Source: Thermogemmatispora onikobensis (lineage in GTDB: Bacteria; Chloroflexota; Ktedonobacteria; Ktedonobacterales; Ktedonobacteraceae). From it: a stretch of DNA of 64,000 nucleotides. This document shows, piece after piece, positions 1 through 64,000 of this stretch. The number at the start of each line of letters is the position of its first letter. The stretch's first letter is position 1. The position numbers and the translations under genes were made by a program. The notes beneath the pieces are model-generated. The model had not been told where the DNA came from. It did not search any database and worked only from the letters and a program-made list of their open reading frames with translations. The stretch is from the NCBI RefSeq assembly GCF_001748285.1, contig NZ_BDGT01000027.1, positions 1 to 64,000 on the forward strand, written 5' to 3'.

Positions 1-618
1 CAGGGAGAGCAGTTTCCAGAGCTGGTGCGCCTGCTACGCGAGTGGGAGCGCTGGGCCGCCGAGCTGCTGGAGAGCCATCTCTCCTATCCGGTGCTCATCT
101 ATTATCGCTCACAGCACGAACGCCAGTCATGGCTAGCCGCCCTGACCACCCTGCTCGATGCCTGCGCGTTGATCATCGTCTATCTGGATGATTTGCCAGC
201 ACAGACTGCCTGGTTCACCTTTGCCATCGCGCGCCATGCCGCGGTCGATCTGGCCCAGGTCTTCGATGTGAAGCCGCGACCCGCAAGCATGAATCGTCTG
301 ACAGGAGAGGAGCGCGCTCGTTTACTGGCGGCACTGGAGGCGCTAGGACTGGAGGTTTCACCAGAGCGGGAGCAGCGCCTGGCCGAGTTGCGACAGCTCT
401 ACGAGCGCTATGTCCAGAGTCTGGCAAGGCGGCTGGAGATGCCGCTGCCTGCCTGGGCTCCCGCCAAAGTCATCGATGACTGGCAGACCAGTCCGTGGGA
501 ACTTCTGGCCGCTAGCCGAGATACCCTGGCCTGGCAGCGCAAGATGTTGACGCTGCAGAGGAAGTTTGAGACCATCAAGCCTGGCGTTCAATCACCAGAC
601 GAGACCAGCGCCGGGTAA
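1..618 (+). CDS. C-terminal part of an unidentified protein (5' truncated by window edge)
   Basis: The frame is open from base 1, so the gene begins before the window; the first possible internal start is a GTG at base 25. About 205 residues remain. They are mostly helical with no catalytic motif. The stretch around residues 20-80 has hydrophobic segments (VLIYYRSQH, ACALIIVYLD, then FTFAIARHAAVDLAQVF) that would suit the region after a membrane domain. My recollection is that C-terminal tails like this occur in putative ion-channel-type membrane proteins of Ktedonobacteria, but that is weak. The final 44 bases overlap the 3' end of the convergent methyltransferase gene. The reading frame is convincing; the function is not known. 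Confidence 0.6.
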   Translation, partial: QGEQFPELVRLLREWERWAAELLESHLSYPVLIYYRSQHERQSWLAALTTLLDACALIIVYLDDLPAQTAWFTFAIARHAAVDLAQVFDVKPRPASMNRLTGEERARLLAALEALGLEVSPEREQRLAELRQLYERYVQSLARRLEMPLPAWAPAKVIDDWQTSPWELLAASRDTLAWQRKMLTLQRKFETIKPGVQSPDETSAG

Positions 619-1927
619 AGATGAGGCGCTCGGGGGTTGGCTTCTCGGGACAGGGAACGTGCAGGGGATAGACCCGCAGGCGCAAGCGATCATCGCCAGG
701 CATGAGAAGCCAACTGGCGGGGCGCCCCGCCGTATCCCAGGAGCGAAGGAGAGACAGCAGACGCCGAGCCAGGTATTCGGCCCCGCCAAAGCAGCGCACC
801 ATGATTTCACAGGCGACCTGGCCACTTTGACTCGCACCACTGGCCGGCACCCTCCAGCCCGGAGGCAGGGCGAGCAGGGCCACATGATTGTCAGCCACAA
901 TTCCTATGGTAGCACGGGCCTCCAGGCCAGCGACCTTGAAGAGCCAGGGTAGCTCGGTCAGCGCTGGGTGCTCGCGCTGAGCTACAAGGCTGCAGGCTGT
1001 CGGCTCCTGCTGGGAGAGCCAGGAGTTAAAACCGTAATGGACTTCGTGCAGGCTGGCAAGCACGCCGCTGGGCAAGTCGTACCAGGGACCGGCGAGATCT
1101 CGGTAGAGGGCGGTGACATCCACCGGCTGGTAGTTATTCAAGCGCAGCTGGAGCGCAGGACTGGCCTCGGTTCGCGGCCCGAGGGCGAAGATGCCCCCCG
1201 CCTCTGCGAAGGGGCCGCGTAGCATCATGAAAGCACAGAAGCGTACAGAGACGCTCTCAAGATGGTCATCGCGCCGCTCTAGAGCAACCGAGAATTGAGC
1301 ATCACGGAGGACCAACGGGAGCAGTAGCCTCCCGTCAGGCTTCAACTGTTCATACCAGGGCGTGGCTATATCGCCCGCAGCCACAGTGAGAATAATGCGG
1401 TCATAGGGGGCCGCGGGTGGATAGCCCTGGGCTCCATCCCCACAGATGACATGCACCTGGCGGTAGCCGGCGGCTTCCAGATGGGCACGTGCCCCCTCTA
1501 CCAGGTCTTCATCGATATCGATGGTCACAATAGTGCCGCTCTCACCCAGGATGTGAGCCATGAGGGCGGCATTGTAGCCGCTGGCAGCTCCGATCTCCAG
1601 GACTCGCTGACCTGGCTCTAGACCAAGCTGCTCCAGCATGATGGCCATGATGGCTGGCTGCGAAGAGGAGCTGATGCAGACTCCGTCGACAATCTTGAGA
1701 GGGATGACCTGGTCGCGATACACTTCTTCGGAAGGAACCCCTGGCAGGAAGAGGTGCCGGGGCACAGCTCGAAAGGCCGCCTCGATGCGAGCTGTGCGCA
1801 GGAAGCCACGCTCTTTCAGATGCTCAACCAGGGCCTGTTGCTGCGCCTCTAGCTGGTCCTGATGCTGGCCTGGACCGTTCCGGTGGGCCGGATCAGGATC
1901 AGGGTCACGCCTCGGACCAGCTTCCAT
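575..1927 (-). CDS. Protein-L-isoaspartate O-methyltransferase family protein with long C-terminal extension
   Basis: Residues about 30-230 form a PCMT-type Rossmann methyltransferase. The SAM-binding motif VLEIGAASGYNAA lies near residue 110, an acidic strand end (IVTIDIDED) follows, and YDRIILTVAA sits near residue 180. The preceding GVCISSSSQPAIMAIML block matches the substrate/SAM entrance of Pcm. Family members methylate L-isoaspartyl residues in damaged proteins in the cytoplasm. This protein is 450 residues, roughly twice the usual Pcm length. The extra C-terminal 200 residues match nothing I recognise, so it may act on another substrate, as in Pcm-like enzymes of peptide modification systems. 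The ATG start has a strong AAGGAGGG site 5 bases upstream. It lies 66 bp downstream of the amidase gene on the same strand. Confidence 0.85.
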   Translation of the reverse strand: MEAGPRRDPDPDPAHRNGPGQHQDQLEAQQQALVEHLKERGFLRTARIEAAFRAVPRHLFLPGVPSEEVYRDQVIPLKIVDGVCISSSSQPAIMAIMLEQLGLEPGQRVLEIGAASGYNAALMAHILGESGTIVTIDIDEDLVEGARAHLEAAGYRQVHVICGDGAQGYPPAAPYDRIILTVAAGDIATPWYEQLKPDGRLLLPLVLRDAQFSVALERRDDHLESVSVRFCAFMMLRGPFAEAGGIFALGPRTEASPALQLRLNNYQPVDVTALYRDLAGPWYDLPSGVLASLHEVHYGFNSWLSQQEPTACSLVAQREHPALTELPWLFKVAGLEARATIGIVADNHVALLALPPGWRVPASGASQSGQVACEIMVRCFGGAEYLARRLLSLLRSWDTAGRPASWLLMPGDDRLRLRVYPLHVPCPEKPTPERLIFTRRWSRLVIERQA

Positions 1928-1993
1928 AAGGCCCTCCTTTCCTTTCCTTTCCTTCCCTTCCCTTCCTCTCTGGCTGCTGTCTGCTGTCGCCAG

Positions 1994-3403
1994 TCAGGGA
2001 ATGTCTCGCCGATGCCAATCGGTCAGCTGCTGGTAGGCATGGGCAATTCTTAAGACAGTCGCTTCGTCGAAGGCATTGCCCACTACCTGAAGGCTGAGCG
2101 GGAGGCCAGTCTGGCTGAAGCCACAGGGAAAAGCCACCGCGGGAAGACCAGCCAGGTTGAAAGGCAACGTGAGGCGCAGCGAGGCCGTGGTGGCCTCCTC
2201 GCGCTGACCCTCAATGGTAATCTCCTGGTCGATCTGAGCGATGGGAATGGCCGGCATGGGCTGGGCAGGCAGCACAAGCGCATCAACTCGCTGCAGCACC
2301 GAGCGCAGCTGTGTGGAGAAGACGCGCCGCTCCTGTTGGGCCCGGAGATAGTCGATGGCGCTGATGCGCTCCCCCTCTTGCAGACGACGCAGAGTGAGGG
2401 AACCATAGAAGGCCGCGCGCTCGCTGAGCCAGCCGCGCTCACGATGGACAAAGGCGGCCTCGGGCAGCTGAATAGTACGGAAGGTCGCTAGCGAGGGCCG
2501 GCTGAGCAGCACCTCGCTGATCTGGGCCCCAGCTTCCTGGAAGATGAGAACAGCCGCGCGCCAGGCTGCACGCACCTCGGGATCGAGCGGTGCCACGAAG
2601 TCCTCGGGCGGCAGGCCCAGCCGTAAGCCCTGCAGCGAGAGCGGTCCCCGCCCCTCTGGTCCCTCGATGAGCAGCGCTGAAGAGCGCGAGGGAGGACCCG
2701 AGACACTCTCGGGATCACGTGGGTCATAGCCAGCAATGGCATCGAAGAGGAAAGCGCAGTCCTCGGCGCTGCGTGCCAGTGGCCCAACGTGATCCAGCGA
2801 ACGTGAGAGCGGTATGACTCCATGACAACTCACGCGCCCATAGGTCGGTTTGAGACCGGTGACCCCACAGCAGGCAGCCGGAATGCGAATTGAGCCACCA
2901 GTATCCGTGCCGATAGCCCCGGAGCACATACCAGCAGCAACCGCGACCGCCGAGCCACCGCTTGAGCCACCAGGGACATGGTCACGCTTCCAGGGATTGC
3001 GCGTCGGTGGCGTAAAGACGCCAAGACCGAATTCGTGGGTATTGGTCTTGCCGATGATGATCGCCCCGTGCCGTCGCAGATGCTCCACAACACTCGCATC
3101 TTCGGGCGCTACATAGTCAGCCAGCACTCGCGAACCCGCGGTCAGGGGCTCCCCCCGTACGGCAATGAGGTCTTTGACGGCAATGGGAATACCATGAAGG
3201 GGACCACGGAAGAAGCCGCGCCGCTGCTCGCTCTCGGCCTCGTCGGCAGCCTGCAGGGCCGCGTCGCGCATCACGCTGATAAAAGCATGGAGCTCACCGT
3301 CGAGGGCCTCGATGCGCTCCAGGGCCTCGCTGACGAGTTCTCCAGGGGTTGTCATTCCAGAGCGGATGTCATCCGCCAGCTCGCGAATGGATCGATAGAG
3401 CAT
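1994..3403 (-). CDS. Amidase (amidase signature family, GatA-like)
   Basis: This 469-residue protein has the full amidase-signature core. The catalytic lysine is K77 in AVKDLI, the glycine/serine loop GGSSGGS is at 145-151, and the nucleophile serine is S171 in TDTGGSIRIPA. The family hydrolyses amide bonds with a Ser-cisSer-Lys triad in the cytoplasm. GatA of the tRNA amidotransferase, aryl/acyl amidases and biuret-type hydrolases share this core. No gatB or gatC is adjacent, so a free-standing amidase is more likely than the tRNA amidotransferase subunit. The ATG is preceded by AAAGGGAAG. A TACAAT -10-like hexamer lies upstream in the 254-bp gap after gcvPB, so it may be transcribed separately from the gcv genes. 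The substrate cannot be predicted. Confidence 0.85.
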   Translation of the reverse strand: MLYRSIRELADDIRSGMTTPGELVSEALERIEALDGELHAFISVMRDAALQAADEAESEQRRGFFRGPLHGIPIAVKDLIAVRGEPLTAGSRVLADYVAPEDASVVEHLRRHGAIIIGKTNTHEFGLGVFTPPTRNPWKRDHVPGGSSGGSAVAVAAGMCSGAIGTDTGGSIRIPAACCGVTGLKPTYGRVSCHGVIPLSRSLDHVGPLARSAEDCAFLFDAIAGYDPRDPESVSGPPSRSSALLIEGPEGRGPLSLQGLRLGLPPEDFVAPLDPEVRAAWRAAVLIFQEAGAQISEVLLSRPSLATFRTIQLPEAAFVHRERGWLSERAAFYGSLTLRRLQEGERISAIDYLRAQQERRVFSTQLRSVLQRVDALVLPAQPMPAIPIAQIDQEITIEGQREEATTASLRLTLPFNLAGLPAVAFPCGFSQTGLPLSLQVVGNAFDEATVLRIAHAYQQLTDWHRRDIP

Positions 3404-3657
3404 GCTTCCCTTTCACACTGCGCAATGTACGCTTGTCTGCCCCGGGCAATGGGTGACCTGGCCTTCCTTCTATTGTACCACGTGCAGATCAGCCACCACG
3501 CTCCAGCCTCTCCCCATCTATGCGCTCTCGATACGCTCCGAGATAGACAGACAGAGAGACAGAAAAGTCGCGCAGACAGAGATGGCCGGTACGATGGATG
3601 GGGAAGACCACCACTCTGCCCGCGCGACCGCTTCGCTTGTTCGCGACAGCGGCAACG

Positions 3658-5166
3658 TTAGAGCTGCCCGAGTCCGTGAGTCGCTTCCTGTCCAGGCTTC
3701 CAGCGCAGGTTGGGGCGGCGCGCCGCCAGCGCCTGATCAAGCCGCCCGACTGGCGTGGTATGCGGCGCCGTCTTGACAATCTCAGGATTGGTGCGCGCCT
3801 CCTGAGCTATCTGACGCATGACCTTGATAAAGTAGTCGAGCGTCTCCCGCGTCTCGGTCTCGGTCGGCTCAATCATCATCGCCTCGTGGACAATGAGCGG
3901 GAAGTAGACAGTCGGGGCATACATGCCAAAGTCAAGCAGACGTTTGGCAATGTCGTTGGCCGTAACGCCGCTCTCTTGCTTCTGGCGCTGAGCCGTGGCG
4001 ACAAACTCGTGCTGGCAGAGCCGCACCTGGGGGAAGGCGATTTCATAGTCCGACGCCAGTTCGTGGCGCAGATAGTTAGCGTTGAGAATGGCGCTCTGGG
4101 CCACGCGCAGCAGGCCATCTGGCCCATAGGTGCGGATATAGGCATAGGCTCGCACAAGGACCCCGAAATTGCCAGTGTTGGCGCGCACTTTGCCGATCGA
4201 GAGTGGCCCTGGATCAGCCCAGTAGTAGTTGCCTTGCTCGTCTTTGGCCGGCAGCGGACCGGGCAAGAAGGGAACAAGGTGCTCTTTGACGCCGATGGGG
4301 CCAGCGCCCGGACCGCCGCCACCATGCGGCGTGCTGCAGGTCTTGTGTAAATTGAAATGCACGACATCAAAGCCCATATCGCCCGGGCGCGTGATGCCCA
4401 GCACGGCATTGGCGTTGGCCCCGTCGTAGTAGAGCTGCCCCCCGGCCTCATGCACCAGGCGCGCGATCTCGACAGCGTTACGGTCAAAGACACCGAGGGT
4501 ATTGGGATTGGTCAGCATGATGGCCGCCACCTGCTTCCCCTGACTGGCGAGCAGCGAGCGCAGGCGATCCATATCGAGGCCGCCAGTGGCCGGATCGGTC
4601 TTAATCTCGACGGCGCGGTAGCCAGCTAGGGTGGCACTGGCCGGGTTGGTTCCGTGGGCGTTGTCGGGAATGAGCACCAGATTGCGGTGGCCCTCGCCAC
4701 GGTGCTCGTGATAGGCTTTGATGAGCATCAGGCCGGTCAGCTCACCATGCGCTCCTGCCGAGGGCTGCAGCGTCACGCGGGCCATGCCGGCAATCTCGGC
4801 CAGATATTGCTCCAGCTCGTACTCTAGCTGGATCGCTCCCTGCACGGTGCTTTCGGGTTGCAAAGGATGGAGCAAGGCAAAGCCGGACAGGGCGGCCATG
4901 TCCTCATTCAGCTTGGGATTGTACTTCATCGTGCAGGAGCCGAGCGGATAAAAGCCGGTGTCGACGCCAAAGTTACGCTGCGACAAATGGGTATAGTGAC
5001 GCACGATCTCGATCTCGCTGACCTCGGGCAGCGGGGCCGGTTCCTGGCGCAGCAGATGCGGCGGTACCAGACGCTCCACCGGCTCGGCGGGCACATCGAG
5101 CGTCGGCAAGGTCGCGGCGCGTCGTCCAGGAGCGCCTTGCTCAAAAATCAGCGGTTCCACGCTCAT
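3658..5166 (-). CDS. gcvPB: Glycine dehydrogenase (decarboxylating) subunit 2, P-protein beta
   Basis: This is the C-terminal half of the split P-protein of the glycine cleavage system. With GcvPA it decarboxylates glycine and passes the aminomethyl group to lipoyl-GcvH in the cytoplasm. The pyridoxal-phosphate lysine is K275 in [18 protein letters not shown], a family hallmark. The stretch [13 protein letters not shown] near 135-147 and [10 protein letters not shown] near 168-177 are also diagnostic. At 502 residues it has the normal subunit length. Its ATG overlaps the gcvPA stop by four bases (ATGA), implying translational coupling and equal subunit supply. It is the last gene of the operon, with no clear terminator before the amidase gene. 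Confidence 0.97.
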
Positions 5167-6518
5167 GCCGCTACCTCCTTAAGGGCCGCCACCAGGCGGT
5201 CGATATCGTCGCGAGTGCGCATCTCGGTCACACAGAAGAGCATATGATTGGCCAGATCGGGGTAGTCACGGCCCAGGTCATAGCCGCCGATGATATCGTA
5301 CTGCAAGAGGTGCTCCTGCAAGCGACTGGCCGAGATCGGGAGACGGATCACGAATTCATCAAAGAAGGGAGCGCTGAAGGCAGTCGCGAAGCCGGGCAGG
5401 GCGTCGATCTGGCGTTGGGCGTAGTGAGCCTTGTGCAGGCAGAGAGCCGCCAGCTCGCGCAGGCCCTCCTTGCCCAGGGCCGCCATGTAGATGGTGGCCC
5501 CGACGGCCAGCAGCGATTGATTGGTACAGATATTGGAGGTCGCGCGCTCACGGCGAATATGCTGCTCGCGCGCTTGGAGCGTCAGCACATAGCCGGTCTG
5601 CCTGGCAGGGCCCTCCTCAACGGTCTGCCCGACCAGACGCCCGGGCATCAGGCGCAGAAAGCGCTCGCGTGCAGCCAGGAAGCCGAGGGCCGGGCCGCCG
5701 AAGCTCATCGGATTGCCGAAACTCATCAGCTCGCCGACAGCGATATCAGCCTGGTACTCCGCCGGTGAGGCCAGCAGACCAAAAGCGGCAGGCTCACTGG
5801 TGACGCTGATAAAGACGGTGCGGCTATGACGATGGACCAATGGCTCGATAGCTTTGACATCCTCGATGCAGCCAAAGAAATTCGGTTGCTGGATGGCAAC
5901 GGCCACAGTCTCCGGTCCGACAGCAGCCTCCAAAGCGGCCAACGAGGTGACGCCGTTCTCTGTCGCAACCTCGCGCACGCTGAAGCCACGCGCGCGCGCA
6001 TAGGTATGCAGGACGCGCCGATATTGGGGATCGATAGCGGTGGAGACCACGACCTCGCCCTGGCCGCCAGGGCCGAGGGCCATGAAAACAGCTTCGACGA
6101 GGGCGGTGGCACCATCGTAGAGCGAGGCGTTGGCAATGTCGAGACCAGTGAGCTGGCAGACCATTGTTTGAAACTCGTAGATGGCCTGCAGCATACCCTG
6201 GCTGACCTCCGGCTGATAGGGCGTGTAGGAGGTGACAAACTCGGAGCGGCGCTGCAGATGCGGTACAACGCTGGGAATGGCGCGCTCATAGGTGCCGGCA
6301 CCCAGAAAGGAGATGACTCGGTCAAGGCTCTTGTTCCTGGCAGCCATGCCCATCATGAGCCGCTTCAGATCCGGCTCGGCCAGAGCCGGTGGCAGATTGA
6401 GGGGACGGCGCAGGCGCACCTCCTCAGGTACCGGCTCTAATAAGTCTTCCATCGATTGCAAACCCAGGCGCTCAAGCATGGCCTGCTGCTCCTGGGGCGT
6501 GTTCGGTATGTATCCCAT
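5163..6518 (-). CDS. gcvPA: Glycine dehydrogenase (decarboxylating) subunit 1, P-protein alpha
   Basis: This is the N-terminal half of the split P-protein, 451 residues, normal for the family. It begins with the typical [19 protein letters not shown] and has [18 protein letters not shown] near residue 70 and [20 protein letters not shown] near 97-116. It pairs with GcvPB; the PLP lysine is in the partner. The split form is usual in thermophiles and many Gram-positive-like lineages, whereas Escherichia coli has one fused protein. The start has GAGGAAG 5 bases upstream. A 355-bp spacer with a strong hairpin separates it from gcvH, unusually long for this otherwise compact operon. Confidence 0.97.
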
Positions 6519-6873
6519 CGTAGCTTCCTCTCCCGAACGGCGAACTGGGAATCAGGGACGGTCAGGCTCGACGCCCAGCGGCCCGCCGCCGAAGCCGCCC
6601 GTCCGCGGGCGGCTTCAGGGCAAGGCTCAGGACATCCAGACATCTGACCAGTTGTGGCAAAGGTGGCCCGCCAGCGCGGGCGACGCTGTAGCTGCGTGCC
6701 CCTCTTCGCCTCTTCCGGTGGCTGATTTGGCAGATAGGGCTGTTGTGTAGCAGTCAAGCAGGCGAGTGAGAAGCTGCAGGGTAGCGGCATAGGCGGAGCG
6801 GGCCACAGCGAGCGAGTAAGCAAGTAAGCAAGCTTCGGCCAGTCAGTCAGTCGTCAATTTAGCGGGCAGGCAG
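6519..6873. other. 355-bp spacer inside the gcv operon, no gene seen
   Basis: No convincing coding frame is seen between gcvH and gcvPA. The spacer holds the perfect hairpin at 6591-6616. Nearer gcvH it carries short reiterated AAGCAAG/CAGTCAGT-type tracts around 6820-6855 (seen on the plus strand). Confidence 0.5.
6591..6616. repeat. Perfect 11-bp inverted repeat (hairpin) between gcvH and gcvPA
   Basis: GAAGCCGCCCG (6591-6601) and its exact complement CGGGCGGCTTC (6606-6616) flank a four-base loop. No T-run follows on either strand, so a simple intrinsic terminator is unlikely. In the gcv transcript it could act as a processing or stabilising stem that sets different levels of GcvTH and GcvPAB. 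Confidence 0.7.
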
Positions 6874-7269
6874 TCAGCGCCCTTCGAGATAGGCAATGTA
6901 CTGCTCAGCGGTCATAAGATCGTCCAGTTCTGCAGGGTTAGTCAGCTTGACCACCAACATCCAGCCATCCCCGTAAGGCTGCTCATTGACCAGCTCAGGG
7001 TGCTCCTTGAGCTGCTCATTCAGCTGGAGGACCTCGCCGCTGACTGGGGCCACCAGTTCCGAGGTAGCCTTTACCGATTCGATGTCGCCGAACTTCTGAT
7101 CGCGGCTGAGCTGCTGCCCGGGCGTCAGAGGGATCTCGACATAGACGACATCCCCGAGCTGGTCCTGGGCATAGTCCGTGATGCCGATGGTCGCCTGGTC
7201 GCCCTGGACGCGGACCCACTCATCGGTTTTGCTATACTTGAGGTCAGCCGGATGGTTCAGGCTCGCCAT
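6874..7269 (-). CDS. gcvH: Glycine cleavage system H protein
   Basis: This 131-residue lipoyl carrier shuttles the aminomethyl and dihydrolipoyl intermediates between the P, T and L proteins. The lipoylated lysine is K67 in DIESVKATSELVAPVSGEV, the canonical context. IGITDYAQDQLGDVVYVEIP near residues 28-47 is the other family signature. Length is normal. The ATG at 7269 has AAGGAG nine bases upstream. It lies 118 bp downstream of gcvT and is followed by the long spacer before gcvPA. Confidence 0.97.
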   Translation of the reverse strand: MASLNHPADLKYSKTDEWVRVQGDQATIGITDYAQDQLGDVVYVEIPLTPGQQLSRDQKFGDIESVKATSELVAPVSGEVLQLNEQLKEHPELVNEQPYGDGWMLVVKLTNPAELDDLMTAEQYIAYLEGR

Positions 7270-7387
7270 ATCCTCTGTCTCCTTCTGCTCTGATCAGCGT
7301 TGTGCTTCTGGTCAGCTTGCAGCGCAGGCCAGGACTTCTGCGCGCCCCGTCCGTCTCTGCACCGGTGTTGCCTGCGCGCCCAGCTCT

Positions 7388-8545
7388 TTACTTGCGGCGC
7401 TTGTAAAAAGGCAGAGTCACGAGGCGTGCGGCCAGGCGCCGATCGCCAATCTCGATCTGCACGAGGTGCTCGGGGATCGCGCGAGCTGCCTCGACATAGC
7501 CCATGCCGATGCTCTTGTTGAGCGTTGGACTGGGGGCGCCGCTGGTGACCACACCGATGGCGCGCTGGTTTGCCCCGCTGCTCCCGCTTTCGCCGCCAGT
7601 GTCGCTATCATAGATAGTATATCCGCCACGGGGCACCCGTCGCTCCACCATCTCCAGGCCCATGAGCTTGCGCCCTGGCCCTTGCTCGCGGACCCGCAGC
7701 AGAGCCTCACGGCCAATGAAGTCACCTTTTTCAAATTTTACCGTCCAGGCCAGGCCGGCTTCCAGAGGATTGGTCTGCTCTGTCAGCTCGTGGCCATAGA
7801 GGCAATAGCCAGCCTCCAGGCGGAGCGTATCTCGCGCGCCCAGCCCGGCGGGCACGAGACCGCGCTCTTTTCCTGCCGCGAGCAGGCGCTCCCAGAGCAA
7901 GGGGGCCTGAGCCGCCTCACAGTAGAGTTCAAAGCCATCCTCGCCTGTGTAGCCGGTGCGCGAGATCAGGCAGGCCAGCCCCGCCACACTGCCTGGCTGG
8001 CAGCGATAGTAACGAATCGTTGCCAGGTCCACGGCTGCCAGGGGCTGGAGTATGGCCTGGGCCTCCGGTCCTTGCAGGGCCAGCAGGGCGGTTTCTTGCG
8101 AGCGATCGATGATCTGGACAGCGCCGAAGCGCTGGGCCTGCTCCTGAAACCAGGCCAGGTCTTTGGTAATGTTGGCTGCGTTGACCACGACCATGTAGCG
8201 CTCGGCCTCCAGACGATAGATGAGCAGATCGTCAATGACGCCTCCCGTGGGCAGACAGAGCGTCGTATAGAGCGCCTGGTTGATGGCAAGTCGCCCGACA
8301 TCATTAGGGACCAAATATTGCAGAAACGGCAGCGCCTCCGGACCTTCGACCTGGAATTCGCCCATGTGGCTGACGTCGAAGAGGCCAGCCCGCGTGCGCA
8401 CGGCCCGGTGTTCTTCGAGAATGCTGCTGTATTGCAGCGGCATCTCCCAGCCTCCAAATTCGACCATGCGCGCCCCAAGGGCCTGATGCTGCTCATAGAG
8501 CGGTGTGCGTTTGAGAGGAGCTGCTGCAGCATGCTCTGCTGTCAT
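7388..8545 (-). CDS. gcvT: Aminomethyltransferase, glycine cleavage T protein
   Basis: This 385-residue protein transfers the methylene group from aminomethyl-GcvH to tetrahydrofolate and releases ammonia. Hallmarks are the N-terminal KRTPLYEQHQALGARMVEF with GGWEMPLQYSS, the folate-binding FDVSHMGEF near residue 60, and RTGYTGEDGFELYC in the middle. Near the C-terminus VTSGAPSPTLNKSIGMGYV is typical. The length is ordinary. The ATG has AAGGAG six bases upstream. It is the first gene of the operon gcvT-gcvH-gcvPA-gcvPB; lpd and lipoate genes are not in the window. Confidence 0.97.
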   Translation of the reverse strand: MTAEHAAAAPLKRTPLYEQHQALGARMVEFGGWEMPLQYSSILEEHRAVRTRAGLFDVSHMGEFQVEGPEALPFLQYLVPNDVGRLAINQALYTTLCLPTGGVIDDLLIYRLEAERYMVVVNAANITKDLAWFQEQAQRFGAVQIIDRSQETALLALQGPEAQAILQPLAAVDLATIRYYRCQPGSVAGLACLISRTGYTGEDGFELYCEAAQAPLLWERLLAAGKERGLVPAGLGARDTLRLEAGYCLYGHELTEQTNPLEAGLAWTVKFEKGDFIGREALLRVREQGPGRKLMGLEMVERRVPRGGYTIYDSDTGGESGSSGANQRAIGVVTSGAPSPTLNKSIGMGYVEAARAIPEHLVQIEIGDRRLAARLVTLPFYKRRK

Positions 8546-8605
8546 CGTTGACTCCTTGGCAAGGTTCGAGGCTTGGCTTGGTGGGCCTGCCCGCTTGACG
8601 CTTCC

Positions 8606-8635
8606 ACTATAACAGATTTTGCCGACAGCGTCGAA
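8606..8635 (-). promoter_or_regulatory. Probable promoter of the gcv operon
   Basis: On the minus strand a TTCGAC -35-like hexamer (8630-8635) and TATAGT -10 (8606-8611) are separated by 18 bases. This places the transcript start about 50 bases before the gcvT ATG. The -10 matches five of six consensus positions. I looked for the conserved glycine-riboswitch core in this short leader and did not find it. Confidence 0.55.
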
Positions 8636-8723
8636 TCGCCTCCTTCCCTTGACAGACCCAGCCGGCCCCAGGCCCAGACCAGTGCCCCCGAGGCCGGGAA
8701 CAGCCCGCCTTGCCGGACCTCCA

Positions 8724-9776
8724 TCAGTAGTCGAGCAGATTCTGTAGCTCTTTTTCTGACTGCTTGCTCAAAGGAATCATTGTTTCCTGGGGATCGTCGA
8801 GCTGCAGGGTGTAGCTGTTGCGCGTGAATTGGATGACGGCCTTGATATGCTGCAGATTGACCAGGTAGGCCCGATGGGCCTTGAAGAAGCCTCGTCCACT
8901 CAGGCGTTGCTCCAGCTCTTGCAGGGTCAGATGAGTCGTTGCTTCTTCACCGGTGACGGTGCGCAGAATAGTGCGACCATCGCGGCTGGTCGCATAGAGG
9001 ACCTCCGCGGGATCGTAGAGCATGATGCGATCCTCGCGGCGCGCTGTCACCTTGTAGGGAACATAGCGCGTGGGCGCCGCAGCTGCTCCTTCCTCCTCAC
9101 CTTCCTTGCTCTCGCCCTCAGCAGAACGAGCCGCATAGCTATAGCTATAGTCGCCGCTGATGCGCCCGGCATCCAGCTCGACGACGCGCGTGCAAAACTT
9201 GCCCGCCCAGGCGAGATCTTTGGCGCTGAGCAGCACGGCGCTGCCCTGGGCGGCCAGATCCTGGATCAGCTGAGCAAAGAGCTGGGCCGTATCCCAATCG
9301 ACGCGCTCGACCGGCTCGTCGAGCAGCGCCAGGGCAGGCTGCCGCAGTTGCAGCTGAGCGAAGGAGAGACGACGTTTGGCCGAGAGCGAGAGCCGATTGA
9401 TCGGCTGCCGGGCCTGGTCGCTTAATCCGACCGCCGCCAGCACCTCATCGATACGCCGGCCAGGGATGCCATGCAGTGTGCAGAAGAAGGCCAGAAACTG
9501 CCGCGGGTTCAAACGCTCATAGAGCAGGTCCTCAGCAAAGAGCAAGGCGACGCGGGCCCTCGCCTGCCGATCGCGCGCAAGATCATGTCCATCCAGGGTG
9601 ATACTCCCCCCACTGGGCTTGAGCTGGCCGGCCAGCATGCGCAGCAAGAGAGTTTTGCCACAGCCCGAAGGACCAACCAGGGCCACGATTTCTCTCTCGC
9701 GTATCCGCAACTGGGGAATCGAAAGCACAGTTCGCCCCTCAAACGTCTTTTCCAGCCGGCAGATCTCTAACTGCAT
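8724..9776 (-). CDS. ABC ATPase domain fused to a LytTR DNA-binding domain, with degenerate ATPase motifs
   Basis: Residues 1-210 form an ABC nucleotide-binding domain and 243-349 a LytTR DNA-binding domain (FFKAHRAYLVNLQHI). A Glu/Ala-rich linker (218-235) joins them. Walker A is intact (GPSGCGKT, 35-42) and Walker B is LALLDEP (149-155). The signature loop, however, reads LSLSAKRR instead of LSGGQ-like, and the switch histidine is replaced by lysine (SAKDL, K186). Such a domain may bind but poorly hydrolyse ATP. That suits a nucleotide-sensing transcription factor rather than a transport motor. It is transcribed divergently from an ABC-2 exporter operon, which is its likely target. The start has AAGGAG four bases upstream. 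Confidence 0.9.
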   Translation of the reverse strand: MQLEICRLEKTFEGRTVLSIPQLRIREREIVALVGPSGCGKTLLLRMLAGQLKPSGGSITLDGHDLARDRQARARVALLFAEDLLYERLNPRQFLAFFCTLHGIPGRRIDEVLAAVGLSDQARQPINRLSLSAKRRLSFAQLQLRQPALALLDEPVERVDWDTAQLFAQLIQDLAAQGSAVLLSAKDLAWAGKFCTRVVELDAGRISGDYSYSYAARSAEGESKEGEEEGAAAAPTRYVPYKVTARREDRIMLYDPAEVLYATSRDGRTILRTVTGEEATTHLTLQELEQRLSGRGFFKAHRAYLVNLQHIKAVIQFTRNSYTLQLDDPQETMIPLSKQSEKELQNLLDY

Positions 9777-10147
9777 GACGCTCCTTCCTCTTGCACGGCG
9801 GCCACTGGGCCTGAATCGAGCGCTGGCGCCTTCCGCAGATCATTATACAGGATGGCTGGTCTGGACAGAAAGAGGAGATCTCTCTCGCCTGGCGGCCCCT
9901 GATCATCAGAAAGAGCTGCGCCATTCACCCCCGTATTTACTCCATTCAGCCTCGACCCGCGACCACTCATCTCCTCCACAGAGCCTCTTACCCTGTCCAC
10001 AGCGCCAGCCAGCCGTTTTTTATAGCGCCGCGCAGCCACAGATGGTACAGTCAGCACAGAGCCACCGCCAGGCGAGAGTGACCTGGCCAGACAATCAGCA
10101 ATTCAGCCATGAACATGAAAGCTCAAGAACAGAAAGGGAATATCGTC
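9777..10147. promoter_or_regulatory. Divergent intergenic region between the ABC-LytTR gene and the ABC exporter operon
   Basis: This 371-bp region must hold promoters for both directions. On the minus strand a perfect TATAAT lies at 9842-9847, about 66 bases before the ABC-LytTR start, but without a good -35 at normal spacing. I could not pick out convincing LytTR direct repeats by eye. Confidence 0.4.
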
Positions 10148-11035
10148 ATGGAGCACCAGTCAGAGTCGGAACTGATGATCGAAGCCCATCAGCTCCGACG
10201 CACCTTCGGCCAACGCCAGGCCGTCGCTGACCTGAGCTTGAGCGTCAGGCGCGGCGAAATCTTCGGTCTGCTCGGCCCCAATGGAGCCGGCAAGACCACC
10301 ACCATCCGTCTTCTCACTGGTCAGATCATCCCAGATAGCGGCTGGGCCCGCGTGGCGGGCTGCGATGTGGTTCGGGAGCGCCAGCGTCTCAAGCAGCGTA
10401 TCGGCGTCGTCTTTGAGGAGCAGAACCTCTACGAACGGCTCTCCGCACGTGCCAACCTGCGCTTCTCCTGCTGGCTCTACAACCTGCCGGAGAAGCGAAT
10501 CGACGAAGTGCTCACCCTCGTAGACCTGCGCGACCGCGCGCGCGAGCCGGTGGGAAAGTTCTCTCAGGGCCTCAAGCAGCGCCTGCTCATCGCCCGTGCC
10601 CTGCTTCATCAGCCAGCCGTCCTCTTTCTGGACGAGCCAGGCCGTGGTCTTGATCCCATCTCGGCCCATACCATTCGCCAGGTCATCCAGCGCCTGCGCG
10701 AAGCTGGCACCACCATCCTGCTGACCACCCACCTGATGGAAGAGGCCGATCAACTCTGTCAGCGTGTGGCTTTCATTGTCAACGGGCGTCTGGTCGCCAA
10801 CGATACTCCGCGGCATCTGAAGCTGCAGCACGGCAAACGCCTGCTGCAGGTCACTCTGGAGGAGCAGCAGGACCACAGCCAGCACCTGCGCGACCTCACC
10901 CTGAAGCTAGACGATGCCGGAGATCAGCAACGACTGATGCACTGGCTCAGCGAGGGGCGGGTTCGCTCTCTCCATACGCAGGAGGCCAGCCTGGAAGAGG
11001 TCTTCTTCCACGTCGCCGGCGTGCCGCTATCTTAA
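10148..11035 (+). CDS. ABC transporter ATP-binding protein (ABC-2/NatA type)
   Basis: This ATPase has all motifs intact: Walker A GPNGAGKT, signature FSQGLKQR, Walker B VLFLDEPGRGLDP and switch histidine in LLTTHLMEEAD. The IGVVFEEQNLYERLSARANL stretch after Walker A is typical of NatA/drug-exporter ATPases. I start it at the ATG at 10148 because AAAGGG lies nine bases upstream; an in-frame ATG at 10109 lacks a ribosome site. The product has 295 residues. The permease gene follows after 76 bp, so together they make an ABC-2 exporter. The substrate is unknown; antibiotic, lipid or sodium export are family possibilities. Confidence 0.93.
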   Translation: MEHQSESELMIEAHQLRRTFGQRQAVADLSLSVRRGEIFGLLGPNGAGKTTTIRLLTGQIIPDSGWARVAGCDVVRERQRLKQRIGVVFEEQNLYERLSARANLRFSCWLYNLPEKRIDEVLTLVDLRDRAREPVGKFSQGLKQRLLIARALLHQPAVLFLDEPGRGLDPISAHTIRQVIQRLREAGTTILLTTHLMEEADQLCQRVAFIVNGRLVANDTPRHLKLQHGKRLLQVTLEEQQDHSQHLRDLTLKLDDAGDQQRLMHWLSEGRVRSLHTQEASLEEVFFHVAGVPLS

Positions 11036-11111
11036 ACTGCTGTCCGTCACCTTTCACCAGCGTAGCCAAAGTACACCAAACGCACAAATTTGCTTTAGGA
11101 GAGTGATCACC

Positions 11112-12230
11112 ATGCACCTGCGCAGCATTTTGGCCATTGCCCGCAAAGATCTCATCGATATCGTCCAGAACAAGGGCACGCTCGTCGGGCTGCTCCTGCC
11201 CATCTTCATGGCCGTGCTCTTCAGCTTCATCAATAGCTTCATCGGCGGATCGCCGACGCGCCTGCTCATCTACAACCCGGGCCATTCGCCGGTCGAGCAG
11301 ATTGTCAGCGCCGCCTTCTCCACACCCACAATCACGCATGCGGCCAGCCCCAGCGACGTTGAGGCAGCCTTCGGCCCCGATGGCGCCCACAAGCAGTCAG
11401 CCTATGCCCTTGGCCTGATCGTGCCCCCCTCCTTTGAGAGCGATCTGCGTGCGGGCCGCCATCCGCAGCTACAGCTCTTCATTAACGGGGACAGCATCGG
11501 CACCACCCAGCGCGCGCTGCTGGCCCAGGCCCTGGCCGACTACGGGCGCCAGGTTGTCAATCCCGAGCCGCCGCTGGCGATAGTTACCAGCACCATTAAC
11601 CCGCCCCAGCCGAGCACCTTCGCCGAAAACAGTAAAGCCTTCTTCGTGATGTACGTGCTTGTCATGAGCATCATGAATGCCACCGGTATCGTGCCTGGTC
11701 TGATCATCGAGGAGAAAGAAAAGAAGACTCTGCGGATGCTGCTGGCCTCGCCGGTCTCTTTTGGCGACATTATCGCCGGCAAGCTGCTGGTCAGCCTGGT
11801 TTACCAGGTACTGCTGCTGGCGCTGGTCTTCCTGATCATGCAGGGATTAACCGGCAACTTGTTCTGGCTGCTGCTCTTCCTTCTGATTGGGGCCTGCTTG
11901 ACCAACGCCATCGGTCTGCTGGTCGGCTGTCTCTTTAACACCATCTCGGCCTCGGGAGCGGTCGGGGGTATCCTTGTCTTCTTCTTCATCGTGCCGGCGC
12001 TTTTCGTCGGGCCATTAGGGCAGTTTATTCAGAACCAGTCTTTCATGATGATCATCAAGGCCATTCCGGTTTACTACCTGGCCGAGGGTATCTACAACGC
12101 CCTGACCAGCCAGACGCCAGCCGCGACGATGTTGACCGATCTGGCAGTCATCGCCGGCACCACCCTGCTGCTCTTCGTGCTGGCTGCCTGGAGTCTACGT
12201 CATCAGGCGGCAGTTGCGAGCAGCATCTAA
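11112..12230 (+). CDS. ABC-2 family permease
   Basis: This membrane partner of the preceding ATPase has an N-terminal transmembrane segment (LVGLLLPIFMAVLFSFINSF). A large extracytoplasmic domain of about 150 residues follows, then about five more membrane spans. RMLLASPVSFGDIIAGKLL before the second span is the usual ABC-2 coupling element. Topology matches NatB/YhgE-like exporters. The ATG at 11112 is preferred because AGGAG sits ten bases upstream; the GTG nine bases earlier overlaps that site. The product has 372 residues. The kinase and receiver genes downstream may be co-transcribed. Confidence 0.92.
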   Translation: MHLRSILAIARKDLIDIVQNKGTLVGLLLPIFMAVLFSFINSFIGGSPTRLLIYNPGHSPVEQIVSAAFSTPTITHAASPSDVEAAFGPDGAHKQSAYALGLIVPPSFESDLRAGRHPQLQLFINGDSIGTTQRALLAQALADYGRQVVNPEPPLAIVTSTINPPQPSTFAENSKAFFVMYVLVMSIMNATGIVPGLIIEEKEKKTLRMLLASPVSFGDIIAGKLLVSLVYQVLLLALVFLIMQGLTGNLFWLLLFLLIGACLTNAIGLLVGCLFNTISASGAVGGILVFFFIVPALFVGPLGQFIQNQSFMMIIKAIPVYYLAEGIYNALTSQTPAATMLTDLAVIAGTTLLLFVLAAWSLRHQAAVASSI

Positions 12231-12509
12231 GACCGCAGAGGAGCAGGCCGTGCTGGCCGCGGAGCGGTCCGGCCCGGCCCGGCCTGGCCTGGCACGGTAC
12301 CGCTCGCTCATCCGGCTCAGCGCGACCCGGCTCCTACCACAGGCCCCAGCCTGATGACAACAGACACAGCTTGTGATATCCTGTCTCGCGACAGGAAGAG
12401 CGCGAGCACAGCAGACACCATCTGCGGCGGCGAGCGCGTGGGCAGCTTTGTCAGACTGCGCCTCCCTGCCGCCCGCGCGCTGCTGCAGTGGAAACAGGAG
12501 AATAGACCC

Positions 12510-15215
12510 ATGCCGACAGCAATCTGGGGGGAGCCGGAGCCAGAACGCAACGAGGCTTATCCGCTAGCAACCCTGAAGCAGCTGGTTCACCAGATGATGG
12601 TGCATTTCGCGGCACAGGGGGCGTGCCTAGCGCTGTACGATGCTCTGCTAGGGCAGATGGTCATCAGGCTCCACGTGCGCCTGCGCAACGGCGGCGCAGG
12701 GGGCCAGCCCAGTCTGAGCCTGAGCACAGGCCAGAGCGGTGCAGAGGGTGTTCATCGCGTCGGCAGGCGAACAACTATCAACCTGCAAGATCCGTCTTCA
12801 TCAGCGGTGGGGCGCCTGAAGCGGACGCCTGGGCCCCAGGAGGAGCTGGAAGATGTGCCACCGCTGCCAGGGAGTCTCTTCCCGATCGGCGGTCGCTATG
12901 CACCAGGCCAGGACCTGATCGGCTATACCTGGCGAGAGAATCGCTCTTGTATCATGGAGCACGAAAGTTACGTCTACGCCTTTCACGGGCAACACAAGAC
13001 GCCCCTCAGCCTCGACGTCAGACCATACTGGTATTTTGCCGCCCCCATCCAGGAGCCGCTTCTGGCCCATGAAGAAAGCGGCCAACGCGCGGGGCCTCAG
13101 CCGCAGGTTCTGGGGGTGGTAGTTCTCTACAAGCTGGTGCCCTCGCCTGGTTTTGACCTCAAGCAGCGCCAGGAGGTTCACACCTTCACCGAGCGGATGG
13201 CCCTCTATCTGGAAAACCATCGCCTGCGCCAGATCCAGCGTCGCACCAGCGAGCACCTGCAATCGCTGCAACAGCTCAGCGCCATCTTTCCGTCGACCGT
13301 CAACCTCGCCTATCTGCTGGAACAGGTCTATCAGTTCACGCGGCGCATTGTCGACGTCTCGGCCATGCTGGTCACTCTCTACGACCGCGACACGCGCATG
13401 ATCTACGATGTCTACGCCGTCTGTGATGGCCGGCCCGTCGAGGGTCTGCCGACCGAGTCAGTCGAGCCGCGCACCCGCCGGCAGTGGTGGCGCGTCACGC
13501 AGGAAGAGAAGCGCACCCTGCTGCTCAGCCCGGCCCATCTGCGCCAGCACGAATACGACGAGCTGCTGCAAGGCGTCTGGGGCGACCAGCGCCAGGCTGA
13601 GTCGTTTCTCCTGCTGCCGATGAAAATGTTCAACCGCGTCATCGGCTCTGTCAGCCTGGCCAGCCAACGGCCCAACGCCTACCGACACGAGGACATCCAG
13701 GTACTGGAGACGATGGTCCAGATCATCACTGTTGGGATCGAGAATGCCCGGCTCTACGAGCGCTCGCGACGCCTACTGCGTAAGGCTCGCCAGCGCGAGG
13801 AGTCGCTGGCCGCCATGAACAGCGCCCTACAGTCCATCAGCCTCGTCCTCAATGTACGCGAGATGCTCGACAACTTCGTGCGGGCCGTCGCTAATCTGGT
13901 TGAGGCGGAGATCGGCGTCTTCTTCCAACTCTCGCCTGACGGGCAGGAGCTCATCGCTCAGGCCATCTATGCCCGCAGCCACAAAGGCGCCAGCAACGAA
14001 GCGCTTTCCTTCATGCACGCCGATAGCGAGAAGGAGCGCGAGCTGATCGAGATGATTCGCCTGCCCTTCAAGGGGTCTCTCTTAGAGCGCATGGTCAGCG
14101 AAGGGGCCTTCTTCTATCTCGATGGCGCCCTGGCCGAGGAGCTGGCGCAAACAGCCAGTGAGGGAGGGGCCATCTTCCTGCGCGAGACCCAGATTCAGCG
14201 CATGATCATGATCCCGGTCCAGTACCAGACCGAGCTGATGGGGCTGCTTTCCCTTCACACACCGCACCAGGATCGCGTCTTCCAGCCCGAAGAGATTGGC
14301 ATGCTGCTGGCCCTCTCTAGTCAGGCCGCCAGTGCCATCCGCAATGCCCAGCTCTTCGAGCAGATTCAGGAGGCTAACGCCGAGCTGCAGCGCATGAACA
14401 CGCTCAAAGATGAGTTTATCGTAACCGCCTCCCATGAGCTGCGCACGCCGCTGAGCGCTATCAGCGGCTACGCCTCCTTGCTCAAGCGCCAGAGCGCGCG
14501 CGCCACCTCGCAGCAGATTCTGCGCTTCGCCAGCAAGATTGCGGCCTCCGCCCAGCAGCTCAGTGCCCTGGTGGCCAACATGACCGAAGCCGCCAATATG
14601 GACGCCCTGGGGCGCAAGCTGGAGCTCCATCCTAGCCCTGTCGAGCTGCGCACCGCCGTCCAGATGGCGGTCAGCATTCTGAACATCAATATCGAGCAGG
14701 AGATCCAGGTCAACGTGCCCGAGGACATCTGGCTCTACTGCGATCCGCAACTGCTGCGCCAGGTGCTGACGAACCTGCTCGATAATGCCGCTAAATATTC
14801 GCCGCCGGATAGCCAGATCGAGATCCGCGTCCGCGAAATGACGCTCGGCGAGGTGCCGCTCCCCGAGGAGCAGGTCGACCATGAGGCTCTCATCGAGAAG
14901 GGGGCCGACCTGCCAGTGGCCGTGGTGAGCGTCTGTGACCAGGGCGAGGGCATCCTCCCAGAGGAGCAGCACAAGATCTTTGAGAAGTTCGTGCGGGCCT
15001 CGCGAACGTTGACGACGCCCGTGCGCGGCTCCGGCCTGGGCCTCTATATCTGTCGCCGCTTTATCGAGGCAATGGGCGGCAAGCTCTGGCTGGAGCGCAG
15101 TGTGCCCGGCGAGGGGTCGATCTTCAGTTTCTATCTGCCACGCACCAGTCCACCACCCGAAGTCCGCGACCAGGAGGAGGAAGAGACGGCTAGCGACCAT
15201 GACGAGCCCGCTTAA
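12510..15215 (+). CDS. Sensor histidine kinase with three GAF-like domains
   Basis: The protein has 901 residues when started at the ATG with AGGAG nine bases upstream; the open frame extends 52 codons further without a ribosome site. No membrane segment is evident, so it is probably cytoplasmic. GAF-like sensor domains occupy roughly 40-240, 260-410 and 440-610. A HisKA domain follows, with the phospho-accepting H642 in VTASHELRTPLSAI. The HATPase domain has the N box NLLDNAAKYSPP, G1 DQGEGI, F box FEKFVRA and G2 GSGLGLYICRRF. GAF domains commonly bind small molecules, redox cofactors or gases; the ligand here is not evident. The last 17 bases overlap the receiver gene, its likely partner. 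Confidence 0.92.
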   Translation: MPTAIWGEPEPERNEAYPLATLKQLVHQMMVHFAAQGACLALYDALLGQMVIRLHVRLRNGGAGGQPSLSLSTGQSGAEGVHRVGRRTTINLQDPSSSAVGRLKRTPGPQEELEDVPPLPGSLFPIGGRYAPGQDLIGYTWRENRSCIMEHESYVYAFHGQHKTPLSLDVRPYWYFAAPIQEPLLAHEESGQRAGPQPQVLGVVVLYKLVPSPGFDLKQRQEVHTFTERMALYLENHRLRQIQRRTSEHLQSLQQLSAIFPSTVNLAYLLEQVYQFTRRIVDVSAMLVTLYDRDTRMIYDVYAVCDGRPVEGLPTESVEPRTRRQWWRVTQEEKRTLLLSPAHLRQHEYDELLQGVWGDQRQAESFLLLPMKMFNRVIGSVSLASQRPNAYRHEDIQVLETMVQIITVGIENARLYERSRRLLRKARQREESLAAMNSALQSISLVLNVREMLDNFVRAVANLVEAEIGVFFQLSPDGQELIAQAIYARSHKGASNEALSFMHADSEKERELIEMIRLPFKGSLLERMVSEGAFFYLDGALAEELAQTASEGGAIFLRETQIQRMIMIPVQYQTELMGLLSLHTPHQDRVFQPEEIGMLLALSSQAASAIRNAQLFEQIQEANAELQRMNTLKDEFIVTASHELRTPLSAISGYASLLKRQSARATSQQILRFASKIAASAQQLSALVANMTEAANMDALGRKLELHPSPVELRTAVQMAVSILNINIEQEIQVNVPEDIWLYCDPQLLRQVLTNLLDNAAKYSPPDSQIEIRVREMTLGEVPLPEEQVDHEALIEKGADLPVAVVSVCDQGEGILPEEQHKIFEKFVRASRTLTTPVRGSGLGLYICRRFIEAMGGKLWLERSVPGEGSIFSFYLPRTSPPPEVRDQEEEETASDHDEPA

Positions 15216-15573
15216 TGTACTGATCGTCGATGACGATCCGCTCATCCGTGAGATGATGATCGATATTCTCGAATTCGAGGGTTATCGCCTGCGAACAGCT
15301 CGCAACGGCCAGGAGGCCCTGCAGGTGTTGCAGGGCGAGGAGTGCTACGTAGTCTTTCTGGACCTGATGATGCCCGTGATGGATGGCAGCGCGCTTTGCC
15401 ACCAACTGGCCGCCCAGCCGGAGCTGCGCCGCCGCCACCGCATTATTCTGATGTCGGCCATGGATCGCCTGGCTACTGCCTCCTCCCTGCAGGCCGATGG
15501 CCTGATGCCAAAGCCCTTCTCGGTGGAGGATGTCTTGCAGGCCCTCGCGCCTTTCCGCTCACCCTCTCCATGA
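15199..15573 (+). CDS. Single-domain response regulator (CheY-like receiver)
   Basis: This 124-residue receiver has the acidic pair D11/D12, phospho-accepting D55 in VVFLDLMMPVMDG, S86 and the conserved K105 in LMPKPF. It carries no DNA-binding or enzymatic output domain, so it must signal through a partner protein or a phosphorelay. The ATG lies inside the end of the kinase gene (17-base overlap), implying translational coupling. A longer in-frame upstream reading lies wholly inside the kinase gene and is rejected. Confidence 0.93.
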   Translation: MTSPLNVLIVDDDPLIREMMIDILEFEGYRLRTARNGQEALQVLQGEECYVVFLDLMMPVMDGSALCHQLAAQPELRRRHRIILMSAMDRLATASSLQADGLMPKPFSVEDVLQALAPFRSPSP

Positions 15574-15682
15574 GCGTTAAGCCTGCCCACCGCTGTCCGT
15601 CTCCCCTGTCCTCTGTTGTGCTGTTGCCTACAATAATATATGAAAGACAACAGAGAGCCAAAGTTGACCGGGAGCGGCCCGC

Positions 15683-16873
15683 ATGAATCCATCCAGTGTG
15701 TTTACCGCTTTAAGCATCTTTACAACGTTTGCCAGCATCATTCCCGTCTATCACTTTATTTATCGTTTTCTGCATATTGCCCCCTGCCTCCAGGGAGAGG
15801 GGCCTGGTCTGCTGCTCTACCCCAGGAGTTCAGAGACAGAGGAGCAAGGCAGTCGAAGAGAGGCCGCCGCGCTGGTGAGGCGGGGGAGCATGTACCTTCA
15901 TCGTGGCCAGCCTCAGCGAGCCATTGAGCTATACAGCCGGGCCCTGGCCATTGCTGGCGACGAGGCCGAGGCTATCCTCTATCTGCGTCGAGGAGAAGCC
16001 TGCTATCAGGCTGGCCAATACCGGCAGGCCCTGAGCGACTGTGAAAAGGCCCTGCGTCTTCATCCTGCCCTGGCCGAGGCCCATTATCTGCGTGGGCGCA
16101 TTTGTACCCGTCTGGCTGCCTATCAGCAAGCCCTGAGCAGCTATACGCGGGCCCTGGAACTCGATCCGGGCCTGGCCATGCATATCTACCCGGAGCGGGC
16201 GGCTCTCTATCAACGGCGCAAAGAACTCCACGCAGCCCTCCATGACTACTGTCGTGCCCTGGAGTACAGTCCGCACGAGCCTTCCCTTGCCTTTCAACGG
16301 GCCTTCATCTATCTGCAGCTACGGGAGCCACGCCAGGCCATCGCCGATCTGAATAGCGTGCTGCAAGCCCGCCCCAACTTTGCCTGTGCCTACCACTACC
16401 GCGCCCTGGCCTCTCTCTACTTGCAAGACCTCGCCCGGGCGCGCCAGGACTGCCAGCGAGCTACCACCCTCAACCCGATGCACATCGATCATGGCTGGCT
16501 GGCCTGCTGGGTAACCCTCTGCGAAGAGCGTCCGCAGGAGTGCATTGCTGAGCGCCTGGAAGCCCTGGCCCGCACCGCGCCCGAGCAGTACGTAGCCCTG
16601 CTCTGCCAGGCGGTTAGCGCCTGGATACGGGGAAAGCAGGCCACAGCTCAGGCCGTCATCAGCCGGGCCCTGGCCGCCCCCGGTTCTGAGGAGCACTGGG
16701 GAGGGCTGTTCTGGCAGGCCGCCCTTTGGGCCGCAGCAGGGCGCGAGACCGAGGCCCACCAGGCCCTGCGTGAGGCCCTCATCCGTGGGCTCCCCCTGCC
16801 CCTGCTCTCTCCGCTGCGCTGGGCTAACCCCAGCTTCTATGAGCATTACGCTCGCGCTCTGCTGGAAGCCTGA
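15683..16873 (+). CDS. TPR-repeat protein with hydrophobic N-terminus
   Basis: This 396-residue protein has a hydrophobic N-terminal segment (FTALSIFTTFASIIPVYHFIY) that could be a membrane anchor. TPR repeats run from about residue 65 to 270. Typical units are GQPQRAIELYSRALAI, GQYRQALSDCEKALRLHP, AAYQQALSSYTRALELDP and LHAALHDYCRALEYSP. TPRs mediate protein-protein contacts. No enzymatic domain is seen in the C-terminal 120 residues. GGGAG lies eight bases before the ATG. It follows the two-component pair and may belong to the same pathway, but that is only positional. Confidence 0.82.
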   Translation: MNPSSVFTALSIFTTFASIIPVYHFIYRFLHIAPCLQGEGPGLLLYPRSSETEEQGSRREAAALVRRGSMYLHRGQPQRAIELYSRALAIAGDEAEAILYLRRGEACYQAGQYRQALSDCEKALRLHPALAEAHYLRGRICTRLAAYQQALSSYTRALELDPGLAMHIYPERAALYQRRKELHAALHDYCRALEYSPHEPSLAFQRAFIYLQLREPRQAIADLNSVLQARPNFACAYHYRALASLYLQDLARARQDCQRATTLNPMHIDHGWLACWVTLCEERPQECIAERLEALARTAPEQYVALLCQAVSAWIRGKQATAQAVISRALAAPGSEEHWGGLFWQAALWAAAGRETEAHQALREALIRGLPLPLLSPLRWANPSFYEHYARALLEA

Positions 16874-16898
16874 GCCGGACCAGAGGGAGCGCGCGCAC

Positions 16899-18083
16899 CT
16901 AGAGCAGCAACATCGCGTCGCCGAAGCTATAGAAGCGATAGCGCTGGCGAATAGCTTCCTGATAGGCTTTCTCGATCAGAGCCTTACCCGCAAAGGCGCT
17001 GACCAGGAGGATCAGCGTCGAGCGCGGCAGGTGGAAATTGGTGATCAGGGCATCGACCACCTTGAAACGATAGCCCGGGGTAATATAGAGGTCGGTGTGG
17101 CCATGATAGGGCTGGACCTGACCGTTGAAGAGGCTGGCCACACTCTCCAACACGCGCACCGAGGTCGTGCCCACCGCGACCACACGCCCACCACTCCGCC
17201 GCGTCTCATTGACCAGCTCAGCCGTGGCCTCATCGATGTCGATCTCCTCACTATGCATCTTGTGGTCGCGCACATCCTCGACATCGACTGGACGGAAGGT
17301 ATCCAGGCCAACGTGGAGGGTCACGAAACCAATACGCACCCCCTGGGCACGTAGACGATCGAGCAGCTCCGGTGTGAAGTGAAGTCCAGCCGTGGGGGCC
17401 GCCGCCGACCCGGCGATCCGCGCGTAGACGGTCTGATAGCGCTCAGGATTGGCCAGCGGCTCACGAATGTAGGGCGGTAAGGGCATGCGCCCTATCTCCT
17501 CGATGACCTCGGCGACCGCCGGCGGCGTGGTCTGGGCCCGCTGATGGACGGCCAGATAGTCGGGCGGCAGCGTAAAGCGAATGAACCGTCCACCCGCTTC
17601 GGTACGTCCAAGAATCTCGCCCTGAAGGCGCGGCGGCAGGCCCACCTCCCGATCCTCGCCAAAGAGAATGCGTGCACCCTCGCGCAGTCGCCGACCAGGA
17701 CGAACCAACGCTTCCCAGATGTCCGTTCCCAGATCGGCCCGATGGGCCAGGAGTAGCACCTCGACCGCCCCGCCGGTGCCCTCTCGCTTGCCCAGCAGTC
17801 TAGCGGGAATAACGCGACTCTGGTTGGCGATCAGCAGGTCGCCCGCCCGCAGATACTCGCCGATATCGCGAAAGTGGCGATGCTCTAAGGTCCCTGTAGC
17901 ACGATGGACCACCAGCAAGCGCGAGGCATCGCGCGGCTCGATTGGCTGCTGAGCGATCAGTTCCGGCGGCAGCTCGTAGTCGTAGTCACTGATCCGAAAG
18001 GAAAACTCCTCTCCTCCCCCTCCTCGATATTCTTCTGGAGTCTGCTTTCGCTCTTGGAATTCTAGTGAATCGCCTTTCATCAT
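16899..18083 (-). CDS. queA: S-adenosylmethionine:tRNA ribosyltransferase-isomerase
   Basis: QueA adds a ribosyl group from SAM to 7-aminomethyl-7-deazaguanine in tRNA, making epoxyqueuosine. Hallmarks are YELPPELIAQQPIEPRDASRLLVV near residue 35, GLHFTPELL around 240, the DVRDHKMHSE block near 290 and LITNFHLPRSTLILLVSAFAG near the end. At 394 residues it is slightly longer than usual because of an N-terminal stretch of about 27 residues rich in Glu and Gly. The ATG is supported by AAAGGA seven bases upstream. It shows that the host uses 7-deazaguanine chemistry for tRNA, relevant to the transglycosylase at 30-32 kb. No other queuosine gene is in the window. Confidence 0.96.
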   Translation of the reverse strand: MMKGDSLEFQERKQTPEEYRGGGGEEFSFRISDYDYELPPELIAQQPIEPRDASRLLVVHRATGTLEHRHFRDIGEYLRAGDLLIANQSRVIPARLLGKREGTGGAVEVLLLAHRADLGTDIWEALVRPGRRLREGARILFGEDREVGLPPRLQGEILGRTEAGGRFIRFTLPPDYLAVHQRAQTTPPAVAEVIEEIGRMPLPPYIREPLANPERYQTVYARIAGSAAAPTAGLHFTPELLDRLRAQGVRIGFVTLHVGLDTFRPVDVEDVRDHKMHSEEIDIDEATAELVNETRRSGGRVVAVGTTSVRVLESVASLFNGQVQPYHGHTDLYITPGYRFKVVDALITNFHLPRSTLILLVSAFAGKALIEKAYQEAIRQRYRFYSFGDAMLLL

Positions 18084-18296
18084 CTATCAATCCTTTGTCT
18101 CTATTTATAGCTCTTTAACAGAGGAGCACGCTGCGATCCTGTACAGTGCTAAACAGAACGGAACAAAGAGCACATTCCTTCATAGCTCTCTGAACCGTGA
18201 TTTATGATAGCACGTCCGCCTGGCCGAGGAAAGCCGAGCCATCAGCAGGGCCTGGGGCGAGCCGCCAGGACCAGCAAGCCGCCAGGATAGAACAAC

Positions 18297-18317
18297 CTGT
18301 CCAAAAGGACAGTTTTT
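18297..18317 (+). terminator. Terminator-like hairpin with T-run, not downstream of a known gene
   Basis: CTGTCC, an AAAA loop and GGACAG are followed directly by five Ts on the plus strand. The six-pair stem is short but typical in form. No plus-strand gene ends here, so it could close a small RNA or act as an attenuator in the leader of the exporter gene 294 bases downstream. Confidence 0.4.
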
Positions 18318-18528
18318 GGCTCTCCGACTTGGCGATATGTCGGTATGAGGAATGTCCCTTCTTTCAGAGTTGTTTTATGTAAAGAGAGTATGAAGAGAGT
18401 GTCTCGCTACCACAGCGCCCCATAATCTATGGAACAGGTCAAGAGATCTCTTCTGTAGATGCGAGCGCCTTGCCACGCACCCTCTTCTTTCAGGACAATC
18501 TACACTACCGCCGGTACACAGCTTTGAT

Positions 18529-18542
18529 AGCACTTCAGTGCT
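18529..18542. repeat. Short palindrome upstream of the DHA2 exporter
   Basis: AGCACT and AGTGCT flank a two-base centre. The palindrome lies 11 bp before the larger inverted repeat and could be a second operator or part of the promoter spacer. Confidence 0.4.
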
Positions 18543-18552
18543 TCTATTCAAT

Positions 18553-18584
18553 ATAGATACATAGACTTCAATTTCTGTATCTAT
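18553..18584. promoter_or_regulatory. Inverted repeat, probable operator of the DHA2 exporter
   Basis: ATAGATACA (18553-18561) and its exact complement TGTATCTAT (18576-18584) are separated by 14 bases and end 26 bases before the exporter ATG. Spaced palindromes of this kind are typical binding sites of TetR/PadR/MarR-like regulators of efflux genes. No such regulator lies next door. Confidence 0.55.
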
Positions 18585-18610
18585 TGGGAGTGAGTGGAAC
18601 AGGAAGGATA

Positions 18611-20281
18611 ATGCAGCAACACGATCCCCGACTGTCAGAACTGCGCCTATTCCCAGAGGAGAAGACGAGCCAGTCTTGCGAGCGGGTAGAGCGCAATGGC
18701 CATAGCAACGAGCAAGAGCGGCGAACGGGAGAGACGGTAGCCCTGCCGGTAGCTGAGCCGAGCCTCCCGGGTGCTGCCGTGCCGGGCGAGCGGCAGGGGA
18801 GCCAGTCAGCAGCGATTATTGAGACCAACAAATGGCTTGTTTTCGCCATCCTGGCCATAGGTGTCTTCATGGCCACTCTTGACGGCTCGATTGTCAATAT
18901 CAGTCTGCCTGCTATAGCGAATTATTTTCATGTACCGCTCAATGGAGCCGTCGAGTGGGTCACTATTGCTTACCTGGTCACCACGGCCTCTATGCTGCTG
19001 ACAGCAGGGCGTCTGGCCGATATGGTGGGGCAAAAGCCGGTGTGGTTGCTGGGGCTCATCATCTTCACCCTTGGCTCGGCCATTTGCGGGGCAGCGCCAT
19101 CGCTGCTCTTTCTCGTCATTGCTCGTGGCTTCCAGGGTATTGGTGGTGCCATGATGATGGCCATCTCGCCAGCCATGCTGACCAGCGCCTTCCCTCCCAC
19201 GGAGCGGGGGCGAGCTTTGGGCCTCAACGCCATTAACGTCGCCCTTGGCGTCAGCGTTGGCCCCACCGTAGGTGGACTGATTACCACCTCTCTCTCCTGG
19301 CGCTGGATCTTCTATGTGAACGTTCCGGTTGGCATCATTGGCCTCCTCGCCACCTGGTTCCTGCTGAAGGAGCGCCATGCCCAGCGTCAGGGGCGTTTCG
19401 ATCCACTGGGAGCATTGACCCTGGGCCTGGGCCTGGCCGGCATTACCCTGGCCCTTTCCTTCGGCCAGGAGCTGGGATGGTTCTCGCCCTTTGTTATGGG
19501 TAGCTTGCTTGTCGGTCTGGTGGCCCTGACCGCGCTCTACTTCATAGAGCAGCGCGTGGCCTATCCAGTCATCGACTTTTCACTGTTACGGCGACGGGTC
19601 TTCCTTTCGGCCAACGTCAGCCTGATTCTCTGCTTCATGTCGCTCTTCGCGGTTAGCTTCCTGATGCCGTTCTATCTGGAGCAGCTGCACGGCTTCCCGA
19701 CGGAGGTGGCCGGCCTCTTACTGACGCCGCTCCCCATCACGCTTGCCTGTGTAGCACCGCTCAGTGGAAGTCTGGCAGACCGCATTGGCTCGCGCTGGCT
19801 GGCGGCCACTGGGCTGGCGATCTCATGTCTGGGATTGATTTTGCTAGGCCAGCTCAATGCCCACAGCTCTATCTGGGATATCATTTGGCGCCTGGTGGTC
19901 ACAGGTCTGGGCCAGGCAATCTTCCAATCGCCCAACAGCAGCGCGCTGATGGGCGCTGCCCCGCGTGAGCAGCAGGGCAGCGCTTCTGGCTTCCTGGCTA
20001 CGGGCCGCACGATGGGCCAGAGCATCAGCGTAGCCCTGGCCGGCGCGGTCTTTACCAGCCTGGGCGGGGCCAACGCCGGCCTGCAGCTTGTCATGTTACG
20101 CACCCACGGTGTTCTTTCCGCCACCAGGGCTGCCGCGCTTGAGCAGACCTTCTCTCATGCCTTCCAGAGCGCCTTTCTGGTCTGCGCTCTGATCGCTATC
20201 ATCGGCGTAGGGACCTCGCTCGTGCGTGGCAAGGAGGAGCGACGCAGACAACAGGCCAGGTTGAGCGAGCTAAGCCACTAG
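18611..20281 (+). CDS. DHA2-family drug:H+ antiporter (MFS, EmrB/QacA type)
   Basis: The protein has 556 residues and about 14 predicted membrane spans, the pattern of the DHA2 family. The first span begins at about residue 73 (WLVFAILAIGVFMATLDGSIVNI), carrying the LDGSIVNISLP signature of the family. Motif A appears as GRLADMVGQKPVWL. About 70 hydrophilic residues precede the first span. These exporters use the proton gradient to expel drugs or metabolites across the cytoplasmic membrane. The ATG at 18611 has AGGAAGG just upstream; a TTG nine codons earlier is less likely. It is probably repressor-controlled through the inverted repeats upstream. Confidence 0.93.
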   Translation: MQQHDPRLSELRLFPEEKTSQSCERVERNGHSNEQERRTGETVALPVAEPSLPGAAVPGERQGSQSAAIIETNKWLVFAILAIGVFMATLDGSIVNISLPAIANYFHVPLNGAVEWVTIAYLVTTASMLLTAGRLADMVGQKPVWLLGLIIFTLGSAICGAAPSLLFLVIARGFQGIGGAMMMAISPAMLTSAFPPTERGRALGLNAINVALGVSVGPTVGGLITTSLSWRWIFYVNVPVGIIGLLATWFLLKERHAQRQGRFDPLGALTLGLGLAGITLALSFGQELGWFSPFVMGSLLVGLVALTALYFIEQRVAYPVIDFSLLRRRVFLSANVSLILCFMSLFAVSFLMPFYLEQLHGFPTEVAGLLLTPLPITLACVAPLSGSLADRIGSRWLAATGLAISCLGLILLGQLNAHSSIWDIIWRLVVTGLGQAIFQSPNSSALMGAAPREQQGSASGFLATGRTMGQSISVALAGAVFTSLGGANAGLQLVMLRTHGVLSATRAAALEQTFSHAFQSAFLVCALIAIIGVGTSLVRGKEERRRQQARLSELSH

Positions 20282-20472
20282 GCTCCTGCCTGCTGCCGCC
20301 TCCACGATCCCGGTCAGGCAGAGGCTCCGACCCCTGGCGCTCTTCTGCACCCGTGAGCCAACGCTCATGAGAGTGGGGAGTGCGAAGAACGCAGAGCCTC
20401 TCCTTTTCCGGCTTTTTTTGCTGCTATGATTACAGGAGGATCATTCTCACAAAGGAAAGTTGGAATACGTCT

Positions 20473-21381
20473 ATGACCCTTGCACAGGCCATTCTGCTCT
20501 TCGTGGCCGCAGTGCTCGGCGGCATGCTGAATTCGGTTGCTGGTGGAGGCAGCTTCATCGGCTTTCCAGCACTGATCTTTACCGGTGTACCTTCCATCAA
20601 TGCCAACGCCACCAACACAGTCGCGCTCTGGCCCGGTGTGGTGGCCAGCGCTGGTGCCTATCGGCGCGAGCTGGCCCGGCAACCGCGGGCACTGATGGTA
20701 GTGTTGGGGGGCACCAGCCTCATTGGCGGCGTTCTGGGTGCACTGCTCTTGCTGCGCACACCTCAGCAGACCTTTACCCTGCTGATCCCACCGTTACTCT
20801 TGATCGCCACGGTGCTCTTTGCCGTCAGTCCACGGCTGACAGCCCTCCTGCGTAAGCGGCGCGCAGTAGCGGCTTCCCCGGCGGCTAGCGCTGCCGCTCC
20901 AGTGGCGACTGCCGGCCCGTCTGTGGCTCAGGAGGCCACGCTTTCTACCGAGGTCCTGACGAGCGAGACCCTGGCCTTGAGTGCCGAGAAGCTTTCTCCT
21001 CTCAAGTTGGTCAGCGTCTCCTTTTTCCAACTGCTGATCGCTACCTATGGAGGTTACTTCGGCGGCGGGATCGGCATCTTGATGCTGGCCACCCTGGGTA
21101 TGATGGGCATGGAAAATATCCATGAGATGAATGGCCTCAAGACTCTGCTGGCAGGTCTGATCAACGGGGTTGCAGTGATTACCTTTGCCCTGGCCGGCGC
21201 GGTCCTTTGGCCCCAGGCCCTGCTCATGGTAGTGGGAGCCGTAATCGGTGGCTACGGCGGCGCCTACTACGCTCGTAAAATTGATCAGCGCTGGGTACGC
21301 CTCTTTGTGACCCTGGTCGGCGTGGCGATGACGCTCTACTTCTTTATCAATATCTATATCCTGGGACACAGTGGAAAATAA
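20473..21381 (+). CDS. TauE/SafE-family membrane transporter
   Basis: The protein has 302 residues and about eight membrane spans in two halves. Each half starts with a family-typical loop: GGMLNSVAGGGSFIGFPAL near residue 20 and YGGYFGGGIGILMLATLGMMG near 195. A 50-residue Ala/Ser/Val-rich linker joins the halves. TauE/SafE proteins export sulfite or sulfoacetate or move other small anions; the substrate here cannot be told. The ATG at 20473 is chosen because the protein then begins with the first membrane span. The ribosome site is weak, since AAAGGA lies about 17 bases upstream. It is co-directional with the exporter gene 191 bp upstream. Confidence 0.87.
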   Translation: MTLAQAILLFVAAVLGGMLNSVAGGGSFIGFPALIFTGVPSINANATNTVALWPGVVASAGAYRRELARQPRALMVVLGGTSLIGGVLGALLLLRTPQQTFTLLIPPLLLIATVLFAVSPRLTALLRKRRAVAASPAASAAAPVATAGPSVAQEATLSTEVLTSETLALSAEKLSPLKLVSVSFFQLLIATYGGYFGGGIGILMLATLGMMGMENIHEMNGLKTLLAGLINGVAVITFALAGAVLWPQALLMVVGAVIGGYGGAYYARKIDQRWVRLFVTLVGVAMTLYFFINIYILGHSGK

Positions 21382-21525
21382 CTGCTGTCGAGCCGAGGCT
21401 GCCCACAGATAAGCAGCTGAGTCTCTCGGAAGAGCAGAGCGAGCGGCCCCGAAGAGCAGCGGAACTTTCAGGACAACGGCTTCGTCCTTCGGATGGAGAA
21501 ATTCATCTGCGAAGGAGGTGCCCCG

Positions 21526-22662
21526 ATGTCGATCATGTACCGCCTCTGGAAGGGGCCGCTTGCGATTTTATTCTTGCTGCTCCTTACGTTTCTACAGACC
21601 GAGCCCGTGCTGGCCTGCGGGGGACTGGTGGCCCCCAACGGCAGTGTGCGCCTGCAACGCGCCACCACTCTGGTCGCCTGGCATGCGGGCATCGAGTATT
21701 ACCTGACGAGTTTTACCTACCAGGGGGACGCCAGCCGCCTCGGTTGGATCGTGCCGCTGCCAACCGCTCCGTTGCGTATTCAGGAGGGGGGCGCCTGGAC
21801 GCTGCAGCGTCTGAATCTGGAGGTTCAGCGGCATCTGCTCCTACGCGGAGGGCAGCCAGTGCAGTTCGACACAGCCAGCGTTCAGGTAGTGCAGCACGTG
21901 CAGATTGGCGCCCTCAATATCACGGTGGTCAAGGGGAGCGGTGCGGCTGTGCTCGACTGGGCCACCCAGCATGGCTTCCTGCTCGACGAGGAAACCCGGG
22001 CCCATCTGCTGGTCTACGGTCAGGCCAGCCCTTTTTTTATGGCTGTGCAGTTTGACTCGGCACAGGCCCATCAGCGCGGCCTGACGCAGGGAGACGGCAC
22101 GCCGCTGTTGATTACAATGCGCTTACCTCAGCTCTGGGTACCGCTGGAGGTGCTGGCGATCGGCACTGATACCGTGAATGCCGATCTGTTCTTGCTGACT
22201 GATCAGCCCCTCTATACCAGCGACTGGGCCTATCATTTGGGACTATCACCGGTGGGCAGCCAGGTGCCCGGCGCTCCGGGCCTGGAGATCCGTCTCCAGG
22301 AGCCACTAAGCGAGACCCTTTATCACGATCTGGTGAGAGATCGCAATATGGGCTGGGTCTGGCCAGGCAGCTGGCTTACTTATCTCAGTTTGGTAGCACC
22401 AGCGCCCCAGGTCACGTATGATTTGCAGGTCACACCCCAGCCAGGACTGATGCACGGCGTGGCCTTCGGGACCCCTCCCCAGCAAGCGCCACAGCCAGGC
22501 GGTTTCTCCTTGCCCGGATGGGTGCCCGCTCTGCCCACAGGAAGCCTGCCCATTGTGCTAGAGGTGGTTGCGCTCTTGCTGCTCATCTCTGGCCTGGTAC
22601 TGTGGCACTACCGGAGCCGCGGCGGCGGCTGGGCCAAAAAGGTTCCCTGGCCTCGCGGGTGA
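21526..22662 (+). CDS. DUF2330 domain protein, secreted and membrane-anchored
   Basis: This 378-residue protein starts at an ATG with a near-perfect AAGGAGG site; an in-frame ATG 33 bases earlier lacks one. The N-terminus is a signal peptide (AILFLLLLTFLQTEPVLACGG). The cysteine at its end could be a lipoprotein site and is also part of the ACGG motif that opens DUF2330 domains. The DUF2330 domain covers roughly residues 30-320. A C-terminal transmembrane helix (VLEVVALLLLISGLVLW) and a basic tail follow. The protein should therefore sit on the outer face of the cytoplasmic membrane. The biochemical function of DUF2330 is unknown. Confidence 0.85.
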   Translation: MSIMYRLWKGPLAILFLLLLTFLQTEPVLACGGLVAPNGSVRLQRATTLVAWHAGIEYYLTSFTYQGDASRLGWIVPLPTAPLRIQEGGAWTLQRLNLEVQRHLLLRGGQPVQFDTASVQVVQHVQIGALNITVVKGSGAAVLDWATQHGFLLDEETRAHLLVYGQASPFFMAVQFDSAQAHQRGLTQGDGTPLLITMRLPQLWVPLEVLAIGTDTVNADLFLLTDQPLYTSDWAYHLGLSPVGSQVPGAPGLEIRLQEPLSETLYHDLVRDRNMGWVWPGSWLTYLSLVAPAPQVTYDLQVTPQPGLMHGVAFGTPPQQAPQPGGFSLPGWVPALPTGSLPIVLEVVALLLLISGLVLWHYRSRGGGWAKKVPWPRG

Positions 22663-23387
22663 CTCCTCCCTTCAGAGACGAGGCGGGTGCAGTCGTGTCC
22701 TCAGCCAGGAGCAGGCCAGGTAAGAGCTGACTGCACTCGCTCTGCGCCCCTAGATGAAGCAGCGTCAGACAAAGGCGTGATCGCCAGCACGAAACGCTGT
22801 TTTTTCTCTCCAAGTGCCACCTCTTCGCCTGTGCCAAGCTGCCTCCAGATCTTCTTCCACTCTTCTTCCGCCCGACCTGCTCTCTCATCCTTTGCAGCTA
22901 CCCGCCTGATGTTCTCTCTGGCCTGTTCAACCAGAATTTATATTTTTTATCGACTTAAAAATCGATATTACTGCCTGCTTCTTAGCGGGCAGGCAGTAAT
23001 ATCAAGTGGGGATTACAATTTTAATAGCAAGGTTCTCTGGGAACTGACTGTACACAGGAAATCTGATAGAAGTTAGGAAATATGTCTAAAATTGCCAGCC
23101 GATGCCTTGAAAAATAGGCCCATAGAAGCGTAGTACAATAAAGAAGCACTTGCAATCGTCTCACGTCCAGACCAGTCAGCGGGGTCCAGGCTGGCAGGCC
23201 GGGGATGGGCGAGGACTCAGTGAAGCAGCGAAGAGAGCAACCAACAAAGAGGTCGCAGAGCAGAGCAGAGTAGCGCCGCGCCGCGGCCAGTCAACGAATG
23301 GGACGAGGCAAGAGAGCGCGCTGTCACAGGGCAAGAGAGGATCTGGATGAAGCTCAGGAGGAGCAAAAAATATCGTAGGGAGCGGTT
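22663..23387. other. 725-bp gene-less region
   Basis: No coding frame here looks real. The centre (22930-23110) is AT-rich and contains a smaller inverted repeat (ATCGA...TCGAT) followed by the 15-bp hairpin at 22964-23003. Promoters for the methyltransferase gene downstream are expected, but none was identified with confidence. Confidence 0.5.
22964..23003. repeat. Perfect 15-bp inverted repeat (long hairpin)
   Basis: GATATTACTGCCTGC (22964-22978) is exactly complementary to GCAGGCAGTAATATC (22989-23003), with a ten-base loop. It is not followed by a T-run. The stem is long for a terminator; it could be a small-RNA stem, a palindromic mobile repeat or a transcription roadblock. Confidence 0.65.
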
Positions 23388-24632
23388 GTGTCTATGAATA
23401 TCTTGCATTGGCTGAAGCAATTGTGGCGAGGCAAGGGTCAAAGGCGCGGGCTGCGGAGAGCGGCGCCATTGCAGATGGTTGCTGGGACAGGAGCAGCGGA
23501 GCGAGGGCCAGCGGAGGCTCATCCAGAGCAGGCTGCGAAGGCTAGGCGAGACAGACGCCCGGTCAGTCCAGCAGCGACCACCTCTTTCGGATCAGCATCC
23601 CCTGGGGCCTTGCATACTGCTGGCCTCCTGACCCGTGTAGCAATTGGAAGCTGGCCAGGTTGCGGCTCCGCGAGTGATCCAGGCTATGGAGGCAACGGGC
23701 AGCTTCAGCAGCCCAAGGTCACGGATCAGCTGGAGCTGGTAGGAGCTGGCAGTACGCTCGTCCAGCGACAGGCGCTGGAGCGATATCCGACTGTCAGGCT
23801 TCCCCAGCCTCCCCAGGTGGCGGCTTTCGCCAGGCGCTACTTGATAGATACAGATTACCTGCTGCCGAAGGATCTCATTGAAGCTAATCGGCTCGACTTC
23901 CAGCACTTCTACCTCAAGCATGTCCTCAAAAGCAATTACCTGGCGCCGCTTGACAAGGAGCGAGTGCGGGCTATTCTCGACGTTGGCTGTGGCACAGGGC
24001 GGTGGGTCATCGAGATGGCGCGGGCTTTTCCGCAGGCGCGTGTCTATGGTATTGATCTGGAGTGGTCGACGCCGCCGCAGAAGCTGCCCCCGAATGTGAG
24101 CTTTTTGCAAGGGAACGTTCTGCAGGGCTTGCCTTTTCCCGCACACACTTTTGACTATGTTCACCAGCGTTTGCTTGCTATGGGTATTCCAGCGAAGAGC
24201 TGGCCCTTCCTGTTGCAGGAGTTGCAGCGGGTGACAGCGCCCGGTGGCTGGATCGAGCTATTCGAGGGGGGTGACACCTTTGTGAACGCGGGTCCCGCTC
24301 TCAGGCTGTTCATTGAGTGGTATCGCCAGGCTAGCAAGCGAGCTGGCTATGATCCGGCCCTTGCGGATCGTCTTGGCAACCTTTTCCAGGAGCTTGGTCT
24401 GCACCATGTTCGTTTGGAAACGCTGAGCGTACCGGTTGGTCCCTGGGGTCGTCACGAGGGGGTGATGCTACAGAAGAACCTGATGGCCACCTTTCCAGGT
24501 CTTTTCCCGCTCTTACATCAGCAGCTCAATATTGATGAGAAACAATTTGATCTCGTACTGCGAGAAATCGATCGAGAAATGGAAATATTACAGGTAGAGT
24601 ATCAATATTACGTAGTCTATGGGCAGAAATGA
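23388..24632 (+). CDS. Class I SAM-dependent methyltransferase with disordered N-terminus
   Basis: The C-terminal 280 residues form a class I methyltransferase. Motif I is ILDVGCGTGRWVIEMA near residue 195, with GIDLEW at the end of strand 2. The downstream block VTAPGGWIELFEGG is typical of UbiE/Methyltransf_25-like enzymes. The first 130 residues are Arg/Gly/Ala-rich and probably disordered. The start could be GTG 23388 (GGGAG five bases upstream) or ATG 23394. The substrate is unknown. It converges on the minus-strand island with only 7 bp between stop codons, so it marks the island's left boundary. Confidence 0.85.
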   Translation: MSMNILHWLKQLWRGKGQRRGLRRAAPLQMVAGTGAAERGPAEAHPEQAAKARRDRRPVSPAATTSFGSASPGALHTAGLLTRVAIGSWPGCGSASDPGYGGNGQLQQPKVTDQLELVGAGSTLVQRQALERYPTVRLPQPPQVAAFARRYLIDTDYLLPKDLIEANRLDFQHFYLKHVLKSNYLAPLDKERVRAILDVGCGTGRWVIEMARAFPQARVYGIDLEWSTPPQKLPPNVSFLQGNVLQGLPFPAHTFDYVHQRLLAMGIPAKSWPFLLQELQRVTAPGGWIELFEGGDTFVNAGPALRLFIEWYRQASKRAGYDPALADRLGNLFQELGLHHVRLETLSVPVGPWGRHEGVMLQKNLMATFPGLFPLLHQQLNIDEKQFDLVLREIDREMEILQVEYQYYVVYGQK

Positions 24633-24639
24633 TAGCCTG

Positions 24640-25785
24640 TCAAGCCAGTTGCTCAAGTACCCGGAAATCATGGGGATGGAGCAAGACCCAGATCCTCTTA
24701 CGCCTAGCGGGGGCACGTACCAGTGTCCCCGTCACGCTGACCAGGCGTCGATCGCGATGAGCATCGCAAGCAAGTGCATACTGGGAGGATTCGAGGGAGA
24801 GGTGCAGAGTACCCAGTTCAGGACTTTTCAGGCGTACCTGTCCTCGCTCTGTATCCTCCCAGTGTAATTCAGTGATCACGCCAGTGATTGTCTGCTCCTT
24901 TCCACTGCTTCCATCCTGGCTGGCTCGCAGGAGCTGAGCAGCCTTTTCAAGGTAGGGGATTGAAGAGCGATGCAGCTGCAAGGGAGGAAGATGAGAGAGG
25001 TCACTAGGAGCAGACAAGAGAGGCGACCAGCTAACAGAGTACTCCACGGCGGTATCACCAACCACCCTGAGCATTTCGGCAACCGCGCTGCACATATTGG
25101 CATTCAATCCTTCTGAGTAGTGCTCGACTAGAAGTCGATCATCTCCTGCCCGAGCTGCAGTGCTAAGCATGAGCAGTCCTCTCGTAATCCGCTCGACGAC
25201 CCTCCTTCCAAGAGGAATGGGAGATCCTTCCAGAGAGGAAAACGGCAGCTGCCCTTGCTCACTGGTCACCGGGGCCTGAAGTACAAAACCGAAGCTCGAT
25301 TGATAGGTGTGACCGAATTGGAAACGTCTGGTGAACCTCCTGGCAGTAGCGGTTGGCTGCGCGAAATAGCGCTGTCCTATCAGTTCCATACAAGCAGAAA
25401 AGATAACCAGGTTTCTGCAGCCACTCAAGAAGGAAGACACGGTCTCTAGCGAGGGCAGCTCTGAGGATGAAATAAGCAAGCGCAAGTAAATGGCATCAGC
25501 ACTGGCTGCTTGAATGCGGCTAATGAGGGTGGTTGGAGGTACATGCTCAATCTCCGCCAGTCTGTGCAGAGCTTCGGTCAGGCGCAGCTCGGCTCCTCCC
25601 AGATCCTTCGAACGCGGTAACGCAATGAGCATCGGCTCACCCAGCTTATTGGCCGGACCGGCAAAGACCAGCAGCTGCTGGTCACTGTACTCGATCTGAC
25701 GCCAGCCATGCGCTTGCAGGTAAGCCTGGACATCGGCAATGCTCACCAAGTCAAGCGGGAGCTCCTCTAACGATCTATGCATCAT
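24640..25785 (-). CDS. Uncharacterised protein with C-terminal OB-fold-like domain
   Basis: I cannot assign this 381-residue protein to a named family. The N-terminus (VSIADVQAYLQAHGWRQ, then LLVFAGPANKLGEPMLIALP) looks like a small alpha/beta domain. The middle is helical. The last 85 residues (from EQTITGVITELHWED) have an alternating beta pattern ending in LVSVTGTLVR and HDFRVLEQL, which suggests an OB-fold and hence nucleic-acid or protein binding; this is inference. Its ATG overlaps the DUF4365 stop by four bases, so it is translationally coupled to the nuclease-like gene. It is the last gene of the helicase/transglycosylase run. Confidence 0.75.
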   Translation of the reverse strand: MMHRSLEELPLDLVSIADVQAYLQAHGWRQIEYSDQQLLVFAGPANKLGEPMLIALPRSKDLGGAELRLTEALHRLAEIEHVPPTTLISRIQAASADAIYLRLLISSSELPSLETVSSFLSGCRNLVIFSACMELIGQRYFAQPTATARRFTRRFQFGHTYQSSFGFVLQAPVTSEQGQLPFSSLEGSPIPLGRRVVERITRGLLMLSTAARAGDDRLLVEHYSEGLNANMCSAVAEMLRVVGDTAVEYSVSWSPLLSAPSDLSHLPPLQLHRSSIPYLEKAAQLLRASQDGSSGKEQTITGVITELHWEDTERGQVRLKSPELGTLHLSLESSQYALACDAHRDRRLVSVTGTLVRAPARRKRIWVLLHPHDFRVLEQLA

Positions 25786-26345
25786 AACCTTACCTTCGCT
25801 TGCGCCTCATCAAGCAGGCTGAGCAAGACTGCTTCCGTAAAGAGGTTCGCTTTAGGGATATAGATTGTTTTAGATCTTACCTGATCAATTTCAACACGTC
25901 CTTGAGGCTTCCAATAGTAACAACACTTGTAGATGCTCAGGCATTCCTCACTTTGATGCAGCCAGTGATCAATACTTGGTGGCAGGCAGAGTAGTAATAG
26001 AACAGAAAAGATGCTGTTCACGAGCTTGCGATAGTTTTTTGCAGGGAGATCATAAACGATATAGTCTCCTCTGAGGCGGTAGTTGCGCGAGGCTTTCAAT
26101 TGCGCATCTACCATCATGCTGCCACTATCGTCGATCTCGCCGTCGATTATCCTTGGCCTACGAAAAGAAATATCGATGCCATAATCCCTCTTCAGGAGCG
26201 AGTAATTGACACCAGCTCTGGCGGCAAGAGCCAGGACATATGCCAGGCTGAGCTCCTCGGCACGATGGGCCTCTGGCATCATCGAGGGTGTAGGAGGCGA
26301 GGGCGAAGCGGGAGAGAAAAGGTCGGCCCTCTCTTCAGTTGCCAT
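25782..26345 (-). CDS. DUF4365-like protein, putative PD-(D/E)XK nuclease fold
   Basis: The 187 residues match the DUF4365 pattern. An acidic strand (RDYGIDISF) is followed by a strand ending in Q-x-K (MVDAQLKAS). Then come YIVYDLPAKNYRKLV, a hydrophobic strand with LLCLPPSIDHWL, and an aromatic YYWKPQG. The D...Q-L-K arrangement is a variant PD-(D/E)XK nuclease core, so a DNA-cleaving role is plausible. Proteins of this kind are frequent in defence islands. The ATG has AGGAG seven bases upstream and lies 34 bp after the helicase gene. The cluster context suggests it acts with the helicase on incoming or unmodified DNA (inference). Confidence 0.72.
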   Translation of the reverse strand: MATEERADLFSPASPSPPTPSMMPEAHRAEELSLAYVLALAARAGVNYSLLKRDYGIDISFRRPRIIDGEIDDSGSMMVDAQLKASRNYRLRGDYIVYDLPAKNYRKLVNSIFSVLLLLCLPPSIDHWLHQSEECLSIYKCCYYWKPQGRVEIDQVRSKTIYIPKANLFTEAVLLSLLDEAQAKVRL

Positions 26346-26379
26346 GGCTCAACTCCTATCCTGAACCTATCAGGCGGCT

Positions 26380-29300
26380 TTAGAGAAGGAAGAGCGCCCA
26401 CTCCTGTTCTTGACGATCCAGTGGCCAGCAAGCCACAGTTTCCAGTCCCAGACTGGCTGCTTCAGCGTGTAGCTGATCAACCTCGCTCCGCGAGGTACGG
26501 CGTAGCAGCTGCCGTACGAGGGCCTCCCCCACGCGGCGACTGACATATGGCGCTTGCCTGTAACGTCCTCGGCAGCAAGTTGTGACATAGATACAGACAG
26601 GACAGCCATCGTGTGCGTGGCAGGAGAGTTTGCTACTCTCGTCCTCTGCAAGCTGGTCGCCGCCATACTGACGGGTCCATTCTGCCTCGTCAGCAATCTG
26701 ATCGATGACCACCTGCCCCGAGAACGTCTGGGCAAGGGGTTCCATGGGTCCAATGGACAACAGCCAGCTGCGCGCAAACTCCTCACGCCAGCCCTGCTCC
26801 ATTGGCTGCTGGGGGTCCTCTGCCAGGTTAATCGGGCAAAGCACAGAGGCCAGCAAGGCTTGATAGACTTCCCTCGGTCGCGTTTTCAGGGCATGGGCAA
26901 ACACCTCCGAGAGTCCAGCACCGCCCTCATAGCCTTCCCAGACAACTACCTCACACCGCTGGACATCATACCAGTACTCCAGTGCCTGCTCATTGACGCC
27001 ACTCATAGTAGCAATAGTTTTGTAGAGCATATGAGCAGCAGTATGGAGAATCAGCTCGCTGTCCAGATGCTTGGGCTGCCCCTGTACCTTGATCTGGCCA
27101 AGCTCCTGGTGGAGCTGCTGATCAGTGAGTAGCGTCGTGACGAGATTCTGAAGCTGCCAGCGAATCCCATCGGTAGTGAGGTCGTAGCGCAGGGGGATCT
27201 CATAGCGAGCCAGGAAGGAGAGCGGTGGCCTCTTTTGCGGAACATAGTGCCCGTTGGCTTCCGGAAGCATCCGACGCGCGGAGACCTCTGCCCCTTCGAC
27301 TATCGTCACGCCTTTCATGGTCTTAAGAAGACTGAGGGAGAAAGTGAGTCGTCGCTCTGCTGGGCCAACCGTGTAGCTGCGCTTTATCACCGGAGATGCC
27401 TGCAACGTTACGTAACGAAGCTGCGAGTCACAGCAGTGGCGTGTACGACTGATACTATAAATCATGCGACAATTCTCGCACATCTTAACGACTTGCTGCC
27501 CTTGCTTATCCGTCTCTAAAGTTCTTACAGAGACCTTATATGGCGCGAAAAACTCGGCGTGATGCAATCCCTCAGCCCCTCGAAGCCGAATGGTGATTTC
27601 GTGGTCGCTACTTCGCTCCGGGAGAGGGACAACGTCTATGGTTGAGATATGACGAGCGTAGTAGCGATAGAGCGTTCTGTAAGGAGTGAGCGCATTGGCA
27701 AGTACGCCGATGTTCTCTAGCTCAACCTTGGTTTCGGGCTCTACTCCCTCCCCTCTAACCAGGCTGGCATTGACAAGAATTGGCTTTGTGGCCAAGAAAT
27801 AACCCTCTGGCAAGAGATACTCCACCCTGTAATTGCAAGCGTTGTCACTAATATCGTCCAGGTGGAGATAGAAGCTAGCCTGCAGCACAATTTTCATAGC
27901 CTCAGGTGGATAGCGAAGGATTCTCTTATCCTTAAAAAGCTCTTCTAGTTTGAAAAAGAATTTGTATAACCTTTCTACATCACTAAAATTTTTTATTCCG
28001 TTATCAGCAACATTTTTCCACAAATCAGCCATTCTACTAATTATATATGAGATCCTTTCAATGGTATGTCTGTCTTTAGTACTATACAGAAGATGCGACA
28101 GATAGTCATTCATCTTGAGGAAATGTCGTGAGATCTCCTCAGAGGAGGAATCCTCTTGCTTTAGGAAATCCAGGCTCAAACGTGCAGTTTCTTCCAGTGT
28201 GCATATTTCATCTTCTACATGATCTATAAGTGATTTTATCCCTAATTTATATTCCAAATCTACTTTATTGATATTTATCCACTTTTTCAAAAATTTCAAC
28301 TTTTCCTCTAAAGATGCGTCACTATATTTAGTTATATCATTTTTATAATATTGATTAATTATACCACAATTACTAATATTATCCCAGATCCATTGCAGCA
28401 ATCCTTTCTCCACCTTGTGCAGAGAGGTATAGGCAGCTAATTCCTTCCGCTTTCTTGAGATGATACCATGTATTGAGGAGATAACAGGATTGTCAGTCTT
28501 CAGCGGCAGCTCGTAGCTGCCCTCGATCAGCCGCCTGTAATGGCGGAGGTAGAAATGGCTAATCGGGGAGGTATCCAAGACCAGCATGCTATAGGCAGTC
28601 GAGCGCCAGCCCCGACCGGCTCGGCCACGCCTCTGAATAAAGGAAAATAGAGTGTGAGGAATAAGATACTGGATGACAGCTTGAATACGACTATCATCAA
28701 CGCCAATTTCAAAAGCTGCCGTAGCTAGTATAATATCCTCGTCGTAATGAGCGGCTTTAGCCTTAGATGTCACTTCCACTATTTTCAATGGTTGTATATG
28801 CAGATCAGGGAGTTCGCTGGTGCACTGCCCGCCTGCAGGCAGGCCACGCCAGCACTCGCCCTGCTCATAGATGCGACAAGAGGCTGGAGCTGTACGCGGA
28901 CACCGACGCTGGTTGAAGCAGAGCTGTTCCAGGTTACAGCGAAATGACCAGAGCCGGCGCTGCTCCTCGGCATCGCTGATCTGCGCACGGAATCTGCCGA
29001 CCATATCCAGGGAATCACAGAAGACGGTGCTTCGCCCCTCTCCTCTGAGAAGGGCATGACCCACGGCCATCACTGTCTGAATCAGTAAGGAGGAGGCCTC
29101 TACCCGCTCTTCGGGCTTCTGCAAGACATAGAGTAGCTCAAGGCCTGTCGGTACGCTGCTGTCATCTTCAGCCTTATGCACAACAAGCTGGTCAGACTTC
29201 CCTCCATAGAATAAGTTGGCGGCAAACCTCTCAGGCTCAAGAATAGTTGCACTTGCTGCTAACTTGGCAAGCGCTTGACCATCTCTGAGTTCCTCAAGGC

Positions 29301-30438
29301 GCCTCAGCATATGATGGATATGAGATCCGTAGATTGAGTGATAGACGTGAGCCTCATCAAGTACAATACCAGCTATAGATTTGATGTAGTTCTCAAACTT
29401 CTCTAGAGGATATATAGATATTTGATCAAAGGATTCAGCAGTCGTAATCAGCAGATGCGGCATCAGATCGGCATGATAGTTCCTTCCAATAGAGATATGA
29501 AAATTTGCTCCACAGCTATTACATTTCAATAGCGTATTCTTCCTGTTATTGTATTTTTTAGGATCTAATTCGTAATGGCCTTTTTTACAAATCACACATT
29601 TATCTATATATCTGAATGTATAACCTTCAAAGATCTCACTGTTTTCAAGGGCAGACTCGGGGTCTGGTCCCACCCCACCAAACTGGAAACCTATCGTGAT
29701 ACGTTTCCCTTTAGGAGGGACAGCCCCACCCCAGAGGCTCTTTAGGCTTATTTCCAACTCGGCGCGATACACATAGCGCAGGGCCCGCTCCAGTTGGTCC
29801 TTCAGCAAGGTGACTCGCGGATAGAGCAGAACGAAGCGCGGCACCTGATTGGCAGGTACTTCTTCCGCCAATTGGCGAGTAATCTCATAGATAATAGGCA
29901 GCAAGAAAACCTCAGTTTTACCGCTCCCTGTGGGAGCAGTAATCACCATACCCTGACGATGGCGGATGACTTCCAGCGCTTTTTTCCAGCCCTCGACTTG
30001 GAAAGTAGAGACACGGAGTTCCCCCTCTCTAGCAGCGGTGCTACTGTCCTGATGCTGCTGCTCCTCTTCACTGGGCCTCAAGAGTCGAGCAATCATCTCA
30101 AGCTCTCCTGGCAGATCTTCCAGGCGAAGAAGGCGCGGCGGTCGCCGCCTTACCAGCGCTTCCATACGCATATGCTCCACCAGTGATCTCGACGGCCCCA
30201 ACGCATCGAAGCGCTGTCGGAGCTGCTTCAGAAGGCGAACAAGTTCTATCGCCCGAGGCAAAAGGATGTCTCCTCCCAGAGCAACGAATTCCTCCCTCAG
30301 CTCTTCCCTCTTACAGAGAGGCTCTATACGCTGATGATAGCGTTCCCAGAGCAAGTTTGGCGGGGGAAAATCGCGAGCGGTTATGATATCTCGCATCATA
30401 TCCTGAAGCAGGTCCCGCATCTCCTCATAGGGGGACAT
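26380..30438 (-). CDS. Large DEAH-box helicase with C-terminal cysteine cluster (MrfA/YprA/DUF1998-like)
   Basis: The protein has 1352 residues. Walker A (TAPTGSGKT) is near 165, the DEAH box (VLDEAHVYHS) near 360, motif III (AASATI) follows, and motif VI (QRRGRAGRGW) is near 600. Two CxxC pairs between motifs I and II (CVICKKGH and CNSCGANF) suggest an inserted zinc knuckle. The C-terminal third contains HTAAHMLYKTI, an EGYEGGAGL motif and a terminal CPVCIYVTTCC cluster. This is the plan of COG1205/MrfA-like DNA helicases and of helicases in DISARM and dpd islands. The ATG at 30438 has AAGGAGAAGG upstream. The open frame runs 111 codons further into the neighbouring gene, but that extension is noise. 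Residues about 680-830 are encoded by strikingly AT-rich DNA, a sign of transfer. Confidence 0.88.
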   Translation of the reverse strand: MSPYEEMRDLLQDMMRDIITARDFPPPNLLWERYHQRIEPLCKREELREEFVALGGDILLPRAIELVRLLKQLRQRFDALGPSRSLVEHMRMEALVRRRPPRLLRLEDLPGELEMIARLLRPSEEEQQHQDSSTAAREGELRVSTFQVEGWKKALEVIRHRQGMVITAPTGSGKTEVFLLPIIYEITRQLAEEVPANQVPRFVLLYPRVTLLKDQLERALRYVYRAELEISLKSLWGGAVPPKGKRITIGFQFGGVGPDPESALENSEIFEGYTFRYIDKCVICKKGHYELDPKKYNNRKNTLLKCNSCGANFHISIGRNYHADLMPHLLITTAESFDQISIYPLEKFENYIKSIAGIVLDEAHVYHSIYGSHIHHMLRRLEELRDGQALAKLAASATILEPERFAANLFYGGKSDQLVVHKAEDDSSVPTGLELLYVLQKPEERVEASSLLIQTVMAVGHALLRGEGRSTVFCDSLDMVGRFRAQISDAEEQRRLWSFRCNLEQLCFNQRRCPRTAPASCRIYEQGECWRGLPAGGQCTSELPDLHIQPLKIVEVTSKAKAAHYDEDIILATAAFEIGVDDSRIQAVIQYLIPHTLFSFIQRRGRAGRGWRSTAYSMLVLDTSPISHFYLRHYRRLIEGSYELPLKTDNPVISSIHGIISRKRKELAAYTSLHKVEKGLLQWIWDNISNCGIINQYYKNDITKYSDASLEEKLKFLKKWININKVDLEYKLGIKSLIDHVEDEICTLEETARLSLDFLKQEDSSSEEISRHFLKMNDYLSHLLYSTKDRHTIERISYIISRMADLWKNVADNGIKNFSDVERLYKFFFKLEELFKDKRILRYPPEAMKIVLQASFYLHLDDISDNACNYRVEYLLPEGYFLATKPILVNASLVRGEGVEPETKVELENIGVLANALTPYRTLYRYYARHISTIDVVPLPERSSDHEITIRLRGAEGLHHAEFFAPYKVSVRTLETDKQGQQVVKMCENCRMIYSISRTRHCCDSQLRYVTLQASPVIKRSYTVGPAERRLTFSLSLLKTMKGVTIVEGAEVSARRMLPEANGHYVPQKRPPLSFLARYEIPLRYDLTTDGIRWQLQNLVTTLLTDQQLHQELGQIKVQGQPKHLDSELILHTAAHMLYKTIATMSGVNEQALEYWYDVQRCEVVVWEGYEGGAGLSEVFAHALKTRPREVYQALLASVLCPINLAEDPQQPMEQGWREEFARSWLLSIGPMEPLAQTFSGQVVIDQIADEAEWTRQYGGDQLAEDESSKLSCHAHDGCPVCIYVTTCCRGRYRQAPYVSRRVGEALVRQLLRRTSRSEVDQLHAEAASLGLETVACWPLDRQEQEWALFLL

Positions 30439-30458
30439 GGCCTTCTCCTTTCCAACAA

Positions 30459-32321
30459 CTAGCCGTCTGCCTGTTCGAGCTGTATGAGAATGGAAGCAAC
30501 GAGCTCCTCCAGATACTCCCGGCGAAAGAAGGCGGTCAGTCGACGGGCTTTCGGTTTGCAGGGCAGCACCTCCAGCCGGCCCGTGCGGCGCGCCGCCAGC
30601 TCCATCGCCTGCCGGTAAGCTCGACTCGTCGCATACCCCAGGCAGGCCACGTAGTGCTCTCCCCAGCGCTCCAGATAGCGAGTCAGCCGCCCGGCAACGA
30701 GCTCGATTTGCTGCTGGTTGCTTCCCTCCAACCGGAAGTCGTAACCCAGCACTTCTGGGGCCTGCTCCCACTCCTCGGGCACCGGCCCATACAGGCCCGA
30801 GAGCGTCACCCAGTGAATGCCGTGCAGCTGCTCACCAAGTGCCGCCTGCAGCCGCTCTCTGACGTAGCGGTGCGTGCGCGACTGCGAATAGGGTTTCTCT
30901 CCCGAGCAGGGCAACACCAGCAACAGGCGCTTGTCCACCGGGGGAGCATAGCCATTGCTGACGATGTTGAATGCCTCGGGGGTGTAGGCCAGGGAGACGG
31001 CCCGACGGCCACCGGTCCCCGCTGGCAAGCTGGGCTGACTGGTCCCACCAAACGAACGCCTCGAGCCGAGCCGGCGCAAGCGCTCGTCTCGCTGCTGAAG
31101 CCGGGCCAGAGCCTCTCGGAGGCGCTCATGCCCCTCCACCCAGCGCAGCAGAAAGTCCGCCAGGGCGTCTGCTGCCACCGCCTGGCGCACCTCCTCCACC
31201 AGGCGGAGATCTTGCTCGAGATTGTGCAGCGCCACCTCGGCATAATAGCGGCTCTTATAGGACCCGTTCTCTAATGGGCGACCCGCTGGGGTGAGGGATG
31301 TCAGCCCCGCCTGCAGCTCCGCGAGCGAGCTGGTCTGACACACCGGGCAGCTACAGGTCCACTCTTGCAACTCCAGGACCGGCACAAAGTGGTGCCTGAC
31401 TGGATCGTGATAGCGCAGGCTGCGCGCCATCTGCACGTAGGTACTGGAGTCAAAGGTATCCACTCCAAGATAGGCGAGCAGCGGGATGAGCGTGCCTGTG
31501 ACCCCAAACAGGTGCACCGGGGTCGTGGGCCGCTCGGCTGCCGGAATGCCCTCGATGGCGGCCTGCACCAGGTCGATGATGGTCAGCAGCTTCTCGGCCC
31601 CCCGCAGGCGCAACGGCACCAGCGAACCGATGGCAATCCCCAGCGGGATGCGCTGCAGTCCCTCGGCCTCGCGCAGCGCAAAGACGCGCTGCACCGCGTG
31701 GCGCAGGTCGTCGGGGGTCTGCCCATGGACCGCCGCATACACGAACGGGGGAGGGCCAGACTGCTCCGCCAGCAGGCGCAGGGTGATCCCCACATTGGCC
31801 AGACTGCGCGCCATACGCGCCTCGGCCTCTGCGCGCACCAGCCCGGATGGGAGCGGATAATCGAGGGTGGCAAGGAGACTGGCCCCGAAATCCTGCTGCA
31901 GGTGAAGAATGGTCTGCGGCGTGGCCTCCAGTCCATAGCGCGAGAGGTCCAGCTGGCTGTTCCACAGCAGCCGGAAGCCTCCAGAGTCACAGAAGAGAGG
32001 CGCCCGATAGTGCAGCTCAGGAAAGGCGGCCTGATAGTGCTCGCGCAAGGGGCGCTGCCGCCAAAAAGCCAGCCACTTGGGGCGAATGGAAAAATCAAGG
32101 AAGTGGAGGACCTGGGTCATGATGGGCCTCTGCTGGCGCAGCAGCCCATGTGGATGAGCCTGCAGCACATATTTCCAGATTCCTCCTCCGCGCGGCGTGG
32201 TGCCTGTGATCAGGGAGGCAACAGGAAAGAGTGTCGGCGTCTCCAGATCTCCTTCGCTGAGTCGAAAACATCCAGAACGCGGACCCCTCTCGCGGCAGCC
32301 GCGGAATCCCACAGTGGTCAT
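30459..32321 (-). CDS. DpdA/ArcTGT-like 7-deazaguanine transglycosylase with C-terminal ArcS-like domain
   Basis: The 620-residue protein begins with a TGT-type fold (LETPTLFPVASLITGTTPRGGG near residue 25). The catalytic aspartates are present: CDSGGFR near 110 and GVDTFDSS near 287. The zinc site CSCPVC is near 325. The last 160 residues open with LLLVLPCSGEKPYSQSRTHR and contain LSGLYGPVPEEWEQAPEVLGYDF, the pattern of the DUF5591 core of archaeosine synthase. TGT enzymes swap guanine for a 7-deazaguanine; DpdA members do this in DNA. ArcS adds an amine-bearing group to preQ0. The DNA-target reading rests on the neighbouring helicase and nuclease-like genes; a tRNA target is the alternative. 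ATG 32321 or an in-frame TTG at 32354 may be the start. Confidence 0.85.
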   Translation of the reverse strand: MTTVGFRGCRERGPRSGCFRLSEGDLETPTLFPVASLITGTTPRGGGIWKYVLQAHPHGLLRQQRPIMTQVLHFLDFSIRPKWLAFWRQRPLREHYQAAFPELHYRAPLFCDSGGFRLLWNSQLDLSRYGLEATPQTILHLQQDFGASLLATLDYPLPSGLVRAEAEARMARSLANVGITLRLLAEQSGPPPFVYAAVHGQTPDDLRHAVQRVFALREAEGLQRIPLGIAIGSLVPLRLRGAEKLLTIIDLVQAAIEGIPAAERPTTPVHLFGVTGTLIPLLAYLGVDTFDSSTYVQMARSLRYHDPVRHHFVPVLELQEWTCSCPVCQTSSLAELQAGLTSLTPAGRPLENGSYKSRYYAEVALHNLEQDLRLVEEVRQAVAADALADFLLRWVEGHERLREALARLQQRDERLRRLGSRRSFGGTSQPSLPAGTGGRRAVSLAYTPEAFNIVSNGYAPPVDKRLLLVLPCSGEKPYSQSRTHRYVRERLQAALGEQLHGIHWVTLSGLYGPVPEEWEQAPEVLGYDFRLEGSNQQQIELVAGRLTRYLERWGEHYVACLGYATSRAYRQAMELAARRTGRLEVLPCKPKARRLTAFFRREYLEELVASILIQLEQADG

Positions 32322-32424
32322 ATTCTTCCCATCTTCACCCTCATATTTGTGCAAAAAGGCAGGCTCTCCTTTCCGGGGACGGCCATCGGTTTCCTCTGAC
32401 TTTAGAGGCTACTTTTTAAAAAAA

Positions 32425-32453
32425 AGTATACTTCGTTCTCTTTGAAAAGGCAA
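32425..32453 (-). promoter_or_regulatory. Probable promoter of the transglycosylase-helicase-nuclease run
   Basis: On the minus strand TTGCCT (32448-32453) and TATACT (32425-32430) are 17 bases apart, a near-consensus sigma-70-type promoter. It would start transcription about 95 bases before the transglycosylase ATG. Immediately downstream is an A/T-rich symmetrical tract (ACTTTTT...AAAAAGT). Confidence 0.6.
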
Positions 32454-32595
32454 GCTGCTCTACATTTTCGAGCCATTTGCTCCTCGCACATTAATGGCAA
32501 TACCCCCAAACTTCCCGACTCTTTTTGAACTGAGCTGCCTCATTCCTGACCTGCCAGCGATTGCCACTATACACCTCCCATAGATTAGCTAGTTT

Positions 32596-32618
32596 GCTCT
32601 CGCCGTGGGGGCGAGAGC
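32596..32618. repeat. Perfect 9-bp GC-rich inverted repeat
   Basis: GCTCTCGCC (32596-32604) and GGCGAGAGC (32610-32618) flank a five-base loop. No T-run follows on the plus strand, and on the minus strand AAACTAG follows, so it is not a standard terminator. It lies 143 bp upstream of the transglycosylase promoter. Confidence 0.6.
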
Positions 32619-33284
32619 CTTACTTATTGCCAATTCGCAGCTCGCTTGGTTCCGCAATCAAGGAAGGCAGGGCACATGGCGAGCACGACCTCACCTCTGC
32701 CAGGCCAGGATAAGACTGCCCAGTATTGCATACAAAATCCAGCCGTCCGAGAAAGCAGTGGCTCTTGAGACACAGCCAGCTGCCAATCGGACGGCAGGAA
32801 GGCGCGAGAGCACAATTCTGCCAGGTGAGACACAGGCGAGCTAGCTTCACCCCTCATTCTCAGATTGTCTCTGCCTGTGTGCTAAGTCGCTAGAGCCACT
32901 GAGGCCACTAGAAGCACTGCCCTCCGAAGGTATTACTCGCATGCCAGCTTGCTGCGGCGATTTGGCTATAGCCGCCGTTTGACGGGCGGCACAGCGTGGG
33001 CAAACCAGCCGTGGCAGCCTCTCTTTCAGCCAGATGGGTGGCGCGGTCGCAGCAAACACAATCGATCTCCCCCTTTGGGGCCTGCAGTCCCAGGCAACGA
33101 GAGCCCCGATTGCCTGACCAGACAAGCAGGCAGGAATTGCCGCTGTTCTGCGTCTCTCCTCTAAGGAGGACACGCGCCACCATCTGACAACTGACAGAGC
33201 ACTCCCGAAAGTACCGGTTCACTCCCTCCTGGTCGCTTCTGCTTCTGCGCCTTCTACGGCGAACTCTCTTCTCTTCCCAGGCTC

Positions 33285-34487
33285 TCAGGCTTGCTCACTG
33301 TGGATCTCAGCCGGTCGTGGCGCTGGCGGTGGCTCCTGTTGCCGGAAGTAAGGCATCACTTCTTTGGCCATCATCTCCTGATGCTTGAGCACCAGGTAAT
33401 CAGGCATGCCGTCAGTACAGCCCCCAGTGACCAGCATGCCAGCATGCAATACCTCCGTGTAGTAGCTCAGCTTCTCGATAACGGTCGCCGGGCTGCCAGC
33501 AATGACCACCCCCTGCTCCACCAGCTCCCTGAAGGTCGTGTCACCAAAGCCAAAACTGGCCCGGTTCTCAATGGCGGCCCGAATGCTGCGCAGGCTCATG
33601 TAGCCTGGCGGCATGAAGAACTCCGTCGGGACCTTCATGGCCTTCTGGAAGAGCCACATCATGTAGCGCTCACCCTCTTTCATGGCCAGGTCGTCGGTCT
33701 CGGCGATGGCAATAGGTACGCAAAAGGCAAGCTGTTCGGGCTGAGCCTCGTAGCCATATTTCTCCTCAGCCAGGCGGCGATACAATTCATAGGCGCGCTT
33801 GCGCTGCTCCATTGGCATGAAGACGGTCATATAGGGATAGCGATGGGCAGCGGCAAAGTCGATGGTCTCCAGGCTGGCGGTGCCCGGCATCCAAATCGGC
33901 GGATGCGGCTTCTGCAAGGGCCGAGGCCAGATGTTGACGTAGCGATAGTTGTAGTGCTCGCCCTCGAAGCTGAAAGGGCCGGGCCGCGTCCAGGCCTGGA
34001 TGATGAGATCGTGCGCCTCGTTCATGCGCTCGCGGCTGAGAGTGGGATTAATGTTGTAGCTGAAGTATTCCATGCCGGTGCCACGCACAAAGCCGGAGAT
34101 GATGCGCCCACCGCTGATGACATCCAGCATGGCGATCTCTTCCGCCACGCGCAGCGGATCGTCGTGCAGCGGCAAGGCATTGCCGATGATGCCGATCCGG
34201 GCCCGCTTAATGCGCTGGGTCAGCACAGCAGCCATGATGTTGGGTGAGGGCATCGTACCGTAGGCATTCTGATGATGCTCGTTGACGCAAACGCTGTCCC
34301 AACCCAGTTTGTCGGCCCGCTCTAGCTCGTCAAAGTAGCGGTTGTAGAGAGCGTGACCCTTCTCGGGATCATAGATGCTGTTGGGCAGCGTCACCCAGGC
34401 CGAGTCGTACTTTTCGTCAAAGTCGGGTGGTAGATCAGGCCAGGGCATGAGATGGAAGTAGTGAAAAGTGAGTCGAGGGCGGCTCAT
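33285..34487 (-). CDS. LLM-class flavin-dependent oxidoreductase (luciferase-like monooxygenase)
   Basis: The 400-residue protein has the TIM-barrel pattern of bacterial luciferase-like enzymes. It has an early strand (LTFHYFHLMPWPDLP), VNEHHQNAYGTMPSPNIMAAVL near residue 70, IGIIGNALPLHDDPLRVAEEIAMLD near 105, and SGGRIISGFVRGTG. These enzymes use reduced FMN or F420 to oxidise small organic substrates in the cytoplasm. ATG 34487 has AGGAGGTGAG upstream; the open frame continues 64 codons further without support. It lies 20 bp after the hydrolase gene, so the two form an operon. It appears metabolic, with no evident link to nucleic-acid modification. Confidence 0.9.
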   Translation of the reverse strand: MSRPRLTFHYFHLMPWPDLPPDFDEKYDSAWVTLPNSIYDPEKGHALYNRYFDELERADKLGWDSVCVNEHHQNAYGTMPSPNIMAAVLTQRIKRARIGIIGNALPLHDDPLRVAEEIAMLDVISGGRIISGFVRGTGMEYFSYNINPTLSRERMNEAHDLIIQAWTRPGPFSFEGEHYNYRYVNIWPRPLQKPHPPIWMPGTASLETIDFAAAHRYPYMTVFMPMEQRKRAYELYRRLAEEKYGYEAQPEQLAFCVPIAIAETDDLAMKEGERYMMWLFQKAMKVPTEFFMPPGYMSLRSIRAAIENRASFGFGDTTFRELVEQGVVIAGSPATVIEKLSYYTEVLHAGMLVTGGCTDGMPDYLVLKHQEMMAKEVMPYFRQQEPPPAPRPAEIHSEQA

Positions 34488-34507
34488 GAGGGTCTCACCT
34501 CCTGTTG

Positions 34508-35314
34508 CTACTGCCGTGGCTCCGCGAGAAATGAGGAGATGTGCGCAGCCCATTGCTGGGCCTGCTCGAACATGGGCATGTGGCCAGTCCCTTCCAGCAT
34601 GATTAGCTGCGCACCGGGAATGAGACGCTGCCACTCCTGGCCATAGGCAGGTGGAATCAGACGATCGCGCGCTCCCCACACAATCAGTGTGGGGCAGCTC
34701 AGCCGCTGGAGACGCAGCGCCAGCTTCGGATCGTAGTGAGGATTCCAGGCCAGGGCGGCCAGGGCGGTGCGCTCGGCATAGAGGCGGACAAAGTAGTCGG
34801 TGTTGATCTCACGCGGAATCAGCGGCGCAGCGGCCATGAGATTCTCAAAGCAAGTCTCTAACAGCTGCTGAGGACTCAGGGCAAAGATGTCGGCGATCGG
34901 CACCCCTTTGACACGCAGACCCGCAGCGTTGGAGAGAACCAGCCGACTGACGCGCTCGGGATACCAGACGGCGATTTCGGCGGCCATCCAGCCTCCAAGT
35001 GAGTGCCCAACCAGGGCGGCACGCTCAAGACCCAGGGCCGCCATGAGATCGCGGAAGTACAGCACGTAATCGCTCATATCGTGCATCCAGTCTGGCCGCT
35101 CGCTGAGGCCAAAACCAGGGATGTCGGGGGCAAAGAGGTGGAATCGCTGGGCCAGTAGCCGATGGTAGTCGAGCCAGAGATTGCCAAGATGGGTGCCGTG
35201 CAGGTAGAGCAGCGGCGGGGCTGTGGGAGGACCGGCTTCGAAGAGATGGGTGGCTATCCCTTGCACTTCAATGGTGCGCTCAATCCGGTCGCCAGTGCGA
35301 TCGGCTTCGGTCAT
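34508..35314 (-). CDS. Alpha/beta-fold hydrolase
   Basis: The 268-residue protein has a complete triad: nucleophile serine in VGHSLGG near residue 103, aspartate in VWGARDRLIPP, and histidine in EGTGHMPMFE. The oxyanion region is LYLHGTHLGNLW near 37. Such enzymes cleave ester or C-C bonds. Pairing with the LLM oxidoreductase 20 bp downstream resembles catabolic pairs in which a monooxygenase makes an ester or diketone that a hydrolase opens (inference). ATG 35314 is used because AAAGGAG lies eight bases before it; the GTG at 35323 falls within that site. Confidence 0.9.
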   Translation of the reverse strand: MTEADRTGDRIERTIEVQGIATHLFEAGPPTAPPLLYLHGTHLGNLWLDYHRLLAQRFHLFAPDIPGFGLSERPDWMHDMSDYVLYFRDLMAALGLERAALVGHSLGGWMAAEIAVWYPERVSRLVLSNAAGLRVKGVPIADIFALSPQQLLETCFENLMAAAPLIPREINTDYFVRLYAERTALAALAWNPHYDPKLALRLQRLSCPTLIVWGARDRLIPPAYGQEWQRLIPGAQLIMLEGTGHMPMFEQAQQWAAHISSFLAEPRQ

Positions 35315-35633
35315 CGCTGACACTCCTTTCTCTCCAGATGCAGGGCAAGAGCATGACCTCGCTCAGACGCAGGTGAATGCCTGGGTCCAGCCGTCGACCC
35401 AGACGGCTCCCCCCCCTTGCTCTCGATAGAAAATAGAAAGGAAACATATGCGGTCGTCCGCTCGCCTCTCGACGACCAGAAGCAGCGGAGGGAGCACAGA
35501 CAAAACACCGCTCACGGAGAGAAGGATAACATATGCAGCTGTCTCCTCCACGCTTGCCGGCAGGGAGCTCAGGCGAGAACAGCGGGTAACAGGGGGCGAG
35601 ACGAGTCAATTCGGTAAGATAATCGATCCGGCC
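35315..35633. other. 319-bp spacer, no feature recognised
   Basis: No coding frame, hairpin with T-run or clear promoter hexamer pair was recognised between the hydrolase and TcmP-like genes. The hydrolase promoter should lie here. Confidence 0.4.
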
Positions 35634-36728
35634 CTAGCTAAACAGGACAGGCATGGTCAGATCGCTGTAGGTGCCTTTCCTTCGCCCTTCCGACCCATAG
35701 ACCACAATCTTCCCCTTCTCTTCCAGCAGGCTCAGGCTCGACTTATACTTGAAAAATGCGGTATCGGCAATAACAAATTCTTCGATATCATCAACAGTAA
35801 CTCTTTTTCCTCTAAAATGATCGTAAATCTCTTTAGCCAGAATTGCTGGATCATCGTTATGAAGCAAGAATCCCTGTCCCATTCCTGTACAGTCGGAGAA
35901 GACAAAGTTACCCGTTGGGTCAACCTTCCACATCGCCCGTTTCATCTCTTTCATCCCTCGACGATGCTTTGTGGCAAAGAAGAGAAAATAATCAGTTGTA
36001 TTTCTACTATTGCGCATACAGAATGAGCGCACGTAGCGAGCGCCAGCGACAGTTAAGAGCTGCTGGCGATAGAGGTCGTGCAGGCGCCGCTGCCGTGTCT
36101 GGACATCGGGGGCATCAAGGGTGATTGTCTGCCATGCGGTGGTACCGAAGAGGGAGTCATAATGTTGCTGCTTGGTCCTGTAATCAGCTTCCAGAAAACG
36201 ATTGATTTCCTCATGCATGAAGGTGATCAAGACCTCACAGCGAGGGCAGGCCATCAGGTTGCGAATAACATCCATAGGTGCATGGGAGAAGCCAAATGGA
36301 TCGATAAAGACAAACATGGCATCATAGCGCCTGCAGCCGCTAGCCAGAAGACTGGTCATTGCATCTACAAATCTGCCCGTATATACCTCGTAGGTCGCTG
36401 TGGACGGCAGCGGCTGGTACTGCAGATGGGCCTGGAGCTTCTGTCGAAGATGAGCCGCCCGCTTTGGATCAAGCTCCACAAAGAGAAACTTCACTGTACC
36501 CCGTTGGAGAGAAGCAGCACGATGCTGCTGATACGCGCTGATCATAATGAGCGGCGAGCCGATTTCTCCTCCAACGTACTCCCCCGGACCGGCAAAACCA
36601 TCGATCAGCAATCCGCTTCTTCCCTCACGGATAAGGATCGGGAGCCAGGCATCCAGGTATTTGCGCAGAATGACGTGTTTCGCACGCGTGTGATCATCCA
36701 GCTTCCAGATCACTGACTGCGGAGCCAT
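35634..36728 (-). CDS. tcmP: Three-Cys-motif partner (TcmP) family protein
   Basis: The protein has 364 residues. The start (VIWKLDDHTRAKHVILRKYLDAWLPIL) and LLIDGFAGPGEYVGGEIGSPL near residue 40 are diagnostic of TcmP. FVELDPKRAAHLRQKL and FVFIDPFGFSH near 139 follow. D-G-F-A-G-P-G and D-P-F-G sit where a Rossmann methyltransferase has its SAM site and its DPPY motif, so an enzyme acting on nucleic acid is plausible but unproven. The C-terminus (KRVTVDDIEEFVIADT...) looks like a winged helix. TcmP genes typically neighbour a protein with a three-cysteine radical-SAM-like motif; here such a gene lies 264 bp upstream. ATG 36728 has AAAGGAG. Parts of the gene are AT-rich. Confidence 0.82.
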   Translation of the reverse strand: MAPQSVIWKLDDHTRAKHVILRKYLDAWLPILIREGRSGLLIDGFAGPGEYVGGEIGSPLIMISAYQQHRAASLQRGTVKFLFVELDPKRAAHLRQKLQAHLQYQPLPSTATYEVYTGRFVDAMTSLLASGCRRYDAMFVFIDPFGFSHAPMDVIRNLMACPRCEVLITFMHEEINRFLEADYRTKQQHYDSLFGTTAWQTITLDAPDVQTRQRRLHDLYRQQLLTVAGARYVRSFCMRNSRNTTDYFLFFATKHRRGMKEMKRAMWKVDPTGNFVFSDCTGMGQGFLLHNDDPAILAKEIYDHFRGKRVTVDDIEEFVIADTAFFKYKSSLSLLEEKGKIVVYGSEGRRKGTYSDLTMPVLFS

Positions 36729-36992
36729 TACGCGCTCCTTTCTAGCTCGCCGCTTCTGGCCATCCCCTCCCTGGACAAGACGAGTCACACCACCCTCCTC
36801 AGCCAGGCCCTTCGGAGACAGCGAAGCAAGCAGTATACGCCGAGATCAGAGCTTGCAGCACTCCTCGGATCTTCAAATTTTTAATAAACAAACCGCACTA
36901 TCAGTTTTATCTCTCTCTCTATCGGAGTATACCTAATGACAGGTTCTTTGACAAGAGAAAATCTCCTAAGATAATCAAGCGAGCATTAAAAT

Positions 36993-38453
36993 CTACTTCT
37001 GTAGAGTGTGATTGATGACAGGAAGCGGGCCGCGCTGTAGCTGAGCACGGAGCCGATAGCTGATGTGGCAGGCGCAGGGCATGCTGCTGATCACCCCGGC
37101 TTTGAGGAACTGCAGGGCTTCCCGTGGGTCCGCCTTGCAGGGGGTGGTTTGCACCTGGCCGAGGCCGTAGCGCTCCAAGAGCAGCCGCACCCACTGGTAG
37201 AGCCGTTGCTGCCGCGCCGCCGACGGGCGATATTTGTGCGCCACCACCGCCGGCTCCAGCTCAGCGAGCAAGGGCGTCACCTGTTCCTCGGGCAAGCTTG
37301 ACTTGAGCAGCCGTGGCATCTGCGGCGAGAAGCGCAGAATATCCACGGTCATCCGCTTGAGCCGCGGCCCCAGGATGTCGCGGATCTGGGCAAACAGCTC
37401 GTGATAGGCCGCGCGGTAACCCGCCACGGGAATGATTGGCCCCAGCCGGATCGTATGATCGAAGGCGCCATGATCAATAGCCCAGGCCAGGCCGCCCAGG
37501 CGCTCCTCCGGAAGGGCCCCGCCCGGCTCAAACTGCGCCGAGATGACTGCCGGGTTCAGGCTGATGGCCACGAGGGCCAGCCGGCCATCGAGCTGCAAGT
37601 AGGGCTCGTAGACCCCCTTGGTCAGGAAGAAGGAGACGATCCCGCGCGCACTGGAGAGATCCAGAATGGTCTGCACCAGCGAGCCGCGCCCCTGCTCATC
37701 GACGAACCAGGGATCTTCCTCGACAGGGCCGCCCAGTTCCGCCCAGTTGACCACACTGCCCCGCGGCAGACGGTCCAGCTCGGGGATGACGTCTTCCAGA
37801 TTGAGCGCCACGCTCTTGAGACCCATCCCCTGTAGGCCGCGCAGGTAGCAGAAGCTGCATTCGACCGGGCAGACGCCCTGGGCGTAGTTGCCCCGCAGGA
37901 AGCCGCGAATCGGTTCGGCCTCCCGCTCCTCCTCGCGGGAGCGGGAGCCAGCGATCCAGGTCTGGCGACCCCGACGGTAGGCCACAATCGGCGTCCAGGC
38001 CCCACAGGTCGTGCCAGCCCCACCGACAAAGGGGGCAATGAACTGCGGGGTGCCGGCCCCGCCGCGCCGAATGAGCAGGAGGAGACGCGCCTTGCGCTGC
38101 GCTTCATCCTCGGCGGGCCAGAGCTGCCGATGCAGCGTCAGCGCCTCACGTGCCACCTCGCTCCGACTGCCGAGACGCCGCAGATGGACCGCCGCCACCA
38201 GCGGCGCCAGGCGCTCCGCGGCGGCGCTCGCCTGCTCTTCTTCCTGCCGGCTGTGGGCGTGCAGCAGCAGGTGAGCGGGACGCGCCGGCGCCAGCCGGCG
38301 GCGATTCGCGAGCAGGCGAGTCGCCCGCTCGCCCGCCACACCACTGGCCACGGCAGCGTCCAGGACCACCAGATCAATCTCCGCCAGCCGTCGGAGCATC
38401 GATGGCTCCCCCAGCATTCTCTCTTTTTCACAAGTTATATGCTGCGTCATCAT
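36993..38453 (-). CDS. Spore-photoproduct-lyase-like radical SAM protein
   Basis: The protein has 486 residues from the ATG with AGGAG eight bases upstream; the open frame extends 30 codons further without support. The iron-sulfur motif is C-P-V-E-C-S-F-C (about 191-198), within NYAQGVCPVECSFCYLRG. This is the CX3CX2C spacing and context of spore photoproduct lyase, COG1533. ISLNPAVISAQFEPGG resembles the SPL radical-SAM barrel. The N-terminal 170 residues are Ala/Arg-rich and unlike SPL. SPL-type enzymes repair a thymine photoproduct in DNA, so a nucleic-acid substrate is a reasonable guess. As the first gene of the island and neighbour of tcmP it may be the three-cysteine partner. Confidence 0.8.
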   Translation of the reverse strand: MMTQHITCEKERMLGEPSMLRRLAEIDLVVLDAAVASGVAGERATRLLANRRRLAPARPAHLLLHAHSRQEEEQASAAAERLAPLVAAVHLRRLGSRSEVAREALTLHRQLWPAEDEAQRKARLLLLIRRGGAGTPQFIAPFVGGAGTTCGAWTPIVAYRRGRQTWIAGSRSREEEREAEPIRGFLRGNYAQGVCPVECSFCYLRGLQGMGLKSVALNLEDVIPELDRLPRGSVVNWAELGGPVEEDPWFVDEQGRGSLVQTILDLSSARGIVSFFLTKGVYEPYLQLDGRLALVAISLNPAVISAQFEPGGALPEERLGGLAWAIDHGAFDHTIRLGPIIPVAGYRAAYHELFAQIRDILGPRLKRMTVDILRFSPQMPRLLKSSLPEEQVTPLLAELEPAVVAHKYRPSAARQQRLYQWVRLLLERYGLGQVQTTPCKADPREALQFLKAGVISSMPCACHISYRLRAQLQRGPLPVINHTLQK

Positions 38454-38695
38454 CGAGTACTCTCCTTGTAGTAGCGCCCCTGGCCTCCCCCATCCCTCCT
38501 TGCCCCTCCAGAGCCTGCGGCTCTTCCGTGGCCGATCGTACAAGTTGACAATAAATCGAATATTTGTTCAAGATCGTCTTAATTATACCCGAGCACGAGG
38601 ACGAAGTCGAGAGAGCAGAGACAACGGGCTAGAAAAACATCAGCGAGCACCCATCTGGCCCCCTGAACGCCCCCCATTTTGGCCCAGTTTCCATC

Positions 38696-38725
38696 TTGAC
38701 AGACAACCGTTCCGTATGGTATCTA
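38696..38725 (+). promoter_or_regulatory. Probable lacI-operon promoter
   Basis: A perfect TTGACA -35 (38696-38701) and TATCTA -10 (38720-38725) are separated by 18 bases on the plus strand. The expected start point near 38732 lies directly before the palindromic operator. The rest of the 388-bp gap back to the radical SAM gene shows nothing else. Confidence 0.7.
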
Positions 38726-38735
38726 ATCAATAGCA

Positions 38736-38751
38736 ACGCAACCGGTTGCGT
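38736..38751. promoter_or_regulatory. LacI-family operator, perfect 16-bp palindrome
   Basis: ACGCAACCGGTTGCGT is its own reverse complement and has the central CG typical of LacI/GalR operators. It covers the predicted transcription start of the regulator gene 85 bp downstream, so the regulator most likely represses itself and the sugar operon behind it. Confidence 0.8.
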
Positions 38752-38841
38752 ACGCAAACCAACCGGCAGGACTAATCAGGACGGATCGCAGCGTGGCGAC
38801 CGATCAAGCGAGCAACGAGACTGCGGTCAGGGGGGTCTCTG

Positions 38842-39981
38842 ATGACCACACAAGAGCAGCACATGGCAAGCGCCGGCCCGAACGAGCCGCGGCAGCCAGA
38901 GGGGCAGCCCAGTCGGGTGCTTCCCGAGCTGAACACTGTGCGGCCCACCATCGCGGAGATCGCCCGGCGGGCGGGCGTCAACAAATCGACCGTCTCGCGC
39001 GCGCTGCGCAACGACCCTTCGATTCCGCAGGCCACGCGCCAGCGCATCCAGGACCTGGCTGCGCAGCTCAACTACGTACCCAATGCCAGTGCCCGGCACC
39101 TCAACCACGCGCGCACTGACACCATTGCCCTGGTCTCGCGCGCCCTCAACCTGGACACAGGTGCAGGAAGTGCTGATCCCTTCCTGGTTGAGCTGCTCGC
39201 TGGCATCGCCGATGAGGCCGCCAGCCATCATCTCGACGTCCTCCTGGTGCGAGCTGAGGAGGGAGAACGCGAGCTAGGCGTCTATCAGCGCATCCTTGGC
39301 GGACGGCACGCCGACGGCGTGATTCTGACTGACCTGCGACCGAATGATCATCGCCTCGCCTACCTCTGCCGTCACCGCTATCCCCACGTGCTTTTCGGTC
39401 GCTCCGCCGAAGATCTGGCCGAGGCCCGTCTCTATCCCTATCCCTGGGCCGAAGTCGACAACCGCAGCGGGGCCAGAATCGGCACAGAGCATCTTATCAG
39501 CTTAGGCCATCGGCGCATTGCCTTCATCGGAGGTGGCGACACCTACCACTGGGAGCGCGATCGGCGCGCCGGCTACCGTGAGGCCCTGGCAGGGGCCAAT
39601 CTGGCCTACGATCCACGCCTGTGTATTCCAAGCGGCATCTCCCAGAAAGACGGCTATCTTCTCACCCAGCAACTACTCTCCTGGGAAGAGCCACCAACAG
39701 CGATCTTTGCCATCAGCGATGTACTTGCCGTCGGGGTAATGCGGGCCGCCCTTGATGCCGGGGTCCAGGTTGGACCCACCTTCTCAGTCATCGGTTTCGA
39801 CGGTCTTGGGCTTGGCTCGTATCTCACCCCCCCACTCACGACCTTGCGCCAGCCCATCAACGAGGTGGGGCGCATTCTGGTGCACCTACTGTGCGCCGTT
39901 CTGCGCGGTACCCCGCCAGAAGAGCCCCACGTCTTTCTACAGCCCGAGCTGATTGTGCGCGCCTCGACGCGCGGTTACTAA
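38842..39981 (+). CDS. LacI-family transcriptional regulator
   Basis: The 379-residue protein has the LacI helix-turn-helix and hinge at residues 35-90 (PTIAEIARRAGVNKSTVSRALRN, then LNYVPNASARHL). A periplasmic-binding-protein-like sensor domain follows, with HLISLGHRRIAFIGGG, PPTAIFAISDVLAVGVM and FSVIGFDGLGLGSYLTPPLTTL. It should bind a sugar or sugar phosphate and release DNA. A 34-residue hydrophilic extension before the HTH is unusual. AGGGGGG lies six bases before the ATG. It heads a plus-strand run of glycosidase and sugar-transport genes and is preceded by a perfect operator. Confidence 0.95.
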   Translation: MTTQEQHMASAGPNEPRQPEGQPSRVLPELNTVRPTIAEIARRAGVNKSTVSRALRNDPSIPQATRQRIQDLAAQLNYVPNASARHLNHARTDTIALVSRALNLDTGAGSADPFLVELLAGIADEAASHHLDVLLVRAEEGERELGVYQRILGGRHADGVILTDLRPNDHRLAYLCRHRYPHVLFGRSAEDLAEARLYPYPWAEVDNRSGARIGTEHLISLGHRRIAFIGGGDTYHWERDRRAGYREALAGANLAYDPRLCIPSGISQKDGYLLTQQLLSWEEPPTAIFAISDVLAVGVMRAALDAGVQVGPTFSVIGFDGLGLGSYLTPPLTTLRQPINEVGRILVHLLCAVLRGTPPEEPHVFLQPELIVRASTRGY

Positions 39982-40075
39982 CCGATCATAGCCACAACGC
40001 CAGAGCACACCTGGCTCCCTTGTATCTGGAAGCCAGAGAGGCCAGACCAGTATTGCCGAAGAGGAGAAAGGAACC

Positions 40076-42568
40076 GTGTACGAAGAGCAGCACGCAGGCC
40101 CAGCCTTAGAGGCGCGTCCCGATGGGAAGCGCTACTACGCCCTCAGCGGCAGGCGCCTCTATACCATCGCCACCTTAGAGGGCCGCTTTCCCGATGTAGG
40201 CTGGCACCAGCCAGGCGAGATGGGCGGGCTGTGGGCTCCGCCGCTCAAGCTGCTTGACGGCTACTGGCTTGCGCTGCGCCTGCCCGGAAGCGAGGAAGTG
40301 CTCTGGCTCACAGACCCCGAGCGCTGGCAATGGAGCACCGCCGGCGTGACATTCAGCTACACCCTGGCAGCGCTGAGCCTGGCCGTCGAGCGACACGAAT
40401 GGATCGTTCCCGATGAAAGCGCCCTTGTCATCCAACTGACCTTGAGAGCGCTGCCCGCTTCAGAGGGCAGGACTGGCCAGGCAACGCCACACCTGGCAGA
40501 GACAGCGCCCGGCGAAGTGCTCTGCGGCCTGGTGGTGCGCAGCGATTTACACGGCGCCTGGATGGCCGAGGAACGCCTCGGCTGGCACGACGGGGAAGAC
40601 CTGGCCGAGTATGATGAGGAGCTGGCCGCCGTCGTGCTGCGCGACGCGCTCCACCCCAACTGGACGGCCTGCGTGGGAGCCACCGTCGCCCCTGTTGCTT
40701 GGCAGGTAGGCGACCCCATCTGGGGGCCAGAGCGCACCGGCGGGCGCGGCACTGGCGCCGCGCTCTGGTATCGCTGCCAGGTCTCTTCCGCCGGGCCTGC
40801 GCAGCTCAGTTTCCTCATCACCGGCCCCGCGCGCACCGCGGGGTCGGCTGCCGACCTCTTTGCCCACCTGACGTGTGGGGGACACGCCTCAGGTGGCCTG
40901 ACGCCCGTGCTCGTCGAAGCTCAGCGCCGCGCCCAGGCTGAGTCTCGCTCCCCCTTCGAGCACTGCGTCCTCTCCTCGCCCGACCTGGCTTTCAACGAGG
41001 TCTTCGCCTGGTCTAAGGCCAATACCGCTCGTCTCCTACTGGAGGTGCCAGGCATCGGCACCGGTCTGATGGCCGGTCTGCCCGATTTCCCCTGGTGGTT
41101 TGGCTGCGATACGGCCTATGGAGTGCTGCCTCTGCTGCCCAGCGGACAGACCGAGGCCGCTGTGGCCAGCCTGCGCACCCTGGCCGCCTTCGGCGAACGC
41201 TGCGACCCTCACAGCGCCGTGCCTCACGAAGTGCTCCCCTATGGCCAGCTCTGGGCGAGTGGCAATCTGGTAGAGCTGCCGCTCTTCGTGCGCGCTCTCT
41301 ACCACACCTACTGCTGGACAGGGGACCGCGGCCTGCTGAGAGAGCTGTTCCCTTTCTGTCTGCAGGCCCTGCGCGCCTGGCCGCTGGCCGACTGCGACCG
41401 GCGCGCTACCCTGGTCCCCCACGGCAAGAGCATCGTAGAGACGCCGGAGATGGCCAGCGATGAGGTGCAGGCGCTGGATGTGGCCGCCTACCTGGCCGAG
41501 GCCCTGGACTGCCTGGCAACCCTGGCCGCTGAACTGGACGACCCCGGGCTGGCCACTGACCTGCACCAGCGCGCCGCGCAGACTCGCGCCCATGTGCGCG
41601 ACGCCTGGTGGGTGCCACGTGAGGGCCTCTTCGGCGATCTCTACGCCTCCCCCTCCAGCCTGCGCCAGCACCAGACCCTGCTGCGGGCCCGCGCCGCCGA
41701 GGCCTCCCGCGCTGCAGAGGAGAGCGAGGCCCAGGCCCTGCAGGAAGCAGCGGCAGCCCTGGAGGAAGCCCTCCAGGCACAGGAACAGGCCGCTTCCTCC
41801 GACTCCAGCAGCACCCAGCCCGAGGAGGCTCCTCGTCCCTGGCTACTCTACCATATGGTCCAGGCCCTGGCTCTGGATGCTGGCTTGCCTTCCCTGGCTC
41901 AGGCCAGCTCACTGCTGGCCCGCCTCCAGACACCCGAGTGGCAGGAAGCCTGCGGGCTGGTTCTCAATGCCCGGCGCAACCGGGCGGTTATGACCTTGCC
42001 CTCGGGGGCCCTGGCAGTCGGCGCGGCTCGCTACGGTCGCCCCGATCAGGCCCTGGCCTGGATGCTGCGCATGAGCACAGCCTTCGGCCTGGCCTCACCT
42101 GGCACCCTGAGCGAGTACGCCCCCGATGGCGGCTGCTTCTTGCAGCTCTGGTCAAGCTACGGCATCGTCTGGCCCGTCGTCCATTATTTTTTCGGCCTCC
42201 GTCCCGATGTGGCCAAACGCCGCCTGCTCTGTATCCCCCAGCCCCCCAGCAGCTGGCCCCGAGCAGCCCTGCGCCAGATCCCTCTCGCTTCAGCTTCTCT
42301 CGATGTCGAGCTGACCGCAGAATCGGATGGCCTGCAAGTACAGCTCACAATCAGTGAAGCAGACTGGGAGCTGCTGCCCGGCCTGGCCCTCCTGCCCGAC
42401 CAGCGTATCCGCGAGGCCCGCCTCAACGGTAGGCCGGTGACGCTCCATCCGGTCCAGCTCTCCGGATTCGAGGAGCGCACCATCTGGCTCGCCCCGGCTT
42501 TGCAGCAAACCACTGCTTACGAGCTGCTGGTACGCTGGTCCCCGTCCGCCAGCGGGACTGGTCCCTAG
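40076..42568 (+). CDS. Large (alpha/alpha)6-type glycosidase, amylo-1,6-glucosidase/GH63-like
   Basis: This 830-residue protein is predicted cytoplasmic, with no signal peptide. An N-terminal beta-rich domain (1-290) precedes an (alpha/alpha)6-barrel from about 300. The barrel carries PDFPWWFGCDTAYG near 337, the hallmark loop of glycogen-debrancher-like glycosidases, and LSEYAPDGGCFLQLWSSYG later. A Glu/Ala-rich helical insertion at about 540-590, ending in a Ser-rich stretch, is odd for the family. The GTG start has GAGGAG nine bases upstream. The gene lies 94 bp after the LacI regulator. It probably releases glucose or similar units from an imported oligosaccharide; the exact linkage cannot be read from sequence. 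Confidence 0.82.
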   Translation: MYEEQHAGPALEARPDGKRYYALSGRRLYTIATLEGRFPDVGWHQPGEMGGLWAPPLKLLDGYWLALRLPGSEEVLWLTDPERWQWSTAGVTFSYTLAALSLAVERHEWIVPDESALVIQLTLRALPASEGRTGQATPHLAETAPGEVLCGLVVRSDLHGAWMAEERLGWHDGEDLAEYDEELAAVVLRDALHPNWTACVGATVAPVAWQVGDPIWGPERTGGRGTGAALWYRCQVSSAGPAQLSFLITGPARTAGSAADLFAHLTCGGHASGGLTPVLVEAQRRAQAESRSPFEHCVLSSPDLAFNEVFAWSKANTARLLLEVPGIGTGLMAGLPDFPWWFGCDTAYGVLPLLPSGQTEAAVASLRTLAAFGERCDPHSAVPHEVLPYGQLWASGNLVELPLFVRALYHTYCWTGDRGLLRELFPFCLQALRAWPLADCDRRATLVPHGKSIVETPEMASDEVQALDVAAYLAEALDCLATLAAELDDPGLATDLHQRAAQTRAHVRDAWWVPREGLFGDLYASPSSLRQHQTLLRARAAEASRAAEESEAQALQEAAAALEEALQAQEQAASSDSSSTQPEEAPRPWLLYHMVQALALDAGLPSLAQASSLLARLQTPEWQEACGLVLNARRNRAVMTLPSGALAVGAARYGRPDQALAWMLRMSTAFGLASPGTLSEYAPDGGCFLQLWSSYGIVWPVVHYFFGLRPDVAKRRLLCIPQPPSSWPRAALRQIPLASASLDVELTAESDGLQVQLTISEADWELLPGLALLPDQRIREARLNGRPVTLHPVQLSGFEERTIWLAPALQQTTAYELLVRWSPSASGTGP

Positions 42569-42639
42569 GAGGTGAGCCTGAGCTAGTGCGCACCACAATG
42601 ACCACTCATTGTATCTAATCAATTATCTTTACTCAATTT

Positions 42640-42659
42640 TTCTTGCAATGATGCAAGAA
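42640..42659. repeat. Inverted repeat between glycosidase and binding-protein genes
   Basis: TTCTTGCA (42640-42647) and TGCAAGAA (42652-42659) flank a four-base loop. T-rich sequence lies before it and TTTTG after it, so it could be a weak bidirectional terminator within the operon or a regulator site about 200 bases upstream of the binding-protein gene. Confidence 0.5.
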
Positions 42660-42856
42660 TTTTGAGAGGAGTAGCAACAGCACTTTTGCTTGATCCGTTT
42701 CTCTGTCCATAGCCAACCCTGCCAGACTCAGCCAGGCAGGCAGTGGCAAGGCAAGCGTCTATTGAGCCTGCTGCGCCCACAGCACCATGTCGCCCGAGCT
42801 GATCTGGCAGCGGGATCGGTAGAGCAGCCGATGAGAGCAAACAAAGGAGTTCACTC

Positions 42857-44242
42857 ATGCCAAGCAGAACGAGAAGAAGGAGCCTCTGGAGTATCTTAAT
42901 GGCCCTGACCCTCGTGGCCCTCCTCACCGCCTGTGGAGGCAGCAGTAGCAGTGGAGGCACGAACAGCGGGACCGGTGCCAGCGTTACAGGACCAAAGAAT
43001 GCCCTGGTGCGCTGTCCGAGCAACACGAACACCACGGCGGCCAGTCCTGAGACCGGGCAGATCCATCTGGTGGTGGCTGGCTGGTCCTCCACACCGGCGG
43101 AGGATGCTCTGGTCAAGCAGGGGCTGCAGAATTTTGAGAAGCTGCACCCCAACGTGTCCGTCACCTGGACACCCATCCCCGGCGACTACGCCACCAAGAT
43201 GCGCGCCAATGTCGCCAGTGGCAACGTGCCTGATGTTTTCTACTTGCAGCCGCCGATGGCCCAGGAGTATATCCCCGCCGGCAAGCTGCTCAATCTCAGT
43301 CCCTACATGGCGCGCGACCACGTCTCGCCTTCGACCTACTATCCGTCGCTGATGCAGGACTTCGATTGCGCCGATGGGACGATCTTTGGCATCCCGAAGG
43401 ACTGGAACTCGCTTGGCCTCTTCTACAACAAGACGCTCTTCCAGCAGGCCGGCCTCGGTGATCCCTCCAACTGGACCTGGGACGACCTGAAGAATGCGGC
43501 CCAGAAGCTGACGAAGCGCGGCAGCAGTCCGGCCAATAGCGTCTATGGCATCGCCCTACCCGCCGATGCCTCGCGCTGGGGGGCTTTCCTCTTCGCCAAC
43601 GGCGGCCAGATGGTCTCAGCCGACGGGAAACAGGCCGTCTTTAATAGCCAGGCCGGCATCCAGGCAGCTGAGTTCTATACCTCCTTCGAGCAGAACCACA
43701 CCGGTGTCATGCCCGGCGACGTTGGTGCCAGCTGGGACGGCGATGCCTTCGGCAAGCAGCAGGTGGCCATGACCCTGGAAGGCGGCTGGATGATCCCCTT
43801 CCTGGCCCAAAACTATCCCAAGGTCCAGTATGGGATCGCGCCACTGCCCATCGGACCCAGCGGCAAGCGCGGCAACTTGCTCTATACCAATGCCTGGGCC
43901 GCTTATTCCGGCACCAAGTACCCCGACATGGCCTGGGAACTGATTAAGTATATGACCGGAGCCGAGTATCAGACGCAGGTGCTGCATGATGGGTTCGCCC
44001 TCCCAACCCTGACCTCGCTGGCTAACGACTCCTACTTCCAGCAGAATCCGGGGGTCAAGGTTCTCCAGGATGGGGCCGCCTACGGCCAGCCCGACTTCTA
44101 TGGCGTGGCCGACACGGAGATCCACAACGATGTCAGCAACGCTCTGCAATCGATCATGCTCGGCAAGCAGTCGGCTGCTGACGCGCTCAATGCCTCAGCC
44201 CAGAAGGTCAACACCTGGATACAGCAGAACGTCGCACCCTAG
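42857..44242 (+). CDS. Sugar ABC transporter substrate-binding lipoprotein
   Basis: This 461-residue binding protein has a lipoprotein signal peptide. The lipobox LLTAC gives acylated C26, followed by a Ser/Gly-rich tether. The solute-binding fold starts near residue 70 (GQIHLVVAGWSSTPAEDALVKQGLQNFEKLHP). FGIPKDWNSLGLFYNKTLFQQAGL and AMTLEGGWMIPFLAQNYP are typical of family 1 (MalE-like) binding proteins. It should capture the sugar outside the membrane and deliver it to the two permeases that follow. AAAGGAG lies seven bases before the ATG. Confidence 0.95.
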   Translation: MPSRTRRRSLWSILMALTLVALLTACGGSSSSGGTNSGTGASVTGPKNALVRCPSNTNTTAASPETGQIHLVVAGWSSTPAEDALVKQGLQNFEKLHPNVSVTWTPIPGDYATKMRANVASGNVPDVFYLQPPMAQEYIPAGKLLNLSPYMARDHVSPSTYYPSLMQDFDCADGTIFGIPKDWNSLGLFYNKTLFQQAGLGDPSNWTWDDLKNAAQKLTKRGSSPANSVYGIALPADASRWGAFLFANGGQMVSADGKQAVFNSQAGIQAAEFYTSFEQNHTGVMPGDVGASWDGDAFGKQQVAMTLEGGWMIPFLAQNYPKVQYGIAPLPIGPSGKRGNLLYTNAWAAYSGTKYPDMAWELIKYMTGAEYQTQVLHDGFALPTLTSLANDSYFQQNPGVKVLQDGAAYGQPDFYGVADTEIHNDVSNALQSIMLGKQSAADALNASAQKVNTWIQQNVAP

Positions 44243-44249
44243 CCCTGGC

Positions 44250-44277
44250 CGCTCGCGCTCAGGAGTAGAGGCGAGCG
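44250..44277 (+). repeat. Hairpin just after the binding-protein gene
   Basis: CGCTCGC (44250-44256) and GCGAGCG (44271-44277) can pair across a 14-base loop. There is no T-run. Stems after binding-protein genes often protect the upstream message and give more binding protein than permease; that role is inferred. Confidence 0.4.
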
Positions 44278-44415
44278 CCTTGATCCTGATCCTGTAGAGC
44301 AACAGGAGAGCGAGGGCAGTCAGGCCCAGTCGGTCGGACGAGAGCCAGGCGCACTCATTCCGACCTCAGCCTGGCCCTTCGCTCTCCCAGCTCCTACCCA
44401 AGAGCCGCGTTCTTC

Positions 44416-44441
44416 TATCTGTACCTGGTATCTGTACCTGG
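44416..44441 (+). repeat. Tandem duplication of a 13-bp sequence
   Basis: TATCTGTACCTGG occurs twice back to back, ending 25 bases before the permease ATG. It may be replication slippage or a direct-repeat regulator site. Confidence 0.6.
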
Positions 44442-44466
44442 TCTGCTAGACAAAGGAGCCTTGATC

Positions 44467-45429
44467 ATGCAACTGGCAGCAAGCAAAGCCCGTTCGGGTG
44501 GTCCACCCGGGGCACGTCGTGGTCTGCCTTTCAAGATCAATCGGCGCAAGCTCACCGAGACCCTGACAGCCTACACATTCCTCGTCCCTTACCTCTTTGT
44601 GCTCATCGTCTTCACGCTGATCGCCATTGTGACGGCGCTCACTCTGAGCTTCTTCTACGTCGACTTCGGCTTCACGACACCTATCTTTTACGGCTTTCGC
44701 AATTACCTGAACATCTGGTACGACCTGACTCACGATGGCGATTTTGCCGTCGGTCTACGCAACAGCGTTGAGTATACGGTTGGCGTCGTGACTCTACAGA
44801 CGATTCTGGCGCTCTTCCTGGCCCTCTTGCTCAATCAGAAGGTGCGTGGGCGGGGCTTCTTCCGTACGATCTTCTACCTGCCGGCTATGACCTCCTCAGT
44901 GGCCATTTCGCTGATCTTCTACTGGCTCTACCAGCCCCAGGGAGGGATCAACTATGTGCTCTCGTTGCTGCATATCCAGGGGCCAGCCTGGCTGGAGAAT
45001 CCCTCGACCGCCCTGCCAGCCATTATGCTGCTCAACATCTGGACCACGGCCCCAACCTTCATGTTGATGTATCTGGCAGCCCTGCAAGATATCCCTTCAA
45101 CGCTCTACGAGGCCGCGCGCGTCGATGGGGCCACGAGCTGGCAGATGCTCTGGAAGATCACCGTGCCCTTGCTGCGTCCAACCACTTTCGCCGTGGTGGC
45201 GCTTGGCTCCATCGGGGCTTTCCAGATATTCGACCAGGCCTTCGTCATGGAGGGCGCCAACGGAAGCCCGCTGCGCTCAACGCTGACGGCAGCGATGGTC
45301 ATCTACGACTCGGCCTTCCAGAAATCTCTGATGGGCCTGGCCTGCGCTCAAGCCTTCGTGCTCTTCATCATCATCTTTGCAGTGACACTGCTCCAGAAGC
45401 GCTACATCGACGTCAACATCCAATACTAA
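44467..45429 (+). CDS. Sugar ABC transporter permease, MalF/UgpA-like
   Basis: The 320-residue membrane protein has six membrane spans, the first at TLTAYTFLVPYLFVLIVFTLIAIV. The EAA loop reads YEAARVDGATSWQMLWKITVPLLRP, the docking site for the ATPase. It forms the channel with the next gene's product. ATG 44467 is preferred, with AAGGAG eight bases upstream; a TTG two codons earlier is less likely. No ATP-binding subunit is encoded in the operon, so a shared MsmK/MalK-like ATPase elsewhere in the genome must energise it. Confidence 0.95.
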   Translation: MQLAASKARSGGPPGARRGLPFKINRRKLTETLTAYTFLVPYLFVLIVFTLIAIVTALTLSFFYVDFGFTTPIFYGFRNYLNIWYDLTHDGDFAVGLRNSVEYTVGVVTLQTILALFLALLLNQKVRGRGFFRTIFYLPAMTSSVAISLIFYWLYQPQGGINYVLSLLHIQGPAWLENPSTALPAIMLLNIWTTAPTFMLMYLAALQDIPSTLYEAARVDGATSWQMLWKITVPLLRPTTFAVVALGSIGAFQIFDQAFVMEGANGSPLRSTLTAAMVIYDSAFQKSLMGLACAQAFVLFIIIFAVTLLQKRYIDVNIQY

Positions 45430-45519
45430 CAAGCAATGGCCGAGTTGCCGAAGAGAGAGAGAGGTAAGCGAGGCAGACCGCGCCTGGTCTGTCTCTCAAG
45501 CAAGAGAGGAGTAAGACCT

Positions 45520-46428
45520 ATGAGTACGATTGGAGGCGTAGCCAGAGCGGAAAAGGCGCAGCTGCCATCAGTTGCCGTCTCGATGAGGCGTCGGCCCCCG
45601 CTGCCGCTGCAGCCGGGTCGCCTGCTCCTCTATATTGTGCTGATCGGCTATGGGCTATTCTCGCTGGCTCCCTTCTTGTTCGCCTTTTCCTCTTCCTTCA
45701 AAACATACGCGCAGGTGCTCTCGTGGCCGCCGAGCTTCTTGCCCAATCCGGCCACCCTTGACAACTACCGCTTCATCCTGAGCGGGGCCCAGCTCTTCCC
45801 GCGCTATATTCTGAACTCGCTCATCTACGCCGGCGCCGTGACGGTCCTCAATGTGTTTCTGGCATCGATGGCCGGCTACGCCTTTGGCCGCATGGAATTT
45901 CCAGGCAAGAACTTCTTTTACCTGCTGACGCTGGCCGTGTTGATGATTCCCTCGCAGCTTATTTTGATCCCGAAGTTTCTGGTGGCCTATACGCTGCACT
46001 TGACCGATAACTATGGCGGTCTGATCGTGCCGGCCATGGTCACGCCGACGTCGGTCTTCTTGATGACCCAGTTCTTGAAGACGCTGCCGCGCGAGCTAGA
46101 GGAGGCGGCCCTCATCGACGGCTGCTCACGTTTTCGCGCCTTCTGGCAGATTATCTTTCCTCTGGTGCGTCCGGCGATCACTGTGGTCGCTCTGCTGTCG
46201 TTCCAGGGGGCCTGGAATGAGTTTCTCTGGCCGCTCATTGTTATGTCCCACCAGGAAAACTATACTTTGACGGTGGGACTGGCCTTCTTCAAAGGCAACT
46301 ACGTGACCCAGTACAATCTGGTGCTGGCGGGGGCGATGATCTCGCTTGCACCGCTGGTGATCATCTTCTTCATTTTCCAGCGCTACTTTATCCAGGGTCT
46401 GGCTACATCGGGCCTGGCCGGCAGATAG
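45520..46428 (+). CDS. Sugar ABC transporter permease, MalG/UgpE-like
   Basis: This is the second permease half, 302 residues with six spans. The EAA motif reads LEEAALIDGCSRFRAFWQIIFPLVRP. WPPSFLPNPATLDNYRFIL after the first span and WNEFLWPLIVM near the end are typical of MalG-like proteins. The ATG at 45520 has AGGAG eight bases upstream; the open frame reaches back 28 codons without a ribosome site. It lies 90 bp after the first permease gene. Confidence 0.95.
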   Translation: MSTIGGVARAEKAQLPSVAVSMRRRPPLPLQPGRLLLYIVLIGYGLFSLAPFLFAFSSSFKTYAQVLSWPPSFLPNPATLDNYRFILSGAQLFPRYILNSLIYAGAVTVLNVFLASMAGYAFGRMEFPGKNFFYLLTLAVLMIPSQLILIPKFLVAYTLHLTDNYGGLIVPAMVTPTSVFLMTQFLKTLPRELEEAALIDGCSRFRAFWQIIFPLVRPAITVVALLSFQGAWNEFLWPLIVMSHQENYTLTVGLAFFKGNYVTQYNLVLAGAMISLAPLVIIFFIFQRYFIQGLATSGLAGR

Positions 46429-46481
46429 AGCAACACTGGCACAACATCACGGGTATTCGCAGAACTATTGTGGTGAAGTCT

Positions 46482-47771
46482 ATGCACGAGTCGGAACAGA
46501 CTGCTCATCTCGTCCATTGGCTGGAGCGAGGACGGGCCTGGTTGGACGAGCTACAGACGCCTACTGGCCTGCGCGCAAGCAGCGCCGCTGATCACTATCA
46601 TGCCCTGTTTGGACGCGATACACTCTGGTCGGTGCTGCTGGTGCTGGAGGCCGCGCGACTGCGCCCGACCGATCAGGTCCTGGCCTCCTGGGTTAGGGAG
46701 TTCGCCGCACGTGGCCTGCAGGCGCTGGCAGCAACGCAAGGCACGAGCGAGCGAGATGAAAACGAGGAGCAGCCAGGCAAGATCATTCACGAGTACTGGC
46801 CGGAACCGCGCCGGTGGCCCGAGGGCGTCTGGCCGCTGTGGGAGGGCCGCTACTACGGTTCGGTGGATGCGACCTATCTCTTTCTGATCGCTGCCGCGAC
46901 GGTCTGGCACCAGGTCGAGGGCGGTCAGCAGCTGGTCGAGCAGCTGTGGCCTCACGTCCTGGCGGCGCTCAACTGGACGCTGAAGTATGGCGATGTCGAC
47001 AACGATGGGCTGATCGAGGTGCTGCCGCGCCAACCTCACGGCCTGGGTCTGCGCAATCAAGTCTGGAAGGACAGCAACGACGCCCTGCTGCTCGAAGACG
47101 GCGTTCCCCCTGAGCCGCCGGTGGCCTGGGTCGAGCTCCAGGGCTATGCTCTGGCCGCCTTCCGTGAGATGCAGCCCCTCCTTGAGGCCGCAGGGGCGGA
47201 AGCCGCGCTCTTGCAGGAGGTGCAGGAGCGCATGGAGCGCCTGCGCCGTGGCCTGCCGCGCTTCTGGCTGCCCACGGAACGCTGCCCAGCGATGGCCCTC
47301 TCACCTGAGAAGCAGGCCATTCCTCTGGTAGCATCCAATATGGGCCATCTGCTCTGGTGCGCCGCGCTGGAAGAACCCTACGCTTCTCAGACAGCAGAGC
47401 GCCTGCTCCAGCCCGACCTGCTCACCTCCTGGGGCATCCGCACGCTCTCACGCACCTCTTACGCTTTCGACCCGTATTCCTACCACCGCGGCACCGTCTG
47501 GCCGTTCGATAACGCGATCATCGCTTCCGCTCTCTGGCGCATGGGTCGCCGCAGTCAGGCGCGTCTCCTCAGTCAGCGCTTGCTGGAGGCGCTGACGCTC
47601 TTCGACTCGCCAGTGGAACTCTATTGCGTCTTGCCGGCAGAGTGGATTCTGGCCCCCACAACGGGCGGCGCCGAGGTCCTGGCGGTCTATACGCGCGCCT
47701 GCAAGGTCCAGGCCTGGACTGCCGCCGCTCTGATGTTGGCCGCAGCTCAACTACTGGCAGAGACCGACTGA
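46482..47771 (+). CDS. Amylo-alpha-1,6-glucosidase/GH15-like glycosidase
   Basis: This 429-residue (alpha/alpha)6-barrel enzyme has no signal peptide. It has YHALFGRDTLWSVLLVLEAARL near residue 45, YYGSVDATYLFLIAAATVW near 130, DNDGLIEV near 175 and SYHRGTVWPFDNAIIASAL near 340, the block pattern of debranching-type glucosidases. The acidic residues in these blocks are the likely catalytic pair. It is shorter than the glycosidase at 40-42.6 kb, lacking the N-terminal beta domain. The start is uncertain: ATG 46482 or GTG 46470, with only a weak GGTG site. It ends the operon 53 bp after the permease gene. Confidence 0.85.
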   Translation: MHESEQTAHLVHWLERGRAWLDELQTPTGLRASSAADHYHALFGRDTLWSVLLVLEAARLRPTDQVLASWVREFAARGLQALAATQGTSERDENEEQPGKIIHEYWPEPRRWPEGVWPLWEGRYYGSVDATYLFLIAAATVWHQVEGGQQLVEQLWPHVLAALNWTLKYGDVDNDGLIEVLPRQPHGLGLRNQVWKDSNDALLLEDGVPPEPPVAWVELQGYALAAFREMQPLLEAAGAEAALLQEVQERMERLRRGLPRFWLPTERCPAMALSPEKQAIPLVASNMGHLLWCAALEEPYASQTAERLLQPDLLTSWGIRTLSRTSYAFDPYSYHRGTVWPFDNAIIASALWRMGRRSQARLLSQRLLEALTLFDSPVELYCVLPAEWILAPTTGGAEVLAVYTRACKVQAWTAAALMLAAAQLLAETD

Positions 47772-47939
47772 CGAGCAGGTGGCCGCGAGGCGGTCGGCAG
47801 TCACGTCAGCCTGCAGTCCGAGATTTGGGCGCAGGTCGGAGGGGCCAGGTGACACGGGAGACAGGGGATCGCTCGCTGGCCGCAGCCTGGGATGGGACAG
47901 ACCGGCAGAGCTGTGCCTCAGCGCTGCTTTCTCCTCTGG

Positions 47940-49634
47940 TCAGCCTTCTACCCAGCCTGGGCCGGCAGCCAGAGGAGCCAGGCCCCCCTGAGCCAGCACA
48001 TGCAGGGTAAAACGGGCTGCATTGCTGGCAGCCTTGCGCTGCCGCCGCTCCTTGTTCACATGCTTGAAGCCATCGGCCCAGTCGGCAATGGCCTTGACGA
48101 GAATCCAGTCAACTTTGTGGTGCTGGGCCGCCGCGCACAGGCCGGCCCCCTCCATCTCTCCGCCGATGGCTTCCGGCTCCAGCGTCTGCAGCTGATCGCG
48201 ATATTCCCTGTCATTCACCAGCTTCTCGCCAGAAAGCAGCAGGCCAAAATGGACACGCTGTCCTGACCAGCTCTTGACGCCGCTCCTGAAGCGGTCCAGC
48301 AGCAGCGGCGAGGCGGTTACCCGGTCGCCACGCGGGCGTATGCTGCGCTGGCCTTCACGGGCGACTACGGCCTGCTGCTCATAGGCCAGGACCTGGCGCG
48401 CCACCAGGATGTCGCCTATGTTCTGCTCATCAGGCTTGAGACCAAAGGCGATGCCCACCATGATAACTGCCCGCGGCTGTAGATGACGAATGCCTTCGCT
48501 GACCGTGAGTAGAGAACCTCCTACACCACCCTGTCCCATCTCGGACTGCACCATCATCAGACTGACCCCACCGACTTCGCCCAGGAGGTAGTAGGTCTTG
48601 TGCTCAATGTAATACCGCTCAGGCTGCGGGAACAGGGCTAAGACCTCCTGGGCTTCGACTTCGGTGACCGTCACAAGCAGCACATCGGCACGTGGCTCAT
48701 GTTGCAACGATGACAGGCTCCCAGTGGGGAGCGCTGCCGGCGGGGAGAAAGGGCTCTGCTCTCTGGCCCGCCCGAAGGAAGTGCCTGGGAGAGCGGCACG
48801 CTGCCCCTCCAGCTCGGTCACTCTGACGACCTCCTGCATGGACGCAAGCAGGGCTTCTAGCTCAGCAAAGAAGGTTGCAGGTTGCCCACAGGCTCCGCAG
48901 ATGAGAAATGGCGCACTTTCCCTATGGCGCGCTTCGATGATCCTGAGCAGCCGATCATCCTCAGCCGGAGCCTCCGGTAAAACATAATAAATGCTGCTGC
49001 GACTGGTCGTACTCAGGAGCCGCAGAATCCCCTCTTCCTGACTAGGCGGCCCTATCACAATCAGATCTTCGTTGAGCTCCCGCTCCAGGATCTCACGCAG
49101 CGGATAGCGGAATTCGAGTAAATCAGGAAAATCAGGAACGAGGAGACCAGCCTCCAGACTCCCAAAGAGGTTTAAGAGGAGAATCCCATTCCCGCGCGCA
49201 TGATCTTTCAGCTTTTCCTGAAGATAGGCTTCGCTCTCACGCCCTAGCACGAGCTGAGAGAGCTGCTCTGACCCGACTTCTTCGCTGGCAAAGGCGCGCC
49301 CTAGCAGTGTATCGACCCCGCTGGCCAGGATGGTCGTAAAGTAGCCCTGCTTACAGAGGCGAGCCAGGGAACGATAGCCATCCAGGTCTTGGGACGCCGC
49401 TCGCAGAGAGAGCGCATGCGCCAGGACCCCCAGGCGATCACGCGGGCCGAGCTGATGCAGGTATGCCCGGAAGTCGCTCCAGCTCTGGCTGTGACAGATC
49501 GCCTGGCGTATCTCCACGGTCAGACTGGCGGCCAGGGTGAGTACGAGACGATAGGGCTGAAGCCCCTGCCGTTTGCGCAGATTGAGCAGCCAGGCCAGCC
49601 GTGTCAGGGCTGGTGACATCGCTGTTTCTTCCAT
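47940..49634 (-). CDS. Degenerate SIR2-like domain fused to a nucleoside phosphorylase/nucleosidase domain
   Basis: Residues 25-200 follow the SIR2 pattern but key residues are changed. The NAD loop reads LTLAAS (32-37), the TTNxD motif reads TILASGVD (101-108), and the catalytic histidine position in LNLFGSL is F157. From about 315 to 545 an MTAN/PNP-type domain follows: GGVSLMMVQSEMGQGG, VIMVGIAFGL, the ribose-binding IGGEMEGAGL and the catalytic-aspartate region VKAIADWAD, all intact. The second half should cleave or phosphorolyse a nucleoside or nucleotide. Such domains serve as effectors in bacterial NLR-like conflict systems. AGGAGG lies five bases before the ATG. It is the last gene of the STAND cluster, 144 bp after the radical SAM gene. 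Confidence 0.82.
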   Translation of the reverse strand: MEETAMSPALTRLAWLLNLRKRQGLQPYRLVLTLAASLTVEIRQAICHSQSWSDFRAYLHQLGPRDRLGVLAHALSLRAASQDLDGYRSLARLCKQGYFTTILASGVDTLLGRAFASEEVGSEQLSQLVLGRESEAYLQEKLKDHARGNGILLLNLFGSLEAGLLVPDFPDLLEFRYPLREILERELNEDLIVIGPPSQEEGILRLLSTTSRSSIYYVLPEAPAEDDRLLRIIEARHRESAPFLICGACGQPATFFAELEALLASMQEVVRVTELEGQRAALPGTSFGRAREQSPFSPPAALPTGSLSSLQHEPRADVLLVTVTEVEAQEVLALFPQPERYYIEHKTYYLLGEVGGVSLMMVQSEMGQGGVGGSLLTVSEGIRHLQPRAVIMVGIAFGLKPDEQNIGDILVARQVLAYEQQAVVAREGQRSIRPRGDRVTASPLLLDRFRSGVKSWSGQRVHFGLLLSGEKLVNDREYRDQLQTLEPEAIGGEMEGAGLCAAAQHHKVDWILVKAIADWADGFKHVNKERRQRKAASNAARFTLHVLAQGGLAPLAAGPGWVEG

Positions 49635-49778
49635 TGTTTCCTCCTCTCTGCTGGCTCAGGCTGGCTGGCTAGCTGGCAGGCCCGCATCTTGCCTTGCTTG
49701 CACTGGCACGCAGAACAGATGGCCAGAGCTGAGCCAGACCACGGGGAAGGAAGAGAGGGCCGCCCTCTCCCTCTCAGA

Positions 49779-51335
49779 CTAGAAAGCAAGCGGCGTTCCA
49801 TATTTGAGCACACGCAGAGCCTCCAGGCGGAGCACGTCCGGGAAGAGGGCTTGATAAATGGCACAATTTGGCGATCGGACATCGAGTCGTCCAGTCAGAC
49901 GAAAAGTCAACAACGGGCAGCCGCCCGCGCACCAATAACGCCAGCGGCAGGCTCGACACCCCTCTTTCTCATCGATCGGGACAGCGCGCAGTCCCCCGGA
50001 GGAGCAACGCACCGCCTCCAGTGGGTCCTCAGCAGCAATGGTGGTCACCGTCTGCCCGAGTGCAGCATGACAGCGCGCCACGCCTCCGTGCTGATCGATT
50101 ACCAGATAGTTGTGTCCCACACCACAGGCATAGCGAGAGCCAAGGCCGGGATGGGTCCGATCGAGCAGCGAGCCGAACAACTGGCGCCGCGGTAGATGCT
50201 TCTCGATCACCGCAAAGGCGGCTCGCATGCCCGCAATCATCTCTTCCTCCTCAAACTGAAGATATTCAATATTAGTAGCGCAATCATTCTCACGGTAGTA
50301 GCTGAGCGTAAAGGGCAAATCGAGCGCTAGCAAATACTCGAGCAGAGCGGGCAGTCCGGCGAGATTGCGCCGCGAGACAGTGACATTCACCGAAGGGGGC
50401 CAGCCTGCGGCCAGCAAGCGATCGAGAGCGCGCTCAACATAGGCGAACGAGCCTTGACCATGCACAAAGGGACGTTGCAGGTCGTGTTGCTGACCGAGGC
50501 CATCGAGCGAGAGCATCACCCTGATGTGCCGCTCTTTCAGGGCAGCGATTGCCCGCTCGCTCAGGGCCACGCCATTCGTAAGCAGGGAGGCGCTTACTCT
50601 GAGGTGGGCCTGCTCTCCCAGGGAGAGGGCGTAGTCATGCAGGGCCAGCACCTGGCGGAGGCGCAAGGCTGGCTCGCCGCCGGCGTACTTCAGATGCACC
50701 GCCCGATAGCCGTGGCGCCGCGCGGAGCGAAAGACGGCCTCGACTGCCTGTCTGGCGGTCTCCTCAGTCAGGTGCTCGGAGCTTTTGCGGACATAGCAAT
50801 ACTGGCAAGCAAGATTGCAAGCGTTAGTAATATGAAGCCAGGCAGAGAGCGTCATGCCGTTACCTTTGTGCTCGGAAGAGCCGCCCTGGACTGGCCTGGC
50901 AGCCACGGGTAACAGCAAGCCCAGTCCGACCAGCAAGCGCAGCAGCGAGAGCAGGCTCTCCCTGGGCACCTGTGAGAAAGATCGCGCGGCCTCGGCGGGC
51001 GAGGCTGGCTGCTCAAAGAAGCGGAGCAGAGCCAGGGCCTCGCCATCCAGGACGGCCAGGTGGAATGCTGTTAGCTGCTCGGGATCACAGACCAGCCAGC
51101 ACCCGGGAGTGCACTCTTGCCGATAGAGAGAAGGGGACATCCGTAGCCGGCTCGAGTCGTTGTGAAGATCGCCAGGCTTCTCTTCCAGCAGCAGCGGCTG
51201 ATCGCTCCGGCTGCACAGCGCTTCGTTGTCTTCACCAAGACTACACTCATCGGGAGGCCGGCACTCGCAGTCGCTAGGGACCCCAACCTCTTGAGAGGCG
51301 CTCCCGAGGGGATCAAAATCAATCCAGACGTTCAT
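49779..51335 (-). CDS. Radical SAM/SPASM enzyme, putative peptide maturase
   Basis: This 518-residue protein has its radical SAM cluster at C173, C177 and C180 (NACNLACQYCY). YAGGEPALR follows, and a C-terminal SPASM region has CGVGHNYLVIDQHGGVARCHA and CRACRWRYWCAGGCP for auxiliary clusters. Residues 85-145 look like a winged-helix/PqqD-like peptide-recognition domain. SPASM enzymes cross-link or modify ribosomal peptides or proteins. The first 66 residues are Cys/Asp/Glu-rich (C23, C25, C31, C41) and unusual; Met66 is an alternative start. No obvious precursor-peptide gene is adjacent. The substrate could be a neighbour in the cluster or this N-terminal segment (speculative). Confidence 0.85.
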   Translation of the reverse strand: MNVWIDFDPLGSASQEVGVPSDCECRPPDECSLGEDNEALCSRSDQPLLLEEKPGDLHNDSSRLRMSPSLYRQECTPGCWLVCDPEQLTAFHLAVLDGEALALLRFFEQPASPAEAARSFSQVPRESLLSLLRLLVGLGLLLPVAARPVQGGSSEHKGNGMTLSAWLHITNACNLACQYCYVRKSSEHLTEETARQAVEAVFRSARRHGYRAVHLKYAGGEPALRLRQVLALHDYALSLGEQAHLRVSASLLTNGVALSERAIAALKERHIRVMLSLDGLGQQHDLQRPFVHGQGSFAYVERALDRLLAAGWPPSVNVTVSRRNLAGLPALLEYLLALDLPFTLSYYRENDCATNIEYLQFEEEEMIAGMRAAFAVIEKHLPRRQLFGSLLDRTHPGLGSRYACGVGHNYLVIDQHGGVARCHAALGQTVTTIAAEDPLEAVRCSSGGLRAVPIDEKEGCRACRWRYWCAGGCPLLTFRLTGRLDVRSPNCAIYQALFPDVLRLEALRVLKYGTPLAF

Positions 51336-51505
51336 TCGTGCGTGTCACCCCACTGAATGGAAGAACTGAGCGCGTGCGGCTACCAGAAGGATCGCACTAC
51401 ATACAAGACCTGCGGCGACAGCGCTTGACGCCTGGAGGTCAAAGAACCGAACCAGAGGCCAGCCGGCCTAGCCAGCGCCTGCCCGCCGGGAGAGCCAGCC
51501 GTCAA

Positions 51506-54223
51506 CTAGCCTGGCACGCCCAGCAGCTGGGCAATCTCTCCGCAGGCCTTGGGCAACTCAGGATAGCGCTCCACGAGGCCACGCTGGTGCCAGCCTTCAC
51601 TCACTATCTGAGCTGCCAGAGGCACCTTTTCCAGGGGGAGAGAGAGCAGCCGTCCCAACAGGCGCCGCTGTGCCTTGTGATATTCCAGGAAATTGTGTTG
51701 AACCATCCAGGCACAACTTTCCACATAATGCTGGAACGCCTCCCCAAAGCGACCCGCTGCCAGGGCCAGACTGCCCAGCACCTCCTCGCCGCGCCCCAGC
51801 AGCAGACGGTACCCCTCTTCCTCCGCGATGGCCCGCGCCTCCTTCCAGGCCACCTGCGCCTCTTCGTGCTGCCCCAGACGGCCCAGCGCCTCGACCAATT
51901 CGCAGAGGCTGGCCACCAGCTGGTAGCGATCCTGCAGGTGACGCGCATGCTCACAGGCACACTGCCAGTGCCTCGCCGCCTCCTGCCAGCGCCCCCGCTC
52001 CGCCGCGACCCGCCCCTGATAGTAGTGGCTGTTGATGAAGACCTCCTCATCAAAGCCGGTCACCAGCGCCTCAGCCTGGCGAAACAAGGCATCGGCCTCC
52101 TCCAGCTCTCCCCTCAGCAGCGCCACCTGTCCCAGACGAACATAGGTGGCCGCCACTCCACTGCGGTAGCCCACATGCGCGTAGCATTCAAAAGCCCGGT
52201 GGAAGTGCCGCTCGGCCTGTAGCAGGTCCTCACTCTCCAGATAGATCATCGCCAGCGTGCTGTGGGAGAGACCCACCGCCCGCTCATCCAGCCTCCCCTC
52301 GTGCCAGAGGTCTTCCCGCACCCGCAGGCCCACCAGGCAATACCGGAGGGCCTCCTCAATGCGCCCTTGGAGCCGATAGACCTGGCCGATGCTATTGAGC
52401 ATATTCGCATACCAGGCCCGGCTGCCCTGCTGCTGATGATAGACCAGGGAGGCGCGATAGCAGCGCAGCGCCTCGTCCCACTGCCCCAGCCGGCGATACA
52501 CATAGCCCAGCTGCCCCTGGAGCGTGCTGGCTTCTTCCTCATCGCCGCGGCGCCGGGCCAGCTCCAGACACTGCTCGTAATACCTGATAGTCTGCAGGAA
52601 CTGGTTTTGCTGCAAGGCACAGCGTGCGAACTCATAGGCCAGCTCTGCCTGGTTGGTCTCCAGCCAAGAGGGGTCCGCCTCCTGCTGCAAGCGTTCCAGG
52701 AGCTCCTGCGCCAGCGCTGGCTGCTCCTCAATGCGCAGCAGCTGGGCCTCCCACACCCGGAGCAGCCAGCGCTGCGGCGAGGTCAGGAGCGGTTCACATT
52801 CCCGCACGGTCTCCAGCAGCGTGCGCGCGAAGCCGCTGCGCCAGCCGACCGTGGCGGGTCCAAAGAGCCGTCGAAAACGCCGCAGGCCCTCCTCAACATC
52901 GAGCGTCAACCAGTGAGCCAGCAGCTCCACGCGGCTGGCCTGCCATTCTTGCTCCGAAAGGGCCTGCTCGTTCTGCTGTTCATAGTAGCTGATCACGGCC
53001 CGACTCAGCCCGCGGCGAAAGCGCCGGTCGGGGTCCTGACGCTCCCAGCAATAGTGCACCACCAGGCGGCGCATCTCATCATGCAGAGCCAGCTCATCCC
53101 CCTCACCCGCAGCACGCACGAACGAGAGCTGCCGCAGAGCTGCCAGCCACTCCTCAACAGAAACCTGCTCGCCGTCCTCTGTCAGCTTGACCTGCGTCAG
53201 CAGCCAGGCGAGCAGAGGGGCAGAGAGACGATGGTAGACATGGGCCAGCACCAGAATCAGCCAGTTGAGCGGACGCTCCAGATCGTTAATGCGTACGACA
53301 AGCTGCTCCTCAAAGCGTCCTGGGGGGAAGGACACCAATTCAGTCAGCGTAAGCAGGCGCCTTGCCAGCAGATCGCAGGCCAAACCGACTAAAATAGGGC
53401 GACCCGCCGTCAGTTCATAGAGGCGCTCAACGGAACGGCTCTGGTCCTCCGCCGAGCCGACAGTCGCCCCGCCAGCCCCCGCCTCCTCATCAAGCAGGCC
53501 AGCCAGCTCGCGCTCGAGATAGAGACGTACCTCAGCGGCAGAAAAAGGAGGCAGCGCCAGGTCCAGCGCCTCCTTCTCGCGCCCGCGCCAGATCGGATGC
53601 TGCCAATCCAGGGGATTGCGACCCGCTAACAGGACCTTCACATGAGGCAGGCCATAACGCTCAGGAAAGAGCTGTCCCAGGCTCAACACCGCCACCTGGG
53701 GATTGCGCTCAACCAGTTCAAAAGTATCGAAGACGAGCAACAGCTGTGGCGCATCCGTCGGCACCAGTGGCAACAACTCCTCTACATCGCGCGCCAGGGC
53801 CTCTGAGAGACTATCACGAATGCGGATATCAGCCACATCCTTCTCCGGGTAGAGGCTGCTCAGATAGCCTTGCGTCGCAAAGGTCTCCAGCGTCTGGGCA
53901 AAAGCCTGCGCCTGCCAGCGCGGATAAGCCGCCTGGAGACGTTCAACGACGCGGCGCGCGATCACCAGGCGATCACGATCGGCGACACGGAAGAAATCCA
54001 CCTGGACAACGGCCAGATGCGGAAAGCGCTGCTGGGCAAGCGAGACACAGGCACGCAGGAACCAGGTCTTCCCAATGCCGCCCCGCCGAGCAGGGTCCGG
54101 CTCGGCATCATGAACAGAGAGAATCCAGGGAGCATCGGGCTGGACATTTGCCAGCCACTCCAGAAAGAGAGAAAGCTCACGATCTCGCCCGAGAAAAGCC
54201 TCGGGTACCCCTCGGCGTTCCAT
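51506..54223 (-). CDS. STAND NTPase with TPR repeats
   Basis: The 905-residue protein has Walker A RRGGIGKT (46-53), Walker B LLLVFDTFE near 180, and sensor-like VLLAGRNPLDW near 220, the NTPase plan of AP-ATPase/NLR proteins. A winged-helix-type middle region (LALHDEMRRLVVHYCW) follows. TPR repeats run from about 520 to 830 (FLQTIRYYEQCLELA, GQWDEALRCYRASLVYH, GRIEEALRYCLVGLRV, GELEEADALFRQAEAL). STAND proteins switch on by ligand-induced oligomerisation, the TPRs acting as sensor. No effector domain is fused, so the effector is probably a neighbouring protein. GAGGGG lies eight bases before the ATG. It follows the small ATPase gene by 17 bp. Confidence 0.9.
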   Translation of the reverse strand: MERRGVPEAFLGRDRELSLFLEWLANVQPDAPWILSVHDAEPDPARRGGIGKTWFLRACVSLAQQRFPHLAVVQVDFFRVADRDRLVIARRVVERLQAAYPRWQAQAFAQTLETFATQGYLSSLYPEKDVADIRIRDSLSEALARDVEELLPLVPTDAPQLLLVFDTFELVERNPQVAVLSLGQLFPERYGLPHVKVLLAGRNPLDWQHPIWRGREKEALDLALPPFSAAEVRLYLERELAGLLDEEAGAGGATVGSAEDQSRSVERLYELTAGRPILVGLACDLLARRLLTLTELVSFPPGRFEEQLVVRINDLERPLNWLILVLAHVYHRLSAPLLAWLLTQVKLTEDGEQVSVEEWLAALRQLSFVRAAGEGDELALHDEMRRLVVHYCWERQDPDRRFRRGLSRAVISYYEQQNEQALSEQEWQASRVELLAHWLTLDVEEGLRRFRRLFGPATVGWRSGFARTLLETVRECEPLLTSPQRWLLRVWEAQLLRIEEQPALAQELLERLQQEADPSWLETNQAELAYEFARCALQQNQFLQTIRYYEQCLELARRRGDEEEASTLQGQLGYVYRRLGQWDEALRCYRASLVYHQQQGSRAWYANMLNSIGQVYRLQGRIEEALRYCLVGLRVREDLWHEGRLDERAVGLSHSTLAMIYLESEDLLQAERHFHRAFECYAHVGYRSGVAATYVRLGQVALLRGELEEADALFRQAEALVTGFDEEVFINSHYYQGRVAAERGRWQEAARHWQCACEHARHLQDRYQLVASLCELVEALGRLGQHEEAQVAWKEARAIAEEEGYRLLLGRGEEVLGSLALAAGRFGEAFQHYVESCAWMVQHNFLEYHKAQRRLLGRLLSLPLEKVPLAAQIVSEGWHQRGLVERYPELPKACGEIAQLLGVPG

Positions 54224-54240
54224 AGCATGATCCCCTCACC

Positions 54241-55566
54241 CTAGTGTTCGAGTGCTTGCAGCCCTGTGAGCAAGCGCTGGGCATGTTCCCCCAGGACTTC
54301 TTGCAGCTCCTGATCTTGACGGACTTCTTCAACAAATTGCACGCGAGCCTCAGCAGTCTCCCAGGGCAGAGTCGCCAGCAGTTCCTCGATTCCCTGCACC
54401 AGTGCCGCAGGTTCCAGGCAGAAGGCGCTATGATAGAGCCATTCGCGCAAATAACGGATACGATCGGAACCATTGACGCGCCCAGCCAGACGCTGGTTGA
54501 AGGCGGCCAGCCAGCGGTGGAGCGTAGTGAACTGCTCCGGCTGCTCGACCTGCAAGGACAGTAAGAAGAGCCAGCGCACTGGCCTCTCAACCGCGTAGCC
54601 GGCACGGTCCAGATGCCAGCGTACGACGTCAGTCCTATCACTCAGCTCGCGTGGCAAAAAGAAATAAGCTAAAGGGCTTTCGCGGGCCCACTCAGGAGCA
54701 AATTGCTCAATCAATTCCTGTAATAAGAGAAGATTGAAGCGACGAGGCACCGAGAGAAGACGTAAGAGACCCTCATAGGAAGAGCGCTTCTCAGGAGAGA
54801 GCTTCTTCAGAATCTCCTGCCGGATCACCCGCTCAGTCAAGAGCTGGAGCAACTGGAGGCGATCAGCCGGCTGGCGGGGATCAAGACCGCCGCGAATGGC
54901 CTCGGTGAGCACCTCCATCGCTAGAGGATAGCCCCGGGTCCAGGAGAAAATCAGCTCCCGGACCTCGGCCTCCAGAGGCAGCCCCACCTTCTGCAGATAG
55001 ACATCGCAGCTCGGGCGATCAAGGGGGCCGAGTTCCAGCACCGTTATCTTCCGCGCGACGGAACGCTCCTGCTCGAAGGAGACCAGACGCGGAGACGCCA
55101 GGACCACAAAGAGACTATACTCTTTCAACAGCTCACGCAGCAGAGCTTCCAGCCAGCGGACCTGGCGCTCATTGCCGGCCTCCACCGCATCCACCAGCAG
55201 AACCGCCCGTCCCCGCTGGGCAAGCATACGTAAAGCCTCCACTGCGCGCCACAAGCCAGGATCAAGCGGCTCCATACTCTCCCCTTCTGCCCTTCCCAGC
55301 TCGACCCGATAGCGCTGCACCTGCTCGACAATTTGGTGCGCAAGCAGGCTCTCCCCCAGCCCAGCCTCAGCCCAAATAAACGGCACATCCGCCGCCTGAC
55401 AGCGCTGCTGAACCTGACGGAGGAGCGCCGTTTTGCCAATGCCGCGCACACCGCACAGCTCCACGACAGGCGTCCGCAAGAGACGCTGCCGGTCCTGCAA
55501 GGTCTGCAGCGCCTCCTCAATGAGATGTAACTCAACCTCTCGGTTCACAAACAATTCGCCTTCCAT
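54241..55566 (-). CDS. Small STAND-type ATPase
   Basis: The 441-residue protein starts with a short FVNREVELHLIEEAL motif. Walker A is CGVRGIGKTALL (38-49), Walker B AVLLVDAVEAG (121-131) and the sensor strand LFVVLASPR. RSCDVYLQKVGLPLEAEVRELIFSWTRGYPLAMEVL matches the lid region of P-loop STAND/AAA-like ATPases. The C-terminal 200 residues are helical with no repeats recognised. GGGAG lies seven bases before the ATG. It sits 40 bp after the SIR2-like gene and 17 bp before the STAND-TPR gene, so the three are almost surely co-transcribed and may form one complex. Confidence 0.87.
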   Translation of the reverse strand: MEGELFVNREVELHLIEEALQTLQDRQRLLRTPVVELCGVRGIGKTALLRQVQQRCQAADVPFIWAEAGLGESLLAHQIVEQVQRYRVELGRAEGESMEPLDPGLWRAVEALRMLAQRGRAVLLVDAVEAGNERQVRWLEALLRELLKEYSLFVVLASPRLVSFEQERSVARKITVLELGPLDRPSCDVYLQKVGLPLEAEVRELIFSWTRGYPLAMEVLTEAIRGGLDPRQPADRLQLLQLLTERVIRQEILKKLSPEKRSSYEGLLRLLSVPRRFNLLLLQELIEQFAPEWARESPLAYFFLPRELSDRTDVVRWHLDRAGYAVERPVRWLFLLSLQVEQPEQFTTLHRWLAAFNQRLAGRVNGSDRIRYLREWLYHSAFCLEPAALVQGIEELLATLPWETAEARVQFVEEVRQDQELQEVLGEHAQRLLTGLQALEH

Positions 55567-55606
55567 GCCAGAACTCCCGAATCAAGATCCACTACCGTTG
55601 ACAAGA

Positions 55607-56671
55607 CTATTCGTCATGAAGGAGCAGCCGCCGCAATGAGCCTAACTGTTCCCTTAGCATGGACAGCTCAGAGGTCACAAGCTGAAAGCATTGCTCTGTC
55701 TGCTGCTGAAGCGAGCTGAGTTGCATCAGGGTATCCTGGAGCAGCTCCCGAGTCTCACGTCTTTCTCTCTGCGCAATCATATATTCACTATTTATTTTAC
55801 GCAATTCGCTAAGAATATCGAAGGAATTTCTGATATTGGCCGGCATCGAAGATTTCAGATGCCAGAAGAGTGCCTTCAAGAAGTTATCATAGTGCCCATC
55901 CCAACCAGTGATATAGCGCGCCTGTCGAGCGTTGAAGACACGAGCCATGTGCGATTCGGGAGAAGGCAGATCTTCATCAACAAACCAGGTTGAGGTGAGT
56001 CCTCCATCGAGAGGAATCAAATCGATCAACTCAGCGTCCCAGCGCTGATCAAGACCAATGGCCAGGATGTCGCTTCCCAGCACCTGCTGGAGATGCTCCT
56101 TCAGTTTGACCTTCCGGTCGAGATAGGAACGCTGATGCCTGGCATCATAGACACGAGCCACCAGATCTCCGAAGACCTTGATCACGCGACAGAGCCGTCG
56201 CTCAGGATGCAGCAAACGCTGCTCATAGCTCCGTCCCGGGATGAAGACTTCATAGTGCTGCCCTTCCCGCATCCCTGCCTGGCTGAAGGCCTGCTCAAGC
56301 AAATCATCGATGTTCGTAGTGATAACTTCGCTAAAATACTCCTCCTTGACCAGCTCAGCCAGGCAGAGATCGGCATCAGTGACGGTGACATCGCGCAAAG
56401 CCGCATGAAAGATCGAATCAAGGTCGCGTTCGCTAAAAGCATGCTCGTTGAGGACGCGGTAGCACTCGCTAAAGGCAGCGGGCCTGGCCAGACCTTGCAG
56501 ACTGCGCTCACTGAAGCCCATGATGATTTCTTGAAAGGTCGAACTCAGGCGGTAAAAGGCACCGGCCCGCGCCCCCAGTACGAGCACAATCCCAGAGCCG
56601 CCTTGCTTACGAATGTCCAGCAGCTTGGCAATCTCTGGAATGCTCGACTCACTGGAATCTCGTCGGGGCAT
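55607..56671 (-). CDS. SIR2-like protein lacking the catalytic histidine
   Basis: The 354-residue protein follows the SIR2 fold. The nucleotide loop is degenerate (LGARAG, 32-37) and the NAD-binding TTNID (118-122) is kept. The normally invariant KLHGD reads KVFGD (165-169), with F167 replacing the catalytic histidine. The C-terminal 70 residues (about 285-350) are strongly coiled-coil-like (LLQDTLMQLSSLQQQTEQCFQLV). It may bind NAD or ADP-ribose derivatives without hydrolysis, serving as sensor or scaffold (inference). Active SIR2 proteins in defence systems deplete NAD. ATG 56671 is preferred over a TTG 16 codons upstream; neither has a strong ribosome site. It is the first gene of the STAND cluster. 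Confidence 0.82.
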   Translation of the reverse strand: MPRRDSSESSIPEIAKLLDIRKQGGSGIVLVLGARAGAFYRLSSTFQEIIMGFSERSLQGLARPAAFSECYRVLNEHAFSERDLDSIFHAALRDVTVTDADLCLAELVKEEYFSEVITTNIDDLLEQAFSQAGMREGQHYEVFIPGRSYEQRLLHPERRLCRVIKVFGDLVARVYDARHQRSYLDRKVKLKEHLQQVLGSDILAIGLDQRWDAELIDLIPLDGGLTSTWFVDEDLPSPESHMARVFNARQARYITGWDGHYDNFLKALFWHLKSSMPANIRNSFDILSELRKINSEYMIAQRERRETRELLQDTLMQLSSLQQQTEQCFQLVTSELSMLREQLGSLRRLLLHDE

Positions 56672-56940
56672 GATCTTCTTTCTCCCTCTGCCTGCCTTCT
56701 CACCGTGCCTGCTTGCCAAGCTTTCTCACAGCTCCAACCCCTCTCACACCCCGGCACTCCCAGGAATAGGGCCGCTTCAACCCCGACCAGATCTCTCGTC
56801 TCTGCTTCCCCCCTCCCCATCTCCCTGGCTGGCTCCCCCTCCAACTTAGTAGATCGGGGCTTCCTTCGCTCTGCCAGGCGCGCCAGATTCATCTTGAGCA
56901 GGCAGGATTGTTCCGATCAGCTCGCTGGTGTCCGTCTCGC

Positions 56941-56969
56941 CCTCTGTCATTTCAGCCTAAAGACAGAGG
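56941..56969 (-). promoter_or_regulatory. Inverted repeat in the 5' leader of the STAND cluster
   Basis: CCTCTGTC (56941-56948) and GACAGAGG (56962-56969) are exact complements with 13 bases between. It lies just downstream of the predicted start point, so it could be an operator or a leader stem controlling the cluster. Confidence 0.5.
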
Positions 56970-56981
56970 TTATCTGCTTAT

Positions 56982-57010
56982 ATTGTGTTAGAAATCAGCA
57001 ACTATGTCAA
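56982..57010 (-). promoter_or_regulatory. Probable promoter of the SIR2/STAND cluster
   Basis: On the minus strand a perfect TTGACA (57005-57010) is followed after 17 bases by CACAAT (56982-56987, four of six consensus positions). Transcription would start near 56975, giving a long leader of about 300 bases. Confidence 0.45.
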
Positions 57011-57357
57011 CCATCAGCGTATCAACTACAGTATCATCTTTGCGAATTGATTTCCTCTCTCCATACAGAGATCCTGACTGGCATTGGTTCTATAGCGAAA
57101 AACGATTGCGGACCCTAGCCCAAGAAACACCCCTTGCTCGCTTATCTGACCAACCAGGGTCCCTTTCTCCCTCTCGTTGCCTATCTACTTCAAATATCTA
57201 CTGTGAATGAGCGGAAGCCAGCGGGGAGGTTGCTCTCCCCGCTCTCAGGAGAGGCGGGGAATCCTATCCGGCGAAGCAGAAAGGGACAAGAGTGCATTCA
57301 AAAGAAGAAAAAGGCATAGGTCAAGAAGGAAGATGGTTAGGCGGAGAGGAGAACAAA

Positions 57358-57385
57358 GACGGGAGCAGCAGTAGCTGCTCCCGTC
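57358..57385 (-). terminator. Intrinsic terminator of ftsZ
   Basis: A perfect 12-bp stem (GACGGGAGCAGC / GCTGCTCCCGTC) with a four-base loop lies 11 bases after the ftsZ stop codon. On the minus strand it is followed by TTTGTT. Confidence 0.85.
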
Positions 57386-57395
57386 GCAGGTCAGG

Positions 57396-58859
57396 TCAGC
57401 GCTTGCGCAAGAAAGCCGGAATATCGATCACATCGCTGGCCGGTCCCCGATTGCCGCGGGGCAGGTCGGAGATCTTTGGATCGAGGCGCCGAATCTGGCG
57501 CTGCGGTCGTTGCTCTGGGCGCTGCAGCGGTCGGGCCTCCGGCTCGGGGACAGGCAGGCGACCAGGAGCAGGCGTCTCCAGCTCCTCATCTTCGCCCTCG
57601 AAGCCCTCGCCGTAGGCAGCCTCGTGCAGCTCCGCGGCCAGCTCGCGGCCTCGCTGGGAGCGAGCATGTTCCGCTGCCAGTGGGCCGGGACCGGTCGGAG
57701 CGTTGGCAATATTGAGTGGTGGTGTGGCCGGCAGCGGCGTATAGCCCGTATAGCCTTGAGACGAGCCGTGGGAAGCCGCCGGCGCCGGCTGGCGCAAAGG
57801 GGAGCCTCCTCCCGAGGCCCCATTGCTCCCCAGGCCCGCGGACTGGTAGAAAATGCTCCGATTGTACTCCAAGCGGCCCGCACCGGCAGCCGATTGATTG
57901 CGCACCGTATCGAAGCCAGTAGCAATCACCGTAATCTTGATGCGCCCATCGTAGGCGGGATCTTGGACTGCTCCGAAGATAATATTCGCCTCGGGATGGG
58001 CTGCGCGGCTGATCACATCGGCAGCCTCTTGCACCTCGAAGAGGGTCAGATCGGTACCCCCAGTGATATTGAAGAGCACGCCGCGCGCCCCACTGATGTC
58101 GATATCGAGCAGCGGGCTGGCGATCGCCATCTGGGCGGCATCGATCGCGCGCGTCTCGCCACTCGCCTCGCCGATGGCCATCAAGGCCGAGCCAGCGGCG
58201 GACATAATTGTCTTCACATCGGCAAAATCCAGGTTAATCAGTCCGGGCACTGTAATCAGATCGCTGATCCCCTGAATACCCTGGCGCAGCACATCATCGG
58301 CCAGGCGGAACGCTTCCGAGAGTGGCGTGCGCTTGTCAGCGATCTGCAACAGGCGGTCATTGGGCACGGTAATCAGCGTATCCACATGCTGCTTCAGATT
58401 GGCAATGCCCTCCTCAGCCGTCTGCTGGCGCTTCTTGCCCTCGAAGCTAAAGGGGCGAGTGACCACGCCCACCGTGAGCGCCCCGACCTCGCGGGCGATC
58501 TGCGCCACAATGGGGCTGGCGCCGGTGCCAGTGCCGCCGCCCATACCGGCGGTAATGAAAACCATGTCGGAGCCTTTCAGCGCCTCATACAGCTCCTCGG
58601 CGCTCTCCTCTGCCGCCTTGGCCCCCACGCTAGGATTTCCTCCTGCACCGAGGCCACGGGTCAGCTTATCGCCGATACGGATATGCTTCGGGGCTTGCGT
58701 CAACAGCAGGGCCTGAGCATCGGTATTGACGGCAATGAACTCGATGCCCATCATATTGGCCTGAATCATGCGATTGACCGCGTTGCTGCCGCCGCCTCCC
58801 ACCCCGATCACACGGATCTGGGCGAAGCCTTCAACCTGATGTTGTCCCATTGATCCCAT
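57396..58859 (-). CDS. ftsZ: Cell division GTPase FtsZ
   Basis: FtsZ polymerises at mid-cell to form the division ring. The tubulin signature GGGTGTG is present ([21 protein letters not shown] near residue 100), as is the N-terminal [17 protein letters not shown]. The T7 synergy loop reads [11 protein letters not shown]. The product has 486 residues from ATG 58859; a frame 17 codons longer lacks a good ribosome site. The C-terminal 170 residues are a long Pro/Ala/Arg-rich linker ending in the conserved tip [12 protein letters not shown], which contacts FtsA. It lies downstream of ftsA and is followed by a strong terminator. Confidence 0.98.
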
Positions 58860-59050
58860 ATATTCGTGGCCCCCTTTCGAGCCTGTCACAAGTTCTCTCG
58901 CTCCGCTCACCGCGCATGTCCTCCCTCTCTCTCTCTCTCCACTTGCGCCCCCGCCCTCGCCCCCGGCTCCCGATGGTCCCTGACCAGAGCCAGGCCGCTC
59001 GGACCGGATGCGCGGCCCGGGTCTCGTCTCCTTTCACAGGCTCCCAAGAC

Positions 59051-60289
59051 TTACGGAATAAACGAACGTAGCCAGCGCCCGATGCGCGACAGCATAGTGC
59101 CACGAGCCGCCTGCTGTCCTTCCTCCTCCTCCTCGTAGGTCAGCGAGGAGTGAGTCAGGCCCCAGAGCAGCAGGCCGACAGCGGTCGCATAGGCTGGGCG
59201 ACAGATCGAGTCGGCCAGGCCATGCAGGCCAAGAGGGACGCCGATGCGCGCCGGCAGATCAAGGATCTGCCCGGCCAGCTCCAGAATACCCGGAAGCTCG
59301 GCAGTGCCACCCGTCAGCACCAGGCCGGCAGGTAGCAGCCCATCGTAGCCCGACTTCTTAATCTCATCATGCACCATCTCGAAGAGTTCTTCAACGCGCG
59401 CCTGGATGATCTCGGCCAGCAGCTTGCGCGGCACAAGATCGTTACAATCTGGCATGAATTGCGCGAGATCGATCATATCATCGTCATCGATAGCTGAAGG
59501 ATCACAGTGCCCGTACGTTACCTTCAGCTCTTCGGCAACGGCGAAAGGCAGGCGCAGGCCGATCGCGATATCGCTCGTAATCAGGTTACCGCCGATGGGC
59601 AGGACCACGGTATGCCAGATGGCGCCGTCGGTATAGATGGCAATATCGGTGGTGCCGCCGCCCACATCCACGAGCACCACCCCCAGGTCGGTTTCACCAT
59701 CGGCCAGAACCGCCTCCCCCGAGGCCAGCGGCTCCAGCACCAGATCCTCAATCTCCACATGAGCCTTCTGGACGCATTTAATCAGGTTGTGAATTGAAGA
59801 GACGGAGCCTGTGACGATATGCGTCTCTACTTCCAGGCGGAAGCCAGACATGCCGATGGGATTCTTAATGCCCTCCTGCCCATCAACAACATAACCGCGC
59901 GGAATGACGTGAATGATCTCGCGATTGGCCGGAATGGCAATCGCCCGCGCCACTTCAATTGCCCGGCAAATATCATTCTGAACGATATCGCGATGGCTCG
60001 GAGTGATAGCGACAAAGCCTTTGCTGTTCTCCGATTCGATATGGCTGCCGGCAATGCCCACGTAGGCCGTGGTGATATGCTTGCCGGAGAGGCGCTCGGC
60101 ACGGTCGATTGCTGCGGCGATCGAGGTGACTGTCTCTTCAATGTTGACCACCACCCCACGCCGCAAGCCCTGTGAAGGGCAGGTGCCAACGCCAACAATG
60201 TTCAGCTTCCCGTCGCGATCAAGCTCGCCAACGAGAACACAGACCTTTGTTGTTCCGACGTCGATTCCGACGATCACCCGCTCTTGCAC
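59051..60289 (-). CDS. ftsA: Cell division protein FtsA
   Basis: FtsA is the actin-like protein that tethers FtsZ to the membrane. The 412 residues carry the actin-fold ATP motifs VGIDVGTTKVCVLVGE (phosphate 1), VLVDVGGGTTDIAIY (phosphate 2) and LVLTGGTAELPG (adenosine). The SHI-subdomain region of FtsA is recognisable (GIAGSHIESENSKGFVAI). The end, RIGRWLRSFIP, is an amphipathic membrane-targeting helix. It starts with GTG, with GAGGAG seven bases upstream. It lies directly upstream of ftsZ. Confidence 0.98.
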   Translation of the reverse strand: MQERVIVGIDVGTTKVCVLVGELDRDGKLNIVGVGTCPSQGLRRGVVVNIEETVTSIAAAIDRAERLSGKHITTAYVGIAGSHIESENSKGFVAITPSHRDIVQNDICRAIEVARAIAIPANREIIHVIPRGYVVDGQEGIKNPIGMSGFRLEVETHIVTGSVSSIHNLIKCVQKAHVEIEDLVLEPLASGEAVLADGETDLGVVLVDVGGGTTDIAIYTDGAIWHTVVLPIGGNLITSDIAIGLRLPFAVAEELKVTYGHCDPSAIDDDDMIDLAQFMPDCNDLVPRKLLAEIIQARVEELFEMVHDEIKKSGYDGLLPAGLVLTGGTAELPGILELAGQILDLPARIGVPLGLHGLADSICRPAYATAVGLLLWGLTHSSLTYEEEEEGQQAARGTMLSRIGRWLRSFIP

Positions 60290-60644
60290 GATCTAGCTCC
60301 TCATCGGGCGGCATTGCTAGCTAGGGACACGCAGCTGCGCTCGCTCGCTCGCTCTCGCTCTCTCCCTTGTCCGCTTGCTTTCTTCTCCTCTTGCCCCGGC
60401 CCCTCTTCTTTCCTGCCCTCATCATTTCCACGCTTGTGGAGACCGCTGTTCACCGCGCTACCACCTTGTTTCTTGCTCCCTTTCCTCCCTCTGGTTTGCT
60501 CCCCCTTGCGCACGCACCGCGTATCCATCAGAGACGCACTACAGACTTATCGATTGAGCATGAACGGCCCTGCTTCTGCAGGATCAGGGGCGCCTACGCG
60601 GAGAGGCCGGGCCCGTCCGGTCCCGCTCGCTTCCTGCTGCCTAT
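60290..60644. other. 355-bp spacer between ftsQ and ftsA
   Basis: No gene is seen. The plus strand is pyrimidine-rich (repeats of CTCG and CTCT near 60336-60370, TCCTCT tracts beyond). An internal promoter for ftsAZ may lie here, but I could not identify hexamers with confidence. Confidence 0.45.
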
Positions 60645-61787
60645 CTATGGCTGTAATGTGTAGACCACATTCAGGCCAAAGCGCAGGTCAATTGTTGCCA
60701 GGTGAAGCCCCTTCTGCTGCGCCATGACGAGGATCTGCTGCAACTCGCGCAACCGGTTGGCCAGCGGGTTGACATCATCCGGCCCTCCAAGATAGGCTAC
60801 CCAGCCGGCGGGGCTGACGATGACGAAGGTGGTATGGCTCACCGTCTGCGGCTGCTGCGCGGAAGGGCCGGCATTACTTACATATATTTTACTCTCATAG
60901 CGTAGTGTAAAATTGCTAATCCCCGTCAATACGGGTACCTCTTTAAAGACCTCGACAGCAAAGGCGACTTCTGCGGCTCCCAGGCGCGTGCCAGGTCGAA
61001 TGCCCGCCGTGACTTGCTGCGCGCGCGCATCGATCACCGTTTGAAGCTGGCTGGCCTGGGGCGTGCTGCTGGCTGTGGCCAGGATCATGCCGCTGCGATC
61101 GACGCTATAGCTTCCCCGGGCGGTTTTCCAGAGCAGCACCGGCTGCCGCTCGCTCACCATCACCTGCAGCCGGTCGGGCCAGTCGCGTTCGACGCTGGCT
61201 GTCGCCACCAGTGGCAGGGCAGCAATGCGCTTGCTCAGAGCTGCCGTATCGACCAGGAAGAGGTTTTGGCCCTGCAGGCCCAGTTGTTGAATCTGGGCGA
61301 TAAGAGTCCGATTCTGGGTGCCTAGCACAGTGACCTGCTGGATGCGAAAGGCGGGTCCCAGCAAGGCGAAGAGCAGCCCTGCAGGTACCAGCACGAACCC
61401 GAGCAGAGCCGCCAGGAGCCTGCGCCAGCGCCGATGCTGGCGAGCCTGCAGGCGGCTGCTCCTGCGGGGAATCTGGGCCGCAGGTCCAGGGCTGGGCCTG
61501 AGCCGGGCCGCTGGTGAGCGTACGGCCCGCATCTGTCCACTTGAGGCCCGCACGGCTGTCTGAGCGAGAGCGCGCGCTACGAGAGGGGAACCCTCCTGGC
61601 GCTGGCGCTGGCGCCGCTGCTGGGCGCGACGCTCGGCCATCGCCGTCCAGCCCGCCGGGTGCACGATCTTTTGTGGGGTCGTCACCACTCGCTGTCGCGG
61701 CTGCTCCCCGCCGCCCCTGGCTGGCTCAGCGCGTCTGGCTTCCCAAAAAGCTATTTGCTCTCGTATCTCTCCTCTATGCTCGGTCAT
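60645..61787 (-). CDS. ftsQ: Cell division protein FtsQ/DivIB
   Basis: This 380-residue bitopic membrane protein has about 120 basic, Arg/Gln-rich cytoplasmic residues. One transmembrane helix (LLAALLGFVLVPAGLLFALLG) follows, then a POTRA domain starting FRIQQVTVLGTQNRTLIAQI with GLQGQNLFLVDTAAL. The FtsQ domain has VERDWPDRLQVMVSERQPVLLW. It recruits late divisome proteins outside the cytoplasmic membrane. The cytoplasmic part is much longer than in E. coli. ATG 61787 overlaps the murB stop (ATGA), implying translational coupling. Confidence 0.93.
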   Translation of the reverse strand: MTEHRGEIREQIAFWEARRAEPARGGGEQPRQRVVTTPQKIVHPAGWTAMAERRAQQRRQRQRQEGSPLVARALAQTAVRASSGQMRAVRSPAARLRPSPGPAAQIPRRSSRLQARQHRRWRRLLAALLGFVLVPAGLLFALLGPAFRIQQVTVLGTQNRTLIAQIQQLGLQGQNLFLVDTAALSKRIAALPLVATASVERDWPDRLQVMVSERQPVLLWKTARGSYSVDRSGMILATASSTPQASQLQTVIDARAQQVTAGIRPGTRLGAAEVAFAVEVFKEVPVLTGISNFTLRYESKIYVSNAGPSAQQPQTVSHTTFVIVSPAGWVAYLGGPDDVNPLANRLRELQQILVMAQQKGLHLATIDLRFGLNVVYTLQP

Positions 61788-62890
61788 GCTATCTCCCACT
61801 CGCCGCGCAGTTCGACCTCCAGCTCCAGCTCCACGCCGAACCGCTCTCGTACACGATTGCGCGCCTCCCTGATCAGGGTTGCAATATCCGCTGCGCGCGC
61901 TCCTCCCAGGTTGACGATAAAGTTGGCGTGCCGCTCGGAGATACAGGCGCGTCCGCAGCAGAGACCTTTGGCCCCGACCTGCTCGATGAGCCGCCCGGCA
62001 TAGCCGCCAGGGGGATTCTTGAAGATCGAGCCTGCACTCGGCTGCGGTGGCTGAGTCCGCTTGCGATGCTGCCTGTACTCCTCGATCCGGGCGCGCAGTC
62101 TGGCCGGATCGTCGCGCCGCAAGCGTATGGCCAGCAGCAGGACGATCTCCGCCGGCTCGATGAGCGCGCGTGGAGCTGGTTGTGGATAGCCACGCTCATC
62201 GAAGGTTATCTGGCGCCCCGCCCGGAAGCGACTGTGACGATAGCCTAGCTCTAGCTCAGCCCGCTCGTAGCGCCGGAGCAGCGGCGTGTCCGTCTCGGGG
62301 CCCTCCTTTTCCTCCGGGGCCAGGGCAGGACGCACATCGAGCACCTCCACCCATTCGAGCACTCGCGACAGATCCCGCTGATGGGCACCCGCATTGCTGA
62401 CAACGCCCCCGCCCAGCGTTCCGGGGATGCCAGGGCCAAACTCCAGTCCTCCCCACCCCTGAGCCGCCAGCTCGTTCAGCAGCTTCGGCCAGCTGACACC
62501 GGCCTCGGCGTAGAGCAGGGCCGAGCCGTCCTCTTGCTCCGCCAGGCGGTAATCGCTGAGGGCGATACGCGCCACAATGCCGCGCACACCTGCATCTCCA
62601 AAGAGAACGTTGGTGCCGTTGCCGACCAGCAGCAGTGGCCAGCGCTCTGCCAGACAGCGGCGTACGAGCCACAGCAGCTCGTCGCGCGTCTCTAGCGAGA
62701 GCCAGAGATCTGCCGGCCCACCGACTCCAAAGGTGCAGTGACGTGCCAGCGGCTCATGCAAGCGTAGCCGCCTACCGAAGCGTGGCAGGAGCGTGGCGTA
62801 GACGCTCTCCGCATCAAATGTCATCGTCGCTTCCATTCTCCATTCTTTTGCCAGGTTTTGAATCAATTTGCCAGGAAGGGTGACCCCCAT
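61784..62890 (-). CDS. murB: UDP-N-acetylenolpyruvoylglucosamine reductase MurB
   Basis: MurB reduces UDP-GlcNAc-enolpyruvate to UDP-MurNAc with FAD and NADPH in the cytoplasm. FAD-binding motifs are HCTFGVGGPADLWL, LLLVGNGTNVLF and EFGPGIPGTLGGGVVSNAGAH. The serine-containing QPSAGSIFKNPPG carries the proton donor, and GGARAADIATLIREARNRV is the typical C-terminus. Up to 368 residues are possible. The start is uncertain between ATG 62890 (GAGG three bases upstream), ATG 62836 and ATG 62824, since the conserved part begins about 35 residues in. Confidence 0.96.
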   Translation of the reverse strand: MGVTLPGKLIQNLAKEWRMEATMTFDAESVYATLLPRFGRRLRLHEPLARHCTFGVGGPADLWLSLETRDELLWLVRRCLAERWPLLLVGNGTNVLFGDAGVRGIVARIALSDYRLAEQEDGSALLYAEAGVSWPKLLNELAAQGWGGLEFGPGIPGTLGGGVVSNAGAHQRDLSRVLEWVEVLDVRPALAPEEKEGPETDTPLLRRYERAELELGYRHSRFRAGRQITFDERGYPQPAPRALIEPAEIVLLLAIRLRRDDPARLRARIEEYRQHRKRTQPPQPSAGSIFKNPPGGYAGRLIEQVGAKGLCCGRACISERHANFIVNLGGARAADIATLIREARNRVRERFGVELELEVELRGEWEIA

Positions 62891-63004
62891 CCACCTCGCC
62901 TCGCTCTCCCTCTCCAGGGTTCGGCCTGTGCTCCGCTGTCCCTCCGTGTCCGTCCTTGCACCAGGCTGTCCCGCCCTGTCTCCTGACCTATGTACGCCAA
63001 GTTC

Positions 63005-64000
63005 TCATCCCTGGTGGTGACTCTGGCCACCTTCTCCTAGCAGTTGGTTTGTAACGATATAGATGTCGCCGGCCCCCATGATGAGCGCCAGGTCGCCGTC
63101 GCGTAAGAGGGCGCGGAGCTCGGCCTCTGTCTGCGCGCGATCGCCTCCGTAGAGAACCTGGCCCTCTCCCTCCCTGAAGCGCGGGCGCTGGGCCAGGGCC
63201 GCGGCCAGATCACGGGCATGAACAAGGCCCGTATCGCGCTCGCGTGCCGGAAAGATATCGCTGATGACGACGACATCGGCCTCATCAAAGGCCTCTACAA
63301 ATTGTTCAAAGAAGACTTTTGTCCGGCTATACATATGGGGCTGATAGACAGCGATAAGGCGCCGCTGTGGATAGCGCTGGCGCGCCGCTGCCAGTGTCGC
63401 TGCGATCGCCGTGGGATGATGGGCGTAGTCATCGATGAGAATGACATCACATGTTCGCCCGCCAAGGGGCAGCGGCCCCTGATGACGTATCTCAAAACGG
63501 CGTCTGCTGCCACGGAAGCCTTCCAGTGCTCGTCTGATAGCCTCCTCGGAGACTCCGAGACTCTGGGCTGCTGCGATGGCTCCCAGAGCGTTCTGCACAT
63601 TATGCAGGCCGGGCACGTGCAGGGCAATCTTTTCTCCTCCAAAGAGGGGGCGCACCTGACTGGTAGTACCTCCGGTAGTACCTCCGGTAATACCTCCGGT
63701 AATACCTCCGGTAATACCTCGGCTTCCTTCGGCATGCAAGCGGACTCGAAAGCTGGTCTCTCCTTCCAGCGCCAGATCGTGGGCCTCGAAAAGTAGGGGG
63801 CTTTCTCCTTTAACTGTAATAGACGTTAGCTGCTCAGCCTTTTCTCGCATGGCTTCGACGGCCACGCTATAGAAGAGAGTGCGACCGCTCCAGTGGCCCA
63901 GGCGCGCGCGCAGCTCCAGGCAGCCGGGACTGTCGGCATTCATGACCAGGGTGGGAGGCAGCGACCAGCGCTCGCTCAGGTCCATACCCTGGATGAAGTG
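63005..64000 (-). CDS. murC: UDP-N-acetylmuramate-L-alanine ligase MurC (N-terminal part beyond window)
   Basis: The frame is open through the right window edge, leaving about 330 C-terminal residues. MurC adds L-alanine to UDP-MurNAc. The Mur ligase central and C-terminal domains are present: HVPGLHNVQNALGAIAAAQSLG, FRGSRRRFEIRH, VILIDDYAHHPTAIAATLAAARQRYP, VYQPHMYSRT and LALIMGAGDIY. A low-complexity insertion of Gly-Gly-Ile/Thr-Thr repeats lies between residues of the central domain and is encoded by a 12-bp minisatellite. The gene precedes murB by 114 bp in the division cluster. Confidence 0.95.
   Translation of the reverse strand, partial: HFIQGMDLSERWSLPPTLVMNADSPGCLELRARLGHWSGRTLFYSVAVEAMREKAEQLTSITVKGESPLLFEAHDLALEGETSFRVRLHAEGSRGITGGITGGITGGTTGGTTSQVRPLFGGEKIALHVPGLHNVQNALGAIAAAQSLGVSEEAIRRALEGFRGSRRRFEIRHQGPLPLGGRTCDVILIDDYAHHPTAIAATLAAARQRYPQRRLIAVYQPHMYSRTKVFFEQFVEAFDEADVVVISDIFPARERDTGLVHARDLAAALAQRPRFREGEGQVLYGGDRAQTEAELRALLRDGDLALIMGAGDIYIVTNQLLGEGGQSHHQG
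63662..63721. repeat. Five-unit 12-bp tandem repeat inside murC
   Basis: The unit GGTAGTACCTCC occurs twice, then GGTAATACCTCC twice, then a last copy differing at its final base. Each unit adds four residues (GGIT or GGTT on the minus strand), so length changes keep the murC frame. Confidence 0.9.

Follow-up and report, generated by a model that had tools for sequence, protein, structure and literature searches.

The described systems close to the locus reported here include the Dpd islands, which GATOR-GC defines by dpdA plus dpdB, which are reported in eight phyla, and whose DpdC protein carries a DUF6884 domain (PMC11888242). BRC (BREX-related capture) systems provide a recent precedent for a TGT without DpdB or DpdC (PMC12839542), and the ArcS enzyme of T. 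kodakarensis moves lysine onto preQ0, even in the free nucleoside (PMC11298593). The window analyzed here, a 64,000-nucleotide stretch of contig C27 from the 5.56-Mb Thermogemmatispora onikobensis draft, carries a minus-strand cassette of four genes in the order TGT-DUF5591, helicase, DUF4365 protein and PDC-M02B protein (Table 1). It resembles a Dpd island in its TGT-family enzyme for preQ0, its large DpdJ-related helicase, the preQ0 genes of the genome and its nature as a mobile cassette, but it has neither DpdB nor a separate DpdC, its effector genes are different, and its helicase lies far below the DpdJ cut-off. As in BRC, a TGT has been recruited to a defense locus without DpdB or DpdC, whereas BRC has PglZ, DUF6079, a STAND NTPase, DUF4007 and HerA, none of which the cassette proteins match. 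With ArcS and archaeosine TGT the locus shares the TGT fold, the DUF5591 core and the motif PC(X)3KPY(X)2S(X)2H, although here a single chain carries the ArcS motif as well as a complete TGT site. The name PDC-M02 covers the M02A and M02B proteins only, to which the cassette adds a TGT and a helicase, and DISARM is recognized by DrmA together with DrmB, the latter being absent from the cassette. Filing the cassette as Dpd, BRC or DISARM was rejected because the defining proteins are missing.

Table 1. Positions in the window of the cassette, its genes (minus strand, 32354-24640) and the promoter candidate
Feature	Positions	Strand	Basis
Accessory cassette extent	24637..32950		Empty site in three same-genus species
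Sigma-70-like promoter candidate TTGCCT-17-TATACT, upstream of TGT	32425..32453	-	9/12 match, weak alone
TGT fused to DUF5591 (ArcS core-like), 631 aa	30459..32354	-	PF01702 + PF17884
DpdJ-related SF2 helicase with Cys clusters, 1352 aa	26380..30438	-	NF041067, PADLOC DpdJ, motifs
DUF4365 protein (PADLOC PDC-M02A), putative nuclease-like effector, 187 aa	25782..26345	-	PF14280
PDC-M02B protein, N-terminal unknown fold and C-terminal OB fold, 381 aa	24640..25785	-	PADLOC PDC-M02B

The explanation we favor, and hold to be reasonably probable, is that the cassette is a mobile four-gene system resembling restriction-modification, which would mark host DNA with 7-deazaguanine and attack unmarked DNA. 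The TGT domain would swap some guanines in host DNA for preQ0 drawn from the queuosine pathway, and the fused ArcS-type domain would act on the nitrile, most likely by adding an amine such as lysine, or alternatively by converting the nitrile to an amide or amidine. DNA marked in this way would count as self, and the DpdJ-related helicase, the nuclease-like DUF4365 protein and the OB-fold protein would act on unmarked incoming DNA. Gene content and order, motifs, cassette limits, purifying selection, the repeated defense linkage of the TGT family and the precursor genes are observed, and from there we infer the DNA target, the product and the division of labor among the cassette proteins; DNA is favored as the target because defense partners recur beside the TGT, copies lie in mobile elements, and the arrangement parallels Dpd. 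A 7-deazaguanine-type modification/restriction cassette unlike dpd islands was what the original prediction had proposed, and intact active sites, restriction and defense neighbors, mobile contexts and preQ0 genes all agree with it.

The limits of the cassette come from an empty site in three species of the same genus (G038, G040 and G042), in which the genes of either flank align at 79-97%, the cassette interval alone being missing. Intergenic sequence takes its place, leaving a gap of about 770 bp between the flanking genes in all three. By this comparison the left edge is sharp and the right edge is placed within about 25 bp. One same-genus genome, matching Thermogemmatispora carboxidivorans PM5 (L025), has the entire locus in identical order, and the four genes are jointly present in two species and jointly absent in three. 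The original prediction had named six genes, of which these four stand; the SPL-like gene (TIGR04070, E 2e-5, far below the cut-off) and the TcmP gene (TIGR04474, 203 bits) do lie nearby as described, but the empty site rules them out as members. Hydrolase and LLM genes lie between the TGT and the SPL/TcmP genes, and all four adjoin a methyltransferase in the three cassette-less species, with TcmP partly deleted in G038, so that they represent genus background. The real unit is therefore TGT-ArcS, DpdJ-related helicase, DUF4365 protein and OB-fold protein.

Within this unit, the tight spacing predicted for the genes is exact, with 20 bp between TGT and helicase, 34 bp between helicase and DUF4365 gene, and a 4-bp overlap between the latter and the M02B gene. 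The TGT starts with TTG, an ATG at about 32321 also being possible, and the helicase, whose open reading frame as listed overlaps the TGT, probably starts at the ATG at 30438 behind AAGGAG. The promoter that had been called clear is plausible but not strong, since sites matching at the same 9/12 level number 13 in the region compared with 6.6 +/- 2.3 in shuffles. G+C content is 50% for the helicase and M02A genes, 65% for the TGT and 60% for the window. Between the two cassette species, dN/dS is 0.16 for the TGT, 0.20 for the helicase, 0.09 for M02A and 0.14 for M02B, which indicates that all four genes are under purifying selection.

The first gene encodes a predicted 7-deazaguanine transglycosylase joined to a domain predicted to process the nitrile of preQ0. 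Its fusion of a TGT-family enzyme to an ArcS-like domain, anticipated from the sequence, was confirmed by matches to PF01702 (E 3e-20) and DUF5591 (E 1.5e-14), and the AlphaFold model (pLDDT 84) has archaeosine TGT (1j2b/1iq8) as its top PDB matches, confirming the TGT fold. D123, D302 and the zinc site C334/C336/C339/H377 are invariant in all 27 aligned family rows, where the catalytic aspartates lie in DSGG(F/Y) and FD/YD and the zinc site reads CxCxxC...H. The window motif PCSGEKPYSQSRTH fits PC(X)3KPY(X)2S(X)2H, which Phillips reportedly described in 2010 as the ArcS signature. This motif is complete in 25 of the 27 rows (the window protein and 24 of its 26 relatives), the other two differing at one position, and the family scan turned up a 613-aa Methanolobus protein (L050) that bears it as well. 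The best NCBIfam matches of the window TGT are archaeosine TGT and ArcS, both far below their cut-offs (94 bits against 440 for ArcS), and neither a PUA domain nor a PADLOC model was matched. Its greater similarity to archaeal tRNA-TGT and ArcS models than to DpdA is a point that we count against our favored explanation.

Comparison with the Dpd proteins themselves shows how far the cassette departs from those islands. The window TGT gave no match to the DpdA model (NF041059, cut-off 200 bits) at E<=1e-3, and the best family member reached 21 bits, compared with 483 bits for a genuine DpdA from a Nostoc plasmid. Consistent with the earlier claim that dpdB-like, dpdC-like and phospholipase D genes are absent, the cassette and flanking genes scanned included no match to DpdB (DndB/DGQHR family), no DpdC (DUF6884) gene, and no match to other dpd genes or the PLD family. 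The fused DUF5591 domain stands where the DUF6884 domain of DpdC would be in Dpd, and the two can be aligned distantly (hhalign probability 80, E 1.4e-5, with a two-sequence template). The second gene encodes the large cysteine-cluster helicase that had been predicted, with the motifs GSGKT/DEAH/SAT/QRRGRAGR, DEAD and Helicase_C domains and four CxxC pairs. Its best curated relative is DpdJ (NF041067, 194 bits, cut-off 800), in an alignment confined to residues 173-729 of the open reading frame; it scores 213 bits with the PADLOC DpdJ model and 52 bits, through the helicase core only, with the DrmA models. Because DpdA, DpdB, DpdC and DpdJ all fail, the cassette falls outside the Dpd islands; it is a Dpd-like locus whose TGT belongs to a separate lineage, and we infer that it works like a Dpd system without being a member. 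The GATOR-GC rule, which needs both dpdA and dpdB, would miss it.

The two remaining genes correspond to the DUF4365 nuclease-like and OB-fold-like proteins recognized earlier. The former matches PF14280 (E 1e-13) and PDC-M02A (168 bits), and D...QxK is conserved in 7 homologues. The latter matches two PDC-M02B models at 904 and 215 bits, the first of which was probably built from the window protein or a near-identical one; a domain search returned no Pfam family for it, and in its AlphaFold model (pLDDT 80) the C-terminal part is an OB fold, for which PDB gave weak but consistent top matches to the OB folds of SSB, OBody and telomere-binding proteins (E about 5e-3). Being adjacent, the two proteins belong to PDC-M02, which we take to be a candidate defense pair. 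Other Chloroflexota carry such pairs with neither a TGT nor a helicase, so M02A-M02B may be a separate system stacked on the first, and for the same reason the effector side is the least certain part of the mechanism. The TGT and helicase would then be one unit and M02A-M02B an independent candidate defense pair in a shared transcription unit, as might also be suggested by Spirulina, where a TGT-helicase unit is followed by GmrSD_N and HEPN genes instead. However, the 34-bp spacing, the 4-bp overlap, the common strand with one promoter candidate, and the co-presence and co-absence of the four genes across five species speak against two stacked systems, which we regard as rather doubtful.

The favored explanation, a single system marking host DNA, also draws on the neighborhoods of related TGTs. 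A family profile scan covering 85,000 species returned 25 family loci (L025-L049), some of them contig-end fragments, in Thermogemmatispora, Thermosporothrix, Dictyobacter, a Chloroflexi MAG, cyanobacteria, Poribacteria, a Proteobacteria MAG and a Kuenenia MAG. TGT and helicase are adjacent in three genera, Thermogemmatispora, a Coleofasciculus MAG (L027; 431 + 138 bits) and Spirulina (L030; 961 bits), with the helicase relative immediately after the TGT in the latter two, and in Natrinema (L122) a related 1571-aa helicase adjoins the TGT. GmrSD_N and HEPN_MAE_28990 adjoin the TGT in seven cyanobacteria (fragmented in L031), the families having been identified in the Spirulina locus and assigned by similarity in the others, and a GmrSD_N relative lies beside a further TGT in G470. 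Elsewhere the neighbors are NurA and HerA (Thermosporothrix), DrmA/DrmB/UvrD (the Chloroflexi MAG, L042) and AIPR (the Proteobacteria MAG). In Poribacteria they are SNF2-PLD helicases at two loci, an N6/N4 methylase with a MutH-like endonuclease at a third and HsdR at a fourth, and at two more the TGT is preceded by a QueD-family gene. A few family loci (L036, L038 and L045) have no clear defense neighbor. Thus, the TGT switches partners between loci. The original prediction had looked to conserved linkage in related genomes, and this was found for the TGT-helicase core but not for a fixed six-gene set.

In a matched PADLOC comparison over 20 family loci (E<=1e-15), 74 TGT-adjacent proteins match 106 models, while 52 proteins at a distance of 5-6 genes match 15, most of which are due to a single TnpB/Cas12f-like protein, the counts being of models rather than proteins and several partners having first been spotted at these same loci. 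Adjacent matches include five NsnA/PD-T4-2-like members and two each of DpdJ, SNF2-PLD, MTase_II and REase_I.

A preQ0 gene search of the window genome, which took in QueC, QueF and YhhQ-like genes, found QueC (204 bits), QueF (118 bits) and a YhhQ-like gene. Besides the cassette TGT, the genome encodes two Tgt proteins, a canonical one for tRNA (C16) and another (C17). With the canonical Tgt and these genes present, preQ0 should be available and ordinary queuosine does not depend on the cassette TGT. Of the 22 genomes that host the TGT family, 21 have a strong QueC. RaSEA is the archaeal partner that finishes archaeosine, and its model (TIGR01210) is over cut-off in just 1 of these 22 genomes; a preQ0-amine adduct is therefore at least as likely as dG+ or the amide, and could be the end product. 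On these grounds dG+ was dropped as the favored product, though chemistry that does without RaSEA might still yield it. The activity of T. kodakarensis ArcS on a free nucleoside makes the action of an ArcS-type domain on a DNA base chemically plausible. It is possible, though we propose it only tentatively, that one bifunctional enzyme first places preQ0 in the DNA of bacteria and next attaches an amine to it, lysine or another, giving an undescribed base that serves as a self mark for exchangeable effectors.

The same protein could instead be a bacterial archaeosine-type enzyme that modifies tRNA, its defense neighbors reflecting residence in a defense island only. The NCBIfam and PDB matches described above point in this direction, and the missing PUA match need not count against it, the PUA domain being reported as dispensable for making archaeosine in a work cited in PMC11298593. 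Nevertheless, the patchy distribution of the family over phyla, its recurrent defense partners, the copy that accompanies replication genes in what looks like a mobile element, the scarcity of RaSEA and the canonical Tgt of the window genome make a tRNA role improbable. It is also quite unlikely that the helicase is the main effector, the TGT mark protecting self against it and M02A-M02B having no restriction role, for although it directly follows the TGT in three genera and a relative accompanies DndB, UvrD and a PD-(D/E)XK nuclease in another cyanobacterium, such a helicase is absent from most family members and a domain search recognized no nuclease domain in the window helicase.

Among 390 cyanobacteria, the TGT was found in two genomes and the helicase in two, with both in just one, which rules out an obligatory TGT-helicase linkage. 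The second helicase relative is the one near DndB, away from any TGT, so the helicase may follow DNA-modification loci more generally. Both TGT-bearing genomes have GmrSD_N downstream, in Spirulina after the helicase.

If marking of DNA is indeed the role of the cassette, 7-deazaguanine DNA marking would reach beyond DpdA to another TGT lineage, which spans Chloroflexota, cyanobacteria, Poribacteria and haloarchaeal plasmids and would be coupled to several kinds of effector, and the fused ArcS motif would predict a specific modified base. Such a system is easily missed because family-level annotation labels its genes as tRNA enzymes; our literature search, of partial coverage, found no description of TGT-DUF5591 defense cassettes, so their novelty is unproven. 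In a tree with long branches, from whose sample true archaeal tRNA-TGTs are probably absent, the TGT-ArcS family stands apart both from DpdA (100/100) and from the remaining sampled TGTs (100/100) but does not come out as a single clade (2 changes; a row whose branch is 5.27 long falls within it). A phage origin was dropped, since 50,697 phage records contained no relative of the TGT and IMG/VR yielded none that was convincing. Haloarchaeal plasmids add three family members, two copies in Haladaptatus and one in Natrinema, annotated as 'tRNA-guanine transglycosylase'. Two family members have mobile-element contexts, and a near-copy lies in an apparent mobile element with a PolA-primase and a serine recombinase.

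The genome of T. onikobensis carries a second TGT-ArcS gene (L005), which shares 94.4% identity with the window copy across 1741 bp. Runs of 150-200 bp at 100% identity, beside stretches of about 80%, suggest that the two copies have recombined with each other. L005 shares what is apparently a mobile element with a PolA-primase and a serine recombinase, and it may protect the DNA of that element. A second Tgt paralogue, of bacterial type, was also observed in this genome; its adjoining gene resembles an rRNA methyltransferase, as judged by eye.

Locations of the features discussed
Feature	Location
TcmP and SPL-like radical SAM genes	window 35634-38543
Second TGT-ArcS gene (L005)	G000, C29:10383-12380
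Second Tgt paralogue (L002)	G000, C17:83594-84664
DpdA of a Nostoc plasmid	L123:2662-4806
RaSEA of a Proteobacteria MAG (L150)	G417:C43:2913-3860

TcmP adjoins the SPL-like radical SAM gene in several species of Thermogemmatispora and is partly deleted in G038, one of three same-genus genomes that lack the cassette. The window TcmP matches PADLOC PDC-M30A. A relative of the window helicase was found where TGT is absent (L164, on G714:C18), with DndB (PF14072), UvrD and a PD-(D/E)XK nuclease nearby; it is about 50% identical to the Spirulina helicase that directly follows a TGT gene.

RaSEA scored 283 bits, above its cut-off, in a Proteobacteria MAG that carries a TGT-ArcS gene as well (L044); this could be contamination.

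Haloarchaeal plasmids of Haladaptatus (L121) and Halobaculum (L157) each bear several TGT genes. L121 has two TGT-DUF5591 genes and, apart from these, another TGT together with DUF6884 and PLD-like genes. The Nostoc plasmid encodes a true DpdA with a DUF6884 (DpdC-type) domain at its N terminus, whereas the window protein has the reverse domain order.

Follow-up and report, generated by a model that had tools for sequence, protein, structure and literature searches.

Bacterial Dpd systems, whose components are named DpdA-K, place dPreQ0 or dADG in DNA. The archaeal archaeosine synthase, ArcS, is built from a DUF5591 core and an N-terminal half that resembles a TGT and is degenerate. Some phages, such as 9g and nt-1, use a TGT together with either ArcS or Gat-QueC to produce 7-deazaguanine modifications of their DNA. 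The presence of TGTs in defence loci is already known, both from Dpd and from the BREX-related capture (BRC) systems, in which neither DpdB nor DpdC has been reported and the term ArcS does not appear (PMC12839542). The family described below shares with BRC the recruitment of a TGT to defence loci that carry HerA translocases.

The window analysed here, a stretch of 64,000 nucleotides from the thermophilic bacterium Thermogemmatispora onikobensis, carries a gene in which a TGT domain with a complete active site is joined to an ArcS core (Table 1). Judging from sequence comparison, this fusion quite probably serves as the modifying enzyme in a compact cassette for restriction-modification that resembles Dpd. 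As in Dpd, a TGT-family enzyme is encoded beside a DpdJ-like helicase and is combined with a putative nitrile-modifying enzyme, and in the haloarchaeal loci with such a fusion the helicase gene is followed by one for a phospholipase D-like protein. Unlike in Dpd, the TGT half is ArcTGT-like and falls outside the DpdA clade, an ArcS core stands in the place of DpdC, and four genes are present where Dpd may have as many as eleven, with DUF4365/PDC-M02B for the rest of DpdD-K and without DpdB (none of the four genes matched the DpdB or DpdC models). The fusion resembles archaeal ArcS in its DUF5591 core and in having a TGT-like N-terminal half, but this half has kept both catalytic aspartates, and a Pfam search gave no PUA match. 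It further differs from the ArcS/RaSEA pathway in being part of an accessory bacterial cassette, in a genome where RaSEA was not found. In the literature searched, we found no mention of the ArcS-core fusion, of the ArcTGT-like defence lineage or of the four-gene cassette, and no paper named DUF5591 or paired DpdA with it; the search was not exhaustive and an earlier mention is possible.

Table 1. Position of the TGT-ArcS cassette, its genes and the neighbouring radical SAM gene in the window.
Feature	Coordinates	Strand	Basis
TGT-ArcS fusion gene	30459..32354	(-)	Pfam TGT + DUF5591, motif alignment, AF0587 match; no PUA domain
Accessory cassette, 8.3 kb, exactly four genes	24637..32970		Empty-site comparison, GC
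DpdJ-like DEAD/DEAH helicase, 1352 aa	26380..30438	(-)	PADLOC + NCBIfam DpdJ
PDC-M02A, DUF4365 protein, putative nuclease	25782..26345	(-)	Pfam DUF4365 51.7 bits; PADLOC PDC-M02A 168 bits
PDC-M02B, partner of DUF4365 protein	24640..25785	(-)	PADLOC PDC-M02B 904 bits
Radical SAM protein, spore-photoproduct-lyase-like; outside system	36993..38543	(-)	NCBIfam SPL E 2e-5

The boundaries of the cassette follow from its empty site. Two Thermogemmatispora genomes that have no fusion show the flanks corresponding to positions 24,636 and 32,971 only about 475 bp apart, and exactly these four genes have therefore been gained or lost together. The GC content is 0.544 inside the cassette and 0.613 in the remainder of the window. 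Its genes are closely packed, with the ATG of the helicase (at 30438) located behind GGAAAGGAG and ~20 nt past the stop codon of the TGT-ArcS gene, while the genes for PDC-M02A and PDC-M02B overlap by 4 nt. Because the operon is tight and the empty site clean, we regard the four genes as one mobile unit.

The helicase scored 213 bits with the PADLOC model for DpdJ and 193.6 bits with that of NCBIfam (NF041067), which is below the cut-off of 800, so that it is a relative rather than an equivalog. In Ktedonobacteria, it occurs only where the fusion is present, one weak match excepted. Homologues are also found in both haloarchaeal fusion loci, each directly followed by a phospholipase D-like gene which we take to be of the DpdK type. 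A GID...VDAQLK stretch in the DUF4365 protein appears to resemble the motif of PD-(D/E)xK nucleases. As the PDC-M02A/B pair also stands alone, without a TGT, in other Chloroflexota, its membership in one system with the fusion is uncertain.

The open reading frame of the fusion starts at a TTG (32354), which has a Shine-Dalgarno sequence (GGAAAGGAG) upstream, and codes for 631 aa; the alternative ATG at 32321, used in the first-pass annotation, would give a protein of 620 aa. The TGT domain occupies residues ~14-430 (Pfam: 73.0 bits over residues 116-410, cut-off 26.3) and the DUF5591/ArcS core residues ~452-600 (Pfam: 54.5 bits over residues 465-573, cut-off 26). When aligned to Pyrococcus ArcTGT (1iq8), D123 of DSGGFR corresponds to Asp95 and D302 of VDTFDSS to Asp249, and the zinc ligands C334, C336, C339 and H377 are all kept. 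This confirms the earlier proposal of a TGT half with both catalytic aspartates and the zinc site. The ArcS-core motif PCSGEKPYSQSRTH is likewise intact, with an exact PCSxxKPYxxSxxH at residues 482-495. The C-terminal domain matched the archaeal ArcS-core structure AF0587/2q07 (hmmsearch E 5e-11) with an hhalign probability of 97.6%, versus 2.7% and 0.7% for two DUF6884/DpdC-type domains, each represented by a single sequence. The first-pass annotation had considered this half to be ArcS-like and had suggested a comparison with ArcS as a check; profile comparison indeed places the domain inside DUF5591/ArcS. AlphaFold2, run on the window protein with a two-sequence alignment, returned a mean pLDDT of 38.9.

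The same architecture was found in nine homologous fusions from Ktedonobacteria and haloarchaeal plasmids, with identities down to ~35%, so that it cannot be attributed to chance. The catalytic Asp pair and the zinc residues of the TGT domain are invariant in all of them, as is C-S-x-x-K-P-Y-x-x-S of the ArcS core. Departures from the remainder of the motif are seen in two fusions, one with ACS replacing PCS (G116) and the other without the final His (G328). DUF5591 was detected in 5 of 47 genomes of the host class and in 6 of 400 genomes of the phylum Chloroflexota, and in five of these six it is part of a fusion. The sixth match (G058) was ruled out as a TGT fusion since its domain stands alone. 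There, the ArcS-core-like domain (PCTKTKPYPLSLEH) lies in the C-terminal part of a minus-strand frame (9231-12965 of L027) and is surrounded by genes of the hydantoinase/amidohydrolase and nucleoside-type ABC transporter kinds; together these may form a cluster for the salvage or breakdown of deazapurines.

Full-length fusions with 34-38% identity occur on two haloarchaeal plasmids, one in Natrinema and two in Haladaptatus, the archaeal breadth having been sampled from plasmid records only. Viral contigs and phage records were scanned for full-length homologues without a match, which sets the family apart from the modification genes of phages 9g and nt-1. The scan of genome contigs returned T. 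carboxidivorans only, a species that likewise has the cassette, and the window genome is near-identical to this species in synteny.

A second copy of the fusion, absent from the first-pass annotation, is present in the same genome (C29:10383-12380, L005), where it resides within a mobile element and is ~92% identical to the window copy. The similarity is unevenly distributed, with 98-100% identity at alignment positions ~450-900 and ~1200-1350 and 58-79% at the 5' end, and the middle parts of the two copies are closer to each other than either is to T. carboxidivorans. Given near-identical middle parts and a diverged 5' end, it is likely that cassette and mobile element have recombined recently.

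If both halves act as their families do, the preQ0 would be supplied by the host's own queuosine pathway, and genes for QueC and QueD were found in the genome. The ArcTGT-type domain would exchange selected DNA guanines for preQ0, and the ArcS core would then attack the nitrile of the inserted base, by which the mark would be both locked in and enlarged. By family precedent this second step would most likely be a lysine transfer, leading to 2'-deoxy-preQ0-lysine, with hydrolysis to dADG as the main alternative. ArcS from Thermococcus transfers lysine on short RNA fragments and even to the preQ0 nucleoside (PMC11298593), so the chemistry does not depend on tRNA. Once lysine has been added, ArcTGT no longer exchanges the base, which means that lysine addition blocks the reversal (PMC11298593); for this reason the fusion, which would couple insertion with locking of the mark, would make the exchange irreversible. 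The DpdJ-like helicase and the DUF4365/PDC-M02B pair would act against unmarked DNA. We tentatively propose that one bifunctional enzyme introduces preQ0 into bacterial DNA and then adds lysine, with 2'-deoxy-preQ0-lysine serving as the self mark of a four-gene restriction system whose modules are common to Chloroflexota and haloarchaea.

It is also conceivable that DNA is modified but that the DUF5591 core hydrolyses the nitrile as DpdC does, resulting in dADG (or in dPreQ0 only), as in canonical Dpd. We consider hydrolysis the main chemical rival because the products in phage nt-1 are mixed: this phage has an ArcS homologue, for which an amidohydrolase role was proposed, and in its DNA dPreQ0 predominates, accompanied by dADG and only small amounts of dG+ (PMC6884629). 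The motif drift in G116 and G328 points in the same direction and, with two of the nine fusions lacking the complete ArcS motif, the second activity may not be the same. On the other hand, the profile of the domain is ArcS-type and not DpdC/DUF6884-type, and the window protein has retained the full motif. A precedent from a Dpd locus for joining a TGT to a nitrile-modifying domain is provided by a Halorientalis plasmid (L013:8931-11834), where a canonical DpdA is fused to a DUF6884/DpdC domain. The gene for this DpdA-DUF6884 fusion adjoins folE, queC, queE and a queD-type gene.

That DNA is the substrate of the TGT-ArcS enzyme is likely by association, as its genes are found with the DpdJ-like helicase, with DISARM, with NurA-HerA and in mobile elements. 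One fusion gene is convergent with DISARM drmA-drmB (G188), another begins 14 nt after nurA-herA (G328), and a third is near conjugation-type ATPases in an element (G116). The element with the second copy in the host (C29) contains a primase, a polymerase, a C5 methylase and a serine recombinase. The fusion genes of G116 and of C29 look solitary, so that a restriction partner is not present at every fusion locus; this and the lack of DpdB in the cassette count against a Dpd-like reading. Solitary copies in mobile elements, and the occurrence of the PDC-M02 pair alone elsewhere, would also be compatible with a fusion that is mainly an anti-restriction modifier of mobile elements, as in phages, and with a helicase and PDC-M02 pair that form an unrelated defence module. 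We think that this is unlikely, in view of the operon spacing, the common cassette boundaries and the repeated pairing of a DpdJ-like helicase with the fusion, in bacteria as well as archaea. A further assemblage was observed on the Haladaptatus plasmid (L012, 1102-19619), where an 18-kb island has three TGT genes, two of which are ArcS fusions, along with DUF6884, phospholipase D-like, DpdJ-like and MkoA-like genes.

A tree built from 25 TGT-family sequences placed the fusions in one group (85/88) close to haloarchaeal accessory TGTs and ArcTGT, with canonical DpdA separate from them (99/97). A family profile of the fusions matched 1iq8 with an E-value of 7e-35, and ArcTGT was the best match of the TGT half in both the structural database and the profile comparison. 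The fusions differ from ArcTGT (TgtA) in their fused core, in the lack of a detected PUA domain and in the replacement of Gln169-Gly170 by HG and of Gly195-Gly196 by GS, which is common to all nine fusions and the haloarchaeal accessory TGTs. These positions presumably contact the base, as in TGT structures, and the pocket His is also present in one canonical DpdA (Enterobacter). The fusion protein missed all three NCBIfam equivalog cut-offs, scoring 13.4 bits with the DpdA model NF041059 (cut-off 200; there was no PADLOC DpdA match either), 94.2 bits with the ArcS model NF040592 (cut-off 440) and 99.4 bits with the TgtA model, far under its cut-off of 350. Because of this, and because the TGT half is ArcTGT-like and apart from canonical DpdA, the protein is, as judged by these models and the tree, neither a canonical DpdA nor an ArcS nor a TgtA.

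The proximity of the TGT half to the tRNA-acting ArcTGT, rather than to canonical DpdA, is a further point against a Dpd-like reading, and could mean that the enzyme acts on tRNA in a bacterial modification resembling the archaeosine pathway, its cassette neighbours being incidental. However, it is improbable that an enzyme of this kind would have so accessory a distribution (DUF5591 of any type in 6/400 Chloroflexota), would recur in defence and mobile contexts and would have no PUA domain; moreover, two ordinary TGTs encoded in the genome (on C16 and C17) are available for tRNA. The one on C17 (83594-84664, L002) is a second bacterial-type paralogue, with FDSAMPTR for FDCVLPTR, the main one being on C16; in the tree it groups with the ordinary bacterial TGTs, apart from the fusions.

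The first-pass annotation had combined the fusion with a nearby radical SAM gene to suggest an archaeosine-like base in bacterial DNA. The radical SAM link was not borne out, as the gene matches models of spore photoproduct lyase only and is not part of the cassette; all six Thermogemmatispora genomes sampled have it, and four of these, among them those with the empty site, are without the fusion. Beside it is a gene for a three-Cys-motif partner protein (35634-36788; TcmP, PADLOC PDC-M30A), and the radical SAM/TcmP pair was rejected as a pathway partner for the same reasons. RaSEA (TIGR01210) had no match in the host genome, which is ~95% complete, while control archaea were matched, and none was recognised beside the other fusions in a non-systematic inspection of the ORF lists. 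What stands of the suggestion is the DNA target, which is strongly indicated by context, but not archaeosine as the product, with RaSEA missing. It is thus very unlikely that archaeosine (G+) is made in DNA, be it with the help of a radical SAM enzyme or through a direct amidotransfer, even though dG+ is known from the DNA of phage 9g (PMC6884629) and the radical SAM gene is just 4.6 kb away. The product would rather be a preQ0-lysine deoxynucleoside, if the chemistry of ArcS is conserved.

The fusions represent a second TGT lineage in defence loci, one that is near the archaeal tRNA enzyme, has a His and a Ser in its pocket and is joined to an archaeosine-synthase core. If our reading is correct, the DNA of both bacteria and archaea would contain a 7-deazaguanine decorated with an amino acid, and a single fused protein would provide a one-enzyme route to it. 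A compact cassette would, moreover, make it possible to test what ArcS does in phages, a question that earlier work has left open (PMC6884629). Our data suggest that bacterial DNA contains an as yet uncharted hypermodified guanine by which self is told from foreign DNA.

Follow-up and report, generated by a model that had tools for sequence, protein, structure and literature searches.

A candidate two-enzyme nucleic-acid modification module of TcmP and an SPL-like radical-SAM protein in Thermogemmatispora

TcmP proteins are already known, by name, as partners of three-cysteine-motif proteins, and a version of the pair with DUF5131 is present in PADLOC. What would such a pair do when its second member resembles spore photoproduct lyase (SPL), as in the 64,000-nt stretch of Thermogemmatispora onikobensis DNA analyzed here (the window)? 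An earlier note on this DNA had suggested that the two proteins modify or repair nucleic acid, perhaps in connection with a transglycosylase encoded nearby. No description of an activity of TcmP or of DUF5131, or of an SPL-like/TcmP pair, was found in the literature searched, which was mostly openly accessible and did not include bioRxiv.

Both genes lie where the note placed them, on the minus strand, and the TIGR04474 score and the CPVECSFC motif confirmed a TcmP next to a CxxxCxxC protein, with the SPL-like gene upstream and TcmP downstream (Table 1). The full TcmP ORF (35634-36788) begins at a GTG, the ATG at 36728, common to the orthologs, being the better start; the SPL-like ORF spans 36993-38543 from a TTG, its conserved part beginning at the ATG at 38399, with an alternative ATG at 38453. 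The SPL-like stop codon and the TcmP ATG are separated by 264 bases. Consensus scans detected no terminator-like match in this gap and one promoter-like match, and TcmP may therefore have its own promoter; a second promoter-like match was found by the same type of scan upstream of the SPL-like gene. The low dN/dS values (0.08–0.12 for the SPL-like gene and 0.13–0.19 for TcmP) showed purifying selection on both genes and indicated that both are kept for function, notwithstanding T. aurantia, in which TcmP residues 1-182 were lost and the SPL-like protein stayed nearly intact. The latter case also showed that the two halves can separate.

Table 1. Features of the SPL-like/TcmP gene pair, in window coordinates.
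Feature	Position	Strand	Basis or description
TcmP	35634..36728	minus	predicted class I SAM methyltransferase with C-terminal winged-helix region
FAGPG, motif I loop (TcmP residues 65-69)	36582..36596	minus	after strand 39-43 of the model
DPFG, motif IV position (TcmP residues 163-166)	36291..36302	minus	after strand 137-142 of the model
Winged-helix-like C-terminal region of TcmP	35694..35867	minus	Pfam GMT-wHTH, E 0.0029, below cut-off here
Promoter-like match between the pair genes	36926..36954	minus	10/12 consensus letters; consensus match only
SPL-like radical-SAM protein (P0002)	36993..38399	minus	solved-SPL profile match and invariant cysteines
C180, extra upstream cysteine	38004..38006	minus	invariant in alignment A6
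CPVECSFC, radical-SAM cluster motif (C225, C229, C232)	37848..37871	minus	aligns with CxxxCxxC of solved SPL
C469 of the CK(E/A) motif	37137..37139	minus	11/11 TcmP-type proteins, 0/11 others
C490 and C492, CxC motif	37068..37076	minus	11/11 TcmP-type proteins, 0/11 others
Predicted auxiliary Fe-S site of the SPL-like protein			

The window's TcmP is a clear member of its family, scoring 202.9 bits against TIGR04474 (E 8.6e-60, cut-off 53), and the three-cysteine-motif protein that adjoins members of this family was found in its SPL-like CxxxCxxC neighbor. It also matched the PADLOC models PDC-M30A (E 1.6e-67) and PDC-M41A. From an AlphaFold2 model based on 14 sequences (pLDDT 84.9, pTM 0.86), TcmP is predicted to be a METHYLTRANSFERASE, with the Rossmann methyltransferase fold and the glycine loop after strand 1 expected of a class I SAM methyltransferase; 974 of 1000 chains aligned to this model at Z of at least 8, methyltransferases leading. 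The top solved match in Foldseek was RlmJ, the 23S rRNA m6A2030 methyltransferase (E 4.7e-7). Structural alignment placed RlmJ/DUF519 chains in all ten highest-ranking rows (Z 16.1–17.6, 209–213 residues aligned), followed by the tRNA guanine-N2 methyltransferase Trm1 (Z 14.8) and CmoA (14.4), with Trm5 also among the top fold matches. The fold comparison with N6-adenine methyltransferases proposed in the earlier note upheld a predicted methyltransferase fold, the closest being that of an rRNA adenine-N6 enzyme.

The likeness to RlmJ lies in the predicted fold and the motif I region; the 213 residues that align are about 16% identical. At the sequence level, hhalign aligned TcmP to motif I of E. 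coli RlmJ at probability 86 over 27 columns with profile A3 and at 13 over 23 columns with profile A4, and found no alignment beyond motif I; the A3 profile reached a non-significant E of 0.17 against RlmJ, the A4 search did not list it, and E. coli RsmJ gave no sequence match. E. coli RlmJ carries DPPY at 164 where TcmP has DPFG, and TcmP adds a winged helix. Trm1 has a DPFG-type motif IV, but its fold score is lower than that of RlmJ and no sequence match with TcmP was found. The positions of FAGPG and DPFG in the predicted model agreed with their proposed assignment to methyltransferase motifs I and IV. An alignment of 19 diverse TcmPs showed an invariant DP at motif IV, followed by F/W/Y and then G/A/T, which is not the classical adenine-N6 pattern (D/N)PP(Y/F/W). 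Hence, of the suggested likeness to DNA methyltransferases, a predicted SAM-dependent methyltransferase was retained, whereas DNA as the substrate drew no support from the fold because DPFG differs from DPPY and the best fold matches act on RNA. The C-terminus of the model comprises three helices and strands, and the Pfam winged-helix match rose above the cut-off in the TcmP relative L071 (28.3 versus 27), which together suggest a nucleic-acid-binding end. Our best guess is that the TcmP pair modifies nucleic acid.

The neighbor carries the CxxxCxxC of the radical SAM superfamily, with all three cysteines invariant, followed by Y-L as in SPL, so that the third cysteine of the motif is still succeeded by an aromatic residue. 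A search with a profile of six orthologs (A1) found solved SPL chains (E 2.9e-4), the match covering a central region that spans the motif. Against the SPL family model TIGR04070 the protein scored 23.7 bits (E 2e-5), far below the cut-off of 400; it had no Pfam match at E 0.1 and matched no PADLOC model, and its structure model was poor (pLDDT 53.3). Seven cysteines, the motif three plus C180, C469, C490 and C492, were invariant in seven aligned TcmP-linked proteins, four of which are 20–25% identical to the window's protein. A cysteine within 60 residues upstream of the motif was present in 11/11 TcmP-type proteins compared to 1/11 comparison proteins (four canonical SPLs and seven other matches); it stands 45 residues from the motif in the window's own clade and 12–14 elsewhere, and the two are likely equivalent. 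The four canonical SPLs have four cysteines each and lack those of CK(E/A) and CxC. In addition, the column whose cysteine we take to be the catalytic hydrogen donor in SPL held Glu/Asp in 10/10 TcmP-type rows (Glu in P0002); of the four canonical SPLs, three had Cys there. The natural reading of the four extra cysteines is that they hold a second, auxiliary Fe-S cluster, as predicted from their conservation.

The suggestion that the neighbor is an SPL-type enzyme therefore survived for its CPVECSFC motif and remote SPL similarity and not for its active site, and the protein further differs from SPL in having a methyltransferase partner. SPL proper was considered as the identity of the neighbor and ruled out by the Glu/Asp at the hydrogen-donor column and the four extra cysteines. 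As far as our searches show, the SPL-like proteins with four extra cysteines form an undescribed radical-SAM subfamily, of which these residues are a sequence signature.

A contig scan with the SPL-like protein found nine loci, all in Thermogemmatispora, Ktedonosporobacter and Ktedonospora. Among 400 genomes of the phylum, the single protein as query found relatives in 9; with a profile built from seven diverse members, 22 were found at E 1e-8. The scores of these 22 fell into two clearly separated sets, 15 genomes scoring at least 190 bits and none of the others exceeding 66 bits. TcmP adjoined the SPL-like gene at 12 of the 14 judgeable places, a count that includes a truncated TcmP (G050) and a place judged from pieces on two contigs (G100); outside the 14 were two places at contig ends and a fragment (G100:C43). 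One exception was a second SPL-like copy, in T. tikiterensis, after which come a gene for an N6/N4-type DNA methylase and then an integrase-like gene; the other was a G258 gene beside PP-loop-type genes. The SPL-like protein had no phage or viral-contig match and five plasmid matches, all annotated as spore photoproduct lyase family proteins. A single origin of the TcmP-type SPL-like proteins appeared in 16% of bootstrap trees.

TcmP itself was present in 81 of the 400 genomes by TIGR04474, and its usual partner was different. At 60 Chloroflexota TcmP regions, which comprise over-cut-off TcmPs elsewhere in the phylum (the places of the window's own family and G244 were examined separately), the partner was DUF5131 at 49, an SPL-like protein at 4 and neither at 7, five of the last being no more than 100 bases from the end of a contig. 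Forty-eight of the 49 adjacent DUF5131-type genes were recognized by the full pattern and one by a partial copy, and all four SPL-like partners exceeded the Pfam SPL cut-off. Nine over-cut-off TcmP rows lay outside this census (G344:C52; G335:C70 and G052:C69, two pieces each; G079, G383, G367 and G066). On viral contigs DUF5131 adjoined TcmP in 8/8 cases. Of 52 plasmid records with TcmP, eight were examined; TcmP was accompanied by DUF5131 in six and, in two from haloarchaea, by another radical-SAM protein that has the upstream cysteine without CK(E/A) or CxC. DUF5131 matched the NCBI model "radical SAM mobile pair protein A" at E 6.6e-20, below the equivalog cut-off; profile comparison did not show homology between DUF5131 and the SPL-like proteins, hhalign giving a probability of 10 and aligning a single short stretch that contains LTK.

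When 75 TcmPs were placed on a tree, five changes of the SPL-like partner label were required, at least four of them forced by well-supported branches, and the window's TcmP fell inside a fully supported group that also contains DUF5131-paired TcmPs. The radical-SAM partner has thus been swapped repeatedly beside the same methyltransferase. Of all the evidence, this repeated exchange speaks most strongly for the two proteins working together, and because of it the pair resembles a nucleic-acid modification module with an exchangeable radical-SAM half. To our knowledge, as far as the searches show, the partner exchange on the tree and the RlmJ-like fold assignment are new, as is the four-extra-cysteine subfamily.

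The PADLOC candidate defense pairs PDC-M30 and PDC-M41, found by guilt by embedding, each consist of DUF5131 and TcmP. The window's pair shares with them the TcmP half (PDC-M30A/PDC-M41A) and the adjacent two-gene layout with a three-cysteine protein, and differs in having the SPL-like protein in place of the DUF5131 partner (PDC-M30B/M41B). One study covered 100 strains of P. aeruginosa; it reports a PADLOC prediction of PDC-M30 in 32, and 68.8% of these 32 were phage-resistant, a correlation only (PMC10855318). In another, an expression table lists a TcmP gene adjoining the defense gene Hna (PMC12445080). TcmP was not named in the searched portions of two comparative-genomics defense reviews (PMC10853773, PMC12839542).

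A Gordonia phage carries TcmP between its immunity repressor and a DUF5131 gene, near the integrase. In G246 the SPL-like/TcmP pair has an integrase-like ORF on one side and type I restriction-like ORFs on the other, named from their translations. For the flanks of TcmP pairs (one ORF per side where present; mechanical ORFs, some surely spurious), 299 PADLOC models, redundantly counted, matched 109 flanking ORFs compared to 53 for 100 control ORFs of the same phylum, taken from 125, and Pfam agreed in kind. Restriction-modification and helicase models recurred beside TcmP pairs, among the matches listed, more commonly than in controls. Most flanking genes, however, were not DNA-related, and thus the test for DNA-related neighbors, set beforehand, was answered in part: restriction-modification and helicase families exceeded controls, and the majority of flanks did not fit. 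Within Thermogemmatispora the pair is always flanked by an alpha/beta hydrolase gene on one side and a LacI-type gene on the other, and the LacI-type regulator is the sole DNA-related product encoded next to it; this is a fixed chromosomal position beside metabolic genes and not in a defense island.

Taken together, we favor reading the pair as a two-enzyme module for nucleic-acid modification, with a probability of about 55%. TcmP would bind SAM in its RlmJ-type Rossmann domain, hold nucleic acid partly through the C-terminal winged helix, and move a methyl or other SAM-derived group onto a base. The SPL-like partner would cleave SAM at its CxxxCxxC cluster to give a 5′-deoxyadenosyl radical and, with a second cluster on the four extra cysteines, might perform radical chemistry on the same base, either before or after TcmP. 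The radical half would be exchangeable, being DUF5131 for most TcmPs, an SPL-like protein for some, and the other radical-SAM protein for the two haloarchaeal plasmid ones. Counted against the module were the fixed place by metabolic genes in Thermogemmatispora, the T. aurantia truncation and the mostly non-DNA flanks.

Two other readings start from what the halves resemble. If the SPL-like protein reversed the thymine photoproduct with TcmP as an accessory, the remote homology to SPL and the retained aromatic residue would be accounted for, but the hydrogen-donor cysteine is replaced in every TcmP-type row, all four canonical SPLs lack the CK(E/A) and CxC cysteines, and we know of no role for a methyltransferase partner in SPL repair; such a repair pair is improbable. 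A pair modifying tRNA or rRNA for translation, perhaps as a thermophile trait or on a target altered in phage infection, deserves more weight although it still appears unlikely. The ranking of RlmJ, then Trm1, CmoA and Trm5 among the folds and the chromosomal place fixed within the genus speak for it, whereas the patchy spread across the phylum, the phage and plasmid carriage and the neighboring restriction genes are unlike those of housekeeping RNA enzymes, and one SPL-like copy adjoins an N6/N4-type DNA methylase.

By far the least credible is that the pair belongs to an island of the DpdA-like transglycosylase and helps to make a deazaguanine modification. Some 3 kb separates the two, both here and in T. 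carboxidivorans, and the earlier note had raised a possible functional tie; the tie failed, since the pair persists without the island and the transglycosylase without the pair. In G050 and G140 the pair occupies its usual position, and the genes for the transglycosylase, the helicase and PDC-M02B are missing. In G116 and G328 the transglycosylase is present and no TcmP occurs among the TIGR04474 matches listed, from which G188 is likewise absent. Of the 400 genomes, 6 have the transglycosylase and 15 the SPL-like subfamily; 12 carry only the SPL-like gene and 3 only the transglycosylase, and the 3 that have both all belong to the window's own genus, one with a transglycosylase fragment only. 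The pair and the window's transglycosylase are thus distributed independently, and not conserved together as genes of a Dpd system would be with DpdA.

Returning to the modification module, its likeliest role would be to protect the cell against foreign DNA or RNA, or to modify such nucleic acid or the cell's own, because such modules are often on mobile elements and can adjoin restriction genes; possibly it is a defense system. For the substrate we lean toward DNA over RNA, because of the mobile carriage, the restriction neighbors and the DNA methylase beside the second T. tikiterensis copy. RNA enzymes head the TcmP fold list, which counts against this lean, and fold alone shows no function. 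A broader proposal, which we hold only tentatively, is that TcmP is the constant half of widespread two-enzyme base-modifying systems with an interchangeable radical-SAM enzyme, installing a hypermodified base that marks self or attacks invaders. The interchangeable enzymes would be DUF5131, the four-extra-cysteine SPL-like subfamily and the haloarchaeal type. TcmP and DUF5131 are common and mobile, and the partner replacement together with the RlmJ-like fold turns the pair into a testable proposal. In two small genomes, the gene after the SPL-like one encodes an MTA phosphorylase-like or class II aldolase-like protein, for which a role in 5′-deoxyadenosine salvage was considered.

Comparison of the window with its relatives, place by place, showed that the equivalent place in both Thermogemmatispora aurantia and T. 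tikiterensis was without the island of transglycosylase, helicase and PDC-M02B genes (PDC-M02B being a gene model of the PADLOC candidate defence systems). The transglycosylase of this island scored 13 bits with the DpdA model, against a cut-off of 200, and the archaeal TgtA/ArcS models were a closer match for it than the DpdA model. Another copy, 92% identical, was present elsewhere in the same genome (G000:C29:10407-12221; locus L197).

Transglycosylase island in the window
Feature	Positions	Strand
Island: TGT+DUF5591 transglycosylase, DpdJ-like helicase, PDC-M02B gene	24640-32354	minus

A separate minus-strand cluster at 47940-56719 appears, from its translations, to encode SIR2-type, STAND-type ATPase/TPR and nucleosidase-type proteins together with a SPASM-like radical-SAM protein, and it looks like a conflict system.

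Two TcmP genes were found near a single three-Cys partner in Ktedonospora formicarum (L019 11562-13810), and the same arrangement of two TcmP genes with one such partner was seen on Rhodococcus and Burkholderia plasmids (L198; L203). A third type of TcmP partner, a radical-SAM protein carrying ATGCRHGCKFCYVP and an upstream Cys, was observed on haloarchaeal plasmids (L201 1315-2364; L200 1316-2362).

SPL-like genes without TcmP occurred at one place each in T. tikiterensis and genome G258. At the T. tikiterensis locus (L017 10109-14941), the genome's second SPL-like gene precedes genes for an N6/N4-type DNA methylase and a tyrosine-integrase-like protein. In genome G258 the SPL-like gene lacking TcmP adjoined two PP-loop (PAPS-reductase-like) genes (L161 1329-6408), and the element carrying them looks like a mobile element. 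Independently of these TcmP-free places, in two small genomes (L162 2333-4063; L116 1168-2802) the SPL-like gene was followed by an MTA phosphorylase-like or class II aldolase-like gene, as named from the translations, and the products of these 3′ genes could salvage 5′-deoxyadenosine.
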